Part shown: piece after piece, positions 1 through 64,000 of the stretch | Layout of the letters: the number at the start of each line of letters is the position of its first letter | How positions within the stretch are numbered: position 1 is the first letter of the stretch | Assembly: GCA_000965745.1 (NCBI GenBank) | Contig: CP009479.1 | Coordinates: forward strand, 940,457 to 1,004,456 | From: an uncultured archaeon | Lineage (GTDB): Archaea; Thermoplasmatota; Thermoplasmata; Thermoplasmatales; Thermoplasmataceae | Direction of reading: 5' to 3' | Length of the DNA stretch: 64,000 nt | Position numbers and translations under genes: made by a program | Notes under the pieces: model-generated | Seen by the model: only the letters and a program-made list of their open reading frames with translations | Told to the model about the DNA's origin: nothing | Database searches by the model: none

Positions 1-75
1 ATCTCCCTAGTTGTAAACATCATTGGAAGAAAGATCGCCGGAAGAGGTGTATTGAGGGGGTATGAAAGTGATTAG
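1..75 (+). CDS. pstC: Phosphate ABC transporter permease PstC, C-terminal end (partial)
   Basis: The first bases are an open frame of 24 codons ending at TAG 73-75. It reads ISLVVNIIGRKIAGRGVLRG and then YESD, a short hydrophobic segment followed by a basic cytoplasmic tail, which is how permeases of this family end. It overlaps the pstA start by 14 bases, the usual coupling of pstC and pstA. The assignment to PstC rests mainly on position directly before pstA and pstB; the rest of the gene lies outside the window. Confidence 0.75.
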   Translation: MSLVVNIIGRKIAGRGVLRGYESD

Positions 76-934
76 CAACGATGAGCGGGCGTCTGTAACG
101 TGGAAAAACATCAAGACAAGAAGAGGCAAGGATGGTGCGGCCAGAGCTCTAGGCTACCTTGCCCTGCTGGTCATGTTTGGAATACTTGCATCTATTTTTG
201 GCTACATAATGAGGGGTGGAGCTACCCACATAACAATTCAGATGCTTACAACTGTTGGAAACGGCTCGACCGGCGGGCTTCTTAACGCCATAGTCGGTAC
301 GTGGCTTCTCGTTGGTGTGGGCCTAGTATTCTCATTGCCTCCGGGGATACTAGGGGCCCTTTACTTTGTGCAGAGGAAATCCATGACCAGGATGGCATCA
401 ATAATGAGGATGTTTACGGATGTCCTCACAAGTGTGCCGTCAATAGTCATAGGACTGTTCGGCTACCTTGTTCTCGTTATAAGGTTCAACATGGGCTTCT
501 CACTGACGGCAGGGGGCATGGCCCTTGGAGTGATGATGCTACCATATATCCTTAGAGTTTCCGAACTTTCCATGAAAGATGTGTCAAAGGAACAGGTTGC
601 CAACGCGTATGCACTCGGAGCGGACGATATCCAGGTAGCGACGAGGATATACATACCACAGGCAATAGCCGGAGTATTATCAGGAATCCTGCTTGCAATC
701 AGCATAGCAGCAGGAGAAACAGCACAACTTCTCTATACGGCGTCATGGAACAATAGTTTCACGAGCGGATTTTTGCACTCTCGTGTAGCGTACCTGACCT
801 ATGTGGTGTGGTACGGAATTGATCAGCCGGGGCAGTCTGCACACAACCTGGCGTTTGTTGCAGCGTTGATACTCATATTGACAGTAACCGCGTTGATCGT
901 GATATCAAAATATGTTAACTACAAAAGGAGGTAA
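62..934 (+). CDS. pstA: Phosphate ABC transporter permease PstA
   Basis: Membrane subunit of the high-affinity PstSCAB phosphate importer; with PstC it forms the channel energised by PstB. The 290-residue protein has an N-terminal cytoplasmic stretch and about six hydrophobic helices (roughly 28-50, 78-104, 118-142, 150-165, 198-220, 262-285). The cytoplasmic EAA-type loop that contacts the ATPase is visible near residues 184-200 (ALGADDIQVATRIYIPQA). Length and helix pattern are normal for PstA. It overlaps the end of pstC and is followed after 5 bases by pstB; an AGGAGG sequence at the end of pstA serves pstB. Assignment is firm because PstB is unmistakable. Confidence 0.93.
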   Translation: MKVISNDERASVTWKNIKTRRGKDGAARALGYLALLVMFGILASIFGYIMRGGATHITIQMLTTVGNGSTGGLLNAIVGTWLLVGVGLVFSLPPGILGALYFVQRKSMTRMASIMRMFTDVLTSVPSIVIGLFGYLVLVIRFNMGFSLTAGGMALGVMMLPYILRVSELSMKDVSKEQVANAYALGADDIQVATRIYIPQAIAGVLSGILLAISIAAGETAQLLYTASWNNSFTSGFLHSRVAYLTYVVWYGIDQPGQSAHNLAFVAALILILTVTALIVISKYVNYKRR

Positions 935-939
935 ATAAA

Positions 940-1689
940 ATGGAAAAGATAATAGAAATAAAGAATCTGAACGTAAAAGCAGGAAAGAAAGAGATTCTGA
1001 AGGATGTAAAACTAAACATCTACAGAAACAAAATAAACACCATAGTCGGACCCTCCGGCGGAGGCAAGAGTACGCTGTTGAGATGTCTGAACAGGCTCAC
1101 TGAACTCGAACCCAACTTTGAGATCAGGGGTGAGATCCTCTTCAACGGCAAGGAACTGAGGGAATACAGCGACATAGAAGTCAGAAGACAGATTGGAATG
1201 GTATTCCAGAGGCCGAATCCATTCCCCATGTCAATCTATGATAATGTGGCATTCGGAGTCAGGCTGCAGGGCAACGTGAAGAAGGAGAAACTTGACGAAA
1301 TGGTCAGGACATCCCTTGAAGAAGCTGGACTCTGGGATGAGGTCAAGGATGACCTTAAAAGGTCCGCGTTCACGCTTTCAGGAGGTCAGCAGCAGAGACT
1401 CTGCATTGCCAGGGCGCTCGTTCTGAGGCCGGAGATCCTCATGATGGATGAGCCAACCAGTTCCCTGGACCCTGCGGCAAAGGCAAAAGTTGAGGACCTG
1501 ATGCTTGATCTTAAAGAAAAATACACCGTAGTGCTCGTGACCCATGACATAATACAGGCGAGAAAAGTTTCTGACTACACTGCAATGATATTCAACGGAA
1601 AAATTGTTGCAACGGGAGAAGGAAGAGACCTGTTGGAGGAATCCTCCAGTGATTCCGTGAAATCCTTTCTTGGATCAGTTATGGCATGA
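940..1689 (+). CDS. pstB: Phosphate ABC transporter ATP-binding protein PstB
   Basis: ATPase of the phosphate importer, acting on the inner face of the membrane. At 249 residues it has the normal PstB length. Visible motifs are Walker A GPSGGGKST (about 37-45), the PstB-typical Q-loop FQRPNPFPMSIYDNVAFG (about 88-105), signature LSGGQQQR (about 147), Walker B ILMMDEPTSSLD (about 165-176) and the switch histidine in VLVTHD. RPNPFPMSIYDNV is characteristic of PstB among ABC ATPases. An AGGAGG Shine-Dalgarno lies just before the ATG. No phoU follows, unlike many pst operons; the next gene is a histidine phosphatase with its own promoter-like sequence. Confidence 0.95.
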   Translation: MEKIIEIKNLNVKAGKKEILKDVKLNIYRNKINTIVGPSGGGKSTLLRCLNRLTELEPNFEIRGEILFNGKELREYSDIEVRRQIGMVFQRPNPFPMSIYDNVAFGVRLQGNVKKEKLDEMVRTSLEEAGLWDEVKDDLKRSAFTLSGGQQQRLCIARALVLRPEILMMDEPTSSLDPAAKAKVEDLMLDLKEKYTVVLVTHDIIQARKVSDYTAMIFNGKIVATGEGRDLLEESSSDSVKSFLGSVMA

Positions 1690-1756
1690 GCAGGGCAATG
1701 AGGACGATTTGTAGTTAAGTCCTCTACTATTTATTTCATTTAGAGATGGTGATCTT

Positions 1757-2353
1757 GTGCATTATACAGAGATTCTAGTCGCAAGACATGGAGAGACGGA
1801 CTGGAACAACAGCGGAAAGTGGCAGGGAGACAGCGACATACCGCTCAATGCGAAAGGCATGGAGCAAGCGAGGGAACTCGCCGGCAGATTATTGAAAGAA
1901 GATATCAGGTATATTTATTCCAGCGACCTCAGCAGGGCCAGGACAACTGCTGAAATTGTAAGAAAAATTATCTCTTCATACGGCGTCTACGAGGAAAAGG
2001 GGCTCAGGGAAAGAAGCCTGGGAAAATTTGAGGGGTGGTCTGCTGAGCAGGTAGCCAGATACATGGGCATCCCCGAAGAAGAAGCCTACCGTCTTGAGAC
2101 CGATGAACTTATGATCGACACCTTCCCGACAGTCGAGAGATGGGCCGACTTTGTAAACAGGGTCTGGGAATCGCTGAACGACATAGCAGACAAGCATACA
2201 GGGTCCAAATGCCTGGTTGTTGCCCATGGCGGAGTGCTGAGGGCTATAACAATGAAGCTCGGCAACGGCGAAGGGACACGATTAAATTTTGAAAACACTG
2301 AATTCGTCAGGCTTTCGTTCGATGGGGAAAGGATATCCCTTATCGGGGAATAA
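1757..2353 (+). CDS. Histidine phosphatase (phosphoglycerate mutase-like) family protein
   Basis: Member of the histidine phosphatase superfamily (phosphoglycerate mutase, cobalamin phosphatase and sugar-phosphatase branches). The phosphohistidine motif ARHGETDWN is at residues 8-16 and the second catalytic histidine is in VVAHGGVLRA near residue 158. The 198-residue length is that of cofactor-dependent mutase-like or CobC-type phosphatases; the sequence does not distinguish a mutase from a phosphatase. The start is GTG, with a TATA-like CTATTTATTTC about 28 nt upstream, consistent with a leaderless message. It follows pstB by 67 bases, so a link to phosphate supply is possible but only inferred. 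Confidence 0.85.
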   Translation: MHYTEILVARHGETDWNNSGKWQGDSDIPLNAKGMEQARELAGRLLKEDIRYIYSSDLSRARTTAEIVRKIISSYGVYEEKGLRERSLGKFEGWSAEQVARYMGIPEEEAYRLETDELMIDTFPTVERWADFVNRVWESLNDIADKHTGSKCLVVAHGGVLRAITMKLGNGEGTRLNFENTEFVRLSFDGERISLIGE

Positions 2354-2394
2354 TTCGCTTTCCTTGTGTCCCGCCCTTCAGGGGAATTCCGGGG

Positions 2395-3168
2395 CTAAAG
2401 CCCTGTCTGGACATTCTTGTAGAGCCTCAAAGATATTACGAACAGTACCACCATTATCACTGTTATGAGCAGCATCTGGTAGGCAGTGGACAAGCCTATA
2501 CCGTAAACCATTGAGTCACGCACAATATTTGCCACATAACTAAGCGGGTTTAAGGAAGAGATTATTCTGAGAGCCTCCGGGGTCTCAGAAGTGATTGGGT
2601 AGAAGGCGGTGCTCGCAAAGTCCAGTATAAAGAAAAGGAGAATGGTAAGCGTATTGTAGGCCTGCATGGTTCTGACGAGTATTGAAAGAATCAGGAACAG
2701 TGATGAAAACAGTATCGTGCCTGCCACCAGTGAAAGCACAAGGTAGAGTGAAGAAAGGACGCTGAGTGAAAAACCCCCTGCAATGAAGGTTGCAAGTACC
2801 ATCATTATAGCACTTCCGCCGAGTGAGAATATTATTGAAACACTTATTATTCCCAGGAGGTAGTCCGTTCTTCTGAAAGGGCCAACCATAAGTTGTTCGA
2901 ACATGCCCCATCTCCTGTCTGACCATAGCATTCCACCACCTATATTTCCAGCAGTGAATGCCTGCATTCCCACTATTCCAGGAGCAAGGAACTTTGTGTA
3001 GGATATTGATTCGTTGTTTATCCCGATTGATGGAATGATTCCTTGAAACATGATTCCCAGCACCAGCAAATAGAACGCTGGCAATCCAAGCATGAAGAAC
3101 ATTGTGCCTGGGTCAGTGTTGACACTGATGTTTCTGAAGGTCAGCCTGATGAATGCCGGAATCCTCAT
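2395..3168 (-). CDS. ABC-2 type transporter permease
   Basis: Membrane subunit of a two-component ABC-2 exporter, encoded with the ATPase just upstream. The 257-residue protein has about six hydrophobic helices: one near the N-terminus (FMLGLPAFYLLVLGIMF), a cluster in the middle with the short WSDRRWGMFEQLMVGP loop typical of ABC2_membrane proteins, and one near the C-terminus (LLITVIMVVLFVISL). It starts 4 bases inside the ATPase gene, so the two are translationally coupled. The exported substrate is unknown; relatives act in drug or antibiotic resistance or in lipid and polysaccharide export. Confidence 0.87.
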   Translation of the reverse strand: MRIPAFIRLTFRNISVNTDPGTMFFMLGLPAFYLLVLGIMFQGIIPSIGINNESISYTKFLAPGIVGMQAFTAGNIGGGMLWSDRRWGMFEQLMVGPFRRTDYLLGIISVSIIFSLGGSAIMMVLATFIAGGFSLSVLSSLYLVLSLVAGTILFSSLFLILSILVRTMQAYNTLTILLFFILDFASTAFYPITSETPEALRIISSLNPLSYVANIVRDSMVYGIGLSTAYQMLLITVIMVVLFVISLRLYKNVQTGL

Positions 3169-4118
3169 CGTTTCACAACCTCCAGAAAGACATCGTCGAG
3201 GGACGGCGCATCGAATATAATCTGATCAATCTCTATTGACATTGATGTAATTTTCTTGATCATAAGGTTAAGTATTCTGCTCATGTTGTTTCCCACGATC
3301 CATATCGACCTGCCTCTAACCTGGAAATCCGTGACCCCGTCTGCATTCCTGATGAAATCCGAAACATCATTCTTTTCAGCATCTTCAAGCACGTTGTGCA
3401 TCGTGATTTCCAGCTTCTTTACTGATCCGAACTGGTCCTTCAGCTGGCGGGAAGTTCCTTCGGCGACGAGCTTTCCGTTGTCTATTATTCCTATGCGGTC
3501 ACAAATGTAATCTGCTTCCTCAAGTATCTGCGTGGTGAACATAACAGTCAGCCCTCCCTTGGCCTTCTCCTTGACGAAATCAAGGACCTTTCTCCTCATA
3601 ATCGGGTCCATACCGACAGTAGGCTCGTCGAGAAAGAGCACATCCATGTCGTGTATGAACTCTCTGGCAACCTGGAGCCTTTTCTTCTGCCCGCCTGAAA
3701 GCTCAAAGACCCGCTTCCTCCTCAACTCGGAAAGGTTGAACAGTTCAATAAGCTGATCCATTCTCTCTTTGACAACTGCTTTTGGGACTTCCCACAGCAT
3801 TCCATAAATCTTGAAATTGTTCTCTACAGTAGTGAAGTCGAAAGCCTCTTCCTGCTGAACTACTCCAACTATCTTCCGTATGCTGTTGGGCTTCTTTCTG
3901 AGATCGAGGCCTGATACGTGCACAGTTCCGGCAGAGGGGGGAATAAGCGTCGTGAGAACTTTAATTGTAGTGCTCTTTCCAGCCCCGTTTTTTCCAAGGA
4001 GCCCGTAAATCTCGCCCTTCTCCACACTAAAACTCAGATCGTCTACTGCATTCTTCTTACCGTCATAGGTCTTCACCAGGTTTCTAACTTCAACAGCTTT
4101 CTGAGAGTCTGTGGTCAC
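3165..4118 (-). CDS. ABC-2 type transporter ATP-binding protein (DrrA/CcmA type)
   Basis: ATPase partner of the permease that follows it. The 317 residues contain Walker A GLLGKNGAGKST (about 39-50), signature LSGGQKKRLQVA (about 142), Walker B DVLFLDEPTVGMDP (about 160) and a 90-100 residue C-terminal extension beyond the ABC domain, as in DrrA-like exporter ATPases. The start codon is GTG; a TATA-like CTATTAATTG lies about 25 nt upstream, so this is probably the first gene of a two-gene leaderless transcript. Substrate unknown. Confidence 0.9.
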   Translation of the reverse strand: MTTDSQKAVEVRNLVKTYDGKKNAVDDLSFSVEKGEIYGLLGKNGAGKSTTIKVLTTLIPPSAGTVHVSGLDLRKKPNSIRKIVGVVQQEEAFDFTTVENNFKIYGMLWEVPKAVVKERMDQLIELFNLSELRRKRVFELSGGQKKRLQVAREFIHDMDVLFLDEPTVGMDPIMRRKVLDFVKEKAKGGLTVMFTTQILEEADYICDRIGIIDNGKLVAEGTSRQLKDQFGSVKKLEITMHNVLEDAEKNDVSDFIRNADGVTDFQVRGRSIWIVGNNMSRILNLMIKKITSMSIEIDQIIFDAPSLDDVFLEVVKR

Positions 4119-4222
4119 CAGCCCCTATTACAATCTCAATTAATAGATTTGCCAGAATTCAAACGCGCAGGGCCAAATCATGCCCGCTTTGGAGGAAAAA
4201 TATGTTATTTTTGAAAGTGGTT

Positions 4223-4762
4223 TTACTGCTGCTTCAGCAGCTCAACCCTTACTTCAAACTTCACTTTGCTGCCCACAAGAACTCCTCCATTGTCAAGGGG
4301 GGTGTTCCACTTAAGGCCAAAGTCTTCTCTTACGATCTCACCATTGACGTTGATCCCAATCCTTTCGTTCCCCCAGGGATCTTTGGCATTTCCTTCATAT
4401 TCCCCATCAAGGGTGATTTCCTTTGTTACGTCCCTTACTGTCAGGTCGCCTGTTATCTTGTACTTGCTGTTTCCAACACTCTCTATTTTCTTTGACACAA
4501 AGCTCATCTTGGGGAACTTCTCAGAGTTGAAGAAGTCATCCGACCTCAGGTGATTGTCTCTGTCGGGGTCAAGAGTCTCCACAGACGATGTCCCGATTTC
4601 TACCCTGGCCACCCCCCGTGTCAGGTCATCAACGTCCCCTTCGTACTCCACGTTTATGTCTTTGAACCTTCCCTTTACTGTAGATATCATCATGTGCCTG
4701 ACTGAAAATTCTGCAGATGAATGTGTAGCGTCCGCTTTCCATACTGTCTTTGTCGTTTCCAT
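4223..4762 (-). CDS. YceI family protein
   Basis: YceI-like lipocalin-fold protein of 179 residues, a family that binds polyisoprenoid-type lipids. Typical features are the opening WKADATHSSAEFSVRHMM (the family usually reads D..HS...F...H), the central LRSDDFFNSEKFPKMSF and the GDLTVRDVTKEITLDGEY strand pair. There is no signal peptide, so it is predicted cytoplasmic, unlike the periplasmic E. coli protein. The start was placed at the ATG preceded by a strong GGAGGTGAACAA Shine-Dalgarno rather than 14 codons further out. It is transcribed away from an HxlR-type regulator, which may control it. Confidence 0.88.
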   Translation of the reverse strand: METTKTVWKADATHSSAEFSVRHMMISTVKGRFKDINVEYEGDVDDLTRGVARVEIGTSSVETLDPDRDNHLRSDDFFNSEKFPKMSFVSKKIESVGNSKYKITGDLTVRDVTKEITLDGEYEGNAKDPWGNERIGINVNGEIVREDFGLKWNTPLDNGGVLVGSKVKFEVRVELLKQQ

Positions 4763-4919
4763 TTGTTCACCTCCATCTTTCCGCCCCCATACCACTTTCA
4801 CCACATTCAGGGTCCAGAAGTCCTGATGCGGATGGTTGTATGGGTAGTAGCAAGATGCAAGTTGATATAGTAATTATATTTAAATACCTTATGCGACTAA
4901 AAGTAATCAGGTGACGGCA

Positions 4920-5297
4920 ATGAAATCGAACGGTGAAGGCTCGGGCGTTCAGGTCAAGACTGAATTCTGCCCGATAGTTGAAGCAATAAGGCAGATAGGT
5001 GGAGAGTGGAACATGATCGTGGTCAGGTATCTCCTTGACAAACCCATGGGGTTTAACGAGATCTTGAGAAATGCGAAAGGAATGAATTCCAAGACACTTT
5101 CCAGGGTATTGAAGAATCTTCAGGGAAGGAGCATAGTGGACAGGAAGATCGTAAGCACCCAGCCTTTTTCTGTTGAGTATTCCCTCACTGAAAAGGGGGC
5201 GGCACTCCACACCATAATGGATGAACTGAAGAGATGGGGAGAGGTGTGGGTTCTCTCGCAGGGGAAACAGGGTACGGGGCCGTTGATCACCGATTAG
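4920..5297 (+). CDS. HxlR family winged-helix transcriptional regulator
   Basis: DUF24/HxlR winged helix-turn-helix protein of 125 residues. The family pattern is clear: a cysteine near the N-terminus (EFCPIVEAI, about residue 17), GGEWNMIVVRYLLDKPMGFNEIL, the recognition helix MNSKTLSRVLKNLQ and the wing VEYSLTEKG. HxlR proteins of known function (YodB, HypR) often sense thiol oxidation or electrophiles through that cysteine. The start is the ATG at 4920 because AGGTGA lies 5 bases before it; a GTG three codons upstream is the alternative. Being divergent from yceI, it is a natural candidate to regulate that gene (inference). Confidence 0.9.
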   Translation: MKSNGEGSGVQVKTEFCPIVEAIRQIGGEWNMIVVRYLLDKPMGFNEILRNAKGMNSKTLSRVLKNLQGRSIVDRKIVSTQPFSVEYSLTEKGAALHTIMDELKRWGEVWVLSQGKQGTGPLITD

Positions 5298-5348
5298 CCA
5301 GTCTACTGCCGCAAATAATACAATTACTCATAAATTCTACGGCCATAT

Positions 5349-5651
5349 TCAGGTTTTGCCGGACCTTTTCCCTGCGGCAGTCTTTTTTGACGAAGTACTC
5401 TTTCTTCTCGAGGTGGTCCTGGCTACTATCCTGATAGCATCTTCCGTACTATTTGAACTGGAAAGCCTGTTTGCAAGATTCTTCTCCCCGATGTACCTGA
5501 GCCAGGTCGAGATATGCCCATTTAGCAGATGCCACTGAACACAACCCTGGTCAACAGAGTTTAGCCTCCTCATCTCGCTTTCAAGCTCAATCAAATCAGT
5601 TGCCAGGCCTTTGACGCAATAGTAATAGGAGCGAAAAAGAAACGGTTCCAT
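5349..5651 (-). CDS. DUF5752-like protein with lysine/serine-rich tail
   Basis: About 100 residues from an ATG at 5651. The first 65 residues (MEPFLFRSYYYCVKGLATDL and on to QWHLLNGHISTWLRYIG and ENLANRL) resemble small archaeal DUF5752-type proteins, recalled from memory and not searched. The last 20 residues are a low-complexity basic tail of R, K, S, T and A, such as SRRKSTSSKKTAAGKRSGKT, like tails of DNA- or RNA-binding proteins. A longer reading from a TTG at 5717 would begin two bases from the end of the next gene and is less likely. Function unknown. Confidence 0.6.
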   Translation of the reverse strand: MEPFLFRSYYYCVKGLATDLIELESEMRRLNSVDQGCVQWHLLNGHISTWLRYIGEKNLANRLSSSNSTEDAIRIVARTTSRRKSTSSKKTAAGKRSGKT

Positions 5652-5717
5652 AAATTTAAAAGTAAATTCAGGTGTATTAAGATTATTGAAATTACAATAT
5701 ATGATACCAGCTTTCAA

Positions 5718-6644
5718 TTACCCAATCTTTTCCATGAGGCCCATATTTTTCAGCACTATGTATCCTGCCGCAATGTCCTCAAGGCCGATCCCCATTGATT
5801 TAAAGACTGTTCTTCCCGCGTCGGCATAATCTTCCTTCTTCAGTATGAAGTCCTTGAGTTCAACCATTTTTCCTGATTTCTCAGTCTTTGACAGGTGTAT
5901 TATTTCTCCAGATTCTATAAGTGCCTGCTGAAGATGCTCCACGACAACCAGATCGCTTTCAGCCAGGACATCATCGGCTGCTTCCTGCCTCATTGGAAGG
6001 TTGCCTCCAGCAAGGTTGACATGATACCTGTCCCCTAGCTGGGACCTTGAAAATATTGCATTGTTTGAATCCGTCATGGAATTTACAATAGTGGCATCCT
6101 TGAGAGCTTTTCCTACATCTTCAAAGGGCCTTATCTCCATGCCCGTTTCCCTGCTGTATTTCTGTGCAAAATTCCGGGCATGCTCAAAAGTTCTGGAATA
6201 AACACGAATCTCGCTCAAATCCGCAACCTCAAGGATTCCTTTCAGTTGTGTTTCGGCCTGGAAACCTGAACCGATGAGAGTGAATACATGACCTTTCCCA
6301 TTTGCGAGATGCCTTGTAACCATTGCAGGCAGCGCACCGGTCCTGATCTGCCCAAGCTTGTTTGCCTCTATTACGGCAATGAGCCTGCTCATGTTTGAGT
6401 CGAACAGAAGAACTACAAAGTGGGCTCCATTGGGGCCCGCTATGTACGTCTTCATTCCCGCAAGTCCAAGCCTCTTTGAAATGGCGGGCATTGTATTGAA
6501 AACAACCCCGTCCTGTATGTTTCTCTCACGAGGGGATGACTGGGCCTCCCCTTTGCCGTACTCAACAAACGATTTCTCAAGCTCTTCTATGGTCTCTCCC
6601 ATCGGAAGGTTTTCCTCAACTTCTTTCTCATTAATGTAAAACAT
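5718..6644 (-). CDS. Ornithine cyclodeaminase / mu-crystallin family protein
   Basis: NAD(P)-dependent enzyme of the ornithine cyclodeaminase/mu-crystallin family, which includes ornithine cyclodeaminase, archaeal alanine dehydrogenase and pyrroline-2-carboxylate reductase. From the ATG at 6644 it is 308 residues and begins MFYINEKEVEENLPM, exactly where family members begin; a start 23 codons earlier is also open. The nucleotide-binding site is FTLIGSGFQAETQLKG; substrate-side motifs include ANKLGQIRTGALPAM and the C-terminal MGIGLEDIAAGYIVLKNM. A TATA-like AATATTT lies about 25 nt before the chosen start. The precise reaction cannot be decided from sequence. Confidence 0.87.
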   Translation of the reverse strand: MFYINEKEVEENLPMGETIEELEKSFVEYGKGEAQSSPRERNIQDGVVFNTMPAISKRLGLAGMKTYIAGPNGAHFVVLLFDSNMSRLIAVIEANKLGQIRTGALPAMVTRHLANGKGHVFTLIGSGFQAETQLKGILEVADLSEIRVYSRTFEHARNFAQKYSRETGMEIRPFEDVGKALKDATIVNSMTDSNNAIFSRSQLGDRYHVNLAGGNLPMRQEAADDVLAESDLVVVEHLQQALIESGEIIHLSKTEKSGKMVELKDFILKKEDYADAGRTVFKSMGIGLEDIAAGYIVLKNMGLMEKIG

Positions 6645-6804
6645 ATTTATCGGCCTCTTTTCGAAATATTCCCCGGCACTTCCCGGAGCGTACATCAACC
6701 ATTCGCCCGTCATTCAAAACAGTTGCGTTCTTCTGCAGCATCGACACACAGCATTTTTCCGGCATTTGGTGAACCAATAAGTGTAAAATAGTAAAACTGG
6801 ATAC

Positions 6805-7101
6805 ATGCCTGACATGGGTCCATCAGTAGAAATAGACCGATTAAGGGACTACATTGATTCGAACAGCTCTTACTCACTCGAAGAAAACGGCGAAAAGGTT
6901 GAAGTGCATTTTTCCCCAAACTTCCCGGAAGCCAGAGCTCATATGCCGGATAACGAGCCAGTAGAGCACGTGATGTATGGCGATAAAAAGGATGGGAAGA
7001 TATACTTCTACAGGTTCACAACTTTCAGCAGCTTCGGCGAAACTTCAATGGATCTGGAAGATGAGGACGATGCCGTGATGGAGTGGCTCAAGTATATCTA
7101 A
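6805..7101 (+). CDS. Small acidic protein of unknown function
   Basis: A 98-residue acidic protein starting MPDMGPSVEIDRLRDYIDSN and ending MEWLKYI. I do not recognise the family. It has no signal peptide, membrane helix or cysteine; the middle looks like beta strands (KVEVHFSP, KIYFYRFTTF) between two short helices. It is probably real because codons are well behaved throughout, an A/T-rich TATA-like stretch precedes the ATG at about -25, and it fills the gap neatly, ending 4 bases inside the end of the convergent deoxyhypusine synthase gene. Confidence 0.6.
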   Translation: MPDMGPSVEIDRLRDYIDSNSSYSLEENGEKVEVHFSPNFPEARAHMPDNEPVEHVMYGDKKDGKIYFYRFTTFSSFGETSMDLEDEDDAVMEWLKYI

Positions 7102-8030
7102 AGCAGAGGTCCGATCATGATTGGAAGTAACGCGGTGGCATCACCGTAAACATTCACGAATTCAGCATCACTTTTCATTTTTTTCCATGAAATAGCTTCT
7201 TCGAGCCTCGCGCCTGAGAGTGATCCGTCGTATTCCTGGGCGGTTGTAACATACACTGCATAGTCCAGGCCTCCTCTGAACTGGTTCCACCAGATTGTGT
7301 GGTGCTTTGATATTCCTCCCCCGATCATCAGTGCCCCGGTCTTCTTTGCCTCAAAAACAATATCAGATAGTTCATGTTCATCCTGGAGAAGGTTGACCTT
7401 GAAGTCCCGGTTTCTTTCATAGAATGACCAGAGTTGTGAACCGAAGGAACCGTCCGTCATTCCCGGAACATACACTGGAATGTTGTTCCTGGAGGCGTTA
7501 TGGAGTATGGAATCATCATTGTCCAGCCTTGACCCGAATTCCTTAAGAAGTTCGGACCCTCCCCATTCTTTCTTTCTGCTGTAAAGCTCCTCAAGAATGG
7601 GCTGAACCTTGTTCTCTATGATCTCTCCATAGCTCTCGTCCGGAACAAACACGTTACCAAGCCTGTTTATCCCGAGATCTCTGAGTTCCCGATCACTGTA
7701 GTCGAATGTTCCCGAGTAGTAATCGGTGAACGTTCTAGCTATATCATGATCGAGTGTTCCGTTTGTGGTTATGATAACATCAACGAGTTTCTTCCTCACC
7801 ATCTCATTGATTATGCCCCGGGTACCGGTGGCAATTATGTCGGCCGGAAACGATAGAAAGGTGGTATTGTCCTCCTCAAACATCTTCTTGATCACTGAAT
7901 ATGCCGAGAATATCTTGGCTGAGGTGAAACCGCCAGATTTTTCAAATGCATTCATCAGGTCCATGAGGGTTGTTGAACCGTTGACTTTCAAATCCTTTAC
8001 CGGGGATGTAAGGAGCTCCTCCCTGTCCAT
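7098..8030 (-). CDS. dys: Deoxyhypusine synthase
   Basis: Catalyses NAD-dependent transfer of the aminobutyl group of spermidine to a lysine of translation factor aIF5A, the first step of hypusine formation. The 310 residues show the family's hallmarks: TGTRGIINEMVRKKLVDVIITTNGTLDHD split across the NAD site, VYVPGMTDGSFGSQLW, GGGISKHH near residue 238, and the C-terminal TAQEYDGSLSGARLEEAISW followed by KKM, which carries the catalytic lysine. Length is normal for archaea. It converges with the small acidic gene and overlaps its end by 4 bases. Confined to archaea and eukaryotes with few exceptions, it supports the archaeal origin. Confidence 0.95.
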   Translation of the reverse strand: MDREELLTSPVKDLKVNGSTTLMDLMNAFEKSGGFTSAKIFSAYSVIKKMFEEDNTTFLSFPADIIATGTRGIINEMVRKKLVDVIITTNGTLDHDIARTFTDYYSGTFDYSDRELRDLGINRLGNVFVPDESYGEIIENKVQPILEELYSRKKEWGGSELLKEFGSRLDNDDSILHNASRNNIPVYVPGMTDGSFGSQLWSFYERNRDFKVNLLQDEHELSDIVFEAKKTGALMIGGGISKHHTIWWNQFRGGLDYAVYVTTAQEYDGSLSGARLEEAISWKKMKSDAEFVNVYGDATALLPIMIGPLL

Positions 8031-8155
8031 GCTTCCATGATGGTATTTAAGCTAAAACAGTTGCGCACATTAGAAGGGATGCAGGACAAATGAGCATCAG
8101 ACATTTCTGAAGGGACCTGATCAATTTATCAGTATCTTGTCCTTATCTTCATGAA

Positions 8156-8707
8156 ATGATAGATCTAGGCAGGAATCCGGTTCTGGTGATAATAGATGTT
8201 CAAAAGGCATGGGACGGCCTGTTTCCTGGAAAATGGAGCAGTGAGGATGCAGTCTCAAATATATCAAAGCTCCTCGGGAAGTGGAGATCAGAGGGATGGA
8301 AAGTGATTCACGTGCGTCACGATTCAAGAAAGCCACAATCTATTATCAAGGAAGGCAAGCCGGGCTTTGCCTTCAAGGATGAGGTTAAACCCATTGAGGG
8401 GGAGGCGGTAATAACCAAACACGTAAACAGTGCCTTTATAGGCACGAATCTCGAAGAAATGCTGAGGAACGAGGGCCCCTCAACCGTGGTAATCTGCGGC
8501 CTGGTTACCGATCACTGCGTGAGTACGACTGCGAGGATGTCGGGCAATCTGGGGTTCAACACGGTAGTTCCCGGGGACGGGTGTGCAACCTACCCAAAGA
8601 AGACGCCACAAGGCAGGGAGATTGACGCACTCACTGTGCACGAAGTCAACCTTGCATCCATCAACGGGGAGTTTGCGAATGTTGTGCCTGTTTCAGATCT
8701 GCTCTGA
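8156..8707 (+). CDS. Isochorismatase-family cysteine hydrolase
   Basis: Cysteine hydrolase of the isochorismatase superfamily (nicotinamidase, isochorismatase, carbamoylsarcosine amidase relatives), 183 residues. The catalytic triad is visible: Asp in VLVIIDVQKAW (about residue 15), Lys in EAVITKHVNSAF (about 85) and Cys in GLVTDHCVSTTAR (about 122). A TATA-like TCAATTTATC lies about 30 nt before the ATG. Substrate unknown: the expected nicotinamidase zinc-binding DxHxxH segment after the first strand is not seen, so a nicotinamidase is not favoured. Confidence 0.88.
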   Translation: MIDLGRNPVLVIIDVQKAWDGLFPGKWSSEDAVSNISKLLGKWRSEGWKVIHVRHDSRKPQSIIKEGKPGFAFKDEVKPIEGEAVITKHVNSAFIGTNLEEMLRNEGPSTVVICGLVTDHCVSTTARMSGNLGFNTVVPGDGCATYPKKTPQGREIDALTVHEVNLASINGEFANVVPVSDLL

Positions 8708-8710
8708 TTG

Positions 8711-9697
8711 TCAGTCAGGCTTCCTTTCATCGAACCCGGGGAATCTTTCGGGAGTCCAGCTCCCATCCCTCTCCCTGACATATCCGGTGTCATAATTCTT
8801 CTGGAAATCATCTGCACCCATTAACTCATCAGCCTGTATAATGGCGCTCCATGCCTGCCCTCTCATGAAGACTTCCCGATGGTCAGGGTACAGGACAGTG
8901 TCTTTGGCGTTCATAGTGGTATCCGGCCACACTTCTATGTCTAGAATCTTCATGTCATCATCAGCATCCGCGATGAACTGGGAAAAATTGTCTGGCCCTA
9001 CAGGTTTTGAAATCATGTCGCCCTTCTTGACAGCGACATGGCGCCTGCCGTATCTGAGTGAGCCTTTTCCCTCCAGGACCAGATAATGCTCTTCTACAGC
9101 AGAATGGCTGTGCAGCCGTGAGTAGGAACTGCCCTTCTTTATCCTGTATGTTCTCATAAAGGATTTCGCAGAGCCCAGGGCGGGCATAAAGAAAGTTGTA
9201 ACGGAATCGTGGTGATCTTGTGTCATGCTTTCCATTAGGGGTCCGCCCTCAGATTCAACGTTTACCACTGGCGCCTTCCAGAGATTTTGACCAGCATCTC
9301 TCAGATCTGTGCCTTCATTCGGGGCATTTACTGCGAACACCTCGTCCGACCACATGGAACATATTCTGGTCATCAATTCCTTTGCAGATTCGGTGAGCAG
9401 AGGGGTTATAATATAGGTCACTTCTTCCGCACCCTTTCTCATGAAACCAAGCCTGTCAGATAACTCCCACCAGAGCCAGTGTGTGAACTTTGTAAGCCCC
9501 TTCCTCTCAGAGAAGGAAACATCACCCATTTTTTCAGGAAGATAGAGTTTCCAGGCAACGTCTGCCCTTACAGCATTTTCTGGCCTGACCTTTTTGTCAG
9601 GGTCTATCAGAATAACGATTGACATTTCTAATCTATTCTGAGACGCAGGATGTGAATAAATGAATTCCCATGTCCGGATGGAAGGTGTGCTATCCAT
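8711..9697 (-). CDS. Cupin-domain protein with unrecognised N-terminal domain
   Basis: A protein of 328 residues. The C-terminal half holds one cupin: SRLHSHSAVEEHYLVLEGKG (about 192-211) gives the metal ligands H, H and E of cupin motif 1, and KKGDMISKPVGPDNFSQFIA gives motif 2. The first 160 residues (THWLWWELSDRLGFMRKGAE, EEVTYIITPLLTESAKEL) match no family I know. The end GTGYVRERDGSW-like (DTGYVRERDGSWTPERF) is also distinctive. The ATG at 9697 was preferred over a TTG two codons earlier. It shares a 36-base intergenic region with the divergent M20 hydrolase gene. Possibly a sugar or organic-acid binding cupin; function unknown. Confidence 0.7.
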   Translation of the reverse strand: MDSTPSIRTWEFIYSHPASQNRLEMSIVILIDPDKKVRPENAVRADVAWKLYLPEKMGDVSFSERKGLTKFTHWLWWELSDRLGFMRKGAEEVTYIITPLLTESAKELMTRICSMWSDEVFAVNAPNEGTDLRDAGQNLWKAPVVNVESEGGPLMESMTQDHHDSVTTFFMPALGSAKSFMRTYRIKKGSSYSRLHSHSAVEEHYLVLEGKGSLRYGRRHVAVKKGDMISKPVGPDNFSQFIADADDDMKILDIEVWPDTTMNAKDTVLYPDHREVFMRGQAWSAIIQADELMGADDFQKNYDTGYVRERDGSWTPERFPGFDERKPD

Positions 9698-9733
9698 TGT
9701 CAAACCTTTTTAACATGGCTGCAATTCAAGTCC

Positions 9734-10894
9734 ATGAAGAGTGCAGGAACCTCTACAGACTTTGATCCTTGGGGCGTAGCCACCAGGATTCATGAACTCA
9801 GCGAGATAGGTAGCCAGGAGTTCGAATCAGCCAACCTACTCAAGGAGGTACTTAGATCAAACGGATTCACCATAACCGAGAATTTTATGGGCATACCAAC
9901 CGCATTCAGGGCGGAGAAGTTAGTTGGAAAGGGATCACACACAATAGCGTTCCTTGCAGAATACGACGCACTTCCCGGAATAGGGCATGCATGTGGCCAT
10001 AACCTGATCGCATCTTCCGCCGTTTTTTCTGCGATCAGGGCGTCGCAGAAGATCTCGGACGGTAGGATAGTTGTTTATGGCACACCGGACGAAGAAGGAA
10101 CCGGCGAGTGGTCTGGCTCAAAGATCATCATGGCCGACAAGGGCGCGTTCAAGGACGTGGATCTGGTGCTCGGATCTCATCCCGGTGATGAATGGAGCGT
10201 GGGAAAACAATCCCTTGCCGTTCAGGATTTTGAGATAACCTTCAAGGGGACGGCATCGCATGAGGCTGCAAATCCAGAGCTTGGGAGAAGCGCACTTGAT
10301 GCTTCCATACTCACCTACACAGCTGTTAACATGATGAGGCAGCACGTCAGGAGGAATGCAAACTTCGTCATGCACGGAATAATCAAGGAAGGAGGAACCG
10401 CATCCAACGTTACACCTGAAAGATCCGTCCTGGTGTACGGCATCAGATCGTCAGATGTGGCCTACCATGGTGAGCTTGTGGCAAGATTCAGGGACATTAT
10501 AGACGGATGCGCCAAGGCAACGGGGACAACGTACCAGATCAAGAATATTGGCCCGCTGTTTTCAACTACAAAGATCAACCCAACCCTGTCAAACCAGATC
10601 AGGGAATTCCTGCTTGGCAGAGGAGTCGAATGTCTGCCTCTTGAAGAAACTGCATCAAGGCTGCCTGGTGGGTCCACCGATTTCGCAAACGTATCCCAGG
10701 TCGCACCCGCCCTTGAAGTGGAATTCCAGATTGCACCAGCAGGAACGCCGTGGCACTCTAGAGAATCACTGGAAGCCGCAAAGACGGATCGCGCGAGAAA
10801 GGCACTTGAGATAATGATAGAAGTTCTCAGCGACACAGCAGAAAAATACACTGAAGACAGCGAGTTCAGGAAAAAAATTAAGAAAGATTTCTGA
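9734..10894 (+). CDS. M20 family amidohydrolase (AbgB-like)
   Basis: Metal-dependent amidohydrolase of peptidase family M20D, 386 residues. Metal and catalytic motifs are LAEYDALPGIGHACGHN (about 75-91), GTPDEEGTGEWSG with the catalytic glutamates (about 117), and the dimerisation-domain entry TFKGTASHEAANPELGRSALDA (about 172-192). LAEYDALPGIGHACGHN is the version found in the p-aminobenzoyl-glutamate hydrolase (AbgB) branch rather than in hippurate hydrolases. A TATA-like TTTTTAACA is about 24 nt before the ATG. Likely substrates are N-acyl amino acids or related amides. It lies next to the oligopeptide ABC operon, which may supply its substrates (inference). Confidence 0.88.
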   Translation: MKSAGTSTDFDPWGVATRIHELSEIGSQEFESANLLKEVLRSNGFTITENFMGIPTAFRAEKLVGKGSHTIAFLAEYDALPGIGHACGHNLIASSAVFSAIRASQKISDGRIVVYGTPDEEGTGEWSGSKIIMADKGAFKDVDLVLGSHPGDEWSVGKQSLAVQDFEITFKGTASHEAANPELGRSALDASILTYTAVNMMRQHVRRNANFVMHGIIKEGGTASNVTPERSVLVYGIRSSDVAYHGELVARFRDIIDGCAKATGTTYQIKNIGPLFSTTKINPTLSNQIREFLLGRGVECLPLEETASRLPGGSTDFANVSQVAPALEVEFQIAPAGTPWHSRESLEAAKTDRARKALEIMIEVLSDTAEKYTEDSEFRKKIKKDF

Positions 10895-10934
10895 AAAGTG
10901 AGGAGTCCTCCGACTCTTATTTTTCATATTTGGG

Positions 10935-11888
10935 CTAATACAGGTGACAAGCTACGTAGTGATCCTTCTTGACCTCTTTAAGTCCAGGGTCCTCTGTTGC
11001 ACATTTTTCCATTGCAAACATGCATCTGTCCCTGAATTTGCATCCCGAGATGCTGGAGCTGGAAGTCTGGATATTGCCCTTTATCTCCACCTCCTTCTCC
11101 TCAATCTTCCCAAGTTTGGGCACGGACTGCACCAGGGCCTTAGTGTAAGGATGCATGGCATCATTCACAACGTCGTCCGCATTCCCGTATTCCACGATCC
11201 TGCCGAGATAGAGAACGTTTATTTTCCTGCTCAGGTAATACGCTATCGAAATATCATGGGATATCAGGATCATCGAGATCCCGCGCTCTCTCTGTATCTC
11301 TGCAATCAGGTCTAGGAACGATACCCTCATTGAGGCGTCAAGCATTGAGACAGGCTCGTCCGCCACGACAAATGATGGATTCACAACAAAGGACCTGGCG
11401 ATGGAAACCCTCTGCCTTTGGCCACCACTGAGTTCGTGGGGGTACCGGTTCATGTAGTCTTCCGGAGGCGTAAGGCCGACTTTTCTCAGTATATCCGTGA
11501 TCCGCTCCCTGTCGAATTCAACATGATTGAGCTTCAGTGGCTCCTCTATAATCTTCTTTACAGTGAATCTTGGATTCAGGGACCCATACGGGTCCTGGAA
11601 GATTATCTGTACTTTCTTTCTCAGGTCCCTTACCTTATCCCTGGAGGAATTGAACATGTCGATGCCGTTTACGGTGACTCTTCCTTCTGTAGGCTCAACA
11701 AGCCCGGCCACTATTCTTCCCAATGTCGATTTGCCGCTGCCTGTTTCACCCACGATTGAGTGTATTTCGCCCTCAGGCACGAGGAGGTTTACCCCATCAA
11801 GCGCCTTTATGTAAGAACTCCTCGAAGCGACCCTTCCCCTGGGCTTGTAGTGTTTCTTCAGGTTCTCGATCTTAAGAACTTCCTGCAT
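10935..11888 (-). CDS. oppF: Oligopeptide/dipeptide ABC transporter ATP-binding protein (OppF/DppF)
   Basis: Second ATPase of the peptide importer and last gene of the five-gene operon. It has Walker A GETGSGKSTLGRIVAG, Q-loop FQDPYGSLNPRFTV, signature LSGGQRQRVSIARSF, Walker B FVVADEPVSMLD and switch histidine LISHD. The C-terminal oligopeptide-specific domain contains CKFRDRCMFAMEKC, the cysteine cluster thought to bind an iron-sulfur cluster in these proteins. The ATG at 11888 follows a GGAGGGT Shine-Dalgarno; this start is inside the end of oppD, so the genes are coupled. Peptide versus other substrates cannot be separated by sequence. Confidence 0.9.
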   Translation of the reverse strand: MQEVLKIENLKKHYKPRGRVASRSSYIKALDGVNLLVPEGEIHSIVGETGSGKSTLGRIVAGLVEPTEGRVTVNGIDMFNSSRDKVRDLRKKVQIIFQDPYGSLNPRFTVKKIIEEPLKLNHVEFDRERITDILRKVGLTPPEDYMNRYPHELSGGQRQRVSIARSFVVNPSFVVADEPVSMLDASMRVSFLDLIAEIQRERGISMILISHDISIAYYLSRKINVLYLGRIVEYGNADDVVNDAMHPYTKALVQSVPKLGKIEEKEVEIKGNIQTSSSSISGCKFRDRCMFAMEKCATEDPGLKEVKKDHYVACHLY

Positions 11889-12840
11889 TTTTACCCTCCC
11901 CATATTTCACGCAATAGACCAGGTGCCCCTGCCCAGCTTCAACCGGTTTATAGCTGTAGGTTTCACAGCCTTCTCCTGCGAATGTGCAGCGTGGCCTGAA
12001 TCTGCACCCTTCTGGCGGATCCCTTATGTTCACTGGCTCACCGGGGATTGCCTCAAGCCTCCTACCGGGTGTCATGGTTGGAACAGAATTTATGAGCCCC
12101 CTCGTGTAAGGGTGGCCGGGTTCCTCGAGAATTTTCCTGTTCGATCCGACTTCTGAGACTTTTCCTCCATAGAGAATCATTATGCGGTCGGCCATCTCGG
12201 AGACAAGGGGAAAATCGTGGCTTATGAAAATCACGGTTATATCCATCTCTCTTTGCAGCCTTCTCAGTATGTTCATTATCTGGACCTGGGTAATGACATC
12301 AAGGGCAGTGGATGGCTCATCCGCTATTATTGTGCCTGGATTCATCACTATGGCTGTGGCTATAACTGCCCTCTGCTTCATGCCACCACTGAGTTCATGT
12401 GGGTACTTCTTCCACGTATACGAATCGAGCCCTATGATCTCCAGTGTTTCCCTCGCCCTTCGAAGTGCCTCTTCCCTCTTTGCCTCTCTGTGGATGAGAA
12501 GAGGCTCTGCAACCTGGTCCTCAATTTTCATCAGGGGGTTCAGTGTGTTCATAGCCCCCTGAAAAACAAGGGAAATTTTCTTCCCCCTGATCTTTCTGGC
12601 TTCTTCCGGTTTGAGCCCAATGATCTCTTTCCCGTCCACTTCGATGCTCCCAGCCTCGATCAAGCTGTTTCTTGGAAGGAGCCCCATTATTGTCATTGCC
12701 ATGGTACTTTTGCCGCTTCCAGACTCCCCCACTATGCCGAATATTTCCCCGTTTCCTATCTCGGCATTCACGGAATCCAGCGCCCTGACTTTTCCTGTTC
12801 TTGACTTATAGCTGACTGTCAAATCTTTTATCTTAATCAT
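11872..12840 (-). CDS. oppD: Oligopeptide/dipeptide ABC transporter ATP-binding protein (OppD/DppD)
   Basis: First ATPase of the importer, 322 residues. Motifs are Walker A GESGSGKSTMAMTIMG (about 35-50), Q-loop FQGAMNTLNPLMKI, which is typical of OppD-type subunits, signature LSGGMKQRAVIATAI, Walker B TIIADEPSTALD and HD in FISHDFPLV. The C-terminal oligo_HPY region includes IRDPPEGCRFRPRCTFAGEG and a third cysteine, a probable FeS site. It starts 7 bases after the stop of oppC and overlaps oppF, consistent with one transcript. Confidence 0.92.
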   Translation of the reverse strand: MIKIKDLTVSYKSRTGKVRALDSVNAEIGNGEIFGIVGESGSGKSTMAMTIMGLLPRNSLIEAGSIEVDGKEIIGLKPEEARKIRGKKISLVFQGAMNTLNPLMKIEDQVAEPLLIHREAKREEALRRARETLEIIGLDSYTWKKYPHELSGGMKQRAVIATAIVMNPGTIIADEPSTALDVITQVQIMNILRRLQREMDITVIFISHDFPLVSEMADRIMILYGGKVSEVGSNRKILEEPGHPYTRGLINSVPTMTPGRRLEAIPGEPVNIRDPPEGCRFRPRCTFAGEGCETYSYKPVEAGQGHLVYCVKYGEGKNAGSS

Positions 12841-12847
12841 TTAACCA

Positions 12848-13702
12848 CTAACCTTTGATGGTCCTGAGCCTTGGATTCATGATTTCCTCCAGCGCATATC
12901 CCATCAGAATAAACCCGAATATCAGCACGAATATGAAAATGCCAGGCGGAAGGACATATAACATGTCACCGGACGATAGTGCACCAGTGGTGTAGGCCTG
13001 CCTTATGATCTCCCCCCAGCTGATGGAAGTAACATTCCCTACACCAAGGAAAACTAATGCTGCCTGGGTAAAGATTGCAGCAGATATTGCAAGCATTGCA
13101 TTGCCGTACAGGACTGAGGTGACGTTCGGGAATATATGCCTGAACATAATGTAGGTGTTTCCCGCATTATTTGCCTTTGCAGATTCCACAAAAGGCCATT
13201 CACGTATTGAAAGCACCATTGACCTTATGATCCTGGCAGTGGGGGCCCAGCTAAGCAACCCAATTACCATGATGATGTTTATGAGGCTCGGCCCCAGGAG
13301 CGCGGCTACAATTATCATGAACACTATTGCAGGTATCACTATGAAGAAATCAACGACTCTCATTATGATCTCGTCAATCAATCCACCCATGTATCCGCTG
13401 ACAAGGCCTGCTACCAGCCCAATCGCAACAGCAACAGCTCCGGCCGCGATCCCCACTATCAGCGATATCTGTGCACCATAGACGTCCCTTGAAAACAGGT
13501 CCTGCCCGAGTGTATTGGTCCCGAAAATATGTACGGAACTGGACGGCGCAAGGAATAATGAAGGGTTCGTTGCGTTCGGGTCATATGGGCTTATCAGAGG
13601 TGCCAGCAGCGCCATCATCGCAAAAAATCCCACTATGATGAGCCCTGCTACGCCTTTCCTGTTCGATTTGAATTCTTTCCAGAAACTGAAATCATCGTTC
13701 AT
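12848..13702 (-). CDS. oppC: Oligopeptide/dipeptide ABC transporter permease (OppC/DppC)
   Basis: Inner-membrane permease, 284 residues. The N-terminal SFWKEFKSNRKGVAGLIIVG is the usual OppC_N domain with one helix; a soluble stretch containing FGTNTLGQDLFSRDVYGAQ follows, then about five helices. The EAA loop is AKANNAGNTYIMFRHIFPNV near residue 180. FGTDxxGRDxxSR-type sequence is diagnostic for DppC/OppC. It starts 4 bases before the stop of oppB, so the two permease genes are translationally coupled. Confidence 0.92.
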   Translation of the reverse strand: MNDDFSFWKEFKSNRKGVAGLIIVGFFAMMALLAPLISPYDPNATNPSLFLAPSSSVHIFGTNTLGQDLFSRDVYGAQISLIVGIAAGAVAVAIGLVAGLVSGYMGGLIDEIIMRVVDFFIVIPAIVFMIIVAALLGPSLINIIMVIGLLSWAPTARIIRSMVLSIREWPFVESAKANNAGNTYIMFRHIFPNVTSVLYGNAMLAISAAIFTQAALVFLGVGNVTSISWGEIIRQAYTTGALSSGDMLYVLPPGIFIFVLIFGFILMGYALEEIMNPRLRTIKG

Positions 13703-14673
13703 TGGTATCTTATCCTAGGATCCAGGTAGCTGTACAGTATGTCAGCTACTATGTTTGCAAGCACAATGACTACCGCAACTATCACGAATGCGGCCTGAAG
13801 AACGGGATAGTCCCTGGCATTCACTGCATTGAATATGAGAAAACCAATGCCTGGCCAGGAGAAAACCACTTCAGTGAGTATTGCTCCCCCAACACTGAGG
13901 CCCAGGTTCACGGCTATGACCGATATCATTGGAAGCTCGGCGTTGGGCACAGCGTGCCTTGCCAGAAGGTAGTTGTCGGATGCGCCCTTGCTCTTTGCAA
14001 AATTTATGTAATCCTCTTCCAGTACGTCTATCAGTGAATTTCTCATTATAATAGTAAACTGGCCAAAGAGCACAAGTGTCAGTGTGGTAAGCGGCAGTAT
14101 CATGTGATTGAGCAGGTCTGCAAGCTGTGCCGCAAAGGACGGGAAGGAAGCACCCGTTGTGTACATGCCTGAAACGGGGAGGGACCTTGTGTAGATCGCC
14201 AGTAGAATGAACATTCCGCCAAGCCAGAATGTAGGTATGGAGTAGAGTGCCATTGAGCCTCCTGTTATTGCGCCATCAAGGGTTGTGCCTCTCCTCCACG
14301 CTGCGATCTTTCCCGTTATTATCCCGAGGAATATTGCAATTATTGTAGCCGGAATAAGCAGGATAAGGCTGTTCAAAAGGGCTGGGAAAAGCACCGATGA
14401 TACGGACTGGTGATAGTAGATTGATATCCCGAAATTTCCCGAGAATGTGTTCTTGATGAATAGAAGGTACTGCTGCCACATGGGCAGGTTCAGGCCGAAC
14501 TGCTGCTCAAGAGAGGCGATCTGGGAAGGGCTCAGTGCAGGGCTTCTGTATAGTATCTGTATAGGGTTTCCGGGCATTAACCTGAATAGAAAAAAATCAA
14601 AAGTAAAAATGATAAAAATGGAAATGGCGGCAAAAATTATTCTTTTAGAAATATATTTTTGGAAGCCGCTCAT
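13699..14673 (-). CDS. oppB: Oligopeptide/dipeptide ABC transporter permease (OppB/DppB)
   Basis: Inner-membrane permease, 324 residues with six helices. Family markers are the N-terminal helix followed by FFLFRLMPGNPIQILY (RLxPGDP motif), QFGLNLPMWQQYL, and FSGNFGISIYYHQSVSSVL. The EAA loop KSKGASDNYLLARHAVPNA is near residue 222, and EVVFSWPGIGFLIFNAV is the conserved ending. It starts by ATGA overlap with the substrate-binding protein gene. It pairs with OppC to form the translocation pore. Confidence 0.92.
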   Translation of the reverse strand: MSGFQKYISKRIIFAAISIFIIFTFDFFLFRLMPGNPIQILYRSPALSPSQIASLEQQFGLNLPMWQQYLLFIKNTFSGNFGISIYYHQSVSSVLFPALLNSLILLIPATIIAIFLGIITGKIAAWRRGTTLDGAITGGSMALYSIPTFWLGGMFILLAIYTRSLPVSGMYTTGASFPSFAAQLADLLNHMILPLTTLTLVLFGQFTIIMRNSLIDVLEEDYINFAKSKGASDNYLLARHAVPNAELPMISVIAVNLGLSVGGAILTEVVFSWPGIGFLIFNAVNARDYPVLQAAFVIVAVVIVLANIVADILYSYLDPRIRYQ

Positions 14674-16469
14674 TTATCGCGACCCCTAACTCTTACTGCA
14701 GCTACCACACCAACTATTATGAGGATGGCAGCACCTATTCCATACAGAACGTAGTTGTTGCTTCCCGCAGGAGTCGAGTTTGCATTTGCCGGCTCAACCT
14801 GTATGAATGTCAGGTAGTCCATTCCTCCAAAGGGACCTCCAGGGAAAGACGAGTTGATGTTCGTGTATGCGGTAGACCATACATTTATCGAAGTCGGTGC
14901 TACAAGCGAGAGATACGGCAGCTGGTTGTAGAGCATCTGCTGCATCTGGTTAGAGATGTTTTTTGCCTCGGCAGGTGTGGATGCGTTCAGGAGCTGGGTC
15001 CACAGACTGTCATAAGTCGAATTTGTAAATCCGCTGTCTGATGTTCCTGTGACAACCTGGCCCGAAAGGAACACGCTCAGAAGCTGGGGTGCAGCCTGAA
15101 CATTGTCAAACCAGTCCCAGAGATCTATATCCTGCCCCAGGGTCCCATTGCTGGACCATATTGTAGCGGCCATGCTTCCGGTAGTCTCGGCCTGGACTGT
15201 GATCTTTACCCCTATCGATGAGAGGTTGGATGCAACCAGCTGCGCAAGGTTAACCGCTTCAGTATCGCCGCTTGGCACGAGCAGTGTGTAGGCAAGCTTT
15301 GCTCCCGTGGAATTCTCCCTTACTCCGTTGACGGTCTTGTTGAAACCGGCCTGGTCAAGCATCTGTTTTGCCAGAGACACATTGTAGCTGTAAGGCTGCA
15401 GGTTGTGGTCGTAATACTGGTTTGTTGGTGCGAGCACTGATGCTAGTGTGTTTGCATATCCATGGTACACCGTGTCCGCCAGGTATGTCATGTTGAGGGC
15501 GTGAGCTATGGCCTGCCTCACCGTGAGATTGTGGAGTGTCGGATTTCCCGTTCCATTGGGGTCAACGTTGAATGCCAGATACATGTATTCCAGGCTTGGG
15601 CTCTGTGTGACCTTGTAGTTGCTGTTGTTCTGGAACTGGCCTATGTTGGCAGGCAGAATCCTTGAGAGCCCCTGCACTGCACCGCTCTGAAGTGCGGAAA
15701 TTGCCGAACTCTGGCTGCCGAACTCCTGGAATATCACTGTGCTGATCTTTGGCTGTTGCGAGGGTATGAACCATTTCGGGTTTTTCTCGAGTTTGGCATA
15801 CTGGTTTACTACATATTTAGTGAGAACGAAGGGACCGTCTCCAACAAAGTATGTTGTGCCGTTTGAATTGTAACCCGGGTATGTAGCAGGATCCACATTT
15901 TTCCATATGTGGTATGGAACAATGTAAACATAGGCGGCAAACATTTCCCAGAGAACTCCGTTGAAGGCAATCATAACCTGGTGTGGCCCTAGTGCTGTTA
16001 CATTCGTCACTGCGGCTGTATACTCTGATATGAACGTGTAGTTCCGCTTGGCTATGTTGTAAGTGTACACAACATCCTGTGAGGTGACATTAACTCCGTC
16101 TGACCATACTGCATTCGGGTTCAGGTTGAATATTGCAGTGTGGTTTGAGTAATTGATAGTCCATGAGCTTGCCAGCGCGGGCTGAATCGTATGGTTGGCA
16201 GGATCAAAATTCACTAGCGGAAGAAGCTGGTTGGAATTGATCCATGATGTCAGTTGCGAATAGGACGTGAACGGATTCAACGTGTCAATGTACGTTCCAA
16301 ACCATCCGGTTGTAAAGGTCTGATTCCCGCTGGAGGCAGCTGCCGGCTGGGCAACACCACCTCCCGACTGTACGATGGCCTGCCCACCCGACCCCAGAAG
16401 GATCAGGGCTGATATTACTATCGCAGAGACAATCGCGAGTCGGGTTGAATATCTATGATTTTTCATCAT
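14670..16469 (-). CDS. oppA: ABC transporter substrate-binding protein (family 5), C-terminally membrane anchored
   Basis: Extracellular solute-binding protein family 5 (OppA/DppA type), 599 residues from the ATG at 16469. It has an N-terminal signal segment (LAIVSAIVISALILLGSGGQ) and the family 5 core: PALASSWTINYSNHTAIFNL, NAVWSDGVNVTSQDVVYT and VRQAIAHALNMTYLADTVYHG. It ends in a hydrophobic helix (YGIGAAILIIVGVVAAV) followed by VRGRDK, so it is probably held in the membrane by its C-terminus, as in several archaeal binding proteins. N-x-S/T sequons are very frequent, suggesting surface N-glycosylation. A TATA box 25 nt upstream supports the leaderless ATG at 16469 over an earlier GTG. First gene of the operon. 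Confidence 0.9.
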   Translation of the reverse strand: MMKNHRYSTRLAIVSAIVISALILLGSGGQAIVQSGGGVAQPAAASSGNQTFTTGWFGTYIDTLNPFTSYSQLTSWINSNQLLPLVNFDPANHTIQPALASSWTINYSNHTAIFNLNPNAVWSDGVNVTSQDVVYTYNIAKRNYTFISEYTAAVTNVTALGPHQVMIAFNGVLWEMFAAYVYIVPYHIWKNVDPATYPGYNSNGTTYFVGDGPFVLTKYVVNQYAKLEKNPKWFIPSQQPKISTVIFQEFGSQSSAISALQSGAVQGLSRILPANIGQFQNNSNYKVTQSPSLEYMYLAFNVDPNGTGNPTLHNLTVRQAIAHALNMTYLADTVYHGYANTLASVLAPTNQYYDHNLQPYSYNVSLAKQMLDQAGFNKTVNGVRENSTGAKLAYTLLVPSGDTEAVNLAQLVASNLSSIGVKITVQAETTGSMAATIWSSNGTLGQDIDLWDWFDNVQAAPQLLSVFLSGQVVTGTSDSGFTNSTYDSLWTQLLNASTPAEAKNISNQMQQMLYNQLPYLSLVAPTSINVWSTAYTNINSSFPGGPFGGMDYLTFIQVEPANANSTPAGSNNYVLYGIGAAILIIVGVVAAVRVRGRDK

Positions 16470-16490
16470 AAGGAGCACAATTAAGGGGTC

Positions 16491-16502
16491 ATATTTATAA
16501 GT
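16491..16502 (-). promoter_or_regulatory. TATA-like promoter element of the opp operon
   Basis: On the minus strand the sequence reads ACTTATAAATAT, a good archaeal TATA box centred about 25 nt before the ATG at 16469. This fixes the likely start of a leaderless operon transcript. Two imperfect palindromes lie further upstream (16524-16535 and 16622-16634). Confidence 0.6.
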
Positions 16503-16523
16503 ATCGACTATCGTATAATTGAG

Positions 16524-16634
16524 ACGAATTTCGTATGGCTATAGCTAGAAAAACAGAATACAACGAATTTGCAGAAGGACAGCTATGATTATCGAAATCG
16601 TCTATGGACAAAATTTCTATGTATGAATTTCATA
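16524..16634. promoter_or_regulatory. Pair of imperfect palindromes upstream of the opp operon
   Basis: Two similar short inverted repeats, ACGAATTTCGTA at 16524-16535 and TATGAATTTCATA at 16622-16634, share a GAATTTC core flanked by inverted TA(C/T)/(A/G)TA ends. They sit 20-30 and about 120 bases upstream of the TATA box of the opp operon and on the other side face the methyltransferase gene end. They could be operator sites for the peptide transporter; no regulator gene adjoins them. Otherwise this 270-base gap holds nothing I recognise. Confidence 0.3.
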
Positions 16635-16742
16635 GTCAGAGTGCTAGATTGTGTTATGCATAAATAGATTCCGGTCGGCTTTACGTCATTTTCGTTTATG
16701 GTTTATTGAAATGGCAAAGTAACATCAGAAAATTGCCTGTAA

Positions 16743-17546
16743 TCAGTTTTTTCTTGCAATGAATAACTCAGAAAGGTATTGTTTTGTTATGCTCCCCCCA
16801 TATTCTGAGTCTATTGTCCGGGCTATGCATTCAAGGAGCCCGTCTCTGTTTCTTCTGTTCATAGTGATGATGTCTGAGTAGGTCATAAGCAATGACACGT
16901 AATCAATTGAGGTATAGGTCTCCCGCCATCTGTAGGTCTCTGAATACCATGTTCCGAAGCAACTGGAAAGATCGTCTTCCCATTTTCTGAGCTCAACTTC
17001 TGACTCCTCCGGGAGGTGGTATTCTTCGGTTGTTCCCGGATCCCATCTACTGTAGCATTTCTGAGAATCCCTGAAAAAGTCGGAAGTGCCTCCATTAATA
17101 TGGTGTGTGCTGATTATTGCAAGAAACCCTTGGTCTTTAATGGCGGACCCGGTCCGCTGGAACCTTGTGGCGGGATTCAGCCAGTGGAATGAAGTTGCTG
17201 CTATGATGAGATCGTAGTAACCCTCAGGCAAAGGATATTCATCAAAATCTGAGGTGACTATCTCCACTTTCTCATGACCCTTCAGGTTCGATTGTGCTAT
17301 CCTCGCAAGATTTCCTCCAAGCTCCACACCTACGAGGCTAAATCCGAGCTTGGCAAGTTGAAGGGTCAGCTGGCCTGTTCCGGGACCCACTTCTAGGATC
17401 CTGCTGTTTTCGTCCAGCCCAGTTTTGGCTACGAGGTCTTTAATCAGCCACTCAGGGTATTTCGGCCTTGAAGCATCATAACGCTCAGCTGCAAGGTCAA
17501 AGGACTTTCTCCTCAAATCAGTCTCTTCATCCATTCTCGCCAGCAT
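16743..17546 (-). CDS. Class I SAM-dependent methyltransferase
   Basis: Methyltransferase of the UbiE/Methyltransf_11 type, 267 residues from the ATG at 17546. SAM motif I is ILEVGPGTGQLTLQLAKLG, the acidic residue ending strand 2 is in LVGVELGGNLARIAQ, and motif IV is YYDLIIAATSFHWLNPATRF, which matches small-molecule methyltransferases. The N-terminal SFDLAAERYDASRPKYPEWL is the usual family start. An upstream start at 17627 would leave 5 bases to the divergent gene; a TATA-like ATTTTATTC sits 25 nt before 17546, so that ATG was chosen. Substrate unknown. Confidence 0.87.
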   Translation of the reverse strand: MLARMDEETDLRRKSFDLAAERYDASRPKYPEWLIKDLVAKTGLDENSRILEVGPGTGQLTLQLAKLGFSLVGVELGGNLARIAQSNLKGHEKVEIVTSDFDEYPLPEGYYDLIIAATSFHWLNPATRFQRTGSAIKDQGFLAIISTHHINGGTSDFFRDSQKCYSRWDPGTTEEYHLPEESEVELRKWEDDLSSCFGTWYSETYRWRETYTSIDYVSLLMTYSDIITMNRRNRDGLLECIARTIDSEYGGSITKQYLSELFIARKN

Positions 17547-17632
17547 TCGATACCGTACTTGCGAATAAAATTTGGCGGAGGTGTCCAGCCTCATGAAAAA
17601 CGAATTAAGCATAGCTTGTATTCCCAACCCGG

Positions 17633-18121
17633 ATGTTGCTCCTTGATCTCATAGTTCTATGGATCCATCTTTTCTTTGCCATAATATTCATAGGAGGGTC
17701 ATTTTTCATATGGTTTGTAGTCTGGCCAGCTTCCTATGATGTAACTGACGACGAAAAACTCAGAACAAAAGTAGTGGGGAAGATTGCAAAGAGGTTTGCA
17801 TATTTTACTCATGTTTCGCTGGTACTCCTTGTCATTACTGGACTTTATAATGTGACATGGTATCTTCCATCTGCAGGTAACTTATTTACAACAATGGCTG
17901 GCAAGCTGCTGTTCACCAAGGCTCTGCTAGTCCTCGTGGTTATAGTGATGATCTACGTGAACAACCTGTACCACGGAAAGAAAATAATGAAGCTGTCTGA
18001 AGATGGAAAATACAGTGAAATGAGGAGGATCAGAAAGCGCACCCATCTCTTCTCATATGCATCCCTTGGCATCCTGCTCGTGATAACTATCCTTGCAGCA
18101 GCAATGCAGTTCTACGGATAG
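17633..18121 (+). CDS. Small four-helix membrane protein, CopD-like
   Basis: A 162-residue integral membrane protein with four hydrophobic helices at about 3-28, 55-78, 88-110 and 138-158. Helix 1 includes LWIHLFFAIIFIGGSFFIWF and helix 2 FAYFTHVSLVLLVITGLYNV; the histidines inside helices 1 and 2 are placed as in CopD/DUF2269-type putative haem or copper membrane proteins. The middle loop between helices 3 and 4 is positively charged (HGKKIMKL, MRRIRKRTH). It converges on the ribosomal protein operon. Function is not established; the CopD comparison is from memory. Confidence 0.7.
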   Translation: MLLLDLIVLWIHLFFAIIFIGGSFFIWFVVWPASYDVTDDEKLRTKVVGKIAKRFAYFTHVSLVLLVITGLYNVTWYLPSAGNLFTTMAGKLLFTKALLVLVVIVMIYVNNLYHGKKIMKLSEDGKYSEMRRIRKRTHLFSYASLGILLVITILAAAMQFYG

Positions 18122-18162
18122 ACGCCTATCTGGAAAAATAAAGGTGGTAAGTGTCTGGAGAA

Positions 18163-18726
18163 TTATCTCGCAGACTGGGCTATTCTTTCTATTTCATCTT
18201 TCTTGCTTACTGCAAAAGAATTCTGGTCATTTCTTGCAGCATGCATTATTTCATCTGCAAGGCAGTTTACAATTGATTTTTTGTTCTTGAACGACGCTTT
18301 TGTTGCACCGATGGCAATATTCCTGAGCGCCTCATCAACTCTTCTTGACGGGGCAACATCAACCGCTTTTGGAACAGCTATTCCGCCGTATTTAAGCCTG
18401 GTAACCTCTTCCCTCGGGGCGGCATTCTCTATCGCATCGACAAGTATCTGAACCGGGTTCTGCTTCGTCTTCTGTGCAATAATGTCAAAAGCCTCTTTCA
18501 ACGCCTTGTACGCGCTGTATTTCTTGCCGGTCCACTTCTCACTCCTCATAATCTTGTTGAGAAGCCTTTCAACAGTGTTCACATTTCTTTTTCCGGCCTG
18601 GTAGCTTGAAAATCTTCCTCCAGTGTGGAGGTTCAGGTTGGCTGTCAGGTTTATGTAATTTGCAAGGCCCTGATCGTGTATCTGGACCTCGTTGATTGAA
18701 TATTCTCCAAGGAGCTTCAGTTCCAC
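18163..18726 (-). CDS. rps7: 30S ribosomal protein S7 (uS7)
   Basis: Small-subunit head protein that binds 16S rRNA and starts head assembly; the 187-residue length is archaeal. Recognisable are [80 protein letters not shown] and the carboxyl end [20 protein letters not shown]. It lies one base after rps12, the conserved pair. The downstream neighbour is convergent, so elongation factor 2 and EF-1A genes do not follow, unlike in many archaeal str-type operons. Confidence 0.97.
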
Positions 18727-18727
18727 T

Positions 18728-19156
18728 TTATCTCACCGTTTTCTCCTTTCTTCCCTTGACAAGCTCAAGAAGCGATATCCCATTGACCTGGACGACCTTG
18801 TACCTGACTCCGGGGATATCTCCCTTGCTTCTTCCCATCCTTCCCCTGATACCTTCAACAAGGACTTCGTCGTGCTCATCAATGTAGTTTATCGCTCCGT
18901 CTCCCGGTGCAAAAGCTGTAATTTGCCGTCCGTTCTTGATGAGTTGGAGCTTGACACACTTTCGTATAGCTGAATTTGGCTGTTTTGCCTCAATTCCAAT
19001 TTTCTCAATAACGATTCCCTTGGCCTGAGGGGCTCCTACCAGCGGATCGCTTTTCCTCTTGAGGTCCAGCATCCTCTTTTTATAGTCTCTATCTGACCAT
19101 CGGTACTTTTTTCTCTGCGATTGAAGCTTTGACCCTGCATTTATTCCATTTGCCAA
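18728..19156 (-). CDS. rps12: 30S ribosomal protein S12 (uS12)
   Basis: Decoding-centre ribosomal protein, 142 residues as in archaea and eukaryotes. Diagnostic stretches are [59 protein letters not shown] and [20 protein letters not shown]. The ATG is preceded by AGGTGGTAA (Shine-Dalgarno), and TATA-like sequences (TTTTATAC near 19243-19250) lie further up, so rps12-rps7 probably forms its own short transcript. The RNA polymerase A'' and L30e genes that often precede it are absent; the next gene upstream is a YchF-type GTPase. Confidence 0.97.
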
Positions 19157-19278
19157 TTTACCACCTGTAATTTTACTCTTTGAATATGAAATTTAGAGAT
19201 CGTTCTGCCCTAAACTTGTAACGACATTATAGCGTTGAAGTATAAAACCGTTACAATTTTCGGGAGTATGAAGGTGGA

Positions 19279-20460
19279 TTATTTTGTCTTTGCCACTATT
19301 CTGATCACGTCCCCTTCTTTCAGGACATGCTCCTTTGAAATGACCATTTTCGTTCTTCCGTCTATGGCTTTGATGAAGCCCTTTCCTATTTCTGTGTGCA
19401 CTCTGAAAGCCAGATCAAGGGCATTCTGCCCCTCCTTCATCATGATGGCATCCGGAAGTATGTTCCCGTTCTTGTCTGTCCAGTGTGTTTCGTCATATAC
19501 CGGGTAAACCACTATGTAGTGCAGTATTCTTACAACATGCTCCAGGAGATTCTGTGGCCTCTCAACGTAATCGTTTGCCAGAAAAATACGGATTTTTTCA
19601 AGGGCAGCCTTCTGTTTTTCTGTAGCTTTCCCGCTTATCTGGAAGTCACTGGAGTCCGAAGAAATGAGGCTCGATGAAAATGCCTTCTGAATTGCCAGTT
19701 CGTATTCACCGGCTGAAAATATGCAGTTCTCCAGGGACTCAGAGATCTTTCTTACCTCTTCTGGAGAACAGAGATCCGCTTTGTTTGCAAGATACAATAT
19801 CGGCTTCGCATACGTGAAGAACGAATTTGTGAACTCACTGAAATTCTCTTCTGTCCACTTTGACAACTTATCCGGAAAACTCCCCTTCAGGATAATTTCG
19901 GATATGCCTTTCTCGTCTATGCCGTATCCCGTGAGCTTCTTCATCAGAGAAGCTTCCAGCTTGTCTTTTGAGGCGTCATCCTTCCTTGAGAATTTGTCCC
20001 AATCCTTGGAAAGTTTAGATGAAAACCAGTCATAAAGCTCCTTTCTAACAAAATTTATTTCATCAAGCGGGTCTAATTTCTCTTCTGAAGGTGTGCCGTC
20101 CAGCTGGCTGGTTCCTGACGCATCGAATACGTGGATTATAGCATCCGAGTCTCTTATATTCTCCAGAAATTCATTTCCCATTCCCTTCCCTTCGCTGGCA
20201 CCTGGTATCAGTCCCGGAACATCTATGACCTCTATCGGAATATATCTGGTTCCATCCCTGCACATGCCCTCCCTTGGGCTGCACTTCTTTCCTATGACCT
20301 TTTCGGGGCATTCGGCTGGGAAGAGTGCTATCCCGACATTGGGCTTGATCGTGGTAAATGGATAATTGGCAATCTCAGCAGTATTGTGCGTGAGTGCAGA
20401 AAACAATGTAGATTTCCCAGCATTTGGCTTGCCGATCAGGCCAATTTTCACTATGCTCAT
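19279..20460 (-). CDS. YchF/Obg-related GTPase with TGS domain
   Basis: Translation-associated GTPase of the OBG/YchF group, 393 residues. G-motifs are G1 GLIGKPNAGKST (about 7-18), G2-region NYPFTTIKPNVGIA, G3 VIDVPGLIPGASEGKGMGNE and G4 NKADL. The insert CPEKVIGKKCSPREGMCRDG with three cysteines is typical of archaeal YchF-like proteins. The C-terminal TGS domain ends EHVLKEGDVIRIV. These proteins associate with ribosomes; exact cellular role in archaea is unsettled. It stands alone between UPF0179 and rps12, all on the same strand. Confidence 0.93.
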   Translation of the reverse strand: MSIVKIGLIGKPNAGKSTLFSALTHNTAEIANYPFTTIKPNVGIALFPAECPEKVIGKKCSPREGMCRDGTRYIPIEVIDVPGLIPGASEGKGMGNEFLENIRDSDAIIHVFDASGTSQLDGTPSEEKLDPLDEINFVRKELYDWFSSKLSKDWDKFSRKDDASKDKLEASLMKKLTGYGIDEKGISEIILKGSFPDKLSKWTEENFSEFTNSFFTYAKPILYLANKADLCSPEEVRKISESLENCIFSAGEYELAIQKAFSSSLISSDSSDFQISGKATEKQKAALEKIRIFLANDYVERPQNLLEHVVRILHYIVVYPVYDETHWTDKNGNILPDAIMMKEGQNALDLAFRVHTEIGKGFIKAIDGRTKMVISKEHVLKEGDVIRIVAKTK

Positions 20461-20496
20461 TTTGAAACAGGATTCCGGGTTTGAATAAGTAGGTTC

Positions 20497-20934
20497 TCAG
20501 TTCATCTTTACAGAAACTTTTCTCATATCGTAACCCTTGGGGCAGTCAAGCTTCTCTTCCACCTTGGAGATGGTCGCCTTGATGCCCTCCCTCTTGTGAA
20601 GCAGGTTGCATGTTTCTATGTTGGGGCAGGTATAATGGTCGCAGTTCATAGACTTGACGGTGACCTTCGATCCTTCCTGCACCTTCCTTCCATACTGCAA
20701 GTTCACCTTTTCATCCACCTCTTCAACTTCGATAGTCGCAACCTTATCGTGGTTGAACACTATGCAGGGGTGGACTTTATCCCTCACTTTCTTGACCCTG
20801 TAGTTTTTGCCGGGCTCAAGGTTGAAGCATACGTTCTTTATTCTGCATTCAGCGCATCCTACAAGGGGCGTGACGAAAGTAAATTCTAAATCTTCTTTGG
20901 CCAAGTCTAGGCCTATAAGAGAAATCTTTGCCAT
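20497..20934 (-). CDS. UPF0179 family cysteine-rich protein
   Basis: A 145-residue archaeal UPF0179 protein. The family pattern of cysteines is present: GCAECRIKNVCFNLEPGKNY near residues 27-46, HPCIVFNH, SMNCDHYTCPNIETCNLLHK and DCPKGYD. The spacing suggests binding of zinc or an iron-sulfur cluster. The family is almost confined to Euryarchaeota, which supports the taxonomic call. It lies between egsA and the YchF-type GTPase on the same strand, so a shared transcript is possible. Biochemical function unknown. Confidence 0.88.
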   Translation of the reverse strand: MAKISLIGLDLAKEDLEFTFVTPLVGCAECRIKNVCFNLEPGKNYRVKKVRDKVHPCIVFNHDKVATIEVEEVDEKVNLQYGRKVQEGSKVTVKSMNCDHYTCPNIETCNLLHKREGIKATISKVEEKLDCPKGYDMRKVSVKMN

Positions 20935-20948
20935 TTTAATCAGCTCGT

Positions 20949-22019
20949 TTAAATAATTCCTGTTACTTCAAGTGCCCTTTCAGCCACGGCGTAGCTAAGG
21001 TCACTCTCCCCAAGAATCGTGTATCTCTCAGGTCTTATCGCGTGTGCGGTCCTGAGTGCATTAATCATTATCGTGTCAGTGATGCTGTAGTCTTTTGCCT
21101 TTATTGAAAGGCCAAACTTGCTGTATGTGTTCACAAGGCTCTGCCAGTCCCCACCGTGCAGGAACATTGAAACAACGGATCCCATGGCGCACTGTTCGCC
21201 ATGGATTGATGTACCCGGGCTGGATTGCTGCAGTGCGTGAGCTAGCAAATGCTCACTTCCACTCGCCGGTCTGGAAGAGGATGCTATCGCCATGGCGGTT
21301 CCAGAAGCAAGTATCTGCTTTGTTACCAGCCATACGGACTCCTCAACGCCAGGAAGTATCATGTGTGCTTTCTCGATTAGTTCTCTGGAAGCATACTGGG
21401 ACAGTGCTGCAGCGCTGGTGCTGAAATCTTCTGCGTGAAGCCTGTTTGCAAGCTTCCAGTCCAGTATTGCTGTTTCATTGGAAATAACATCAGCAGCCCC
21501 GGATTGAAGGTATTTGAACGGTGCCTTCACCATCACGGATGTATCCGCTATGATTGCAACAGGCATTATCGCGTCTTCTGACAGGGTGCACCCATTTCTT
21601 TTGATTGAAGCTCTTGGCGACGCAATACCATCGTGGCTTGGGGAAGTTGGAACACTTATCAGCGGTATGTTCAGTTCATAAGCGGCCCTCTTGCCCAAAT
21701 CTATCTTTGAGCCTCCGCCTACTCCAACAATGATTCCGGCCCCGGCATATCTTGACTCTTCGATAACTGTTTCCAGGTTATCTTCATCCGCGGCTCCGGT
21801 TCTAATTAAGTTTGTATCAAGTTTTGACTGTTCAAGAAGGCGTTTGACCTCCTTTCCGGCAAGGTCCTTGGTTTTTTCGCCAGTCACAATCATGACCGAC
21901 CCGTTTCTGAGATTTGTGTTTACTACCTGGACTACCGTCTCCAGCACGGAGTGTCCGACATACACTTCCCTCGGGAATTGCATGGTTCTGAACTTGCCGA
22001 ATTCCATTCCGTGTCTCAT
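20949..22019 (-). CDS. egsA: sn-Glycerol-1-phosphate dehydrogenase
   Basis: Reduces dihydroxyacetone phosphate to sn-glycerol-1-phosphate, making the backbone of archaeal membrane lipids. The 356 residues show the iron-alcohol-dehydrogenase-like fold: GIIVGVGGGSKIDLGKRAA for NAD(P) binding, then PLISVPTSPSHDGIASPRAS with the metal aspartate, and metal histidines in SGSEHLLAHAL and IHGEQCAMGSV. These match archaeal G1PDH closely. This gene is the strongest single archaeal marker of the window. The ATG at 22019 is used; an ATG four codons in is equally possible. Confidence 0.95.
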   Translation of the reverse strand: MRHGMEFGKFRTMQFPREVYVGHSVLETVVQVVNTNLRNGSVMIVTGEKTKDLAGKEVKRLLEQSKLDTNLIRTGAADEDNLETVIEESRYAGAGIIVGVGGGSKIDLGKRAAYELNIPLISVPTSPSHDGIASPRASIKRNGCTLSEDAIMPVAIIADTSVMVKAPFKYLQSGAADVISNETAILDWKLANRLHAEDFSTSAAALSQYASRELIEKAHMILPGVEESVWLVTKQILASGTAMAIASSSRPASGSEHLLAHALQQSSPGTSIHGEQCAMGSVVSMFLHGGDWQSLVNTYSKFGLSIKAKDYSITDTIMINALRTAHAIRPERYTILGESDLSYAVAERALEVTGII

Positions 22020-22077
22020 TTTATTTTTAAATATAAACCTTAGTACTTGAAGTACTTTTCGCGTTCAGTTTCGCTTT

Positions 22078-22950
22078 CTACTGTTCCAGATTATTGGTTC
22101 CGACAGCCATGCTCCCGTTGTCATAGTGTGCGTAATCATCCTTGTCCACAGCTATCAGTCCTATGAGTGTCTGACCAAAGCTGTCAACCTCCTCTTTCAG
22201 GATCTCCTTGAGCGGCTTTGAACCTATCTTCGCATAGGTTCTGTAGCACAGTATATTTTTAGCAATCTCCTCGCCAATTCCTGTGGCAACTACGGCCCCT
22301 TTTGGACCGCAGTAAATACCCGCACCTAAAACTGGTGAGTCTCCTACACGGCCCCTCATCATAGGCGAAGATCCGCCGGTGGAGACGGCTGCTGCAAATT
22401 TCCCGTCCATTCTTGCGACTGCTCCAACTGTGTCGCAGGAGCCTTCGACAAACTGTGTGGAGTTTACGAATTTCTTGAAGTGGGCAACATTTGAGGAAAT
22501 GCCTGCATTTTCAGACCTCAGCTCTGCCAGAACCTTTTCGAGCCTGCTCCTGGCCTTGCCTGTAGAGGGATCGTATTCTTCGTAGCCCAAGGTTCTTGCA
22601 AACTTAACCGCTCCATCTGAAGCGAGCATTATGTGAGGGCTTTTTTCAAGCACATCTCTTGCCACAAGAATGGGGTTTTTTACTCTCTCTATGGCTATTA
22701 CAGAACCAAAGTCCCCCGGTATCATGACGGCCGCATCCATTTGTATGCTTCCGTCTATTCTCATAACGGAGCCAGTTCCTGCATTGAAATCTTCATCGTC
22801 CTCCATCTTGACAACCGCATTAACAACATTCTCGAGGGGTGAAGCCGAAGCTGATCCAACTTTGGCATAATCGTTGAGCTTGCTGTTTAGATATTCAAGC
22901 TTGGACTTGTCTGAGCCTACACCTCCGTGTAGAAGGAGCATATTTGGCAT
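22078..22950 (-). CDS. Isoaspartyl peptidase / L-asparaginase (Ntn hydrolase)
   Basis: Plant-type asparaginase (asparaginase 2 family), 290 residues, a self-cleaving N-terminal nucleophile hydrolase. The new N-terminal threonine is T174 in GSCDTVGAVARM; the usual GTVG is DTVG here. Substrate-site motifs are NAGTGSVMRIDGSIQMDAAV (about 57-75) and STGGSSPMMRGRVGDSPVLG. It hydrolyses beta-aspartyl dipeptides and/or L-asparagine, contributing to protein-damage clearance or nitrogen supply. It is the last protein gene before tRNA-Val; its promoter lies between them. Confidence 0.92.
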   Translation of the reverse strand: MPNMLLLHGGVGSDKSKLEYLNSKLNDYAKVGSASASPLENVVNAVVKMEDDEDFNAGTGSVMRIDGSIQMDAAVMIPGDFGSVIAIERVKNPILVARDVLEKSPHIMLASDGAVKFARTLGYEEYDPSTGKARSRLEKVLAELRSENAGISSNVAHFKKFVNSTQFVEGSCDTVGAVARMDGKFAAAVSTGGSSPMMRGRVGDSPVLGAGIYCGPKGAVVATGIGEEIAKNILCYRTYAKIGSKPLKEILKEEVDSFGQTLIGLIAVDKDDYAHYDNGSMAVGTNNLEQ

Positions 22951-23078
22951 GCTGGTTTATAGATAGAAATTTATTAAATTTGCTTCATTCTCTTTACTGA
23001 GGTCTCCAAAGGAAGTCTCAATCTTATAGGATGGAAGGTTTCCAGTGATTCGAGCCACATTGCATACAGACTCCCAGA

Positions 23079-23102
23079 AATCTTAAATATATTCTTAAGA
23101 TT
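23079..23102. promoter_or_regulatory. Inverted repeat over a TATA-like core upstream of tRNA-Val
   Basis: AATCTTAA at 23079-23086 and TTAAGATT at 23095-23102 are perfect 8-base inverted arms around ATATATTC. The A/T-rich centre resembles a TATA box and lies about 50-60 bases before the tRNA gene, further than usual. It may be the tRNA promoter region, an operator, or a divergent element also serving the asparaginase gene. Confidence 0.35.
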
Positions 23103-23148
23103 GAGCGCAGCTTGGATTGTGTCCACATTTCAAGCTCCTGGCAAAGGA

Positions 23149-23220
23149 GGGCTCGTAGTCTAGTGGTATGATGTCTCCCTGACACGGAGGAGGTCACCGG
23201 TTCGAACCCGGTCGGGCCCA
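23149..23220 (+). tRNA. tRNA-Val (anticodon GAC)
   Basis: A complete 72-base cloverleaf. The acceptor arm pairs GGGCTCG with CGGGCCC and leaves discriminator A at 23220; no CCA is encoded. The anticodon stem TCTCC/GGAGG (23174-23178, 23186-23190) holds loop CTGACAC with anticodon GAC at 23181-23183, valine. The T arm is ACCGG TTCGAAC CCGGT. No intron is present. It marks the change from housekeeping genes to the catabolic region and is followed within 100-150 bases by a transposon relic. Confidence 0.96.
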
Positions 23221-23309
23221 TTTACATTTTTTTAACAAAATTGAACGGGAAATCCACTTCCGAAAGGGAGGGGATGAAAGCGAAATCTTTTTCTTTTTTC
23301 CAGAAATAA

Positions 23310-23510
23310 TACGTTGCTCACCAGCAGACAGAATGGAAGAAGGGTCGGATAACATGTAGCTCCATGCGTTCCTGTGTCCGTAAAGTCGAATGGATTAGTG
23401 TGGAGGGCAAAGTACCCCCGGGCCGGAGGGAATTCATGCCTGCGGAGGTTCCGCTGGTAACCGTGGAAGCAGGAAGCCCCTTTCGAAAGATAGGGGAGGA
23501 GGTCACAGGA
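23310..23510 (+). pseudogene. 3' relic of an IS605-family tnpB
   Basis: An open stretch without a usable start reads, near its end, GRREFMPAEVPLVTVEAGSP. The combination REFMPAEVPL followed by EAGSP is the usual carboxyl end of archaeal TnpB proteins of IS200/IS605 elements (from memory, not searched). It runs from a stop at 23307-23309, so the RuvC domain and everything upstream is missing. It is followed at once by a hairpin like the right end of such elements. In a complete element this part of the DNA also encodes the guide (omega) RNA scaffold. No tnpA is present. It directly precedes the gene at 23542. Confidence 0.55.
23476..23500 (+). mobile_element. Right-end hairpin of the IS605-type relic
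   Basis: After GGAAG the DNA reads CCCCTTTCGAAAGATAGGGG and then AGGAGGTCAC. CTTTC/GAAAG forms a perfect stem, extended by CCC/GGG across an ATA bulge. GGAAGCCCC...GGGGAGGAGTCA-type sequence is the common foldback at the right end of archaeal IS605 elements, where TnpA binds and cuts. Only this end can be seen. Confidence 0.5.
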
Positions 23511-23541
23511 ACCTTATTCTCACTATACAGGTGGAACAAAT

Positions 23542-24399
23542 ATGTCTGACTACAAATTTGCAGTAAGTGCCTGGATCTGGTACGGAAATCCGGCAACTAA
23601 CGGTTATGATTTCATTGACAAAGCAGGGGAAATTGGATATGACGGAATAGAAATCCCAACCTTTGACGGAAATATAGACGAAAAGCAAATCCTTGACAAA
23701 CTGAGTTCTCAGAAAAGAAAAATTGAGCCAGTAGTTGTTGGAGGGGGATCTCCTGATATGGACATCTCGTCAGAAAATGAAAAAATTAGGGAAAATGGCC
23801 TTAATTACATAAAGAAGTTAGTGGATAAAGCCTCCAAAATAAATTCTTTCCTCGTATGCGGCCCGATATACAGTGCAGTGGGGAAGTCCTTATATCTCAC
23901 AGCAGAGCAGAGGGAGAGGGTAATTCGAAGGACGGCACTTGAGATAAGAAAAGCATCCGAATATGCTACCGGTCAGGGTGTGGACTTGGCTCTGGAGCCG
24001 TTGTGCAGATATGATTCCTATCTCATCAACACTACAGCGGAAATGCATCACTTTCTTGATCTAGCCGAATCCGAAAACGTTGGAATTCTTCTGGACACAT
24101 TCCACATGAATATAGAAGAGCGGTCAATGCCAGAAGCAATCAGGCTTGCCGGAGACAGGTTCCGCCACTTTCAGGTGTGTGAAAATGATCGTGGAGTGCC
24201 TGGAAAAGGATCGCTTGACTGGAAATCGATCGCGGCAGCTACGGAAAAATCGGGGTACAAAGGATGGGTCAGTCTGGAATCATTCACCCCGTACGAGCAG
24301 GAATTCTCTGCAATAATGAGATCATGGAGGCCTCTTTCGGAAACTCAGGATTTGTTTGCTTCTGAAGGGTTAAACTATCTGAAAAAAATATTTGTATAG
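23542..24399 (+). CDS. Sugar phosphate isomerase/epimerase (xylose isomerase-like TIM barrel)
   Basis: TIM-barrel enzyme of the D-tagatose/D-psicose 3-epimerase group, 285 residues. The four metal-binding residues expected in this family are seen in order: E in LALEPLCRYDSYLINT (about 152), D in GILLDTFHMNIEE (about 185), H in RHFQVCENDRGVPGKGSLDW (about 211) and E in WVSLESFTP (about 246). The catalysed step is probably ketose C3 epimerisation, although inosose and hydroxypyruvate isomerases share this pattern. AGGTGG lies 7 bases before the ATG. Its upstream DNA is the tnpB relic, so it may use a promoter brought by or created at the insertion. Confidence 0.85.
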   Translation: MSDYKFAVSAWIWYGNPATNGYDFIDKAGEIGYDGIEIPTFDGNIDEKQILDKLSSQKRKIEPVVVGGGSPDMDISSENEKIRENGLNYIKKLVDKASKINSFLVCGPIYSAVGKSLYLTAEQRERVIRRTALEIRKASEYATGQGVDLALEPLCRYDSYLINTTAEMHHFLDLAESENVGILLDTFHMNIEERSMPEAIRLAGDRFRHFQVCENDRGVPGKGSLDWKSIAAATEKSGYKGWVSLESFTPYEQEFSAIMRSWRPLSETQDLFASEGLNYLKKIFV

Positions 24400-24421
24400 A
24401 TAAATAGAATAAAAAAAGGGA

Positions 24422-25894
24422 TTAAAGGTCCTCTTCTTCCTGCATTGCAAGGGAAGCGGAAACTTTTCCACCCAGCATCTTGCTCTCGGGGAATACCCAA
24501 ATTCTCAGTGGCGGATAAAGCACCAGCACAAGTATCAGAGCCAGAAGGAAACCCATTACGAAAATCCCCTGAGTCTCAAGGTATGCACTGATCCCGGTGG
24601 CTATCAGTATCGTAAGGACACCTGCGATATTCACTGCCTCCACACTTTTGTGGTTTGCCCGTTTTCCCCTTCTTACAATGTAATAATCTGCAATCATGAT
24701 CCCAGCGAAGGAAGTCGTAGTTATTCCCAGGATATCAAGGTAGCCCGAGATGAATCCAAGAATTCCCACGAAGATCATAATAAGGGCAACTATGTTTCCA
24801 AGTATAACCATTACAAGCCTTCCGGGCTTCCATTTTGCAGTTGCATCGAAGAAGTTTGCTAGAGCTAGCGAACCCGAATAGGTGTTAAGAACCTGGGCTT
24901 TGGCCTGTGCTGCATACATGAGTATGAAGCCAACTACTGAAGAGAGGATTATGAAAAAGGCACCAGTGTTATTGGATGCAAGGCTATTCACGTAAGCCCC
25001 AGCCGTCGTCCCTGTCGGGACTATGTTATGTGCTATGACATAGGAGATAGCTGGCTGCAGGCCACCATAAACTATTACCGAACCGGATATCATGATGACG
25101 ATGTCGATCATGATGCTTCCCATGTAGGACATGATAGGCAGATCCTTCTTTGTTCTGGCATATCTTGCGTAGTCTGCATCAACAAGTGCGAGTGCTCCTG
25201 CTGAGCCTGCAAGTGTTGTAACTGCAATCATGAACCTTGTGGTGCTGCTTCCCATCCCGGGTATCAATGGCCCGTGTGAGAATATTGCGCCGACGCCTGT
25301 TCCCGACGCGAAAACTGCGACGTAAAACATATACCCCAGAAGGATTATGAAAACAATGAGAAGGTACGAAGACACCTTGAGAACGGCGTTGATACCGTAT
25401 GTTGTCAACAGAATCCAGGCTACTGTCAGAATCCCCAGTATGAGGATTTCGTTTCCGAGGTTGGGCGTCCAGCCCAAGGCAAAGATTGTTCCGTAGTACA
25501 GAAGAGCATTCTCAAGTGCGAGGAATCCCAGTATCATAAATCCAAAAATTGCGGATGCTATCACTGAACCTCTTGCGCCAAAACCATAGAACCTAGAAGT
25601 TACCGTGCTGGAGAGCTTCTCGGCAAAACTTACACGGGAAACGGCCCACCCAAGGGTTCCTCCGAATATGGCCACCAGTATGTCGGCAATTATTGCAAGC
25701 TTCATGCCCGCAACTGCTGCCACAAAGTAACCAATATCCAGCTGGACCAAGGTAGAAACAATTCCCATGGAAAGCCAGGACAAAGACCATCCTGACTTTC
25801 TTCTTGCCTGTGGCACTCTCCCGAGCGCGTAATCGTCTATGATTTCTGACTCACTAATTTTTCCAGTCTTATTAGCTGCTGAAGAATCAGACAT
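24422..25894 (-). CDS. NCS1 family purine/cytosine permease
   Basis: Twelve-helix cation symporter of the nucleobase-cation-symport-1 family (CodB, Mhp1, allantoin permease relatives), 490 residues. Family signs are the cytoplasmic lead SESEIIDDYALGRVPQARRK, GWSLSWLSMGIVSTLVQLDI at helix 1, RFYGFGARGSVIASAIFG, and FAGIMIADYYIVRRGKRANH after helix 10, which is near-diagnostic for NCS1. Likely cargo is a nucleobase, hydantoin, allantoin or a related heterocycle. A TATA box (25913-25922) lies 24 nt before the ATG, indicating a leaderless single-gene transcript. It suggests that N-heterocycles are among the nutrients handled by this region. Confidence 0.9.
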   Translation of the reverse strand: MSDSSAANKTGKISESEIIDDYALGRVPQARRKSGWSLSWLSMGIVSTLVQLDIGYFVAAVAGMKLAIIADILVAIFGGTLGWAVSRVSFAEKLSSTVTSRFYGFGARGSVIASAIFGFMILGFLALENALLYYGTIFALGWTPNLGNEILILGILTVAWILLTTYGINAVLKVSSYLLIVFIILLGYMFYVAVFASGTGVGAIFSHGPLIPGMGSSTTRFMIAVTTLAGSAGALALVDADYARYARTKKDLPIMSYMGSIMIDIVIMISGSVIVYGGLQPAISYVIAHNIVPTGTTAGAYVNSLASNNTGAFFIILSSVVGFILMYAAQAKAQVLNTYSGSLALANFFDATAKWKPGRLVMVILGNIVALIMIFVGILGFISGYLDILGITTTSFAGIMIADYYIVRRGKRANHKSVEAVNIAGVLTILIATGISAYLETQGIFVMGFLLALILVLVLYPPLRIWVFPESKMLGGKVSASLAMQEEEDL

Positions 25895-25912
25895 TGCACG
25901 TTCAAAATAACT

Positions 25913-25922
25913 ATATATTTAA
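25913..25922 (-). promoter_or_regulatory. TATA-like promoter element of the NCS1 permease gene
   Basis: The minus strand reads CTTAAATATATAG around this position, centred 24-25 nt before the ATG at 25894. This is the spacing expected when transcription begins at or near the start codon. Confidence 0.55.
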
Positions 25923-25993
25923 GTGTTAGCTTTAGCGCATTTTTAAAAGAAGATTGGAAAAGAAACATACTTATTTTAATTTACAAAAGGGGT

Positions 25994-27547
25994 TTATATT
26001 ATTTTTTTATGGGCATCGTCTATGGCCTCAAATGCGGCATTTCTCCCGGATAATCCTGACACCCCGCCTCCGGGATGGGTAGCTGCGCTGCACATATATA
26101 AGCCTGTAAGAGGGGTTCTATATTTGCTGTATCCGGGGAAAGGCCTAAGCGCCATCATCTGGTGCACGGTTGGCTGCCCGAATACCGGGTCTCCATTAAT
26201 CACGTTAGCATTCTTAGATTCAATGTCCTGCGGGCTCATCACGACACTCTTAAGAATGGAGTTATTTATGTTTGGGGCATATTCCGCAAGCCTGTCCATC
26301 GATATCCTGTAAATTTCTTCTTTGGCATCCTTGGACCACTCTTTTCCGCCAACCCTGGCAGGTGCCCTCACAAAGTTCCACATTATGTGCTTTCCCGGGG
26401 GAGCCCTAGTCCCGTCAAAAATGGTTGAATTATTTAATGTCATGAATGGATGTTGCGGGATTCTTCCTGTTGTAGAGTCGTTGAAGGCTCTTGAAATCTC
26501 ATCTACCGATTCCCCAATCTGCACCATTCCCGCCTCACTGGCTTCCTCTGCAATATAATTGGGCGCCTCACCAAGCGCGGCGTGTATCATAATCTGAGTA
26601 ACATCGGAATATTTGAAATGGTCAACCTTACGTAAGAAGCTTTCAGGAAGTGATGAATCTTGCACTATCTTTTTGAAAAGTGCCTTAGGCTCTATATTTG
26701 AGATAATCCCTCGCTTTGCGGTGAATGATTTGCCGCTTCTGGTTTTTATTCCAGTTGCTCTTCCAGAATTCACCTTGACCTCTACAACCTCGTCTCCAAT
26801 AACGAATTCCCCCTTGAGTGTTCTGATATATTTCTCAAAAGCATTTGTGAGTGTGTTCATTCCACCAATGGGTATGGAAGACCCTCTTTCCTGGAGGAGG
26901 CCTACAAACGTTATCGCCAGCAATGCTCCTCCTGCGCTTTCAGGCGAAAGAGGGGCATGGTTGGCAGCCCATATTGCGTAAAAAGCCTTCAATTCTTCAG
27001 ATTCAAATGTCTCGTCCAGCCAATCCCTTACAGACATGAATGATAGTCTCATGAACTCCAGCCCCTCCTCATTTTCTTCGAGAAGGGCCATCGTATTGGA
27101 ATAGTCTGAAGGTGGTGATGAAAAGCTCGCCTCCATCATTTCCTGTACGCTTCTGTAGTAATCATGAAGATTCCTGTATGCCAGAGCATCTTTCTTTGAA
27201 AACTGCTCAATTGATTTCACAGTTGAATCCAAGTTTCTGTGGATTGTTATAGCCTTCCTGCTCTTGAACGGAGTTGACGCAACAACCTCTGGGTCAATGT
27301 ATCTGTAACCATAATCCTTCAGCCCAAGTTCCTGTTCCACCGGCCCGAGTTTCCATATGTTTATGGAAGAGGCCAGGACATCGTGGTGAAAACCGGGCAG
27401 AGTTATATCGCCCGTTATTGCACATCCGCCAAGATGCTGTTCTTTCTCAACAACAAGAGTTGAAAATCCCTCTTTTGCCAGATATGCGGCGGCAGCCAGT
27501 CCGTTTGTGCCTCCTCCGAGTATTATGAAATCGTAAGCCCCAGACAT
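25994..27547 (-). CDS. FAD-dependent oxidoreductase (phytoene desaturase / PYROXD2-like)
   Basis: Flavoprotein amine-oxidase or desaturase-like enzyme of COG1233, 517 residues. The dinucleotide-binding motif is FIILGGGTNGLAAAAYLAKE (about 7-26), followed by VVEKEQHLGGCAITGDITLPG, and the C-terminal FAD contact is GLYMCSAATHPGGGVSGLSG with RNAAFEAI. Those ends and the length match the PYROXD2 subgroup rather than carotenoid enzymes, and no carotenoid genes are nearby. Substrate unknown. A GGGAG Shine-Dalgarno is before the ATG. It is divergent from the MFS gene at 27801 and may act on what that carrier imports (inference). Confidence 0.85.
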   Translation of the reverse strand: MSGAYDFIILGGGTNGLAAAAYLAKEGFSTLVVEKEQHLGGCAITGDITLPGFHHDVLASSINIWKLGPVEQELGLKDYGYRYIDPEVVASTPFKSRKAITIHRNLDSTVKSIEQFSKKDALAYRNLHDYYRSVQEMMEASFSSPPSDYSNTMALLEENEEGLEFMRLSFMSVRDWLDETFESEELKAFYAIWAANHAPLSPESAGGALLAITFVGLLQERGSSIPIGGMNTLTNAFEKYIRTLKGEFVIGDEVVEVKVNSGRATGIKTRSGKSFTAKRGIISNIEPKALFKKIVQDSSLPESFLRKVDHFKYSDVTQIMIHAALGEAPNYIAEEASEAGMVQIGESVDEISRAFNDSTTGRIPQHPFMTLNNSTIFDGTRAPPGKHIMWNFVRAPARVGGKEWSKDAKEEIYRISMDRLAEYAPNINNSILKSVVMSPQDIESKNANVINGDPVFGQPTVHQMMALRPFPGYSKYRTPLTGLYMCSAATHPGGGVSGLSGRNAAFEAIDDAHKKII

Positions 27548-27760
27548 ATAATATCTCCCGATGGCGTAATGTTAACACACGAATATAATTCTTTCAAAAA
27601 TAGTATCTTCGGCACATAAAAATTTTTGACCAAATCACCAGGTCTATCGGTTGTAGTTAGAGCGTGTCTGTTTCGAGTGCATAATGCAATCGACGCCCTA
27701 AAATCTATAGTACAGAGTGCAATATAACTATTATCAAAACGCAATACACTCAAAAGCGAA

Positions 27761-27794
27761 TATTTAAATATAGAGAGACAGATTATATAAGGAG
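27761..27794 (+). promoter_or_regulatory. Promoter and ribosome-binding site of MFS gene 27801
   Basis: TATTTAAATA at 27761-27770 is a good TATA box, and AAGGAG at 27789-27794 lies 6 bases before the ATG at 27801. This transcript therefore has a short leader with a Shine-Dalgarno. The palindrome TGCATAATGCA at 27678-27688 lies further up in the 253-base divergent gap. Confidence 0.5.
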
Positions 27795-27800
27795 TTATAC

Positions 27801-29216
27801 ATGAAAAGCGGAGATCCCTTAAAGGCATGGCCCGATGTTCCAGTTAAGGCATACGTGCAGTTAACTGACAACGAGAAGAAACTGCTTGGACGACGACAGA
27901 AGATCATTTTGATCTGGAGTATCCTTGCCTCTTTCACCTATGCGTTAATCTGGTATTGGCTTAATGCAGTAGGTATAAGCCCGAACCCTACGTTGATCTC
28001 GGTTGCCCACACATACAGCTTTTCGCCGACACAGATTGGATATCTTGTATCAGCATTTGCTGCAGGTTTTATCATAACCAATTTTATCTGGGGGCACCTA
28101 AACGACAACTACTGGCCATATAGAATTGTGACAGTCGGCCTGATAGTGGCTGGACTGACGACATTGATTTTTCCCTATGTACACAGTCTCAGTGGCATGA
28201 TTGCAATAAGGCTGGTAGAGGGAATATTCAACGGTGCTGCCTGGTCCGGTCTGGTCAAGACCGTCCAGCTCTGGTTCCCCATTGAGAAGAGGTCAAGATA
28301 CCTCGGAATCATGATAGCGGTTTACAGCTGGGCTATTTCTGCCGACGAACTTCTGGGGCAGTCTTTCATGGCTGCAACGGGAGGATGGCAGGAATGGGCA
28401 ATCATAGTCGGAATCCTAGGGCTTGTTGTTGGTGCAATCACCTTTTTCACGGCAAAACCATACGGTCCGATGGTAGGCCTTCCACATCTTGACTGGGGAG
28501 ACGTACCGCCTGCTAAGAACATGACCTTCAAGAACGTATCAGTGGCTCTATACAAATTCAGATGGATGATCCTGGCAATCCTTTCCGGTTTCGTTGTAAT
28601 TGGAGGTGCCAATGTCATTAGTGCTTTCTACATACCGGACGTTCTGGGAGCAATACACCATATGACCGGCCCGCAGATCGGACTTCTGGCAACTGTGTGG
28701 GGAGTAGGTCAGGGAATCCTGATACTTATATTCGGCCCACTTAGTGACAGGCTCAGAAAGAGAGTGATATTCATCAAGATTGGACTCGGAGGATCAGTTC
28801 TGGCAATGATTGGTGTGATTTACGCAGCATTGACTCCGGGGCTCTCGATGCCAATGATGTACCTGATCACAATTTCAACCGGCTGGCCCTTCCTGATCGC
28901 AGGCCCGGTTTTTGCCCTTCTGGCTGACAGGTACGGGGTCCAGATGGTCGGTGCAGCTTCTGCCCATTTTGAAGGTTTTGGAACTGGTGGAGGTGCGTTT
29001 GTACTCCCGCTCATAGTGGGGGGAATGTCTGCATCCACAGCATTTGGCGTGACATCACCGTATCCATGGGTGGTAATGGCGGCAATATTCTTCGTGATAT
29101 TCCTGTTCTGGCTGCCACAGAAAGACTATACTGTTTCCCAGTCTCTTGTGGACGTTAAGACCCTGGAAAAGGAGAAGAGAGAGAAGGAAATAGAATTCGG
29201 CCTCGTGGAAGATTAG
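27801..29216 (+). CDS. MFS transporter
   Basis: Major facilitator superfamily carrier, 471 residues and twelve predicted helices. The N-terminal cytoplasmic part is about 40 residues; helix 1 is IILIWSILASFTYALIWYWL. The loop 2-3 signature is FIWGHLNDNYWPYR (G...D.....R) and its repeat in the second half is FGPLSDRLRKRV. The sequence belongs with organic-acid/aromatic-acid type MFS proteins in general appearance, but cargo cannot be named. It is divergent from the FAD oxidoreductase gene, ends in a charged tail (LEKEKREKEIEF), and is followed by the diiron-type gene. Confidence 0.88.
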   Translation: MKSGDPLKAWPDVPVKAYVQLTDNEKKLLGRRQKIILIWSILASFTYALIWYWLNAVGISPNPTLISVAHTYSFSPTQIGYLVSAFAAGFIITNFIWGHLNDNYWPYRIVTVGLIVAGLTTLIFPYVHSLSGMIAIRLVEGIFNGAAWSGLVKTVQLWFPIEKRSRYLGIMIAVYSWAISADELLGQSFMAATGGWQEWAIIVGILGLVVGAITFFTAKPYGPMVGLPHLDWGDVPPAKNMTFKNVSVALYKFRWMILAILSGFVVIGGANVISAFYIPDVLGAIHHMTGPQIGLLATVWGVGQGILILIFGPLSDRLRKRVIFIKIGLGGSVLAMIGVIYAALTPGLSMPMMYLITISTGWPFLIAGPVFALLADRYGVQMVGAASAHFEGFGTGGGAFVLPLIVGGMSASTAFGVTSPYPWVVMAAIFFVIFLFWLPQKDYTVSQSLVDVKTLEKEKREKEIEFGLVED

Positions 29217-29331
29217 TTACTCGGCGAAAGCGGAAACGCTTTCCACACTATATTTTTAATAAAACAATCACTTTTTTATTAATTAAGTATTTTACTCCCG
29301 GAATCCAGCAGAAAATGCTATTTGCAAAAGC

Positions 29332-29345
29332 TTTATATTTTTAAA
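29332..29345 (+). promoter_or_regulatory. TATA-like promoter element of the diiron-protein/SDR unit
   Basis: TTTATATTTTTAAA is centred about 28 nt before the ATG at 29368. It is the only promoter-like element for the two closely spaced genes that follow. Confidence 0.5.
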
Positions 29346-29367
29346 GGTAAATCGGTATAAGAAAGCA

Positions 29368-30183
29368 ATGAGTTACAAGTATGACTTCGATCTGGAAAGA
29401 AAGGAACCTTATTCACCACAGGAGTTTATTGATCTCATGGGGAATATTGCTGAAGAAAGGTGGGCAGGAATACACCATCCGCTAGTCAAGAAATTCCTCA
29501 AGGGTGAGCTGTCTAAGGAGCAGCTCAAGATCTGGGCAATACAGGAGTACTGGTTTTACAAGGGACCATCATACTGGTCTGCGGCTGAAGCTGCGAATGC
29601 ACCCACACTATTGGATCAGCAGATACTCATGGACCCGCTTGTCACTGAGATGGGAACAGGCGAGAAAGAATCCCACGTCTCTCTCTACATTAAATTCTGC
29701 AAGGCACTTGGGGCAACCGAAGATGAAGTAATCAACACGCCGCTTCTCCCAGGGACAGTTTCTGGAGTGATGGAATTCTACAACATATGCAAATTTCTTC
29801 CACTTCCCGAGGCCCTTGCCGCTGAAAAAATAGCCGGTGAAAATGTCAATAAGATAAGGCACGAAAAGTATGTGGAAGCCTACAAGAAATATTACACATT
29901 TGTTCCAGAAGATGCAATGATATTCCATGCGGAACACGTTGAAGAAGATGTTGGGCACACACAGATAGGCCAGTACCTTGTCAAGAAATACGCGACCTCA
30001 AAGGAAGGGCAGAACAGAATGTGGGAAGCAGAGGTAAGATTCCTGGCACTCCAGTGGGTCCTTTACGATTCCATCTACAGAGTTGCCGTAGAAAAGGAGG
30101 ACGTCCCAACGTTCAAAGTAAGCCAGTTCTTCCCGCTCCCCTACTTCGACACCAATGACATCCCCGTTCCCGAATTCGACTGA
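29368..30183 (+). CDS. TenA/PqqC-like haem-oxygenase-fold (putative diiron) protein
   Basis: A 271-residue protein with the helical TenA/PqqC/haem-oxygenase-like fold. Helix 1 carries EERWAGIHHPLVKKFLKGEL, the second conserved region is QLKIWAIQEYWFYKGPSYWS, and the late helix MIFHAEHVEEDVGHTQIGQY holds an E/H/D/H cluster such as binds iron in haem-oxygenase-like diiron oxidases (HDOs). That spacing suggests an oxygen-using diiron enzyme rather than the thiaminase TenA, which uses a cysteine not seen here. It is followed after 4 bases by an SDR, so the two probably act on one substrate. Reaction unknown. Confidence 0.78.
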   Translation: MSYKYDFDLERKEPYSPQEFIDLMGNIAEERWAGIHHPLVKKFLKGELSKEQLKIWAIQEYWFYKGPSYWSAAEAANAPTLLDQQILMDPLVTEMGTGEKESHVSLYIKFCKALGATEDEVINTPLLPGTVSGVMEFYNICKFLPLPEALAAEKIAGENVNKIRHEKYVEAYKKYYTFVPEDAMIFHAEHVEEDVGHTQIGQYLVKKYATSKEGQNRMWEAEVRFLALQWVLYDSIYRVAVEKEDVPTFKVSQFFPLPYFDTNDIPVPEFD

Positions 30184-30187
30184 ATGA

Positions 30188-30988
30188 ATGGTGAATCCTG
30201 AAATGGCCGAAGTGAAAGGGAAACTGGAAAACAGGGTTGCGATAGTAACAGGAGGAAATTCCGGCATAGGACGAGGCATCGCTCTTGCTCTGGCGAAAGA
30301 AGGCGCATCTGTCGCCATTGGCGACATAGTCGACACACCAAGAGAGGGTGGAAAGGATACAGCATCGGTGATCAGAGACAATGGCGGGAAAGCCATTTTT
30401 GTCAAGACTGACGTATCGGACGAAAAATCCGTGGAAAATCTTGTGGAATCGGCAGTAAAGGAGTTAGGCAGTCTAGACATCATGGTCAACAACGCAGGGA
30501 TAACACTCATGAAAAGCGCCCTCGACACTAGTGGAGACGAATTCCTCAACGTCCTGTCTGTAAACGTGAAGGGGGCATTCCTGGGGTCAAAATATGCCCT
30601 GAAGCACATGGTCAGGGCCCAGAAAGGGAAGATTATCAATCTTGCGTCCAACTTTTCTTACAACGCCCTTCCTAACCTTTCCGCGTACGTGACATCCAAG
30701 ACTGCTGTACTGGGGCTCACCAGGGCACTTGCAGTGGAGTACGCGCCGGTGGGTATAAACGTGAACGCCATCTGCCCGGGAGCAACTAAGACGGAATTCA
30801 CCAGGCCATTCTGGGGAAACAAGGAAGGGCTTAGCGAACTCAAGTCAAGAACGCCTCTGATGAAGAACGGGGAATTCCTGGTGAAGCCTGAAGATCTTGG
30901 GAAGCTTGCAGTTTTTCTTGCATCTGATGATTCCGACATGATAACTGGAGAGGGAATCCTGGTAGATGCCGGCTGGAGCGCAATGTAG
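30188..30988 (+). CDS. Short-chain dehydrogenase/reductase (SDR)
   Basis: Classical SDR of 266 residues. Cofactor motif VTGGNSGIGRGIALA (about 18-32) is followed by an acidic residue at the end of strand 2 (VAIGDIVD), favouring NAD(H). NNAGI is near residue 100; the catalytic serine is in NLASNFS and the Tyr/Lys pair in SAYVTSKTAVLGLTRALA. CPGATKTEFTRPF follows as usual. A start at the ATG 30203 with GGTGA ahead is a close alternative. Tight coupling to the diiron-type gene suggests it oxidises or reduces that product. A T-run terminator follows. Confidence 0.9.
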   Translation: MVNPEMAEVKGKLENRVAIVTGGNSGIGRGIALALAKEGASVAIGDIVDTPREGGKDTASVIRDNGGKAIFVKTDVSDEKSVENLVESAVKELGSLDIMVNNAGITLMKSALDTSGDEFLNVLSVNVKGAFLGSKYALKHMVRAQKGKIINLASNFSYNALPNLSAYVTSKTAVLGLTRALAVEYAPVGINVNAICPGATKTEFTRPFWGNKEGLSELKSRTPLMKNGEFLVKPEDLGKLAVFLASDDSDMITGEGILVDAGWSAM

Positions 30989-31008
30989 AAAAATTTTCCA
31001 AAAAAATA

Positions 31009-31017
31009 TTTTTTTTT
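31009..31017 (+). terminator. T-run transcription terminator
   Basis: Nine consecutive T residues 20-30 bases after the SDR stop codon, in an A/T-rich stretch, form the type of oligo-T signal that ends archaeal transcripts. Confidence 0.5.
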
Positions 31018-31122
31018 CAAAAGCACACCGGCCATCCTACATAATCACATTTTAGCATGCTCTTGTAATCGCTGCTTCTAATGGTCGATAAAAATTTAAG
31101 CCCTTCTCACCTTAAAGCAGAT

Positions 31123-31944
31123 ATGAGCACTGAGAGCAAAGCAGAAGACATTATCAGAATGGTGTCTGAAGCCAAGGTCTATGACTTGGGACAGCCTTAC
31201 TGGAAGGGAATGCCTGTACATCCTGCCGACCCACCCTTTGTTTTCTTCCTGTACAGGTACCACGAGCACACTGCAAAACTCTTCAAGGATATAGCCCCGG
31301 GTTTCGCCGACTCGATCGGATACATGACTTCCTCCATGCACGCCGGAACCCATCTGGACATGCCGGTCCATATGTCAAGGAACCTCAAGGTGATGGGGGA
31401 GGACATAACAAAATACGAGGACGACAGAGGCTATGTCGATGTTCCCGAAAAGCTTCCCACAGTAGACAGAATTAAACCGATAGTTAAGCGCGCAGTGCTG
31501 TTTGATGTACCAAAGACCAAGAACCTGGACATTCTGGACGAGAGGTATGAGATAACACCCGAAGACCTTGAAAAGACTCTTGAATCGGAGAATGTTGAGT
31601 TGAGGCCGGGGGACTGTGCATTGATAAGAACTGGCTACTCGAGATTCTTTGAAACAGATGCTGACGCATACCTGCACAAGTTCGCAGGGCTCGGGGCCAA
31701 AGCAGCCCAGTGGCTTGTTGACAAAGGGGTATCACTCGTGGGCATAGACAACCTTGCTGCCGGCGTTCCGAAGCCTTTCGAGGTGCACAACATCATACTT
31801 ACGGACAATGGAAAATTCCTGATGAAGAGCCTGATGCTTGAAGATCTTGCAAAGGACAGCAGGTACGTTTCCATGGTCGTGGTCTCCCCCCTCAGGATAA
31901 AAGGCGGAGAAGCATCCCTTGTAAGGCCAATAGCTATCGCCTGA
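31123..31944 (+). CDS. Cyclase family protein (kynurenine formamidase-like), copy 1
   Basis: Metal-dependent hydrolase of the cyclase/kynurenine formamidase family, 273 residues from the ATG at 31123. The zinc motif is SSMHAGTHLDMPVHMS (HxGTHxDxPxH); other conserved parts are KVYDLGQPYWKGMPVHPADP, DCALIRTGYSRFF and LVGIDNLAAGVP. The start at 31123 has the TATA-like AAAATTTAAGC about 28 nt ahead; an ATG 14 codons earlier is open too. Family members hydrolyse formamides, cyclic imides or esters. This is one of three such genes in the island, each different. Confidence 0.85.
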   Translation: MSTESKAEDIIRMVSEAKVYDLGQPYWKGMPVHPADPPFVFFLYRYHEHTAKLFKDIAPGFADSIGYMTSSMHAGTHLDMPVHMSRNLKVMGEDITKYEDDRGYVDVPEKLPTVDRIKPIVKRAVLFDVPKTKNLDILDERYEITPEDLEKTLESENVELRPGDCALIRTGYSRFFETDADAYLHKFAGLGAKAAQWLVDKGVSLVGIDNLAAGVPKPFEVHNIILTDNGKFLMKSLMLEDLAKDSRYVSMVVVSPLRIKGGEASLVRPIAIA

Positions 31945-32085
31945 AAACAAACCCCATTTTTATACACATCTCATTTTTTGCCCTCTCTCCGAACCGGGTT
32001 GCAAGTTTCTTTTCTCTTCCGGAATTATGCTCAGCCAAAGCACAAAATTATTACATATAATCCTTCTATTCCAACTGGTGATACT

Positions 32086-33303
32086 ATGACTTCAGAGACA
32101 GGCAAACAGTATTATGGTGATGATTGGTGGGTCAGCCCCTTCAATTCGGTCGGCAACGATGAGATGAAAGTCAAGCTTCCTAAGAATGTACAGATTCATG
32201 ACGTTACTCTAAGGGATGGAGAACAGACTCCCGGGATAGTATTCAACAAAGACGACAAGGTAAACATATCAAGGGCATTGAGCGAGATAGGCGTCCACAG
32301 GATTGAGGTCGGGATGCCGGTCATATCAAAGGAGGAGAAGGACGCAATAAAAACAATAACTTCAGAGAAGCTCTCGTCCAAGATATTCACACTTGCAAGG
32401 CTTATAAAAAACGATGTTGATCAATCGGCAGAATCGGGCGTGGATGGCGTCATCCTTGAAACCCCTCTGGGAACCCCAAAGAGGAAGCAGCTCGGATGGT
32501 CTGTTGAAAAAGCAATGGACCTCACACTTGAAATGATCGACTATGCAAAATCATACGGCCTCTTTGTATCGACTTTTGGGGTTGACACAACGAGAACCGA
32601 GGAGGATATTTACATGGATTACATCAAGGCGGTCACAAAGACAAAGGCAGACTCGATCACACTGGTGGACACATTCGGCTGCATAACATACGAAGGAATG
32701 TCATATCTTGCGGAGAAAGTTTCAAAGCTGACAGACAAGCCTCTTGAGGTCCACACACACAATGATTTCGGCCTTTCAGTGGCATCCTCCTTTGCTGCGG
32801 TGGCAAAGGGCGCTTCAACGGTCCATGTCGCAGTGAACGGAATTGGCGAAAGAACGGGGAATGCTCCACTTGATGAGATTGCGACGGGCCTGAAGTACCT
32901 CTACGGTATCGACACCGGAGTTAAGCTGAACAAGCTCTTCGAACTGTCAAGGATGGTAGAGAAAAGATCTAACTTCATGCTTCCAAGCAACAAGCCTTTC
33001 GTGGGTACAAGGGCATTTGCAAGGGAAAGTGGTATATCTGTGGCCGGATGGGCAAAATTCAACCTTGGTTCAGAGCCAGTGCTTCCCGATGTTGTAGGAA
33101 ACAAACACGAGGTAGTCGTGGGGAAGAAGAGTGGAAAGGGCTCAATCGAGTACAAACTCAAAGAGCTTAGCCTATGGAATGACAACATCAAAGAGGAACA
33201 GCTTGAAAAGCTAATGATGATGGTAAAGGACAAGGCTCAGGCAACCAAGAAGGAAGTGTCTGAGGAAGACTTCAGAAAATTTGCCGGGGAAGTCCTCTCC
33301 TAA
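32086..33303 (+). CDS. LeuA/homocitrate synthase-like DRE-TIM metallolyase
   Basis: DRE-TIM family enzyme, 405 residues, making or breaking carbon bonds between 2-oxo acids and acyl-CoA. HDVTLRDGEQTPGIVF supplies the catalytic D-R-E; the metal ligands are in VHTHNDFGLSVASSF; GIGERTGNAPLDEI and HEVVVGKKSGKGSIEYKL mark the isopropylmalate/homocitrate/citramalate synthase branch. It lacks the regulatory LeuA dimer domain. The ATG at 32086 has GGTGATACT in front of it, so the longer reading from 31978 was rejected. Substrate undecided; its place among catabolic genes rather than leucine genes is notable. Confidence 0.85.
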   Translation: MTSETGKQYYGDDWWVSPFNSVGNDEMKVKLPKNVQIHDVTLRDGEQTPGIVFNKDDKVNISRALSEIGVHRIEVGMPVISKEEKDAIKTITSEKLSSKIFTLARLIKNDVDQSAESGVDGVILETPLGTPKRKQLGWSVEKAMDLTLEMIDYAKSYGLFVSTFGVDTTRTEEDIYMDYIKAVTKTKADSITLVDTFGCITYEGMSYLAEKVSKLTDKPLEVHTHNDFGLSVASSFAAVAKGASTVHVAVNGIGERTGNAPLDEIATGLKYLYGIDTGVKLNKLFELSRMVEKRSNFMLPSNKPFVGTRAFARESGISVAGWAKFNLGSEPVLPDVVGNKHEVVVGKKSGKGSIEYKLKELSLWNDNIKEEQLEKLMMMVKDKAQATKKEVSEEDFRKFAGEVLS

Positions 33304-33428
33304 TTTTTACCACATCTATATTCAATTTTTTCTGAGGTACCTAAACCTCACCGGAATTTTGTCAAACTTCAGTATAATGTAATGGCATCTTTTAAATAAC
33401 CAGTTTCAATTTTCTGTCCGGTGAAATT

Positions 33429-34274
33429 ATGAGTTGGGGAAAATCTCCGGGAAGCCCGGATGTTCAGGAAGAAATTGACTGGAAAAGAAAGCAGACCCCT
33501 CCTGGAAAGAGGCTGGATGGACAGTATGCACTTGTAACTGGAGCATCCAGGGGCTTTGGTAGAACCATCGCACTTGCTCTTGCAGAAGAAGGGGCACATG
33601 TGGCAGTCAACTACAACAGGTCCAAGAATGACGCAGAGGAAGTCGTTAAGGAAATTCAGTCCAAGGGGGTCAAGGCCATAGCTGTCCAGGCAGACATAAG
33701 GGACAGGAAGCAGGTTATTGCAATGGCAGACAAGGTCTGGAGCGAATGGGGCCGACTCGACATTCTCATCAACAATGCCGGTGAGACTGCTGCAAGCATG
33801 CAGTCATGGAGAGACATGGATGATGAGATAATAGATGAAACACTTGACCTTGATGTGAAGGGAACATTGTACTGCCTTCACGAATTTGGAATGAGGATGC
33901 TGGACAAGCAGAAAGAGGGCACAATAGTCAACGTTGCATCAAATGTTATCGTAACAGGAAGCCCGAGATCACCAGTATATGCTGCTGCAAAATACGGAAT
34001 AATCGGTCTGACAAAATCATACGCACTGGCATTCGCGCCGTATGTAAGGGTAAACGCAATGGCACCGGGATACATGGATACCCCTTCCCTCAGATCCAGG
34101 AAGGACTGGACTGATGACAGAAGGCAGTTTATGGTCAGCCAGACGCCTCTGAGATCAATAGGCAAACCGGAAAACATAGCCTACACTGCAGTATTCCTGG
34201 CATCACAGGACTCTTTCCACATGACTGGAAACACGCTTCTCTGTGATGGCGGATTTGGAATGGTAGGAGCTTAA
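33429..34274 (+). CDS. Short-chain dehydrogenase/reductase (SDR)
   Basis: SDR of 281 residues with a 28-residue N-terminal extension before the cofactor motif ALVTGASRGFGRTIALALA. The basic NYNRSKNDAEEV after strand 2 favours NADP(H). INNAGETAASM, the serine in NVASNVIVTGS and the Tyr/Lys pair in SPVYAAAKYGIIGLTKSYA are the catalytic signs. The end NTLLCDGGFGMVG is typical of FabG-like enzymes. A TATA-like TTTTAAATAAC is about 35 nt before the ATG. It lies between the LeuA-like and M20 genes; partner and substrate unknown. Confidence 0.9.
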   Translation: MSWGKSPGSPDVQEEIDWKRKQTPPGKRLDGQYALVTGASRGFGRTIALALAEEGAHVAVNYNRSKNDAEEVVKEIQSKGVKAIAVQADIRDRKQVIAMADKVWSEWGRLDILINNAGETAASMQSWRDMDDEIIDETLDLDVKGTLYCLHEFGMRMLDKQKEGTIVNVASNVIVTGSPRSPVYAAAKYGIIGLTKSYALAFAPYVRVNAMAPGYMDTPSLRSRKDWTDDRRQFMVSQTPLRSIGKPENIAYTAVFLASQDSFHMTGNTLLCDGGFGMVGA

Positions 34275-34315
34275 CCCTTCTTTTTATTTTCTAATTTTTA
34301 CATCAGGTGAAAAAA

Positions 34316-35590
34316 ATGAGTGGAAAGCAAGGTACGGATATAGCAAACGCAATAGACAAAGAGTATCTGAAGCAGCTTGTGGTTGACATGGTCAACATAC
34401 CGAGCCCTACAGGCAATGAGCAGCAGATGGGCGAATATGTGGCCCAGAAGATGAAAGAGCTCGGGATGGACGTAATCTGGCAGGAGGTCGAAGAGGGAAG
34501 GCCGAATGTAATAGGCATTCTGAGAGGAGACGGGACAGGGCCGTCACTGGAATTCGACGGCCATCTGGATGTTTCGTTCACCGGAACGGAAGAATTCATG
34601 TCGGGTGGCGCCTCTGCGGCTACAGCATCAATAAGGGAAGTCAATGGAGAAGACTGGATATTCGGAGTAGGGAGCTTCAATATGAAAGGGGCTCTTGGAG
34701 CATACCTGGCGGCTGTCAAGGCAATTGTGGACTCAAAGATCAAGCTGAAGGGAGACCTCGTAATTTCTGCTACGTGCGGAGAGATCGAGGAAACACAGGT
34801 GGACGACTTCAAAGGAAAACAGTACAGAGGATATGGCGCTGGTGCCAAGTACGCAACATCGCACGGAGTCCTTCCGGATTATGCAGTTCTTGGAGAGCCA
34901 ACAGGGCTTAACCTGATGATTGGACACTTCGGGTCATTCTGGGTAAAACTTACAGCAAGGGGCGGCACTGTCGTTCACACCGCATGGTCCAGGGAAACGC
35001 TGAACAAGATAGAGCAGTTCAACAAGGTTGTGGATCGTGTATCTGCCTGGAAGAAGGAGTTTGCTGACAAGACTCCCTACAAAGGGTACAACGGAATCGT
35101 GAACATAGCTGCAATCAACGGTGGGAGGCCATGGAAAGGTTCCAGGACCCCGGAGTCTGTTTCCCTTTACATGGACATCAGGTATCCGCCCGACTGGACT
35201 GCAATGCAGGTAAAGACAGAGATCGAAAAAATGGTTGAGAAACTCAACAGCGAAGACCCGGAGCTGAACCTTGTTGCCCAGCCGTATGCCATAAACCCGC
35301 CTACGGAAGTGCCCGATGATGCAGAGATAGTGACTGCCGTAAGAAATGCACACAAGCAAATCCTCGGCAAGGAACCGGGAACAACCTATGAACTCTGGTA
35401 TTCCAACGCTCCAAGTTTCAATGCACTCGGAGCCAAAGCCATAAACTACGGGCCATCAGGGGCGAAGAGGATAGAGGGGCTTACTCTCTCTGACAAGGAC
35501 AGGGAATATATCAACGTAGACGACCTGTATCAGTGCACAAGGGTTTACTCACTTCTTGTATCTGATATTTGCATGAGAGAAAGAAACTAA
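34316..35590 (+). CDS. M20 family metallohydrolase (ArgE/DapE-like) with Asp-to-Asn change
   Basis: ArgE/DapE-type amide hydrolase, 424 residues. Metal-site motif 1 is LEFDGHLDVS (H83, D85), the catalytic glutamates are in ATCGEIEE (about 156), and a lid domain carries KLTARGGTVVHTAWSR. In motif 2, where M20 enzymes normally have an aspartate bridging the two metals (GxDMKGG), this protein reads GSFNMKGAL with N122. The ATG at 34316 is preceded by AGGTGA; a GTG three codons earlier is less likely. Probably acts on an N-acyl or N-carbamoyl amino acid. A hairpin terminator follows. Confidence 0.85.
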   Translation: MSGKQGTDIANAIDKEYLKQLVVDMVNIPSPTGNEQQMGEYVAQKMKELGMDVIWQEVEEGRPNVIGILRGDGTGPSLEFDGHLDVSFTGTEEFMSGGASAATASIREVNGEDWIFGVGSFNMKGALGAYLAAVKAIVDSKIKLKGDLVISATCGEIEETQVDDFKGKQYRGYGAGAKYATSHGVLPDYAVLGEPTGLNLMIGHFGSFWVKLTARGGTVVHTAWSRETLNKIEQFNKVVDRVSAWKKEFADKTPYKGYNGIVNIAAINGGRPWKGSRTPESVSLYMDIRYPPDWTAMQVKTEIEKMVEKLNSEDPELNLVAQPYAINPPTEVPDDAEIVTAVRNAHKQILGKEPGTTYELWYSNAPSFNALGAKAINYGPSGAKRIEGLTLSDKDREYINVDDLYQCTRVYSLLVSDICMRERN

Positions 35591-35605
35591 AGTCGCCAAA
35601 AAGGA

Positions 35606-35638
35606 GAGTTTTAGAAACTCCCAATTTTAATTTTTTTT
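35606..35638 (+). terminator. Hairpin plus T-run terminator after the M20 gene
   Basis: GAGTTT at 35606-35611 and AAACTC at 35615-35620 form a perfect stem with loop TAG, followed by TTTT and then eight T residues at 35631-35638. Confidence 0.5.
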
Positions 35639-35717
35639 CAATAAACCACAAAATACCTGTTTCTATGCATTGATATATAAACGGGACCTTATATGTAATA
35701 GTTCGAAATACGAAAGA

Positions 35718-35724
35718 TTATAAT
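35718..35724 (+). promoter_or_regulatory. TATA-like promoter element of MFS gene 35742
   Basis: TTATAAT lies about 21 nt before the ATG at 35742. Just ahead of it TTCGAAATACGAA (35702-35714) has inverted TTCG/CGAA arms that might bind a regulator. Confidence 0.4.
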
Positions 35725-35741
35725 GAAATCAGAATCTTTAT

Positions 35742-37154
35742 ATGGCAAGAATTCGTAAAACAGCCATGGTTGATGAACCTGAAAAAGTATCTGAGAAGGA
35801 ACTTAAGGAATTGGAGAAGGCCGCGAAAGAGGAAAGCGGCGGATACATAATATTCCTTCTTGTAGTTGTTTACTTGGGGTGGGGGTTAATCAATACAGAC
35901 TCGAATCTGATATTGATTCTTTCAGGTCCAATTTTGAGTGCTCTAGGGTTGACATTGCAGCAATTCTCGTACATTGTATCGGCAGGATTCGCTGCGAGTT
36001 TCGTCCTCAGTCTGTTTCTGGGTCCACTGGGGGACAAGTTTGGAAGAAGATTTGTGCTTCAGCTCACGCTTGTTGGGACTGCGTTCTTTTCGGTACTGCA
36101 GTACTTCATCAACAGCTTCCTGAGCTGGTTCGGCATCAGGCTGGGAGCAGGCGCTTTCACTGGTGGTGAATGGGGTGCAGGTGCTACGGCCCTTTCCGAG
36201 ACAGTCGACAAGAAGTACAGGGGTTTTGTCCTCTCAATAATGCAGTCGGGCTGGGTTTTTGGATATGGTCTGGCCAGTGTGATTTCACTGTTCGCAATAA
36301 CAACATTCGGGGCCGCAAACGGATGGAGGATTGCTTTCCTGTTCGCCTTCCTGCCTGCAGTTCTCGTGCTCGCATTGAGGTTCTATGTGAAGGACCCTGA
36401 AAGGTTCAAGCATCTGAAGGACGTCGCTGCGGCCAAGAAAAGCGGAGACCAGGCAGTCCTAGCTGACCTTCTTACAAGGCACAAGGTAGATATTGAAAAG
36501 ATCACCATGCCAAGCTACAGGCAGCTCTTCTCAAAGGATCTCGTGAGGATGACAATAGTACTTGCATTCTGGAACTTCATAACAACCGGGATAGCAATTA
36601 CATCCAACACCTTCCAGCCAACATACTTCGAAGCTCAGTACTCCTTCGACCAGGTAACAACAATGTTCCTGATTGTTTCATTTGCAGGAATAATCGGGTA
36701 TATCGCCAACGGTGTGCTCAACGATCGTATCGGTGCCAAGTACTCCATAATGATATTCGCTGCTATTGAGGTACTGGGCATACTCTTCCTGACATACTCA
36801 ACAACCAACATTGTGAACCTGTATATATTCTACATAATGTTCTTCCTCGCAGAAAACGGTCAGTTCTCTGGTCTGATAAGGATGAATACCGAGAATTTCC
36901 CCACGAGGGTCAGAGTTACAGGTGCAATATGGGGTGGGGCTTTCTGGAGCCTTGGACAGGCAGTGTGGCCGCTCATTTTCGGTCAGGCTCTTGCAGTATT
37001 CGGTGTTTTCTCTGCAACTGGGATAAATATAGGGGCGTTCAACAACGCATGGCTTTACGTTGAGGTATTTCCGGAGATAATTGCCATCATCATATTCTTC
37101 CTGGTCATGAAGAACACACCGCCAAGGAAGGAGCTCGAAGAGATCGCTGTTTAA
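35742..37154 (+). CDS. MFS transporter
   Basis: Major facilitator carrier, 470 residues and twelve helices, with a charged 32-residue cytoplasmic N-terminus (EKVSEKELKELEKAAKEESG). The loop 2-3 motif is FLGPLGDKFGRRFVLQL; the second-half repeat is GVLNDRIGAKYSIMIF; GAFTGGEWGAGATALSETVD resembles the helix 4 region of the AAHS/MHS sialate- and aromatic-acid-type carriers. NTENFPTRVRVTGAIWG after helix 10 is the usual sugar-porter-like element. Probable cargo is a carboxylate. It shares overall plan with the MFS gene at 46828, including the same ending K...ELE(A/E)IAV. Confidence 0.88.
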   Translation: MARIRKTAMVDEPEKVSEKELKELEKAAKEESGGYIIFLLVVVYLGWGLINTDSNLILILSGPILSALGLTLQQFSYIVSAGFAASFVLSLFLGPLGDKFGRRFVLQLTLVGTAFFSVLQYFINSFLSWFGIRLGAGAFTGGEWGAGATALSETVDKKYRGFVLSIMQSGWVFGYGLASVISLFAITTFGAANGWRIAFLFAFLPAVLVLALRFYVKDPERFKHLKDVAAAKKSGDQAVLADLLTRHKVDIEKITMPSYRQLFSKDLVRMTIVLAFWNFITTGIAITSNTFQPTYFEAQYSFDQVTTMFLIVSFAGIIGYIANGVLNDRIGAKYSIMIFAAIEVLGILFLTYSTTNIVNLYIFYIMFFLAENGQFSGLIRMNTENFPTRVRVTGAIWGGAFWSLGQAVWPLIFGQALAVFGVFSATGINIGAFNNAWLYVEVFPEIIAIIIFFLVMKNTPPRKELEEIAV

Positions 37155-37221
37155 GTTTTGGAAAACCAAAACACCATTTATTTTTTAACTTACCTCTGAT
37201 TATAGCGAAGGAGTTGTACAG

Positions 37222-38001
37222 ATGAGCGATGACGGGAAAGAGATAATTTTCAAGGTACAGGGGAACTGCATAATAGTCGAGATAAACAGGCCCGAGAAGA
37301 ACAATGTGCTGAACAATGAAATCAGGAAAGAGATCGTGGATTTTCTTGAAAAGTACAGGGAGGACGGGAAGATCAAGAGTGTCATATTTACAAGCAACGG
37401 CAAGAATTTCAGCGCCGGTGCAGACTTAAACAACCTTCTGTCACTGGATGAGACTTCTGTAAAGGAATATACAGGATTCGTGAAGTATTTTCTCGAATTT
37501 ATACAGAATTACCCAAAGGTTACAATCGGTGCTGTTCATGGAATAGCAGTTGGGGGCGGTGTCGAACTTCTTCTTGCTCTCGATCTTGCAATTGCAACTG
37601 AAGATGCGAGATTCGGCCAGACTGAGCTTAACGTCGGCCTTATTCCAGGAGGCGGAGGAACACAGAGGCTTCCAAGGGCAGTCGGTGTAAGGAAGGCAAG
37701 GGAAATGATTTTCACAGGAAGGCTTATCAAAGCAGATGAAGCCTACCAGTATGGCCTTGTCAACAGGATAGTTCCAGAGGAGTCGCTGATGGATGAAGCC
37801 CTGAAACTTGCTGAAAGAATCGGCGAAAAGAGCTCGTTGTCAATTGCATTGGCAAAGAAGGCAATCAACGATCAATGGGCACCGTTAACCAACTCATTCG
37901 ACCTGGAATCGCAGCTTTATGCAAGGATACTTCTTGAAGACGACGGAAAAGAAGGCATAAGAGCGTTTCTGGAAAAGAGAAAACCAAACTACAGGGATTG
38001 A
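37222..38001 (+). CDS. Enoyl-CoA hydratase/isomerase family protein
   Basis: Crotonase-fold enzyme, 259 residues. The oxyanion-hole strands are FSAGADLNNLL (about 58-68) and VHGIAVGGGVELLLALDLAI; the second catalytic acid is expected in FGQTELNVGLIPGGGGTQRL, where glutamate is present as in true hydratases. GLVNRIVPEESL is the usual following motif. It hydrates enoyl-CoA thioesters in beta-oxidation-like routes. It stands alone, convergent with the MaoC-fold gene, which belongs to another hydratase fold; no thiolase, acyl-CoA dehydrogenase or CoA ligase is in the window. Confidence 0.9.
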   Translation: MSDDGKEIIFKVQGNCIIVEINRPEKNNVLNNEIRKEIVDFLEKYREDGKIKSVIFTSNGKNFSAGADLNNLLSLDETSVKEYTGFVKYFLEFIQNYPKVTIGAVHGIAVGGGVELLLALDLAIATEDARFGQTELNVGLIPGGGGTQRLPRAVGVRKAREMIFTGRLIKADEAYQYGLVNRIVPEESLMDEALKLAERIGEKSSLSIALAKKAINDQWAPLTNSFDLESQLYARILLEDDGKEGIRAFLEKRKPNYRD

Positions 38002-38022
38002 AAAATAAAAACAGTGGTAAAT

Positions 38023-38454
38023 CTACTGTTTCTTTACCATTATAGTGTGCTCTACTTCCATGACTTTATCGCCATTCTGGTTGAAGACATCTGAATGTAG
38101 GGTAACTATTCCGTCTTCCTGCCTTTCTCTTTTTTCCTTGACGGTGGATTCACAGGTTATTGTATCCCCTATCTTTACGCTCTTTTTTGCCTTGAAGCTC
38201 GATCCAAGAAGGGCCACGAACCCCTTCTCAAACGGAGCGCTTGGAAACAGATAAATCAAGCCTGTAGCCATTGAGGCAGTCAGATACCCTGGCGCAATCC
38301 TGCCGCCGAATGAAGTTTTACTTGAAAATTCTTCATCAAGAAACAGGGAGTTATGAGCGCCGGTCATGGTTGAGAAGAGAACTATGTCTGCTTCTGTGAT
38401 GGTTCTGCCCTTGGACTTCTCCTTGAAATCATCCGTAAACTCTTCAAAATACAT
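38023..38454 (-). CDS. MaoC-like hot-dog fold protein lacking the catalytic dyad
   Basis: MaoC/(R)-hydratase-like protein, 143 residues, one hot-dog domain. The hydratase motif region is GRTITEADIVLFSTMTGAHN and then SLFLDEEFSSKTSFGGRIAP. In active (R)-specific hydratases this reads TGDxNPxHxD with the Asp-His pair essential; here those positions are A33 and F38. The rest, including IGDTITCESTVKEKRE, is standard. It may have another role such as thioesterase, binding protein or a dehydratase using other residues. The frame is open 37 codons upstream to a TGA but has no start codon there. Confidence 0.8.
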   Translation of the reverse strand: MYFEEFTDDFKEKSKGRTITEADIVLFSTMTGAHNSLFLDEEFSSKTSFGGRIAPGYLTASMATGLIYLFPSAPFEKGFVALLGSSFKAKKSVKIGDTITCESTVKEKRERQEDGIVTLHSDVFNQNGDKVMEVEHTIMVKKQ

Positions 38455-38700
38455 TATGGAAGAATGGTCAGGAATGATAATAGCTTTTCCGGTACCAGCT
38501 GTTGCATTGATGGCCTGTGAGGCAAGAGCATCCCAAGGACGCTCTGTACATCTGTCAGGCTGTCGGAATACAAGTCAGGGATCGAACCACTCAAAAAAAC
38601 CCCATTCCAAAAAAGGGAAATGCCAATTCTGGAACTCAATGATATAATAATCGAACGGAATCAATACACTAACCACTGCTTATTAGCACCTGGGACTGAA
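38455..38700. other. Gap between the MaoC-fold gene and the molybdenum hydroxylase operon
   Basis: About 250 bases without a convincing gene. A frame in phase with the MaoC-fold gene is open for 37 codons (ending GTGKAIIIPDHSS) but begins after a TGA with no start; a short 61-codon frame on the same strand has no recognisable product. AAAAAACCCCATTCCAAAAAAGG near 38595-38620 is A/C-rich. It could hold a decayed gene end; nothing else is visible. Confidence 0.4.
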
Positions 38701-38710
38701 AAATATTTTA
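38701..38710 (+). promoter_or_regulatory. TATA-like promoter of the molybdenum hydroxylase operon
   Basis: AAATATTTTA is centred about 28 nt before the ATG at 38733 and no Shine-Dalgarno is present, consistent with a leaderless first gene of a four-gene transcript. Confidence 0.5.
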
Positions 38711-38732
38711 ACAGCAAAGGACATTCCATACT

Positions 38733-39596
38733 ATGAGACCTAGACCTTTTTTGCTTCATAGGCCTAATACACTCAAGGAGGCTTCTGAATTGCTTTATTC
38801 CCACGAAGACGCGAAGCCCCTTGCAGGTGGACAGAGCCTTATTCCAATGATGAAGCTCAGAATTTATTCACCAGAGGAAATTGTAATGATCGGCCATCTT
38901 CCGGAGATGCAGCCCGGGGTTAAGCAGGAAGGCAGCACCATTGTGATTAATTCTATGACTACGCATGATATGGTGCACCATAACGAACTTATATCGGAGT
39001 ACCTCCCCGTTCTCTCAGAGGCTGCGGCGGCAATCGCCGACCAGCAGATCAGAAACAGGGGGACAATAGGCGGAAACATAGCCCACGGTGACCCCTCAAC
39101 AAACCTGTCGGCGGCACTCCTTGCTCTCGATGCAAAAGTTCTTGCCAGCGGAAAGGACGGGCAGAGGGAAATCCCCATCGACGAATTTTTCCTTGATCTC
39201 TTCACAACAGCTCTAGAGCCCGGTGAAATAATTACGGGATTCAAGGTTGACATACCTAAAAATTCCAGGCAGAAATTCATGAAAATAACGCGCTCGGACA
39301 CTGCATTCCCGCTGGCTTTCGTTGCGGTGAACATCCAGCTTTCAGATGGTGTAGTGAAGGACGCCAGGATAGGACTTGGAGTTGCTGCCCCCACACCCAT
39401 AAGGGCTACTGAAGCTGAGGAATACCTGAAAAACAAGCAGCTCAACCAGGAAACTATTCTCAAGACTGCAGAAATGGCAACAAAGGATCTTGAGCCTCCG
39501 GGAGATGTTCATGCGTCTCCTGAGTACAGGAAGAACCTGCTCAATGTATTAATGAAAAGATGTCTCAACTCACTTTTGGAGGAGGTGAAACAATGA
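38733..39596 (+). CDS. Molybdenum hydroxylase FAD-binding subunit (CoxM/CutM-like)
   Basis: Medium subunit of a xanthine-dehydrogenase-family enzyme, 287 residues, carrying FAD between the FeS subunit and the external acceptor. FAD motifs are [15 protein letters not shown] (about 30-45, the AGGxSLxPxMKxR motif) and [20 protein letters not shown] (about 108-127, the TIGG motif). The C-terminal CO dehydrogenase flavoprotein domain ends in [14 protein letters not shown]-like sequence ([14 protein letters not shown]). First gene of the operon; its stop overlaps the start of the FeS subunit gene (ATGA). Confidence 0.93.
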
Positions 39597-40087
39597 TGGA
39601 AGGTTTGGTAAAAGTTTCAATTGATATTAACGGCAAGAAATACACGGATGATGTTGAACCGAGATTGCTTCTCGTGGATTTCATAAGGGATATTGCAAGG
39701 CTGAAAGGAACACACATCGGTTGTGATACCACAAGCTGTGGTGCTTGCACGATTCTCATCGACGGGATGTCAGTGAAGTCCTGCACAATGTTTGCAGTGG
39801 AAGCAGATGGCAGAAAGATACAGACAGTGGAGTCCCTGGCGACAGACGACAAGCTCCATCCCCTGCAGGAAGCTTTCTGGGAGCATCACGCACTCCAGTG
39901 CGGCTACTGCACACCCGGGATGCTGATGTCATCAACATTCCTGCTTAGCAGGAACAGCGACCCTACAGAGGAGGAAATCAGGGAAGGAATTGCAGGAAAC
40001 ATTTGCAGATGCACAGGATATATAAACATCATAAAAGCAGTAAAGGACGCAGCAGGTAAGATAAACGCCGGAAAGGAGACGGAGTGA
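39593..40087 (+). CDS. Molybdenum hydroxylase [2Fe-2S] subunit (CoxS/CutS-like)
   Basis: Small electron-transfer subunit, 164 residues with two [2Fe-2S] clusters. The plant-ferredoxin-type cluster is bound by [15 protein letters not shown] plus a later SC (KSCTMF); the second cluster, in the all-helical domain, by [11 protein letters not shown] and GNICRCTGY. This arrangement is standard. The ATG at 39593 has GGAGGTGAAACA directly before it and overlaps the stop of the FAD subunit gene; the upstream start at 39560 is rejected. It passes electrons from the molybdenum subunit to FAD. Confidence 0.94.
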
Positions 40088-40093
40088 TCCCGG

Positions 40094-42526
40094 ATGCCTC
40101 AAAAGGCTGAGTTGGTTGTAGAGAAAGCACCCGAAACAACGGCGGCTTTCAAGTACATGGGTACGCCCGTCAAAGTAGCAGAGGACTTGATTCCTCTGCA
40201 GGGAAAGGGCCAGTATCTGGATGATGTGGAGATTCCCGGGACACTTTACATGGCGTACACCCTGTCTCCATACGGGCATGCAAAGATCAAGAAAATAGAC
40301 ACCAGCAAGTGCCTGGAACTGCCGGGTGTTCATTACGTGCTCACAGGGGAAGAACTGAAGGCAAACATGGATCCTTACATGCAGATCGCCCCACCACCAT
40401 CTGGAAACCTGAAGGACTACCCGCTTGCGGTGGACAAAGTAAGGTACTACGGTGAACCGGTGGCAGCGGTAGTTGCTTCTAACGCATACATTGCCGAAGA
40501 TGCAGCTGAGCTTGTGGATGTTGAATACGAACCCCTTCCGGTGGTGACTGATGCTGAAGATGCTCTCAAAGAAGGGTCACCTGTTCTCCACGACTCGGTT
40601 GGGAACAACCTGGTCTGGAGAGGTGTCTGGGATCTTGGCGATGCAGAAAAGGCGCTGAAGGAAGCAGATTATGTTGTTGAGGATACGGTTAAGACTCACA
40701 GGTATGCTGCAGTCCCGCTTGAAACCAGCGGAGTGCTGGCAACATACGACCAGAGTGTTGACACCATAACAGTATACAGTGTAAACCAGATGCCCATGTT
40801 CTCGCTCCCAATCATCTGTGGAGCCCTGAGGATGCCACCGTCAAAATTCAGGATGATTCTCCCCCCAAACGTAGGTGGAGCATTCGGTGGAAAGATCATC
40901 AACTTCACGCACATTACAGTGGTAGCATATCTGTCAAAATTGCTGAAAGCCCCTGTGAAGTACGTGGAGAACAGGTCAGAGAACATAATGTCCGGAACGC
41001 ACAATAATGAGAGAATTTTCCATGTGAAACTCGCGGTCAGGAAAGATGGACGTGTGACAGGGGCATACATGAAGGCTGTGGACAATTGTGGGGCTTACCC
41101 AAGATATGAGCCTGCAGGAGCTGTAATCTGGGCTCAGGTTGTACCGGGCATCTACGACGTCCAGAACGTCTACGTTGATTTTAGCCAGGCAACAACGAAC
41201 AAAGGCCCGACAGGGCCTGTGAGGGGTTATTCGAGAATACAGCACAATTTCATGTGGGAAAGGATGATGAACCGTGTTGCGCAGAAGCTTAACATGGATC
41301 CGGCTGAAGTAAGAAGACTCAACCTCATCAAGGCCGAGCAGATGCCTTACGAGGGACCTTCGAGGACTATATATGATGGAGGGGACTACCACAAGGCCTT
41401 TGACACTCTCCTTGACACCATTGAGTACGGAAAGTGGAGAGAGAAGCAGAAAGAGGCGAGAAAACAAGGAAAACTCATAGGAATAGGCCTCTCTGCGGTC
41501 ATTGACTCAGGGGCAAACAATTTCGCGCAGGTTAAGATCATAAATCCGCACTTTCCAGCCTCAGGAAGCATGGAAGTGGGCCTGGTTATGATCGACCAGT
41601 TCGGAACACTGGTCGCCAGGACTGGAACTACAGACCAGGGGCAGTCCCATGCAACAACCTTCGGCCAGATAGTTTCAGAAGTGTTCAACACGGGCCCTGA
41701 GAATGTGGTTTTCCAGCAGGGTTTTGACTCAATAAGCAACGTTTGGGCGGCATTCTCAGGAGCGTATGCAAGCAGAAGCGCAGTAATGGCTGGAACAGCA
41801 CTTTACTATGCTGCAATTAGGCTTAAGGAAAAGGTTCTTACAATAGCAGCCCACGCTCTTGGAGAGCTCGAATCAGACCTTGAAGCGAAGGACGCCGCCG
41901 TTGTGAGCATGAAGACTGACAAGAAACTTCCTCTCGGGGATATTGCCACCCTAGCCTGGCTTGACGTGAACAAGCTTCCAGAAGACATGGAGCCGGGTCT
42001 GGTCAGCTATGCAGTCTACAAGCCGGACTTTACATACAATATGCCTGATGAAAAGAAGAGGGTCAACAACACCCTGACCTATTCATATGCAATACACGGA
42101 ACAGTCGTGGAAGTTGATCCTGAAACTTACGAGATGAAGATACTGAAGCATGGTGTTGTTTCAGATCCGGGTTTCATGATCAACCCGCTGGTTGTCGAAG
42201 GCCAGGAGATGGGTGCAACACTTCACGGAATAAGTGCTGCCCTGATGGAAAATCTTGAGTACGATGAAGATGGAATACTCTTGACATCCAACTTCTGGGA
42301 CTATCTTGTAGCAGGGGCGAAGCACATGCCAGACATAGACATGAAAACAATAGTAACAAGATCCACCAGTTCAGTTCTCGGTGTGAGAGGGGTCGGAGAA
42401 GGTGGAGGAGGACCGATAGGTTCAATAGTGAATGCTGTGGAGGACGCTCTTCAGCCACTCGGAATAAAGCTATTAAGCTCCAACCTATCTGCAAACGAGT
42501 TATATTCCAAGGCCAACAAAAAATGA
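40094..42526 (+). CDS. Molybdenum hydroxylase large subunit (xanthine dehydrogenase family)
   Basis: Molybdopterin-cytosine-dinucleotide-type catalytic subunit, 810 residues. The N-terminal Ald_Xan_dh_C domain starts GKGQYLDDVEIPGTLYMAY; the cofactor region has GGAFGGKI, TDQGQSHATT and, near the C-terminus, GVRGVGEGGGGPIGSIVNAV with the catalytic glutamate. The active-site loop reads TGPVRGYSRIQ, neither AYxCSFR of CO dehydrogenase form I nor AYRGAGR of form II. It is therefore an aldehyde or N-heteroaromatic hydroxylase of unknown substrate, not a CO dehydrogenase. It follows the FeS subunit after 6 bases. No maturation genes (coxD/E/F or mocA) are in the window. Confidence 0.9.
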   Translation: MPQKAELVVEKAPETTAAFKYMGTPVKVAEDLIPLQGKGQYLDDVEIPGTLYMAYTLSPYGHAKIKKIDTSKCLELPGVHYVLTGEELKANMDPYMQIAPPPSGNLKDYPLAVDKVRYYGEPVAAVVASNAYIAEDAAELVDVEYEPLPVVTDAEDALKEGSPVLHDSVGNNLVWRGVWDLGDAEKALKEADYVVEDTVKTHRYAAVPLETSGVLATYDQSVDTITVYSVNQMPMFSLPIICGALRMPPSKFRMILPPNVGGAFGGKIINFTHITVVAYLSKLLKAPVKYVENRSENIMSGTHNNERIFHVKLAVRKDGRVTGAYMKAVDNCGAYPRYEPAGAVIWAQVVPGIYDVQNVYVDFSQATTNKGPTGPVRGYSRIQHNFMWERMMNRVAQKLNMDPAEVRRLNLIKAEQMPYEGPSRTIYDGGDYHKAFDTLLDTIEYGKWREKQKEARKQGKLIGIGLSAVIDSGANNFAQVKIINPHFPASGSMEVGLVMIDQFGTLVARTGTTDQGQSHATTFGQIVSEVFNTGPENVVFQQGFDSISNVWAAFSGAYASRSAVMAGTALYYAAIRLKEKVLTIAAHALGELESDLEAKDAAVVSMKTDKKLPLGDIATLAWLDVNKLPEDMEPGLVSYAVYKPDFTYNMPDEKKRVNNTLTYSYAIHGTVVEVDPETYEMKILKHGVVSDPGFMINPLVVEGQEMGATLHGISAALMENLEYDEDGILLTSNFWDYLVAGAKHMPDIDMKTIVTRSTSSVLGVRGVGEGGGGPIGSIVNAVEDALQPLGIKLLSSNLSANELYSKANKK

Positions 42527-42538
42527 GGTGAAAAAAGA

Positions 42539-42979
42539 ATGAAATTTGAAGGATCCAGAGAAGTAAACACGAGTGCGCAGGCAGTATGGGATTTCCTGAC
42601 AAACCCAAACAACATGGCGGAGTGCCTTCCGGATGCAAAGTCACATGAAGTTGTTGACGACAAGACAATAAAGGCACAACTGAAGGTGGGAGTAGGCTTC
42701 ATCAAGGAAGTGTTTGACTCCACAATCAGCTATTCCGAAGTCACGCCTGACTCAAAGGACATGAAAATCAAAATAGACGCAAAAGCCAAGGCAAACACTG
42801 CCACTATAAACATCGATGTCCATGTGGACGGGGCAGACTCAGCTGCAAAACTCCAGTGGACTGTCGATGCAGTTATGGCTGGAAGACTCGCCAGCATTGG
42901 TCAGAGATACATCAGCAAGGTTTCTGACAAGGTCATAGAACAGGCTTTTGAGTGCATGATGTCCAAGCTTGCACCATAA
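42539..42979 (+). CDS. CoxG-like SRPBCC family protein
   Basis: A 146-residue START/SRPBCC-fold protein of the carbon monoxide dehydrogenase subunit G family. It begins MKFEGSREVNTSAQAVWDFL and has NPNNMAECLPDAKSHEVV and MAGRLASIGQRYISKVSDKV, all standard for CoxG. In bacteria CoxG anchors CO dehydrogenase to the membrane; relatives occur with many molybdenum hydroxylases. The gene begins 12 bases after the large subunit, with GAGGTGAAAAAAGA as Shine-Dalgarno, and closes the operon; an oligo-T run follows at 42984-42990. Confidence 0.9.
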   Translation: MKFEGSREVNTSAQAVWDFLTNPNNMAECLPDAKSHEVVDDKTIKAQLKVGVGFIKEVFDSTISYSEVTPDSKDMKIKIDAKAKANTATINIDVHVDGADSAAKLQWTVDAVMAGRLASIGQRYISKVSDKVIEQAFECMMSKLAP

Positions 42980-43091
42980 ACCATTTTTTTCTATTTAATC
43001 TGGACAATCAAAGAGTTTATGTTTTTGATGATTCTTGGTTTTAATATTTTCGTATTCAGTCTTTCTGCTTAGGCAATAATTTGCTAGGTAA

Positions 43092-43099
43092 ATTTATAG
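43092..43099 (+). promoter_or_regulatory. TATA-like promoter of the aldolase/dehydrogenase unit
   Basis: ATTTATAG lies about 32 nt before the ATG at 43128 in an A/T-rich gap. It probably starts a two-gene transcript. Confidence 0.45.
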
Positions 43100-43127
43100 A
43101 TAAAACAATCATTAAGACGCTGATAAT

Positions 43128-43832
43128 ATGAAAATTGGCACTTTCTTGACCCTTGGCTCTCCCGAGATATGTGAGATGCTCGGTAATGAGATAGATTTTG
43201 CAGTTATAGATGCCGAGCATGGTGTGCTCATGGACAACACTTTGATCTCGGTCTTGCGGGCCATTCCCTCTGAGATTACGCCATGGGTTCGAGTGAAAAG
43301 ACCAGAACTGGCCAGCCTCGCCTTGGATCTTGGTGCAAAAGCTATCCTTATTCCACAGGTTCGTTCGATGCAGGATCTCAACTCTGCGGTGGAGTCATTC
43401 TACTACCCACCCAAGGGTCAGAGAGGATGGGGTCCTGGAAGGGTTTCCAGATATGGAATGGACATGATGAAGATAATCCAGGATGAAGCTATAAATGAGC
43501 TTTGGGTTCAAATCGAAACAAGGGAAGCACTTGAAATGGTGGAAGACATTGCCGCCCGTGAGGAGATCGATGGCCTTTTTGTCGGTCCCGGGGATCTTTC
43601 GCTTGCCCTTGGACACCCGGGCGAATGGAGCAATGAAGAACTGAAAAGTTCCACAGAGAGAATATTTGAAGCTTCTAGGAAGAATGGTAAAAAATTCGGG
43701 ATATTCACGGGCAATCCAGCCCAGGTTAGCTTCTGGGATAAGAAAGGGGCTGATCTTGTAGTTTTCGGTGCAGACTCTATATTTTTCATAGAAGGCTACA
43801 GGAACCTTATGAAAGAAGCAGGGAGGCAATGA
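43128..43832 (+). CDS. HpcH/HpaI aldolase family protein
   Basis: Class II (metal-dependent) aldolase of 234 residues, cleaving 4-hydroxy-2-oxo acids to pyruvate and an aldehyde or doing the reverse. Signs are DFAVIDAEHGVLMDN (about 26-40), PWVRVKRPELASLALDLGAK, WVQIETREALEMVEDI with the metal glutamate, and GLFVGPGDLSLALGHPG with the metal aspartate. Homologues act on 2,4-dihydroxyhept-2-enedioate, 2-keto-3-deoxy sugars or citramalyl-type compounds. It is followed by one base and then the hydroxyacid dehydrogenase, forming a two-step unit. Confidence 0.9.
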   Translation: MKIGTFLTLGSPEICEMLGNEIDFAVIDAEHGVLMDNTLISVLRAIPSEITPWVRVKRPELASLALDLGAKAILIPQVRSMQDLNSAVESFYYPPKGQRGWGPGRVSRYGMDMMKIIQDEAINELWVQIETREALEMVEDIAAREEIDGLFVGPGDLSLALGHPGEWSNEELKSSTERIFEASRKNGKKFGIFTGNPAQVSFWDKKGADLVVFGADSIFFIEGYRNLMKEAGRQ

Positions 43833-43833
43833 A

Positions 43834-44823
43834 ATGGCAAAGATTGTATTGAAAACAGATGGCGATTTCAGAGACGTGGGAATGGAGAGGAAGCTACTGC
43901 AGGATGCTGGATATGAGTTGGTTGAGAGAAACTGCCTCACATCCATGGACGTTCTCGAGGCCTGCAGGGAACTGAATCCTGATGCACTGATTGTACTCAA
44001 AGCACCAATCAATCAGGAAGTCATGGCTTCTGCGACTTCGGTCAAGGCAATCTCACGGTACGGGATCGGGCTTGACATGATAGATATGTCCGCAGCTAGC
44101 GAAATGGGAATACCAGTTGCATACGTGCCAGATTACTGCGTTGACGAGGTGAGCAATCATGCCATTTCTCTGATGTTTTCTGCCGAAAGGAGACTACTCA
44201 TTTTCGACAGGAAGGTCAGGAAAGGTGACTGGTCCATGGACGGGATAGCTCCTGTGCACAGGTTCAGTGAAAAGACGCTAGGTTTACTTGGTTTTGGGAG
44301 ACTTTCCCGTGCGGTTGCACAAAAGATGAAGGCATTTGATGTAAGACTGACGTCATTTGACCCACTTGTCAAAGGAGAGGAAATGGCGGCTCTAGATGTG
44401 GAGAAAGCAGAAACTATCGATGAATTGCTTGCTAATTCGGACATAATCAGCATCCATGTTCCTCTTACTAGACAGACTCACGGCCTCATAGGAAAAGAGG
44501 CGCTGGAAAAAATGAAAAAGGGCTCTGTCGTAATAAATACATCTAGAGGCGGTATTGTTGACCAGAAGGCACTTTTGGAATCTATTAAGACAGGGCATAT
44601 TGCGTCGGCGGGGCTGGACGTCTTTGAGGAGGAGCCAATTAATCCATCAGATCCAATACTAAAAGAATCCAGAATTGTACTTTCTCCACATGTTTCATAT
44701 TATTCAGAGGAAGCACTTTCGCAGGTGCAGAGTGACACAGCCCAAGGGATTGTGGATATACTAAGGGGAAAAAGGCCGAGGAACCTTGCTAATCCCGAAG
44801 TGTGGGGCAAGAGGCGTACATAA
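43834..44823 (+). CDS. D-isomer-specific 2-hydroxyacid dehydrogenase
   Basis: NAD-dependent 2-hydroxyacid dehydrogenase, 329 residues, related to phosphoglycerate and hydroxypyruvate/glyoxylate dehydrogenases. The nucleotide-binding motif is LGLLGFGRLSRAVAQK (about 148-163). Catalytic Arg is in VINTSRGGIVDQKALL, Glu in AGLDVFEEEP and His in VLSPHVSYYSEEAL. It has no C-terminal ACT domain, so serine biosynthesis is unlikely. Its placement directly after the aldolase suggests it reduces a 2-oxo acid released by that enzyme, or feeds one to it (inference). Confidence 0.9.
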   Translation: MAKIVLKTDGDFRDVGMERKLLQDAGYELVERNCLTSMDVLEACRELNPDALIVLKAPINQEVMASATSVKAISRYGIGLDMIDMSAASEMGIPVAYVPDYCVDEVSNHAISLMFSAERRLLIFDRKVRKGDWSMDGIAPVHRFSEKTLGLLGFGRLSRAVAQKMKAFDVRLTSFDPLVKGEEMAALDVEKAETIDELLANSDIISIHVPLTRQTHGLIGKEALEKMKKGSVVINTSRGGIVDQKALLESIKTGHIASAGLDVFEEEPINPSDPILKESRIVLSPHVSYYSEEALSQVQSDTAQGIVDILRGKRPRNLANPEVWGKRRT

Positions 44824-44828
44824 TCACT

Positions 44829-45710
44829 CTAATATATGCCAATGGGAGAAACAGGGGAACCCGCCCCACCCTTCAATTTTAGCGGAGCACAGGCAAAGAG
44901 GAATTCAGTCACTCCATCCATCGAAAGTTCTTGGAGCCTCATGTTTTCCACTAGGTGCATACCACTTCCCTTGATGAGTATCTGGTGGCACGGGAACAGA
45001 GTGGATGCATCCTCTGAATTAGTCACTTCATATGGCGAGGTATCTGTGCCAGTGATACTAGCACCACTTTTTCCGAGCCATTTTGCCACTTCAACGCCGG
45101 GCCCAGGCGCATCACCAAGGTATTTCTCATTATCAACAGCCCACAGCTTCCCAAATCCTGTATGGAAAAACACCCCATCGCCACGTTTTATGGTAAGACC
45201 ATACTCTCTCACCAGTTTCAATACTTCATCAACGTTTATTTCGTAACCGGGATCAAGCATGTCCACACCAAAGAATCTGGCAAAATCAAGAAGGAGACCT
45301 CTTGTAAACACAGGAGGCATAGTCTCTATCCCGAGTTTCGTTGTTCCAGTTTCAGCTGAAATCTCCCTTATGTCGATCCCACCATATATTTCGTGTCTGA
45401 AAGAAGCATGGTTAAGGCCGTCCACATGGGTTCCAGTGTGGTCAGAAAGCTCATACCTGCAAACCATTGAACCAAGCTCGTTCTTGAATTCGCTGAACTT
45501 TCTCAGAGAATAGTCTACATCCCTGTAGGTGTATGAGAAATACGGTCCATGGAACCAGATCTGCGGCATCCTATCGCTCAGCTCTTGGCTAAGACTTACC
45601 GCTCTCCCTTTCCTGACAAGGGATGCCGATTCTATCATTTTGTCGGGCGTAATTAGTGCTAAAGTCCCAAGATCATCGATTTCCGCGGGTGGCATGTAGT
45701 CACAATACAC
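44829..45710 (-). CDS. Cyclase family protein (kynurenine formamidase-like), copy 2
   Basis: Second cyclase-family hydrolase, 293 residues. The zinc motif is ELSDHTGTHVDGLNHASFR (about 92-110), followed by RGDGVFFHTGFGKLW and GASITGTDTSPYEVT. The N-terminal part has an extra FHGPYFSYTYRDVDYSLRKF stretch not usual in short kynurenine formamidases; that longer type occurs in bacterial cyclases acting on cyclic imides or unknown substrates. Convergent with the 2-hydroxyacid dehydrogenase gene and divergent from the metallo-beta-lactamase-fold gene, with a short shared promoter region. Confidence 0.85.
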   Translation of the reverse strand: MYCDYMPPAEIDDLGTLALITPDKMIESASLVRKGRAVSLSQELSDRMPQIWFHGPYFSYTYRDVDYSLRKFSEFKNELGSMVCRYELSDHTGTHVDGLNHASFRHEIYGGIDIREISAETGTTKLGIETMPPVFTRGLLLDFARFFGVDMLDPGYEINVDEVLKLVREYGLTIKRGDGVFFHTGFGKLWAVDNEKYLGDAPGPGVEVAKWLGKSGASITGTDTSPYEVTNSEDASTLFPCHQILIKGSGMHLVENMRLQELSMDGVTEFLFACAPLKLKGGAGSPVSPIGIY

Positions 45711-45766
45711 AGAATGCTTAAAACTTCATTGTAAAGGTTTAAATCGACTGATGAATGAGAAACCAG

Positions 45767-45773
45767 TTAAATA
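45767..45773 (+). promoter_or_regulatory. TATA-like promoter of the MBL-fold gene
   Basis: TTAAATA is centred 28 nt before the ATG at 45798 and supports that ATG over the in-frame TTG at 45792. Confidence 0.5.
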
Positions 45774-45797
45774 CCTCCTTATGCTGTACACTTGGTA

Positions 45798-46592
45798 ATG
45801 CCTGTACCGGGAGATAGGTCAAGGTTGGCAAAGATTGGTGAAGATTGGGAAGTGCTTGAAGGTGTAATTCAGGAATTTATGGGTGAGAAATCAGCACTTA
45901 ACCCGGTGATTGGAAGATGCAAGGATGGAATCGTTCTGATCGACACGGGGGCACCCGGGACTTTTGGGCAACTTGAAAACTCGCTATTGAAACTTGGTTT
46001 TGGCATTGAGGAAATTAAGATGGTGGTCATCACGCATTATCACTTTGACCATGTCGGAAATCTAATGGAAATCGCCATGAGAAACAAGAATGCGCGCATC
46101 CTGATGGGAAAGAACGATATCCCTTACTATGCCGGAGATAAGGTTCCAGAGGAGGAGGCTGTGGACGAGAAAGAATTGAGGAAATATTTCCCAAATTTTA
46201 AAAAAAGCGACTTGGATGGTGCTGCCAAAGACGAAGACATCTCATACTCCCCAGACTTGGAATTACTCTCTAGAATTGAACCTGTCGAAGAAGACTTATC
46301 AGTGATTGACGTGCCAGGCGAGATGAGGATTGTGGCAACACCCGGGCATACGCCGGGTCACCTCTCTGTATATCTGCAGGAGCTTAAGGCACTAGTCGCA
46401 GGCGACCTCATGATGTACTGGAAAGGGAACTTTTCGGGTCCGATCAGGACTTTCTCAAGCGATCCTGAAACTGCGGATGAATCCGTCAGGAAAGTCTCTA
46501 CCTTTGAGATTGACAAACTAATAGGGTATCACGGGTCACCATTTTTTGGGAATGTGAATTCTATGATCAACGAGTACTTGAGCAATATATGA
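45798..46592 (+). CDS. MBL-fold metallo-hydrolase
   Basis: Metallo-beta-lactamase-fold protein, 264 residues from the ATG at 45798. The zinc motif is VVITHYHFDHVGNLME (HxHxDH, about 78-90); the further ligands are in ATPGHTPGHLSVYLQ (H near 178), the aspartate in ALVAGDLMMYW, and the last histidine in LIGYHGSPFFG. Relatives include lactonases, glyoxalase II and quinol-type hydrolases; the sequence does not choose between them. A lactonase would suit a pathway that oxidises hydroxyacids (inference). Confidence 0.88.
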   Translation: MPVPGDRSRLAKIGEDWEVLEGVIQEFMGEKSALNPVIGRCKDGIVLIDTGAPGTFGQLENSLLKLGFGIEEIKMVVITHYHFDHVGNLMEIAMRNKNARILMGKNDIPYYAGDKVPEEEAVDEKELRKYFPNFKKSDLDGAAKDEDISYSPDLELLSRIEPVEEDLSVIDVPGEMRIVATPGHTPGHLSVYLQELKALVAGDLMMYWKGNFSGPIRTFSSDPETADESVRKVSTFEIDKLIGYHGSPFFGNVNSMINEYLSNI

Positions 46593-46614
46593 CTCATTCT
46601 TTCTTACCTGACCG

Positions 46615-46660
46615 AATAGGGCAAGCTGTAAGGTTAACTGGCTTAATAGGGTCAAGTTAA
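46615..46660 (+). repeat. Imperfect direct repeat upstream of MFS gene
   Basis: AATAGGGCAAG at 46615 and AATAGGGTCAAG at 46645 are repeated 30 bases apart, close to three helical turns. They lie between the MBL-fold gene and the MFS gene start region and could be paired regulator sites. Confidence 0.3.
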
Positions 46661-46782
46661 ACTATTTAAACAATTCATCAAAACGTATTGCGTCTTGGAA
46701 AAGAATTAATATCATACCCATTATATAGCATGCCATGGGTGGCTCAACTGAGAGTTCGAGTAGTGCCGTAAATATACCAGTA

Positions 46783-46785
46783 TAG
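46783..46785 (+). other. In-frame amber codon near the 5' end of the MFS gene
   Basis: From the ATG at 46735 the frame reads MGGSTESSSSAVNIPV, then TAG, then YSIFITLVSFFGWTLAFMDA and the rest of an MFS carrier without further stops. The sequence after the stop is the first half of helix 1, so the stop lies inside the natural coding region. A single C-to-T change of a CAG (Gln) codon would explain it. Confidence 0.6.
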
Positions 46786-46827
46786 TATTCGATTTTTATA
46801 ACACTGGTATCATTTTTTGGGTGGACG

Positions 46828-48036
46828 TTGGCTTTTATGGATGCCCAGTTTTTTGGTTTATTGATACCAAAAATCTTGCCAGCTTTCTCCTTAAGTCTGA
46901 ACGAAATTAGCTTGATAACAACTGTTTCAAACGTTTTGGCGATATTTTCTGCAATTCTTCTGGGGCAGTTGATGGACAGGAGAGGAAGGCTGCTTCCATT
47001 TCAGATAACGATGGTCTTGTATTCAATAGGTTCATTTTTCACCGCGATAAGTGGCGGATTCCTTTCGTTGCTTGGGGCCAGAACGGTGGTAACGCTTGGA
47101 ACCGGTCCTGAGGGCAGTGTAGCAAGTGTTATGGTAACAGAGAACCACGACAAGAAGTGGAGAGGCATAAGTACAGGTCTTCTCTTGCTGGCTGTACCTG
47201 TTGGAGTAACAATAGCAACAATAATTACGGGACTAGTTGTTGTCACTGGTGGTTTCAATTGGAGATACGTCTTCTTTATAGGAATTTTCCCGGCTATTCT
47301 GATACTGGTAGCAAGGCTTAAAGCGAAGGAGAGTCAAAGATTCGTAGAGATGGACAGGATAAGAAGGGAGGCAAAATCAGAATCCGCTTCTTCTGATATT
47401 GTAGACGTTAAGAAAGCAAACCATGACCCAGTGGCACAACTTTTCGAATCAGACCTAAGGAAGAAGTCGCTTACAGTCATGATATTCTCTACTCTGGCAT
47501 CTGGTGTATTTTTCAGCATATTGTTATATGCAACGGAATACCTCACCGTGGCAAAGGGTCTCAGTTATGGCGCATCCCTGGTTGTTGTGGGAACAGGTTC
47601 AACTGCTTCCATTGCAGGATACATAATTGCAACTTTCATAGGCCAGAAAATAGGCAGAAAAGAAACCACAATTATTTTCGGGCTACTTGGCGGAGTGGCA
47701 TTGTTTTTCCTTGCTACCTCAAATGGTTATGGAAATATTCTACTTAGCTACTCGCTTTTCCAAGTGTTCTTTGCAGCCATTGGATCAACATTTGTAGCAC
47801 TTTTCGCAGAAATGTACCCCACAAGAGCAAGAGGAGCAGGCCAGAGCCTGAACTTTGCTTCACAGTCTGCAGGATATGCTATTTGGCCACTCTTACTCAC
47901 ATCGACAGTTGGAGTAATTGGGTGGCATAATGGTTTTCTCATCGTGGAAGTGATACCTCTGATCATATCATCGCTCTCACTCTTCGCAATTCCCAGAGTA
48001 AAGCCCACCGATGAATTGGAAGCTATTGCGGTCTGA
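46828..48036 (+). CDS. MFS transporter with interrupted 5' end
   Basis: Major facilitator carrier; 402 residues remain downstream of the in-frame TTG at 46828. Conserved parts are LLGQLMDRRGRLLPFQ (loop 2-3), TLGTGPEGSVASVMVTENHD in the helix 4 region, FIGQKIGRKETTIIFG and EMYPTRARGAGQSLNFASQS, as in AAHS/MHS-type acid carriers. The full gene probably started at the ATG 46735, but an amber codon interrupts it at 46783. Helix 1 spans the stop-to-TTG segment, so starting at 46828 or the ATG 46837 removes half of helix 1. It may be a recent pseudogene, use readthrough, or be a sequencing error. Ending ELEAIAV matches the MFS gene at 35742. Confidence 0.75.
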   Translation: MAFMDAQFFGLLIPKILPAFSLSLNEISLITTVSNVLAIFSAILLGQLMDRRGRLLPFQITMVLYSIGSFFTAISGGFLSLLGARTVVTLGTGPEGSVASVMVTENHDKKWRGISTGLLLLAVPVGVTIATIITGLVVVTGGFNWRYVFFIGIFPAILILVARLKAKESQRFVEMDRIRREAKSESASSDIVDVKKANHDPVAQLFESDLRKKSLTVMIFSTLASGVFFSILLYATEYLTVAKGLSYGASLVVVGTGSTASIAGYIIATFIGQKIGRKETTIIFGLLGGVALFFLATSNGYGNILLSYSLFQVFFAAIGSTFVALFAEMYPTRARGAGQSLNFASQSAGYAIWPLLLTSTVGVIGWHNGFLIVEVIPLIISSLSLFAIPRVKPTDELEAIAV

Positions 48037-48279
48037 CGGTACTTGCCTACCAACCCCAATTTTTCCCATTTTTCCGCTATATGCGCTGCAAAGTAAACTA
48101 TTTGTGACTTCCTCCAGGATGGGTGATTTAGGAATGGTTCTTATCGTAATATAAATTTAACTATCTAGATTAATCGCATACACTTCCTCATTTGCTGATG
48201 ATCTAAACAACCTATAGTTTTTTATACTCAATATATTCCTACAAATAGATTCTTAAACAATTACGCAGTATGACATCCC

Positions 48280-49536
48280 ATGGCATTACCCGGTTTTGAT
48301 AAGGACTTGACCGTAAGGGGGATGGCTCTTAAGAATGCAGGCTGGTTTTTATTGCTAGCAGTCATCCTTGCTTACCCGATATTCCTCCAGAATTTTGACT
48401 CGGAGGTATATTCATTTGGAGCCCCTACAATTATACAAAATATAAATGCTCCTGCACTTTATATTGGCCTTACAGCCACAGGTTACGTTGTGGGAATTGT
48501 TGTATTCAGCCTTTTTGGAGGATACCTTTTTGACAGAGTATCGCCAAAAATCGCCATAATACTTGGTCTAGGCATTTTCAGCATTTTCTCTGCACTCAGC
48601 GGTTATTCAACTGGAGCTCTGGAACTAGTCATATTCAGGATACTAGATGGAGTTGGCGTATCAATTTTCCAGGTTTGTTCGGCTTCATATCTTGGGGAAG
48701 CTCTTCCAATCACAAGGGGAAGGCTCCTTTCAGTGAGTGTTCTGCTCGGTGGCCTCGGGCTGTTCGCAGGTCCTTTCATAGTGGCCCCATTCACTGGCAA
48801 CATATCCCTTCCTTTCACCATAGCGGGTATGCTTGGGCTTCTGGGTATAGTGTTGTTTATAATTTTCCTACCGAGGAAATTCAAGAGCGAGGTTAAACTG
48901 GAGACGCACAAGTACTCGCTTTCGTCTCTCAAACATAGAAACGTCCTTCTTGGCTCATTATCAATCATTCCCTTCGGGTTGGCACTTTTCGCCGAAGTGA
49001 GTTATGTTCCACTTTACTTCCAGAAGGTGCTAACCTTTTCATCTTTCCAAGCTACTCTGGCGGTTTCTGCGTTTGGAATAGCCCCATTTGTGTTTGCTAT
49101 ACCTGTCGGAATACTTTCGGACAAGATTGGAAGAAAGCCCTTCATACTTCTGGCCGCAGCGTTTCAGGTTATAGCAGGCTTCCTGCTCTTCGTGATTCAC
49201 CCACCGTTCATACTCGCTTTTGTGCTCAACGCAATGTACGGATTTGGCTGGGGAATATATTTCATGAACATGGTGGCCATAGTTTTAGACTCAGTTCCTG
49301 ACTCAGTAGCGGGACTTTCAATAGGCATGCTTTACACGACTTTCAACATCGGAGCTGCTTTCGGTGGTCCTGCGATGGGCTCACTCATTGGGATAAGCTG
49401 GCCAATTGCTGGCGCTCTTTCTATTGGCATAGTCTCAATTGTCACTTTTGTGATTGCATTACCAATGAAGGAAGGCTTGGGCTTGGCAAAAAAGCAGATG
49501 AAAGAGGTCGAGGAAGTAGAAGAAATTCCGGCATGA
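48280..49536 (+). CDS. MFS transporter
   Basis: Major facilitator carrier, 418 residues and twelve helices. Loop 2-3 is LFGGYLFDRVSPKIAIIL, the helix 4 region RILDGVGVSIFQVCSASYLG, and the second-half repeat GILSDKIGRKPFILLAAAFQ. The acidic tail is MKEVEEVEEIPA. The overall layout is of drug:H+ antiporter-like or sugar-acid carriers; cargo unknown. A TATA-like TTAAACAA lies about 28 nt before the ATG in a 243-base gap that shows no other feature. It follows the interrupted MFS gene in the same direction but is only distantly similar to it. An oligo-T run ends it (49554-49561). Confidence 0.87.
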   Translation: MALPGFDKDLTVRGMALKNAGWFLLLAVILAYPIFLQNFDSEVYSFGAPTIIQNINAPALYIGLTATGYVVGIVVFSLFGGYLFDRVSPKIAIILGLGIFSIFSALSGYSTGALELVIFRILDGVGVSIFQVCSASYLGEALPITRGRLLSVSVLLGGLGLFAGPFIVAPFTGNISLPFTIAGMLGLLGIVLFIIFLPRKFKSEVKLETHKYSLSSLKHRNVLLGSLSIIPFGLALFAEVSYVPLYFQKVLTFSSFQATLAVSAFGIAPFVFAIPVGILSDKIGRKPFILLAAAFQVIAGFLLFVIHPPFILAFVLNAMYGFGWGIYFMNMVAIVLDSVPDSVAGLSIGMLYTTFNIGAAFGGPAMGSLIGISWPIAGALSIGIVSIVTFVIALPMKEGLGLAKKQMKEVEEVEEIPA

Positions 49537-49553
49537 CCAATTTTTATTTCCAA

Positions 49554-49561
49554 TTTTTTTT
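49554..49561 (+). terminator. T-run terminator between convergent genes
   Basis: TTTTTATTTCCAA and then eight T residues follow the MFS stop codon by 10-25 bases and end before the convergent amidohydrolase gene. Confidence 0.45.
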
Positions 49562-49583
49562 GAAACCTTTATCCAGACATTTT

Positions 49584-50894
49584 TCAAAGCCCGTTCACTG
49601 GAAGCTTAAGCTCTTTCCTATCTACCATGTTCCCGTTCTTGATTACAGCAGCTATATCTCGGAGGTTTTCAATGCCCTCCAAGGGGTTAGATCGCAGGAG
49701 CACAATATCGGCATTTTTGCCTTCGGAAACTGATCCCAGCTCTTCTTCTCTGCCAAGAACTTTGGCGCCATTGATTGTAGCTGCCTGCAAGACCTCCATG
49801 TTTGTGAGTCCAGCCTGTGAAAGCAGATACAGTTCCCTGTGGTAATCGGGGCCGGAAGTCCCATCAGTACCAGCAGATATCACTGATCCCGCCTCCTGGA
49901 GCTTGAGGATATTCTCCTGCACTACGGGTGTCATCAATTCCATCCATTTTGTCCATATGTTTCCGGCAAGCCTGACCCTTTCAGTTTTCAGAAGAAACTC
50001 TCTTTCGTCGTCATCCACACATTCTCTGTAAAGGCCTCTATTAAGATAGTCCGGGTCCTTCACCAGCCTCGAATACCCTTCTCCGATTTGAAGAGTAGAA
50101 ACTAGTGGTATCCTTTTGCTCGATACTATTTTACCAAACTCTTCTGTTATGGGTGATTGTATTACGGTATGTGCAAGCACATCAGCACCTGCATTTATTG
50201 CTTCTCTTGACCTCACTTCGTTTGACACGTGAACAGTCACTCTAAATCCATTCTCGTGGCACACATCTATGACATCTTTCAAGACTTTCTTCTCCAGAAT
50301 TGGTATATAGGGCCTTATGCCCCATCCATGTTCATCATATGTGATTTTCACCAGATCGGGGCCCTTTCTCAAAAATGAAATCAGTTTCTCTTTGTCTTCA
50401 GGTAGTGAATCTATCTCGCAGGCCACTTCACTCCCGTGCCCACCAGTAGCTGTAATCAGATTTCCAGTACAGAATATCCTGGGACTTGTTATAACTCCAT
50501 TACGTTCTTCAGCCCTGAGAGTGTAGATCAAATCGCTGATATTTCCAGCATCAAAAATGGAAGTCACTCCTGAATATAGGTATGAATGGAGTTTCTGCAG
50601 CATTCTTTCCTTTTGTAAGGTTTCATCCATAACCTTTGAAATGGGGGCGTCTTTCAAAGGTGCGCTGTATCTCCTTGCCTTCAAATGTATATGGGCATCT
50701 ATCATACCCGGGATCACAAACTTGCCTTTACCATCAAGAATTTCAAAGTCCTGTCTTTCTTTTCTCAGGTCTTCTGTTGAGATCCTTGATATTTTTCCTT
50801 TTTCTACAAGTATGTTCACTTTTTCCCTTGTAGTGCTTGCATCAACATCAATCAGTGAAACATTCATGACTATTAGATTCCCTTCACCCTGCAT
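49584..50894 (-). CDS. Amidohydrolase family protein (prolidase/imidazolonepropionase-like), copy 1
   Basis: Metal-dependent hydrolase of the amidohydrolase superfamily, 436 residues. An N-terminal beta-sandwich strand set (VSLIDVDASTTREKVNILVE) precedes GKFVIPGMIDAHIHLKARR, the HxH motif at about 72-76. Other ligands: lysine in PDLVKITYDEHG, His in FRVTVHVSNEV, His in ADVLAHTV and Asp in VISAGTDGTSG. C-terminal LGREEELGSVSEGKNADIVL is standard. The group hydrolyses cyclic amides or dipeptides. It lies 63 bases upstream of the next minus-strand neighbour in order (its partner at 50958 is transcribed toward it). Confidence 0.88.
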   Translation of the reverse strand: MQGEGNLIVMNVSLIDVDASTTREKVNILVEKGKISRISTEDLRKERQDFEILDGKGKFVIPGMIDAHIHLKARRYSAPLKDAPISKVMDETLQKERMLQKLHSYLYSGVTSIFDAGNISDLIYTLRAEERNGVITSPRIFCTGNLITATGGHGSEVACEIDSLPEDKEKLISFLRKGPDLVKITYDEHGWGIRPYIPILEKKVLKDVIDVCHENGFRVTVHVSNEVRSREAINAGADVLAHTVIQSPITEEFGKIVSSKRIPLVSTLQIGEGYSRLVKDPDYLNRGLYRECVDDDEREFLLKTERVRLAGNIWTKWMELMTPVVQENILKLQEAGSVISAGTDGTSGPDYHRELYLLSQAGLTNMEVLQAATINGAKVLGREEELGSVSEGKNADIVLLRSNPLEGIENLRDIAAVIKNGNMVDRKELKLPVNGL

Positions 50895-50957
50895 AAAGAG
50901 GAAATTTATGGAAGACTATATTCCTTTGCAGGAAAAATTTGCCAGTCATGAACAAAG

Positions 50958-52160
50958 TCACTTCATTTCTGCACCTCTAACCAGTACTTGCTTAATTCGT
51001 TCGGGCCTAGTCATTACACCTATATCATCCATCGGACTGCCCTCTACAAAAATTATATCTGCATCGTATCCAGGTGCAATCTTTCCAACCCTATATTTAG
51101 GACCTAGTGCATCTCCCGCAATCCCCGTTGCCGAATACAAAGCCTCCTCGGGAGTAAGTCCTCCTAAGTCAACGAGACATTCAAACTCCTTTCCATTGTT
51201 GCCATGGAGGTTAAAGGGGGTTCCAGCATCCGTGCCAAATCCAATTTTTAATTTGTGTTTCCTAGCAAGTCTCACACTTGAGCTGTGTGGATCCAAAGCC
51301 TCTGTTGCCTTTCTTACTGCCCACTCTGGGACTCCCGCATCTTTCCCGTATTTTGATGTCATCAGGGGTGAAACCATGGTTGGCACGATTGTCAAATTAT
51401 TGTTGCGGATTAGTGAGCATGCCTCGTCGTCCATGAACAGTGCGTGTTCAATAGTGTCGACCTTTGCGGTTGCCGCGTTTCTAATTCCTGCATTTGACTG
51501 AGCATGGGCGGCTACTTTTCTGAATTTGCTGTGGGATTCTTCAACTATGTTTTCGATCTCACCAACAGAAAACTGAGGTTCGCTCGGATCATCGTGTGGC
51601 GAAGTCCCACCTCCTGATACGTGTATCTTTATGACATCTGCACCTTGCTTTATTTGTTCTCTGACAGCCTTTCTGACCTCTACTTCACCATCACTAACTC
51701 TACCGTTTGAAAACGGTGTGTCTGCATGCCCTCCTGTTTCTGTAATAGGTCTGCCGGCAGCTATAACTCTTGGACCCTTTACAATATCATCGAGAATTGC
51801 CTCCTTCAGGGCTACTATCTGGTAACCGTTTGAACCTAGATCCCGCAACGTTGTGAAGCCTGCCATTAGGCTCTTATACGCATACTTGTAAGCCCTTATT
51901 GCACCATATTCTGTCTTTTCGACCAAAGACCTTGCAAGATTTGCTCCTGCAGTTGCAGATAGGTGAACGTGAAGGTCAATAAGACCTGGCATAACAAAGA
52001 ACCCTCTTGCATCGATAACCTTGTCGACTGAAGGATCCTCTTCAAAATTATCCATCAATTTTATTATTGACCCATTCTCAACCAGTATGGATCTGCTGTC
52101 AGCAATTCCCTCTTCTTCGACTCCAGTAAAAACTGAATCCGTCCTAATTAATACTCTCAT
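50958..52160 (-). CDS. Amidohydrolase family protein (prolidase/imidazolonepropionase-like), copy 2
   Basis: Second amidohydrolase, 400 residues, clearly related to its neighbour but not a recent duplicate. HxH is in FVMPGLIDLHVHLSATAG (about 56-73), the likely carbamylated lysine in QGADVIKIHVSGGGTSPHD, and histidines in KVAAHAQSN and VDTIEHALF, with Asp in IGFGTDAGTPF. This pattern is the Xaa-Pro dipeptidase/imidazolonepropionase-type of COG1228. Because it precedes copy 1 on the minus strand by about 60 bases, both may be on one transcript. Substrates probably amides or cyclic ureides (inference). Confidence 0.88.
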   Translation of the reverse strand: MRVLIRTDSVFTGVEEEGIADSRSILVENGSIIKLMDNFEEDPSVDKVIDARGFFVMPGLIDLHVHLSATAGANLARSLVEKTEYGAIRAYKYAYKSLMAGFTTLRDLGSNGYQIVALKEAILDDIVKGPRVIAAGRPITETGGHADTPFSNGRVSDGEVEVRKAVREQIKQGADVIKIHVSGGGTSPHDDPSEPQFSVGEIENIVEESHSKFRKVAAHAQSNAGIRNAATAKVDTIEHALFMDDEACSLIRNNNLTIVPTMVSPLMTSKYGKDAGVPEWAVRKATEALDPHSSSVRLARKHKLKIGFGTDAGTPFNLHGNNGKEFECLVDLGGLTPEEALYSATGIAGDALGPKYRVGKIAPGYDADIIFVEGSPMDDIGVMTRPERIKQVLVRGAEMK

Positions 52161-52241
52161 GTTCTATCCAATCTAGCAATATTCATGAAAATTATAATAC
52201 CTCCTGTAGCAGAATTATTGGTGAATCCCTGAATGCAACAA

Positions 52242-52247
52242 TTTTAA
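52242..52247 (+). promoter_or_regulatory. TATA-like promoter of the hydroxyacid oxidase gene
   Basis: TTTTAA within ATTTTAATGC is about 28 nt before the ATG at 52272; there is no Shine-Dalgarno. Confidence 0.45.
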
Positions 52248-52271
52248 TGCAACTTCCATCTTTTTGCCTAT

Positions 52272-53342
52272 ATGGTGTCCACCCCTGACCTTTCGAAACT
52301 GTGCCTGTTTTCAGACTGGGAAAGTGCCGCAAGTAAAGCACTCAGCAAGGAAAACTTTGATTATGTCCAGGAGGCTGCCGGTGATGAATTGACATCCAAG
52401 GATAACCGAAGCGATCTTGATAGATGCAAGATAATACCAAGAATATTGAGGGGGATAGCAGGTGTAGACACCTCAACATCTGTTCTCGGCATGAATCTTC
52501 CATCCCCGATAATGCTCGCACCCGTCGGGGGCCAAGAATTGTTCGATGCTGGTGGAGAGCTTTCAGTTGCAAAAGCCTCTTCCAGGCTGGGTATTCCAAT
52601 GGTCGTTAGCACGGTTTCATCCTACTCGCTCGAATCAATTTCCTCACAATTGGGAAATACTGACGGGATTTTCCAACTCTATATGTTCAACGATGACGAA
52701 TTTAATAGATCACTGGTTGAAAGAGCAGAAAATTCAGGATATAAGTCAATAATCTTTACTGTGGACGGTCCTACCATAGGGAGGAGGCCCAGAAGCATAA
52801 AGAACGGTTTCAGCAATGAAGGCCATACAAGCGGGAACATGTTCGGAAAAAACAATGAGAAAGCTCTGGGAAAGCAACTGAAACTGAAATGCGACATATC
52901 GTGGTCAGATGTTGACAAGCTCAGGGAATGGACCTCACTACCTGTTGTTCTGAAAGGAATTGTTAGCCCTCTGGACGCCACTGAAGCTATGGATCGGGGA
53001 GTGGACGGCATTGTGGTATCCAACCATGGGGGAAGGCAACTTGACGGTGCCATCTCTTCCATATCAGCCCTAGGGACTATTAATCGTGCCACTAAAGGCG
53101 AAATAACAATTCTTCTGGACGGTGGAATCAGATCCGGATCTGATATACTGAAGGCACTCTGCCTTGGCGCTGATGCAGTTCTGATTGGGAGACTGTACGT
53201 TTATGCACTATCGGTGGCAGGATCAAAAGGAGTTGAGAAAGCCTTAGTCGACCTTCTATCCGACCTGCAGATATCAATGCTGAACTCTGGAATTTCTTCA
53301 GTAAAGGAAGCCGATCCTTCCTATATAACTGGACCAGCGTAA
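52272..53342 (+). CDS. FMN-dependent alpha-hydroxy acid oxidase/dehydrogenase
   Basis: Flavoenzyme of the glycolate/lactate/mandelate oxidase family, 356 residues, a TIM barrel. Family signs are EAAGDELTSKDNRS at the N-terminus, IMLAPVGGQELFDAGGELSV (usual IAPTAMQRLAHPDGE), VSTVSSYSLESI, the catalytic histidine and substrate arginine in VVSNHGGRQLDGA (about 255), and the phosphate-binding LLDGGIRSGSDILKALCLGA. It oxidises an L-2-hydroxyacid to the 2-oxo acid, passing electrons to oxygen or quinone. In this cluster it could act before the aldolase-type enzymes (inference). Confidence 0.9.
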   Translation: MVSTPDLSKLCLFSDWESAASKALSKENFDYVQEAAGDELTSKDNRSDLDRCKIIPRILRGIAGVDTSTSVLGMNLPSPIMLAPVGGQELFDAGGELSVAKASSRLGIPMVVSTVSSYSLESISSQLGNTDGIFQLYMFNDDEFNRSLVERAENSGYKSIIFTVDGPTIGRRPRSIKNGFSNEGHTSGNMFGKNNEKALGKQLKLKCDISWSDVDKLREWTSLPVVLKGIVSPLDATEAMDRGVDGIVVSNHGGRQLDGAISSISALGTINRATKGEITILLDGGIRSGSDILKALCLGADAVLIGRLYVYALSVAGSKGVEKALVDLLSDLQISMLNSGISSVKEADPSYITGPA

Positions 53343-53398
53343 TCACAAAGCAGCATTTCTAGAAATACATAAGATGCCGATAAGAAGAAAAATAGAAA

Positions 53399-54451
53399 TT
53401 ATCTGGACGGGGCGTCCTTCACATAACTTCTCAGTTTCCCTAGGCCCTCGACTTCACAATCAAGGAAATCTCCATCCTTGAGGAAGAACGGTTCAGGATC
53501 CGGTTTTCTGAAAGCTGCCACACCAGATATAGTTCCTGTGGATATCATGTCTCCGGGATTCAGAGTTACCCATGAATACCTTTCCACAATCTGCTCCAGC
53601 TTGACACTGAGCTTATTTGTAGATCCCATCTGCCTTGGATCATCATTGACTCTGAGTTCCATCGTCATGTTGTGGGGGTCTTTTACGTATCTGTAGGGAA
53701 CGAGAGTGGGCCCGAGAGGTGCAAACGTGTCAAGATTCTTGCCCAGATTCAGGAGACCATTCTTCATCTCTTCCTTCTGGAGGTCCCTGGCGGTAACATC
53801 GTTGAATACAGTGAAACCGAAAATGCCCTCTTTCGCCTCATCAAGGCGGGCATTCTTCAGCTTCTTGCCAATGATTATGGCGACTTCAAGCTCGTGGTCG
53901 AGCTTCTTTGTGAAGGAGGGCTTTTCAATAACCTTGTCGTGCCCAATTACGGAATCAGGATTCTTGAGAAAAGATATCCACTCAGGTATGGGGAATGGCC
54001 AGTCAGCAGCAGTCCCTTCCTTTGCGTGTTCTCTGAAGTTCCCCGCTGTGTGTATGATCTTCCCGGGCCTTAGAGGGGCGTGGAGGATAACATCACTTAT
54101 CTTGACAACAAAGCCCTCTTTCTCAGCGAGCTTCTCCAGATCACTCTCACTCATCCCGGAAAAGTGTTTGAAAACCTCATCAACATGGTCCATTGCATGG
54201 GGGCCAGCCTGGATCAATTTATGCATATCAGTTGGTGCGTGGGCATCGGAATAGCATGTTCCCTTGAGATCCTTGCCCCCTTTGTTCTCGACAAAATGCC
54301 TGCTGCCAAGATTGAGGTCAACTATGTGATCTCCAACTACGAATCCTGTCCTGCACACTCCAAGCCTGTCTCTTGAATATGTTACAAGCCTGAGTACGCC
54401 ATCATTTTTTGAGGTGTATTTTCCATATATCGTCGACGCCATGAAAATCAT
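53399..54451 (-). CDS. Fumarylacetoacetate hydrolase (FAH) family protein
   Basis: FAH-fold enzyme, 350 residues. The metal ligands are in KKLDHELEVAIIIGKKLKNA (two glutamates, about 190-210) and FGFTVFNDVTARDLQKEEM (aspartate); the catalytic region at the start of the domain is IIHTAGNFREHAKEG, and the C-terminal NPGDMISTGTISGVAAF is standard. Members hydrolyse C-C bonds of acylpyruvates, or hydrate, decarboxylate or isomerise 2-oxo dioic acids. The N-terminal 130 residues correspond to the longer FAH type. It suggests that ring-opened or 2-oxo dicarboxylic intermediates occur (inference). Confidence 0.9.
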   Translation of the reverse strand: MIFMASTIYGKYTSKNDGVLRLVTYSRDRLGVCRTGFVVGDHIVDLNLGSRHFVENKGGKDLKGTCYSDAHAPTDMHKLIQAGPHAMDHVDEVFKHFSGMSESDLEKLAEKEGFVVKISDVILHAPLRPGKIIHTAGNFREHAKEGTAADWPFPIPEWISFLKNPDSVIGHDKVIEKPSFTKKLDHELEVAIIIGKKLKNARLDEAKEGIFGFTVFNDVTARDLQKEEMKNGLLNLGKNLDTFAPLGPTLVPYRYVKDPHNMTMELRVNDDPRQMGSTNKLSVKLEQIVERYSWVTLNPGDMISTGTISGVAAFRKPDPEPFFLKDGDFLDCEVEGLGKLRSYVKDAPSR

Positions 54452-54602
54452 TCACATATGATTAGTCTCTACTAATAATTTGCGCGTCGTACCTAGACAC
54501 ACATCACTCCTGTCCCGTTATATCCTTACTTTCCAGGATTTTTACCATGCACATGCATCTGATAAAAACAGCACGTTACAGCATATGTGAGAATGGCAAA
54601 GG

Positions 54603-54610
54603 TTAAAAAA
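54603..54610 (+). promoter_or_regulatory. TATA-like promoter of the isolated molybdenum hydroxylase subunit gene
   Basis: TTAAAAAA is centred about 24 nt before the ATG at 54630, the spacing for a leaderless message, and supports this start over an ATG five codons later. Confidence 0.45.
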
Positions 54611-54629
54611 GAGACAGGCGATAAGCTTC

Positions 54630-57035
54630 ATGAGGCGCAAGTATATGGAGGTTACAAAAGAAATAGAGGTCACCCGCAGGCCTGAAACCATGCCTAAAAA
54701 ATATACAGGCAAAGGGATCAAAAGAAAGCACTCATACTCACTTATACAGGGAAAAGGAACATTTGCAGAAGACGTTGACCCTCCGAGAGGAACGTTTTAC
54801 GTGAGCTTTGTAAGATCCCCCTTTGCAAGAGCCAAGATTCTTAGTATTGATACTTCAAAAGCGCTGGAGCTGGAGGGAGTCATAGAAGTCTTCACAGGTG
54901 AGGATTTCCCGGACGTCAGCCTCGGTTACTGGATGCATCTTCCAACGCTTATGGAACCTAGGAGAAGACCACTGGCGATCGACCATGTGATGTACAACGG
55001 TGAACCTGTTGTAGCAGTTGTTGCCGTTGATCAGTATACAGCAGAAGATGCCGCTGAACTCGTGGAAGTCAACTATGAGCCGGAAGACCCTGTTCTTGAT
55101 CCATTCGAAGCCATCGCAAACCCTGGGAAGAAGATATTTGATGACATGAAAGACAACATTCTCTATACAGACAGTTACTCATCGACTTCAGACCTGCAGG
55201 AGATAATCAACAACTGCGCCCTGGTTATTGAAGAAACGTACAAGAACGGAAGAAGCACAACAATAACGCTTGAACCCAGGGTCCAGATCGCTTCTTACGA
55301 CGGGGACCGGCTGGATATCTGGAGCACTACCCAGTACCCTCACGTCCTCAGGACATACATTTCTGAAATGCTTGACATTTCCGAAGGCCGGGTAAGAGTT
55401 TACGCCCTCGACGTGGGCGGAGGATGGGGGCCAAAATCGGCTGTATTCAGTGATGACGCTACTGTTTATGCTATAGCTGTAAAGATGAAGGCTACAGTGA
55501 AATGGGTTGAAACCAGGACCGAAGACCTTCTTACAACTGGCCACGAGAGGGACCAGATTCACAAGATAAGGGCAGGGTACAACAAGAATGGCAGACTCGT
55601 GGCTTTCTATGACGAGATGGTTGCAGACGTCGGAGCCGGTACCACGTTCTGGGCAGAGGTCCAGCCGGCTATGGTTGCTTCAGTAACTGTTCCCGGACCT
55701 TACAAGTTTGCAAACTATGGCTTCGATCTTAAGGCTGTTACAACCAACAAGGCCCCATGGTCTCCGAACGTAGGATTTGGGCGGCCTATAGCAGCTCTGG
55801 TTATGGAAAGGACAATGGACATGGCGGCCAGAAAGCTGAACATGGATCCAGCCCAAATAAGAAAAATAAACCTGGTCCATAAGGACGAATACCCATACAA
55901 GAGCCCCTCAAGAGTTGTTTATGACAGCGGAGATTACGAAGGGGGTCTTGAGAAGCTCAAAGAGATAATGCACTATGACGATCTAATCAAGCTCAGGAAT
56001 CAGAAGAGAAAAGAGGGAAAATATCTCGGAATCGGGCTGGGCGTTTACTCTGAATATACTGCTCCCTCATCGTTCAGGCTACAGAAAATCCTTGGATGGG
56101 AAGTAGGCGGATATGAAAAAGCAGTGATCAAGGTCTCCCCCAGCGGCAAGGTTACGGTAAACCTTGGTGTGATGGACAGCGGGCAGGGCCATGATACTGT
56201 ATATGCACAAGTGGCTGCGGATGGCCTTGGTGTTGACATAGATGATGTATTTGTCTACGAAGGCGACACGGAGCGAGACCCGTACGGATTCGGCTCCTGG
56301 GCCAGCAGATCAACGGTTACAGCAGGAAATGCTGTCCTCCTCGCAGCAGAGAAGGTCAGGAAGAAGGTGCTCAGAATAGCAGCTCACAGCATGGGTACGG
56401 ATGTTGAACATCTTGAAATCTCAGGAGGGGTGATAAGAAGCAGGAAATCCTCAAAAACGATGACCCTTGAGGAGGTCGCAAAGATTGCATACAGGAGATC
56501 TGTGGAACTCCCTGAAGGTGAAGAGCCCGAGATCGAGGAACATGCAATATTTGAATCACCCAATGAAAACACCGTAGTGAGTTACGCCTGGCATGGGGTA
56601 CTGGCTGAAGTCGATCCTGAAGTAGGAGAGATAAGACTTCTGAAATATTACGTGGTTGACGATGCAGGTGTGATCATCAACCCACTGAGTGCAGAGGGCC
56701 AGGTTCATGGCTCCACCATAGCTCACGGGATGCAGCAGACCTTCCATGAGCTGAAGTACAACGAAGAGGGAGTGCTTATGACATCCAACTTCTGGGATTA
56801 CATCCCGATTTCAACGCTGGATGTCCCTGAGGTATTTGAGATCGCAAACCTCGAAAGCCCTTCAACCACTCCGGGAGGCTATAAGGGGATGGGAGAAGGT
56901 GGTGCTATAGGAGCACCTCCTGCTATCTCAAACGCAATATCGGACGCACTCTCGCCCCTTGGAATAGAGATAAAGAAAATCCCGATTTCCTGGGAAGATG
57001 TTTGGGATCTGGTTCAGGAGAAGAGGAACCAGTAA
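54630..57035 (+). CDS. Molybdenum hydroxylase large subunit, isolated (xanthine dehydrogenase family)
   Basis: Second molybdopterin large subunit, 801 residues. The start of the domain is QGKGTFAEDVDPPRGTFYVS; cofactor motifs are DVGGGWGPKSAVFSDDA, MDSGQGHDTVYAQVAAD and, near the end, GYKGMGEGGAIGAPPAISNA with the catalytic glutamate. The active-site loop reads APWSPNVGFGRPIAAL, unlike both CO dehydrogenase forms and unlike the TGPVRGYSR loop of the copy at 40094. No FAD or FeS subunit gene adjoins it, so it would have to share CoxM/CoxS-like partners from the operon 12 kb away or elsewhere. Flanked by a divergent FAH gene and an APC permease gene. Confidence 0.9.
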   Translation: MRRKYMEVTKEIEVTRRPETMPKKYTGKGIKRKHSYSLIQGKGTFAEDVDPPRGTFYVSFVRSPFARAKILSIDTSKALELEGVIEVFTGEDFPDVSLGYWMHLPTLMEPRRRPLAIDHVMYNGEPVVAVVAVDQYTAEDAAELVEVNYEPEDPVLDPFEAIANPGKKIFDDMKDNILYTDSYSSTSDLQEIINNCALVIEETYKNGRSTTITLEPRVQIASYDGDRLDIWSTTQYPHVLRTYISEMLDISEGRVRVYALDVGGGWGPKSAVFSDDATVYAIAVKMKATVKWVETRTEDLLTTGHERDQIHKIRAGYNKNGRLVAFYDEMVADVGAGTTFWAEVQPAMVASVTVPGPYKFANYGFDLKAVTTNKAPWSPNVGFGRPIAALVMERTMDMAARKLNMDPAQIRKINLVHKDEYPYKSPSRVVYDSGDYEGGLEKLKEIMHYDDLIKLRNQKRKEGKYLGIGLGVYSEYTAPSSFRLQKILGWEVGGYEKAVIKVSPSGKVTVNLGVMDSGQGHDTVYAQVAADGLGVDIDDVFVYEGDTERDPYGFGSWASRSTVTAGNAVLLAAEKVRKKVLRIAAHSMGTDVEHLEISGGVIRSRKSSKTMTLEEVAKIAYRRSVELPEGEEPEIEEHAIFESPNENTVVSYAWHGVLAEVDPEVGEIRLLKYYVVDDAGVIINPLSAEGQVHGSTIAHGMQQTFHELKYNEEGVLMTSNFWDYIPISTLDVPEVFEIANLESPSTTPGGYKGMGEGGAIGAPPAISNAISDALSPLGIEIKKIPISWEDVWDLVQEKRNQ

Positions 57036-57061
57036 ATTTACACTTTTACCACTATTTTCAA

Positions 57062-57070
57062 TTTTTTTTT
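57062..57070 (+). terminator. T-run terminator
   Basis: Nine T residues about 30 bases after the stop codon of the molybdenum hydroxylase subunit. The rest of the 225-base gap to the permease gene is A/T-rich and carries only the promoter and operator described separately. Confidence 0.45.
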
Positions 57071-57232
57071 GCACCGTTTTCCTCGGGGATTTCAGTTCCT
57101 CATTTTCGACAGATATGCTCTCTAATTCAGGGGGCAGGTCCTAAACAAACGGATTCTCTTATTTTGTCCAAATATGTCCTGATATATTTATTTAAAATTA
57201 TTGACCAATTCAAAATCCGCAGGTACAAAGGA

Positions 57233-57240
57233 TTTTATAC
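57233..57240 (+). promoter_or_regulatory. TATA-like promoter of APC permease gene 57261
   Basis: TTTTATAC centred about 25 nt before the ATG at 57261 indicates a leaderless transcript starting inside the inverted repeats at 57247-57270. Confidence 0.5.
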
Positions 57241-57246
57241 ACATCG

Positions 57247-57270
57247 AACGTTAACGTTACATGGTAACGT
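57247..57270. promoter_or_regulatory. Overlapping inverted repeats across the start codon of the APC permease gene
   Basis: AACGTTAACGTT (57247-57258) is a perfect palindrome. ACGTTAC at 57254-57260 and GTAACGT at 57264-57270 are perfect arms around the start codon ATG at 57261-57263. Together they give three ACGTT-type half-sites just downstream of the TATA box, covering the probable transcription start, as expected for a repressor operator. Confidence 0.45.
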
Positions 57271-58700
57271 CTGACTCTCCAGAGCGTCTAAAGAAAACAA
57301 ACGTGGGGACTTTCGGCCTGTTCTTTCAGGGGTTAGGGCAGGAAGCGCCAATAGCTATTTTCATTGGATCAGTGACTGGGGCTGCAGCTTTCGCACTGGG
57401 CGCAACACCTCTCGCATTCATAATCGGGATGCTGGCATCGCTGCTCTCTGGGAACAGTATCTATCAGTTCTCAAAGAAGGTCGCGCATGCGGGAGGGTAC
57501 TCAGCATACGTAAACAAAGGACTTGGTAAAGCATTAGCGGCTTTCACCGGCTATCTGTATGTGCTTTACGAACTCGTGGGACCAGCTTTCATTGTATTGA
57601 TCTACCTGTGGACTTTCAGCGGCTCAATTAATGCGGTTTTTGGAACAGCACTTCCTAATTCTGTAGGGATCATTTATGTGGCTGTCGCCTTAGTTGCAGC
57701 TTTTGTAGTAGTTTTCAGAGGTCTAAGGCTGTCGGTTCTTGCATTGACCATACTTGGAATAATACAGTTTGCAATTGTGTTTGTAATATCATCCATATTG
57801 CTGGTGAAATCCCCTGTCATCACCACCCAGCCTTTCAGCCCCGCAGTGGCGTTTGGCGGATGGCATGGCCTCTTCCTGGGATTCATAACAGGAAGTTATG
57901 GGGCATATGCAGGCTATGGCAGTGTGGTCCCACTTGGGGAGGAAGTCAAGTCCCCACACAAGTCGATAGGAAGAGCAGTTGTGCTTATTATTGTGATAAT
58001 GGGTATAACATACATATTCAGCTCATTCGCCATGGTAAGCTCATGGGGAATTTCTGCCATGTCAGGCTTTTCCAATTCCGGATTCCCGGGAGCAATACTG
58101 GCAGGAAAATACATCGGACTGTCCTCCGAGGCCGTGGTCATTTTGGTTTACAATGCCGTCATATTCACGCCGCTGGTTACAATGCTGACAGCCTGTTCAA
58201 GAATGATGTATTCCCTCAGCAGGCAGGATCTTTTGCCTAAGAGGCTTTCAAGGGTGCACAGAAAATTCGGGACACCAAGTAACGCAGTGCTGCTATCAAC
58301 CCTGCTCATCACCCTTATAATAATAGTGGATGGTGCAATTTTCTGGTCCTCTTTCGGTTTCCAGTTGGGTGTGTTCTTTGCGTGGATAATTCTGGAGATC
58401 ATATGGTCCCTCTCAACATTGGTAATACATGTTCTGGTCAACACATCGCTTTCCGTGGAGGCTGCAAGGGGCTTCAGGGCAAGGGAAATTTTCACGCATT
58501 TCGTGTTTCCCACAGCTGCATCGCTCATAATAGTGCTGGCAATCTCATTCTCTTTCCAGGGAATGTCAATGCCCATAACACTTGCGCCGATCACCCTTGT
58601 CGTATACATGCTGACAACACTCGGTGTAATGTGGCTACAGAAGGCGAAGGTCAGAGTACTGAAGTTTGAGGATGCAGTTGACCTTACTGAGGCATCATAA
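57261..58700 (+). CDS. APC superfamily amino acid permease
   Basis: Amino acid/polyamine/organocation permease, 479 residues and twelve helices. Near the N-terminus NVGTFGLFFQGLGQEAPIAI replaces the usual substrate-binding break of helix 1; helix 6 carries YGAYAGYGSVVPLGEEVKSP and the motif after helix 8 TACSRMMYSLSRQDLLPKRL is typical of APC carriers (SRMLYALSRDGLLP-like). Substrate not identified; relatives take up amino acids, amines or urea-like compounds. Probably controlled by a repressor acting on the repeats over its start codon. Convergent with the threonine-synthase-like gene. Confidence 0.88.
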   Translation: MVTSDSPERLKKTNVGTFGLFFQGLGQEAPIAIFIGSVTGAAAFALGATPLAFIIGMLASLLSGNSIYQFSKKVAHAGGYSAYVNKGLGKALAAFTGYLYVLYELVGPAFIVLIYLWTFSGSINAVFGTALPNSVGIIYVAVALVAAFVVVFRGLRLSVLALTILGIIQFAIVFVISSILLVKSPVITTQPFSPAVAFGGWHGLFLGFITGSYGAYAGYGSVVPLGEEVKSPHKSIGRAVVLIIVIMGITYIFSSFAMVSSWGISAMSGFSNSGFPGAILAGKYIGLSSEAVVILVYNAVIFTPLVTMLTACSRMMYSLSRQDLLPKRLSRVHRKFGTPSNAVLLSTLLITLIIIVDGAIFWSSFGFQLGVFFAWIILEIIWSLSTLVIHVLVNTSLSVEAARGFRAREIFTHFVFPTAASLIIVLAISFSFQGMSMPITLAPITLVVYMLTTLGVMWLQKAKVRVLKFEDAVDLTEAS

Positions 58701-58724
58701 AATTTTTAAATTGTTTCAGGGGAC

Positions 58725-59957
58725 CTAAACAAGCCCCTTTATTTTTTCAGACAGTTCATCAACGGAATTCATCAGAGTAACCTGTTCTGCGGACGTAAAT
58801 CTCGGGACATAGTCCTTGAACCCGTTTCCTGTTATCATGGCCGAAACAGTTTCATCTCCTCTGATTCTCCCGTCTGATATGGCCCTTTTCACTGCTGCAA
58901 GTGCTGTGGCTGACGACATCTCGGAAAATATACCTTCTCTTTTCGCTATTTCCTTCTGTGCATCCATGATCTCAGCATCGGTCACAGTGATCCCGAATCC
59001 TCCGGATCCTTTTACGGCCATTAGGGGATGATTTGCGCCGAAGTTAACTCTGAGTGCTCCTGCGATTGTATCAGCAGTCTCTGTGTCTTCAACCGAATCG
59101 AGTTTTCTGTCGATTGCCTGCACAAGTGGGTTGGCTCCTGCTCCCTGGACGGGGACCATCTTAGGTATGCTGTCCACAAGCCCGAGCTCCTTAAGCTCGG
59201 AAAATCCCTTGAAAATGGCGTAGAGGAGATCTCCACCGGCAGTGGGGACTATAATGTAGTCAGGGGTATGGGTTGCAGCAATTTCATAGGCGACAGTCTT
59301 GAGCGCGTCGAGTGCAAGTGGGTTGAAGGGAGCCCAAACAAACCCGTTGTGCCAGGTGGGAAGTGCTTCCTGAACCTTCTGGAGTGCCTTAAACAGGCTA
59401 TCCTTCGTGGAGAAAAGATTTCTCACCCTGATGATGGTGGGATCGTACATTGAAATCTGGCCAAGTTTTGATATTGTAGAGTCTTCCCTTACGAGGAGAA
59501 GTGATTTTATTCCCCCTCTTGCAGCATACGTAGAAATGGCGGCTGCAGCATTTCCGGAGGAAGCCGTAAAAATGCCTTCCTTATGCCATTCCTTCACGAG
59601 AGAAACCTCCATGGAACCGACCCTGTCCTTGAACGACCCGCTTGGGTTCTGACCTTCCAGTTTGCACCAGAGATTTGATGCACCTATCTCTTTCCCATAG
59701 GATTTCGCCTCTACATACGGTGTCCATCCTTCGTTAAGTGAAGTAATATTTTCTGGAGATACGGGCGGGAACAGGTCTTTAAAGTGCCAGATCGATCTTC
59801 CTCTGTTTTTCAGGTCGATCTCAACATCATCGAGGTTGTACCTTCCTGTCAAAATTCCGCCGCATGACTCGCATACAGACAAAGTTGTTGAATCATATGC
59901 CTTCCCGCACTCAAGGCAAACCAAGCCTTCGTATGAATTCCCGCTCATGCCCTGCAT
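58725..59957 (-). CDS. thrC: Threonine synthase-like PLP enzyme
   Basis: Fold type II PLP enzyme of the threonine synthase family, 410 residues. It starts with a zinc ribbon (CLECGKAYDSTTLSVCESCG, about 14-33) found in archaeal and plant-like threonine synthases, followed by SLNEGWTPYVEAKSYG. The PLP lysine is in NPSGSFKDRVGSMEVSLVKE and the phosphate loop in IIVPTAGGDLLYAIFKGFSE. TASSGNAAAAISTYAARGG is also typical. It converts O-phosphohomoserine to threonine, or in this setting could be a related beta/gamma-replacing enzyme; no other threonine gene is near. Probably last gene of a minus-strand unit. Confidence 0.82.
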   Translation of the reverse strand: MQGMSGNSYEGLVCLECGKAYDSTTLSVCESCGGILTGRYNLDDVEIDLKNRGRSIWHFKDLFPPVSPENITSLNEGWTPYVEAKSYGKEIGASNLWCKLEGQNPSGSFKDRVGSMEVSLVKEWHKEGIFTASSGNAAAAISTYAARGGIKSLLLVREDSTISKLGQISMYDPTIIRVRNLFSTKDSLFKALQKVQEALPTWHNGFVWAPFNPLALDALKTVAYEIAATHTPDYIIVPTAGGDLLYAIFKGFSELKELGLVDSIPKMVPVQGAGANPLVQAIDRKLDSVEDTETADTIAGALRVNFGANHPLMAVKGSGGFGITVTDAEIMDAQKEIAKREGIFSEMSSATALAAVKRAISDGRIRGDETVSAMITGNGFKDYVPRFTSAEQVTLMNSVDELSEKIKGLV

Positions 59958-60021
59958 ATCGGCATATGAGCTAATTAACGTTTCTTTCTGGAGCTCAGAC
60001 CAGGCTTAAGATATTGCATTA

Positions 60022-60675
60022 TCATGGTTCTGCAGCCACGACTCTTGCCATAGCACCGCTTCCGCTCCTCACCTTTAGCGGAAGGGCTGCAATAAAATAT
60101 TCCTTGCCCGTTTCAAGTTTGTCCAGATTGGCCAGGTCCTCAATCAGGAATCTCTGCCTTGCAAGAAGTGCCCTGTGGACCTTGAAATCTGAATTCTTGA
60201 ACGGCTCAATTCCCAGGGTATCTATTCCGATTACATCTATCCTGTGCTCATTGAGGAAAGGTACGGTGTCCATCGCAAGTCCGGGGAAATGTTTCTGAAA
60301 CTCGTCCGAAAAATCCCTCTTCCTGTCCCAACCTGTGTTTATAAGAATTATCCTGCCGTCGTATTCAGGTTTCCAGGCTCCCTCCAGGTCCTCCATGAAA
60401 ATCTCGTCATCGTGATGGGAGGGTCTAATTACATAACCACTACCCATTATGGATGAAAGGGGCGCCTTATCTATCGTTGCGCCATCCTGATGGAAATGAA
60501 AAGGTGCATCGATATGGGTCCCGCAATGAGTGGATGAGGAATATGATTCCATGCCAAACCCGTCTTTGTCCGGAGTTGCTATTGGTGAAATATTCAGCTC
60601 TACATTGCCCGGATAAAGGGGCATTTTGTCTTCAAGTGGAACACTTATGTCATAGTACTTGCTGAAGCCTATCAT
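60022..60675 (-). CDS. Cyclase family protein (kynurenine formamidase-like), copy 3
   Basis: Cyclase-family hydrolase of 217 residues, the usual length of bacterial kynurenine formamidase (KynB), shorter than copies 1 and 2. It begins YDISVPLEDKMPLYPGNVEL; the zinc motif is STHCGTHIDAPFHFHQDGA (about 48-66), followed by RIILINTGWDRKRDF and VIGIDTLGIEPF. It stands 63 bases after the class V aminotransferase gene on the same strand. Together they recall formamidase plus kynureninase, but tryptophan dioxygenase is not seen here and other amides are just as likely. Confidence 0.87.
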   Translation of the reverse strand: MIGFSKYYDISVPLEDKMPLYPGNVELNISPIATPDKDGFGMESYSSSTHCGTHIDAPFHFHQDGATIDKAPLSSIMGSGYVIRPSHHDDEIFMEDLEGAWKPEYDGRIILINTGWDRKRDFSDEFQKHFPGLAMDTVPFLNEHRIDVIGIDTLGIEPFKNSDFKVHRALLARQRFLIEDLANLDKLETGKEYFIAALPLKVRSGSGAMARVVAAEP

Positions 60676-60738
60676 GCTCCGTATAACAGGAAAATCACAA
60701 TAAAACTTTCTAAGTAAATAAAGAAATGGAAGATTAAC

Positions 60739-61857
60739 TTATTTTCCACTGTTCATTTCTGCAATTCTTCTTACTGCTTTCTCTATATCTTCACCAGTAT
60801 TGTAGAAATGCGGGGCAATTCTAAGCCCTATCCCTCTGCTCGAAGTAATGATCCCTTCGGATCTGAGCCTGTTCTCCATCTGGTGGGGCTCATTGACTAC
60901 AAAGGAAACCATGGCTCCCCTCTCTTCATCATTTTCAGGAGATATTGTTTTAAGCCCAAGCTCTGAACCGAGATCCATGGCTTTTCTTGTAAGGCTTGTA
61001 ATCTTCTCCCTTATTGATGGCACACCCTTTTTCAGGATGACCTTCAACCCGGTGATGCTTGCATACAAGGCAGGAATTGCCCAGGTGCCAGACTGGAACC
61101 GATCTGCACTGTCAGCATATTCCAGTTTCTCAGCTCCAAACTGGAATGGGTCTTTCTGTGAAAACCACCCTATGTAGGCAGGTTCAAGGTTTTTTATCAG
61201 CTCTTTTCTCACATAAAGAAAAGCCAACCCGGGAAGTCCAAGCAGATATTTTAGAGTACCAGCTGTAAGATAGTCCATGTCCATCTTTTTCACATCAATG
61301 GGGACATTCCCAATTGACTGGTAGGCGTCGACATAGATCTCAGAATTGCCTGAGTGTGCGTATTCACCTATCTGCTTCACGTTCTGCAGGAACCCGTTAA
61401 GCGAACTTACGTGTACCGCTGAAACGAGTCTTGTTTTTGGATTGATCACTTTCTTGTAATCTTCGGGCTCAATTCTGTAATTCCTGTTTTTAAGTGTAAT
61501 CACTTTGGCTCCAAACTTTTCCTGACCCAGAAGGACGTGATTGGAGGTGGGATATTCCATGTCGCTGATCACAAGCTCGTTCTTCCTGCTGTACTCGAAG
61601 GCGCTCAGAAGAGCCCCAAATGCAGAGGAAACTGAAAAATGCGGGGCAACCTCCTCCGGGTCTGCGTTAATCAGCCTGGCGAAAAGCTCCTTGACCTCAG
61701 AAACTTTCTGGACCCATGAATCCCAAGGGTTCCCGAATTCAATCAAATCCTGTTTATACTGCTCCATGGAATCAATCAGGCCCTGGTAAACCGGGGTGTG
61801 TGAACACCCCGCCAGGTAGGTGGTCCTGGTCACCATTTCGAAATCTTCACTGCTCAT
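60739..61857 (-). CDS. Class V aminotransferase family protein
   Basis: Fold type I PLP enzyme of the class V group (isopenicillin N epimerase, cysteine desulfurase, kynureninase relatives), 372 residues. Phosphate-side motifs are SVSSAFGALLSAFEYS and ISDMEYPTSNHVLLGQEKFG; the Asp that contacts the ring is in YVDAYQSIGNVPIDVKK and the Schiff-base lysine in YLTAGTLKYLLGLPGLAFLY (about 200). RFQSGTWAIPALYASI and RGIGLRIAPHFYNT close the fold. No cysteine-loop of desulfurases is evident. It starts inside the last 11 bases of the permease gene, so the two are coupled and its substrate is probably what the permease imports (inference). Confidence 0.87.
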   Translation of the reverse strand: MSSEDFEMVTRTTYLAGCSHTPVYQGLIDSMEQYKQDLIEFGNPWDSWVQKVSEVKELFARLINADPEEVAPHFSVSSAFGALLSAFEYSRKNELVISDMEYPTSNHVLLGQEKFGAKVITLKNRNYRIEPEDYKKVINPKTRLVSAVHVSSLNGFLQNVKQIGEYAHSGNSEIYVDAYQSIGNVPIDVKKMDMDYLTAGTLKYLLGLPGLAFLYVRKELIKNLEPAYIGWFSQKDPFQFGAEKLEYADSADRFQSGTWAIPALYASITGLKVILKKGVPSIREKITSLTRKAMDLGSELGLKTISPENDEERGAMVSFVVNEPHQMENRLRSEGIITSSRGIGLRIAPHFYNTGEDIEKAVRRIAEMNSGK

Positions 61858-63226
61858 TTTTCTTACCCGTCCTGAGATAGTATAGGTATGCTATCGAGAA
61901 AAATATTACTGTAACTACTCCGGAGGGTATTGTGATTTGAATTCCCGGTGTGAACCAAGTGCTGATCAGGACAGAAACAAGAAGCCCTATTCCGATAACA
62001 CTGAACACTGGAGCCCCTTTTATGTGGTACTGAAGCTTCGCCCCCTGGGAGGCTCTTCTTCTCCTGAACGAGAGATGGCTGATCAGGATTATGATCCACG
62101 TAAAAATTGCTCCGAACACAGCTATTCCGAAAAGGTCCAGATACGCAGATGTTGCACCAAAGCTGTAATCAAGATAAATCGAGAACGCGATTCCGATTGC
62201 AGCTATGATCAGTGCATTGAAGGGGACCTTGAACCTGTTCAGTTTCCCGAATGCGTCAGGTGCCCTCTTGGCTCTTGAGAGAGAGAACAGCATTCTTATC
62301 GTGAGGTAAATGTCTGTGTTGCTGCTTGACAGTGCTGCAGTCAGCACAACAAAATTCATCAGTGCTGCAGCAAAGGGGATTCCAATAAGGCCAAAAGCTG
62401 TTACAAACGGGCTCTCTGAAACACCGGCCTGAGTCCATGGGACCATTCCAACCATGATGAACAGGGATATCACGTAGAAAAGAACCAGCCTTACAACCAT
62501 TCCTCTCATTGCCCTTGGAACACTCTTGCCAGGGTCAGAGGATTCACCAGCAGTTACTGCAACAACCTCCACACCGATATAGGAGAAAAGAGCAACAACA
62601 GTCGCAAGCCATACGCCTTTGAAACCATGGGGGAAGAACCCTCCGAACGCTGTGTAGGCTGGTGTTATTCCGAACCTTGTAGCGCTAAGGAGCACGAATC
62701 CTCCCAGGATTATGAACACGATGATCGTAACGACCTTTATCATGCTGAACCAGTATTCGAAGGTTCCAAACGCTTTAACAGCTATTGCGTTGACAGACAG
62801 AAGGAGCAGTGCAAATATGCCAATCCAGACCACGGGAGTTACTCCGGGGAACCAGAGCTGCATATATATTCCGGCTGCAACCATCTCACCGCCTATTGCA
62901 ATTATCTGAGCAAACCAGTACACCCATCTCACAATAAATCCGGCATAATCGTTGATATAGGTTTCAGCGAAATTACCGAAAGAACCAGCGGAGGGCATCT
63001 CTACAGACATCTCTGAAAGGGCTATCATAACTGTAAGTGCTATGAAAGCGCCTATCATATATGAGAAGACAACTCCGGGGCCAGCGAGGCCAACGGCGAA
63101 ACCACTTCCGAGGAACAGACCTGTTCCAATGGCCGAACCAATAGAAATCATCAGCATCTGCCCGGAAGTAAGTTTTCTCTGGAGTCCAGCTTCCCTCTCC
63201 ATTATAGATTTTTCTTTTTCTACCAT
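61847..63226 (-). CDS. APC superfamily amino acid permease
   Basis: Amino acid permease of the AAT/LysP-like type, 459 residues and twelve helices. Signature near the N-terminus: LTSGQMLMISIGSAIGTGLF with LGSGFAVGLAGPGVVFSYMI (IGxAIGTGLF motif at helix 1), then ALSEMSVEMPSAGSFGNFAE and, in helix 6, SYIGVEVVAVTAGESSDPGK. These are the classic motifs of proteobacterial-type amino acid permeases. The ATG at 63226 is used; a GTG one codon earlier is possible. First gene of the unit permease-aminotransferase(-cyclase-threonine synthase). Confidence 0.9.
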   Translation of the reverse strand: MVEKEKSIMEREAGLQRKLTSGQMLMISIGSAIGTGLFLGSGFAVGLAGPGVVFSYMIGAFIALTVMIALSEMSVEMPSAGSFGNFAETYINDYAGFIVRWVYWFAQIIAIGGEMVAAGIYMQLWFPGVTPVVWIGIFALLLLSVNAIAVKAFGTFEYWFSMIKVVTIIVFIILGGFVLLSATRFGITPAYTAFGGFFPHGFKGVWLATVVALFSYIGVEVVAVTAGESSDPGKSVPRAMRGMVVRLVLFYVISLFIMVGMVPWTQAGVSESPFVTAFGLIGIPFAAALMNFVVLTAALSSSNTDIYLTIRMLFSLSRAKRAPDAFGKLNRFKVPFNALIIAAIGIAFSIYLDYSFGATSAYLDLFGIAVFGAIFTWIIILISHLSFRRRRASQGAKLQYHIKGAPVFSVIGIGLLVSVLISTWFTPGIQITIPSGVVTVIFFSIAYLYYLRTGKKNEQ

Positions 63227-63229
63227 CAC

Positions 63230-63942
63230 TATTCACCATTAAACAGGCACAACTTCTTATTTCCAATTCGAAGGCATGCCCGTACTTCTCCAGAACAAGA
63301 AAACCTGCTGCGGATGCCGCCTCCATCCCAGAAATAACATCGGAGAGAGTACTTGCCCAATCCGGTGCAGGATTGCGCGGCATGCTATCCCATGGGTCTC
63401 AGGATTGTACCTCAGTGGACACAGGTCTACAAAGGTCTTGAACTAGATTGGTCGTACATACAATTTGCAACTATAAAAATTCTTCCGTAAACTGAAATAT
63501 AAAACTTAAAAATAGTTAGATCTCACAAAAATAAACAATTATGGATTTAATTATATAAACTATTTGTAAAACATATCTCGATACAAACTTGAAAATCTTA
63601 TCATACCCATCAACGGTCTGGAAATATTCTCATATCTATTGGCGCATAAAGTAATGCTATATTTGGTATAACTACATTTCTCATGCATTTCTCATTTCAG
63701 AGTCTTCTTTCAGTAATTTATTCCAAAAGTGACTTGTCACCGGGCTGATAAGTTTTTTAAGATCACCAAATTGCAGCATTTTATGGAAGTGGGTTCGGCT
63801 GATCTATGTAATTTGCCGTAAGACCGGTCTCCACCACATAAAATACACGACTTAATTCGAAGCATAATTATATTTTAATATTTCTTCAACTGAATTATTC
63901 AAGGTATAAAGTTTAATAGGAGGTTTTCAATCGATAAATGGC
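63230..63942. other. 713-base intergenic region, largely featureless
   Basis: Between the permease gene and the start at 63943 there is no convincing complete gene. The part nearest the permease (about 63236-63383, minus strand) holds a 50-codon open stretch ISGMEAASAAGFLVLEKYGH that might be a decayed gene fragment. From about 63450 on the DNA is A/T-rich and shows no repeat, hairpin or RNA I can recognise, except the promoter-like sequence at its end. Confidence 0.5.
63905..63923 (+). promoter_or_regulatory. TATA box and AGGAGG sequence before the last gene start
   Basis: TATAAA at 63905-63910 and AGGAGG at 63918-63923 precede two ATGs (63938 and 63943). The first opens only nine codons; the second remains open to the window end. 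Confidence 0.4.
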
Positions 63943-64000
63943 ATGTTTCATGCTGGCGATAATCTGAAAAAGATGCTTGAAAGGGAGATTGCGTATTACA
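63943..64000 (+). CDS. Start of an unidentified gene (partial)
   Basis: From the ATG at 63943 the frame is open for 19 codons to the end of the window and reads MFHAGDNLKKMLEREIAYY, an amphipathic, charged N-terminus. A TATA box lies about 35 nt upstream. Too short to identify; it could begin a real protein or be chance. Confidence 0.35.
   Translation, partial: MFHAGDNLKKMLEREIAYY

Follow-up and report, generated by a model that had tools for sequence, protein, structure and literature searches.

The L-rhamnose/L-fucose diketo-hydrolase pathway is not known to include a DRE-TIM protein, M20 hydrolase, cyclase or haem-oxygenase-like diiron-type oxidase/oxygenase (HDO), and the galactarate/altronate-dehydratase family makes 3-deoxy-2-oxo acids. 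We know of no match between the cluster described here and the gene sets of the ectoine, nicotinate and kynurenine pathways. A role in natural product biosynthesis has been ascribed to the HDO superfamily (PMC13108848). For the acetyl-CoA enolisation site of Claisen-condensation-like DRE-TIM synthases, Glu227 and His388 of BjMAMS were taken as the reference catalytic residues; the E227A/D and H388A/D/E mutants are described as having no detectable activity (PMC11532901).

A stretch of 64,000 nucleotides from an uncultured archaeon of the Thermoplasmataceae, referred to as the window, was compared with these systems. The initial annotation had proposed that eight of its genes form a possible undescribed pathway, and this was supported by their co-occurrence in four genomes and by a non-ordinary DRE-TIM protein, but not in the boundaries drawn. 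The reading that we favour, taken tentatively as plausible and a little short of probable, is that the eight genes belong to a more extensive catabolic island. On this reading its core, consisting of a cyclase (CYC1), the DRE-TIM protein, a dehydrogenase (SDR2), an M20 hydrolase, a FAH-family hydrolase and a molybdenum hydroxylase large subunit (CoxL2), has been inherited as a unit in a few Thermoplasmata and would encode a pathway degrading a cyclic or aromatic acid that the cell takes up and that probably contains nitrogen. This pathway is apparently undescribed.

The eight-gene run and its M20 hydrolase

The eight consecutive plus-strand open reading frames of the initial annotation were confirmed at 29368-38001. 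The Pfam scan gave, in gene order, Haem_oxygenas_2/TENA_THI-4, adh_short_C2, Cyclase, HMGL-like with HCS_D2, adh_short_C2, Peptidase_M20 with M20_dimer, MFS_1 and ECH_1. The earlier family calls held except for the M20 protein. The run opens with the diiron-type HDO candidate (29368..30183, 271 aa; Haem_oxygenas_2, 2.2e-12) and the dehydrogenase SDR1 (30188..30988, 266 aa; adh_short_C2, 1.9e-63). They are followed by CYC1 (31081..31944, 287 aa), a PF04199 cyclase of the kynurenine formamidase/isatin hydrolase type of metal hydrolases, which kept the HAGTHLD motif and matched 5ibz, kynurenine formamidases and isatin hydrolase B in the PDB, and by the DRE-TIM protein (ORF 31978-33303, best start ATG 32086; HMGL-like, 1.9e-58). 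SDR2 (33429..34274, 281 aa) and the M20 hydrolase (ORF 34307-35590, best start ATG 34316) come next, and the run ends with the carrier MFSb (35742..37154, 470 aa), whose nearest NCBIfam family, below cut-off, was the aromatic acid/H+ symport family, and an enoyl-CoA hydratase/isomerase family protein (ECH; 37222..38001, 259 aa; ECH_1, 2.6e-66). SDR1 follows the diiron gene after 4 bp and M20 follows SDR2 after 41 bp; the other gaps measure 67-151 bp, a spacing that agrees with putative individual promoters between several of the genes.

The M20 protein, initially called an amide hydrolase, was instead aminohydrolase-like: it matched 5-nitroanthranilate aminohydrolase (5NAA-A; PDB 5k8m) at 5.3e-51 over residues 15-421, against 1.5e-16 for DapE, the next match. 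In all four M20 orthologues the bridging Asp was replaced by Asn and the C-terminal metal His was absent, as in the 5k8m alignment; we take the metal-ligand roles of both residues from DapE. The alignment thus shows a predicted active site of the 5NAA-A type, and with a moderate similarity to that enzyme the clade may act on other substrates. A plasmid search with the M20 query returned matches at 27-29%.

A wider island around the run

The boundaries 29368-38001 did not stand, since genes on both sides co-travel with the run. Upstream of the diiron gene lies the MFS transporter MFSa (27801..29216, plus strand; MFS_1), whose orthologues in genomes G032 (60%) and UBA582 (70%) adjoin diiron/SDR1. 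Downstream, the FAH-family hydrolase (53399..54451, minus strand; 70% in G032, 51% in G112) and CoxL2 (54630..57035, plus strand) sit 15-19 kb beyond the run, yet belong to the conserved core. CoxL2, a molybdenum hydroxylase/aldehyde oxidoreductase large subunit, was found in all four cluster genomes and matched CoxL and quinoline 2-oxidoreductase in the PDB. The intervening and neighbouring genes include a MaoC-type hydratase (38023..38454, minus strand; 47% homologue in the G112 cluster), the molybdenum hydroxylase set CoxM, CoxS, CoxL1 and CoxG (38733..42979, plus strand; all four present in the G112 cluster), an HpcH aldolase at 43128, a second cyclase-like protein, CYC2 (44829..45710, minus strand; 53% in UBA582, 54% in G112), the carrier MFSd (48280..49536, plus strand; 60% homologue in the G032 cluster), the amidohydrolases AH1 (49584..50894, minus strand) and AH2 (50958..52160, minus strand; prolidase/arginine carboxypeptidase/ochratoxinase branch), with homologues in the G032 cluster at 52% and 54%, respectively, and an FMN L-lactate-dehydrogenase-type gene at 52272. 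Neither a CoA ligase, a ring-cleaving dioxygenase nor a cupin of the nitrosalicylate dioxygenase type known from the 5-nitroanthranilate pathway was found among the window proteins scanned; the lack of the ligase and the ring-cleaving dioxygenase, where ECH and MaoC imply CoA thioesters, counts against the favoured reading. The class V aminotransferase gene at 60739 was rejected as a cluster marker, being present in 21 of 400 genomes and lying without the cluster in 12 fetched neighbourhoods.

Several of these genes would also fit a variant oxidative sugar-acid route of the diketo-hydrolase type. In this route the SDRs would oxidise a sugar and a 3-deoxy-2-oxo acid, and the lactone would be opened by an amidohydrolase or by a cyclase acting like a lactonase. 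Cleavage of a 2,4-diketo acid by FAH would yield pyruvate and lactate or glycolate, with the FMN dehydrogenase oxidising the lactate and a molybdenum enzyme the aldehyde. The best NCBIfam hit of FAH was 2,4-didehydro-3-deoxy-L-rhamnonate hydrolase (133 bits; cut-off 500) and that of CoxL2 was glyceraldehyde dehydrogenase alpha (NF041018, 593 of 790 bits), both below cut-off; the lactate-type dehydrogenase and HpcH genes lie in the window, a sister DRE-TIM clade occurs beside a galactarate-dehydratase-type gene (see below), and enolase-superfamily dehydratases are encoded elsewhere in G000 (the genome of the window), G032 and G112. Nevertheless, we consider this route unlikely: no such dehydratase is part of the cluster, the three PF13378 places in G000 all being outside the window, and the amine/amide enzymes (the 5NAA-A-like M20, two prolidase-type amidohydrolases and HyuAB in G112) would be left unexplained. 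Purine/allantoin breakdown, suggested by the combination of Mo hydroxylase, amidohydrolases, M20 and class V aminotransferase, was rejected, as the amidohydrolases are prolidase/carboxypeptidase-like, the M20 is 5NAA-A-like and the class V aminotransferase resembles SufS and kynureninase.

Co-occurrence across genomes

That homologues of these genes never co-occur, a possibility raised at the outset, was not borne out, for they were found together in four genomes from at least two families. In G032, 14 window homologues lie within 19 kb (12 at 52-78% identity, HpcH and 2HADH at 31-35%), and the distant 68% GC genome G112 carries 16 within 28 kb, among them MFSb (35%) and ECH (43%), with the diiron, SDR1, CYC1 and AH1/AH2 genes missing, a point against the favoured reading. 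In the fragmented UBA582 genome, M20, SDR2, the diiron gene, SDR1 and MFSa share one contig and CYC1, DRE-TIM and CoxL2 another. SDR2 has orthologues in G032 (78%, a fragment), UBA582 (73%) and G112 (41%). The four cluster loci (L033, L036, L067 and L077) held 6-11 of 33 window genes, compared with 0-2 in 26 other fetched loci; the flanking loci L034 and L076 held 1 and 0, respectively.

Distinct neighbourhoods recurred within the cluster. CYC1 is directly upstream of DRE-TIM, and M20 directly downstream of SDR2, in the window, G032 and UBA582, while CoxL2 lies tail-to-tail with DRE-TIM in G032 and UBA582. The diiron gene and SDR1, adjacent in those two genomes as well, travel with the upstream MFS gene in three genomes, and this pair is an accessory module. 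ECH and MFSb travel with the MaoC/CoxMSLG block.

These data bear on whether a single pathway exists at all, or whether the island is a collection of independently useful scavenging genes held together by gene transfer. Intergenic distances of mostly 67-151 bp, a gene order scrambled between genomes with modules missing in some, and the wide distribution of the class V aminotransferase without the cluster would agree with such a collection. However, FAH at E<=1e-70 was found in three of 400 class genomes (G000, G032 and G112), these three being also the ones that carry DRE-TIM at >=48% identity (next best 43%), the neighbour pairs CYC1-DRE-TIM, SDR2-M20, FAH-CoxL2 and diiron-SDR1 recur, and the core survives at 41-51% identity in G112, so that we regard independent scavenging genes as quite unlikely. 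M20 at E<=1e-40 was found in two of 389 phylum genomes (G000 and G112). The cluster is rare, and these statistics draw on only three or four genomes, with two or more fragmented drafts among them; outside the phylum, the search of chromosomes covered the diiron protein and patterns for close relatives. No description of the cluster was found in the open-access papers searched.

A DRE-TIM clade that has lost the enolisation residues

The DRE-TIM protein belongs to an 11-member clade with tree support of 100/100. In an alignment of 33 proteins, the catalytic Glu and His were kept by none of the clade members (all 11 carry V or I at the Glu position and S, V or L at the His position) and by all 22 others, whereas the residues that bind the metal and the 2-oxo acid (R, D, Q, T and HxH) were present in all 33. 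The ordinary citramalate or isopropylmalate synthase considered in the initial annotation is thereby ruled out. As had been noted there, Pfam found no LeuA regulatory domain, and no leuC/leuD/leuB-like genes were detected among the neighbours scanned. The missing domain is not diagnostic, because the synthase in this genome's own leucine cluster at 1.628 Mb (HMGL-like, Aconitase, Aconitase_C and Iso_dh) also lacks it; the diagnostic feature is, as judged from the alignment, the loss of the catalytic residues. Leucine or citramalate biosynthesis was discarded, given the separate leucine cluster and this loss. Among bacterial relatives searched for on plasmids, the listed matches were below 40% identity, and the five read were of the ordinary synthase type, with His in all and Glu in four (M in the other).

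We infer that the protein may be a metal-dependent lyase, acting by retro-aldol cleavage or by decarboxylation, and not an acetyl-CoA-dependent synthase. The loss of Glu and His does not by itself prove lyase activity. In the sister-clade genome G351, the DRE-TIM gene is near a galactarate/altronate-dehydratase-type gene, a Zn-ADH and a cyclase, which was counted toward a lyase rather than a synthase. Alternatively, the protein might still be a Claisen-type synthase in which other residues serve as the base, its product in the pathway being a branched 2-hydroxy acid. This would account for the retained Arg, Asp, Gln, Thr and the two metal-binding His, and the nearest NCBIfam families are indeed synthases; it is rather improbable, as both residues whose Ala mutants are described as lacking detectable activity in BjMAMS (PMC11532901) are lost throughout the clade and leuCDB-like genes do not appear among the neighbours scanned.

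The diiron-type protein

The nearest PDB chains of the HDO candidate were PqqC and pABA synthase/CADD. Its HxxxDxxH motif aligned exactly with pABA synthase, and the candidate 3H/3C set (E94, H103, E158 or E153, H190, D194 and H197) was invariant in three orthologues, one of them partial; the assignment of the second-helix ligand to E153 or E158 is uncertain. The 3H/3C ligand pattern is shown to be present, as a putative metal site. The AlphaFold2 model was poor (pLDDT 48), and the predicted fold is based on the sequence matches to the PqqC and CADD structures. On plasmids, only two PqqC proteins, at 23%, were matched. A small-molecule biosynthetic cluster with the HDO as tailoring enzyme, in line with the described role of the superfamily (PMC13108848), is very improbable, since several MFS carriers, Mo hydroxylases, FAH, HpcH and the lactate-type dehydrogenase are typical catabolic genes and the HDO is missing from the G112 cluster.

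Proposed pathway and comparison with known systems

In the favoured catabolic reading, the substrate would be a cyclic or aromatic acid that is taken up and probably contains nitrogen. Mo-dependent hydroxylation would make it ready for breakdown, with the HDO and SDR1 contributing in three genomes. The M20 enzyme would remove an amino group hydrolytically, a ring would be opened at an amide or ester bond by the cyclase and/or the amidohydrolases, and SDR2 would oxidise an alcohol. FAH and the DRE-TIM protein would then act on 2-oxo acids, breaking C-C bonds to give pyruvate plus an acid or an aldehyde, the latter being oxidised by CoxL2. A bolder proposal, conceivable although doubtful, is that the 11-member clade is a new enzyme type, a metal-dependent lyase of 2-oxo acids that arose from Claisen synthases when the enolisation base was lost, and that it ends an undescribed archaeal degradation route begun by the HDO and Mo hydroxylases, with the M20 enzyme removing nitrogen by hydrolytic aromatic substitution.

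Family annotation alone would name the DRE-TIM protein an isopropylmalate synthase and the M20 enzyme a deacylase or peptidase, and a conserved degradation pathway would stay hidden. If the reading is right, it offers a natural example of a Claisen synthase scaffold turned to a different reaction, an archaeal relative of the few known hydrolytic aromatic deamination enzymes, and a defined gene set bearing on the diet of these archaea.

With the haem-oxygenase-like dimetal oxidases (CADD/pABA synthase, UndA and BesC), the diiron-type protein shares the 3H/3C pattern and, as predicted from sequence, the fold family; however, it missed the NCBIfam cut-offs for CADD (76.6 of 200) and BesC (19.5 of 500) and is overall about as near to PqqC as to these oxidases. 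The DRE-TIM protein shares with isopropylmalate, citramalate and homocitrate synthases the fold family, the DRE motif, the metal/2-oxo-acid residues and HCS_D2, and differs in the replacement of both catalytic residues across its clade. The cluster has in common with the L-rhamnose/L-fucose diketo-hydrolase pathway the SDRs and the types of FAH hydrolase, lactate dehydrogenase and Mo aldehyde oxidoreductase, but lacks the dehydratase. Finally, the M20 protein shares with 5NAA-A the full-length match, the Asn in place of the bridging Asp, a GEI(E/D)...VD(D/E)F stretch and the lack of the C-terminal His, and the FAH family includes maleylpyruvate hydrolase, whereas the remaining genes differ from those of the 5-nitroanthranilate degradation pathway.

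A conserved gene block

The eight consecutive plus-strand genes of the initial annotation (29368-38001), encoding a diiron-type protein, SDR1, a PF04199-type cyclase (CYC1), a DRE-TIM protein, SDR2, an M20 protein, a carrier (MFSb) and an enoyl-CoA hydratase (ECH), were present as described and belonged to the families stated, according to the ORF listing and family profiles. The genome (G000) is a single contig of 2,226,687 bases, with the window at 940457-1004456. It was placed in the class Thermoplasmata on the basis of two named relatives, "Candidatus Thermoplasmatota" MAG FK_Sedi_B_Bin.146 and "Thermoplasmatales archaeon UBA582". Gaps of 4 bp (diiron/SDR1) and 41 bp (SDR2/M20) were measured, and ORFs of up to 217 aa were found on the opposite strand of the region. 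Since the G+C content was even throughout the region (47.1% in the block vs. 46.5% in the window), the block is not marked by composition as recent foreign DNA.

The joint-query neighbourhood search proposed in that annotation recovered clustered homologues in G032, UBA582 and G112. In G032, of the same family, 14 window homologues lay on one 19-kb stretch: SDR2 (a fragment at a contig end), M20, the hydrolase FAH, the Mo-hydroxylase large subunit CoxL2, DRE-TIM, CYC1, HpcH, 2HADH, the amidohydrolases AH1 and AH2, two MFS carriers, diiron and SDR1. Twelve of these showed identities of 52-78%; HpcH and 2HADH were weak (31-35%), and form in the window an aldolase and 2-hydroxyacid dehydrogenase pair (43128-44823) with this adjacent counterpart. 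Past the G032 cluster (L034, C34 20001-37442), a second CoxLMS set was accompanied, as judged by eye, by acyl-CoA dehydrogenases, a thiolase, an OB-fold protein and CoA ligases. The draft relative UBA582 carried M20, SDR2, diiron (with an unread base that damages its initial part), SDR1, the carrier MFSa, the cyclase CYC2 and APC1 on a first contig, and CYC1, DRE-TIM and CoxL2 on a second (L129, C47). The last two were each split between reading frames, in the manner of draft assemblies, and these splits are probably assembly errors. In G112, of another family and with 68% GC in the cluster stretch, 16 window homologues (identities 25-61%) were found within 28 kb: SDR2, FAH, DRE-TIM, CoxG, CoxL1, CoxS, CoxM (CoxM/S/L1/G at 38733-42979 in the window), ECH, MFSb, MaoC, M20, CoxL2, PALP, the class V aminotransferase-like AT-V, APC1 and CYC2, interspersed with hydantoinase HyuA and HyuB, XdhC/CoxI and a molybdopterin-binding protein.

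The pairs CYC1-DRE-TIM, SDR2-M20 and diiron-SDR1 were neighbours in the window, G032 and UBA582. FAH (53399-54451, minus strand) and CoxL2 (54630-57035, plus strand) formed a divergent pair in the window and G032, and DRE-TIM and CoxL2 were tail-to-tail in G032 and UBA582.

The distribution of the cluster is narrow. FAH at E<=1e-70 was found in 3/400 class genomes (G000, G032 and G112), and the same three held the DRE-TIM relatives of at least 48% identity, the next best being 43%; this cut was chosen after the list was seen and coincides with a supported branch (96/91). M20 at E<=1e-40 occurred in G000 and G112 (2/389 phylum genomes, among the matches listed), G032 not being among those matches. 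When matches to the 33 window genes were counted at >=35% identity over >=60% length, 26 comparison loci of 10-21 kb, most picked for holding a DRE-TIM or AT-V homologue, had 0-2 each; the cluster loci had 11 (L033), 8 (L036), 10 (L067) and 6 (L077), and the flanking loci 1 (L034) and 0 (L076). There is good support for inheritance of the block as one catabolic unit. The unit is real and conserved, and the open-access literature searched apparently holds no description of it.

Elsewhere in the window, AT-V and an APC permease (57261-61857) were also adjacent in another genome (L107), and AT-V homologues were present in 21/400 class genomes; this pair is thus a separate, widespread unit. A dipeptide/oligopeptide ABC transporter operon-like stretch (10935-16478) has an M20-like gene (9734) and an isochorismatase-like gene (8156) nearby, all judged by eye.

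An altered DRE-TIM active site

The DRE-TIM protein comprised HMGL-like and HCS_D2 domains. The LeuA regulatory domain was absent, as initially annotated, but this proved uninformative because the genome's own leu-cluster synthase lacks it too. In an alignment of 33 proteins (window, own leu-cluster protein, G032 paralogue, UBA582 and loci L038-L066), the LRDGEQ residues Arg, Asp and Gln, the DT residue Thr and the two His of HxHND were present in every one. Eleven had V or I at the catalytic Glu and S, V or L at the catalytic His, both residues being kept in the other 22; these eleven formed one clade (support 100/100), with long branches for G112 and G279. In the synthase BjMAMS, whose catalytic machinery is also that of isopropylmalate synthase, the general base is proposed to be His388, and activity was undetectable in mutants E227A, E227D, H388A, H388D and H388E (PMC11532901). 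With Glu and His lost, the metal and 2-oxo-acid residues kept and activity undetectable in the BjMAMS mutants, the protein would most likely bind a 2-oxo acid at the metal without enolising acetyl-CoA. A role as a lyase or decarboxylase is therefore suggested. The clade consists of enzymes other than the family name says.

In a sister subclade, the DRE-TIM gene of L070 (G351, 84-8000) was near galactarate/altronate-dehydratase-type genes, a Zn-ADH, a PF04199 cyclase, an epimerase and a GntR/FCD regulator. Another sister-clade protein without the catalytic Glu and His (L072, G397) had a similar context, families being scanned in L070 only. Galactarate/altronate-type dehydratases yield 3-deoxy-2-oxo acids, the usual substrates of pyruvate-releasing aldolases. 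The catabolic setting of these loci differs from that in the window and is the second one seen for this clade. Genes of a third subclade (L045, L046, L073 and L074; G207 and G257) stood beside a methyltransferase-like gene (by eye), and around them no catabolic-type window homologues were seen.

Proposed chemistry

CYC1 kept the HxGTHxD motif, and its nearest structures were an unnamed structure, other metal hydrolases, kynurenine formamidases and isatin hydrolase. AH2 grouped with prolidase, arginine carboxypeptidase and ochratoxinase. FAH retained the canonical active-site stretch (judged by eye) and best matched an FAH-family protein and 5-oxopent-3-ene-tricarboxylate decarboxylase; CoxL2 was nearest to CoxL and quinoline 2-oxidoreductase. 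We infer that the Mo enzymes would hydroxylate the substrate, nitrogen would be removed hydrolytically and the ring opened by hydrolysis; the SDRs would carry out oxidation, after which FAH and the altered DRE-TIM protein would split C-C bonds of 2-oxo acids, and CoxL2 would oxidise the resulting aldehyde. The main rival, a sugar-acid diketo-hydrolase route, accounts for FAH, the SDRs, the lactate-type dehydrogenase and CoxL2, but leaves the amine and amide enzymes unexplained.

Comparison with known enzymes

The diiron-type protein (29368-30183) was about equally far from PqqC (5e-12) and pABA synthase/CADD (3e-11 to 4e-11). Its predicted structure model was too poor for use. A close-relative scan of an 84,980-species contig collection gave only two orthologues ("Candidatus Thermoplasmatota" MAG FK_Sedi_B_Bin.146 and "Thermoplasmatales archaeon UBA582"), and a search of 61 genomes, made up of 60 relatives and that of the window itself, gave one orthologue besides the window's own protein, with remote matches alone in 34 more genomes. 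No orthologue was found in G112, where the sole HDO/PqqC-like match (27%) lay on a different contig, with no window homologues nearby. The diiron-SDR1-MFSa module (MFSa at 27801-29216) looks like an optional entry step, in three genomes. Separately, G011 (C1:1417798-1421960) and G028 (C79:76042-79292) each have a TenA/HDO-like gene (about 300 aa) at a distance of 2-3 kb from an AT-V homologue. The candidate 3H/3C ligand set, as defined in PMC13108848, was invariant across three orthologues; PqqC, in contrast, showed no such pattern in the alignments, whereas pABA synthase/CADD shares the HxxxDxxH of the diiron-type protein.

The "amide hydrolase" of the initial annotation is indeed an M20 protein, but its best, full-length match was 5-nitroanthranilic acid aminohydrolase (5.3e-51), DapE being far behind (1.5e-16); the NCBIfam "ArgE/DapE" match was below the cut-off (155.5 vs. 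217.6). In all four orthologues, Asn stood where M20 peptidases have the bridging metal Asp, and the C-terminal metal His was lacking; we take these positions to be metal ligands in DapE. Both features are common to the M20 protein and 5-nitroanthranilic acid aminohydrolase, which substitutes hydroxyl for the amino group of an aromatic compound using a divalent metal (PMC10306065, PMC9814641).
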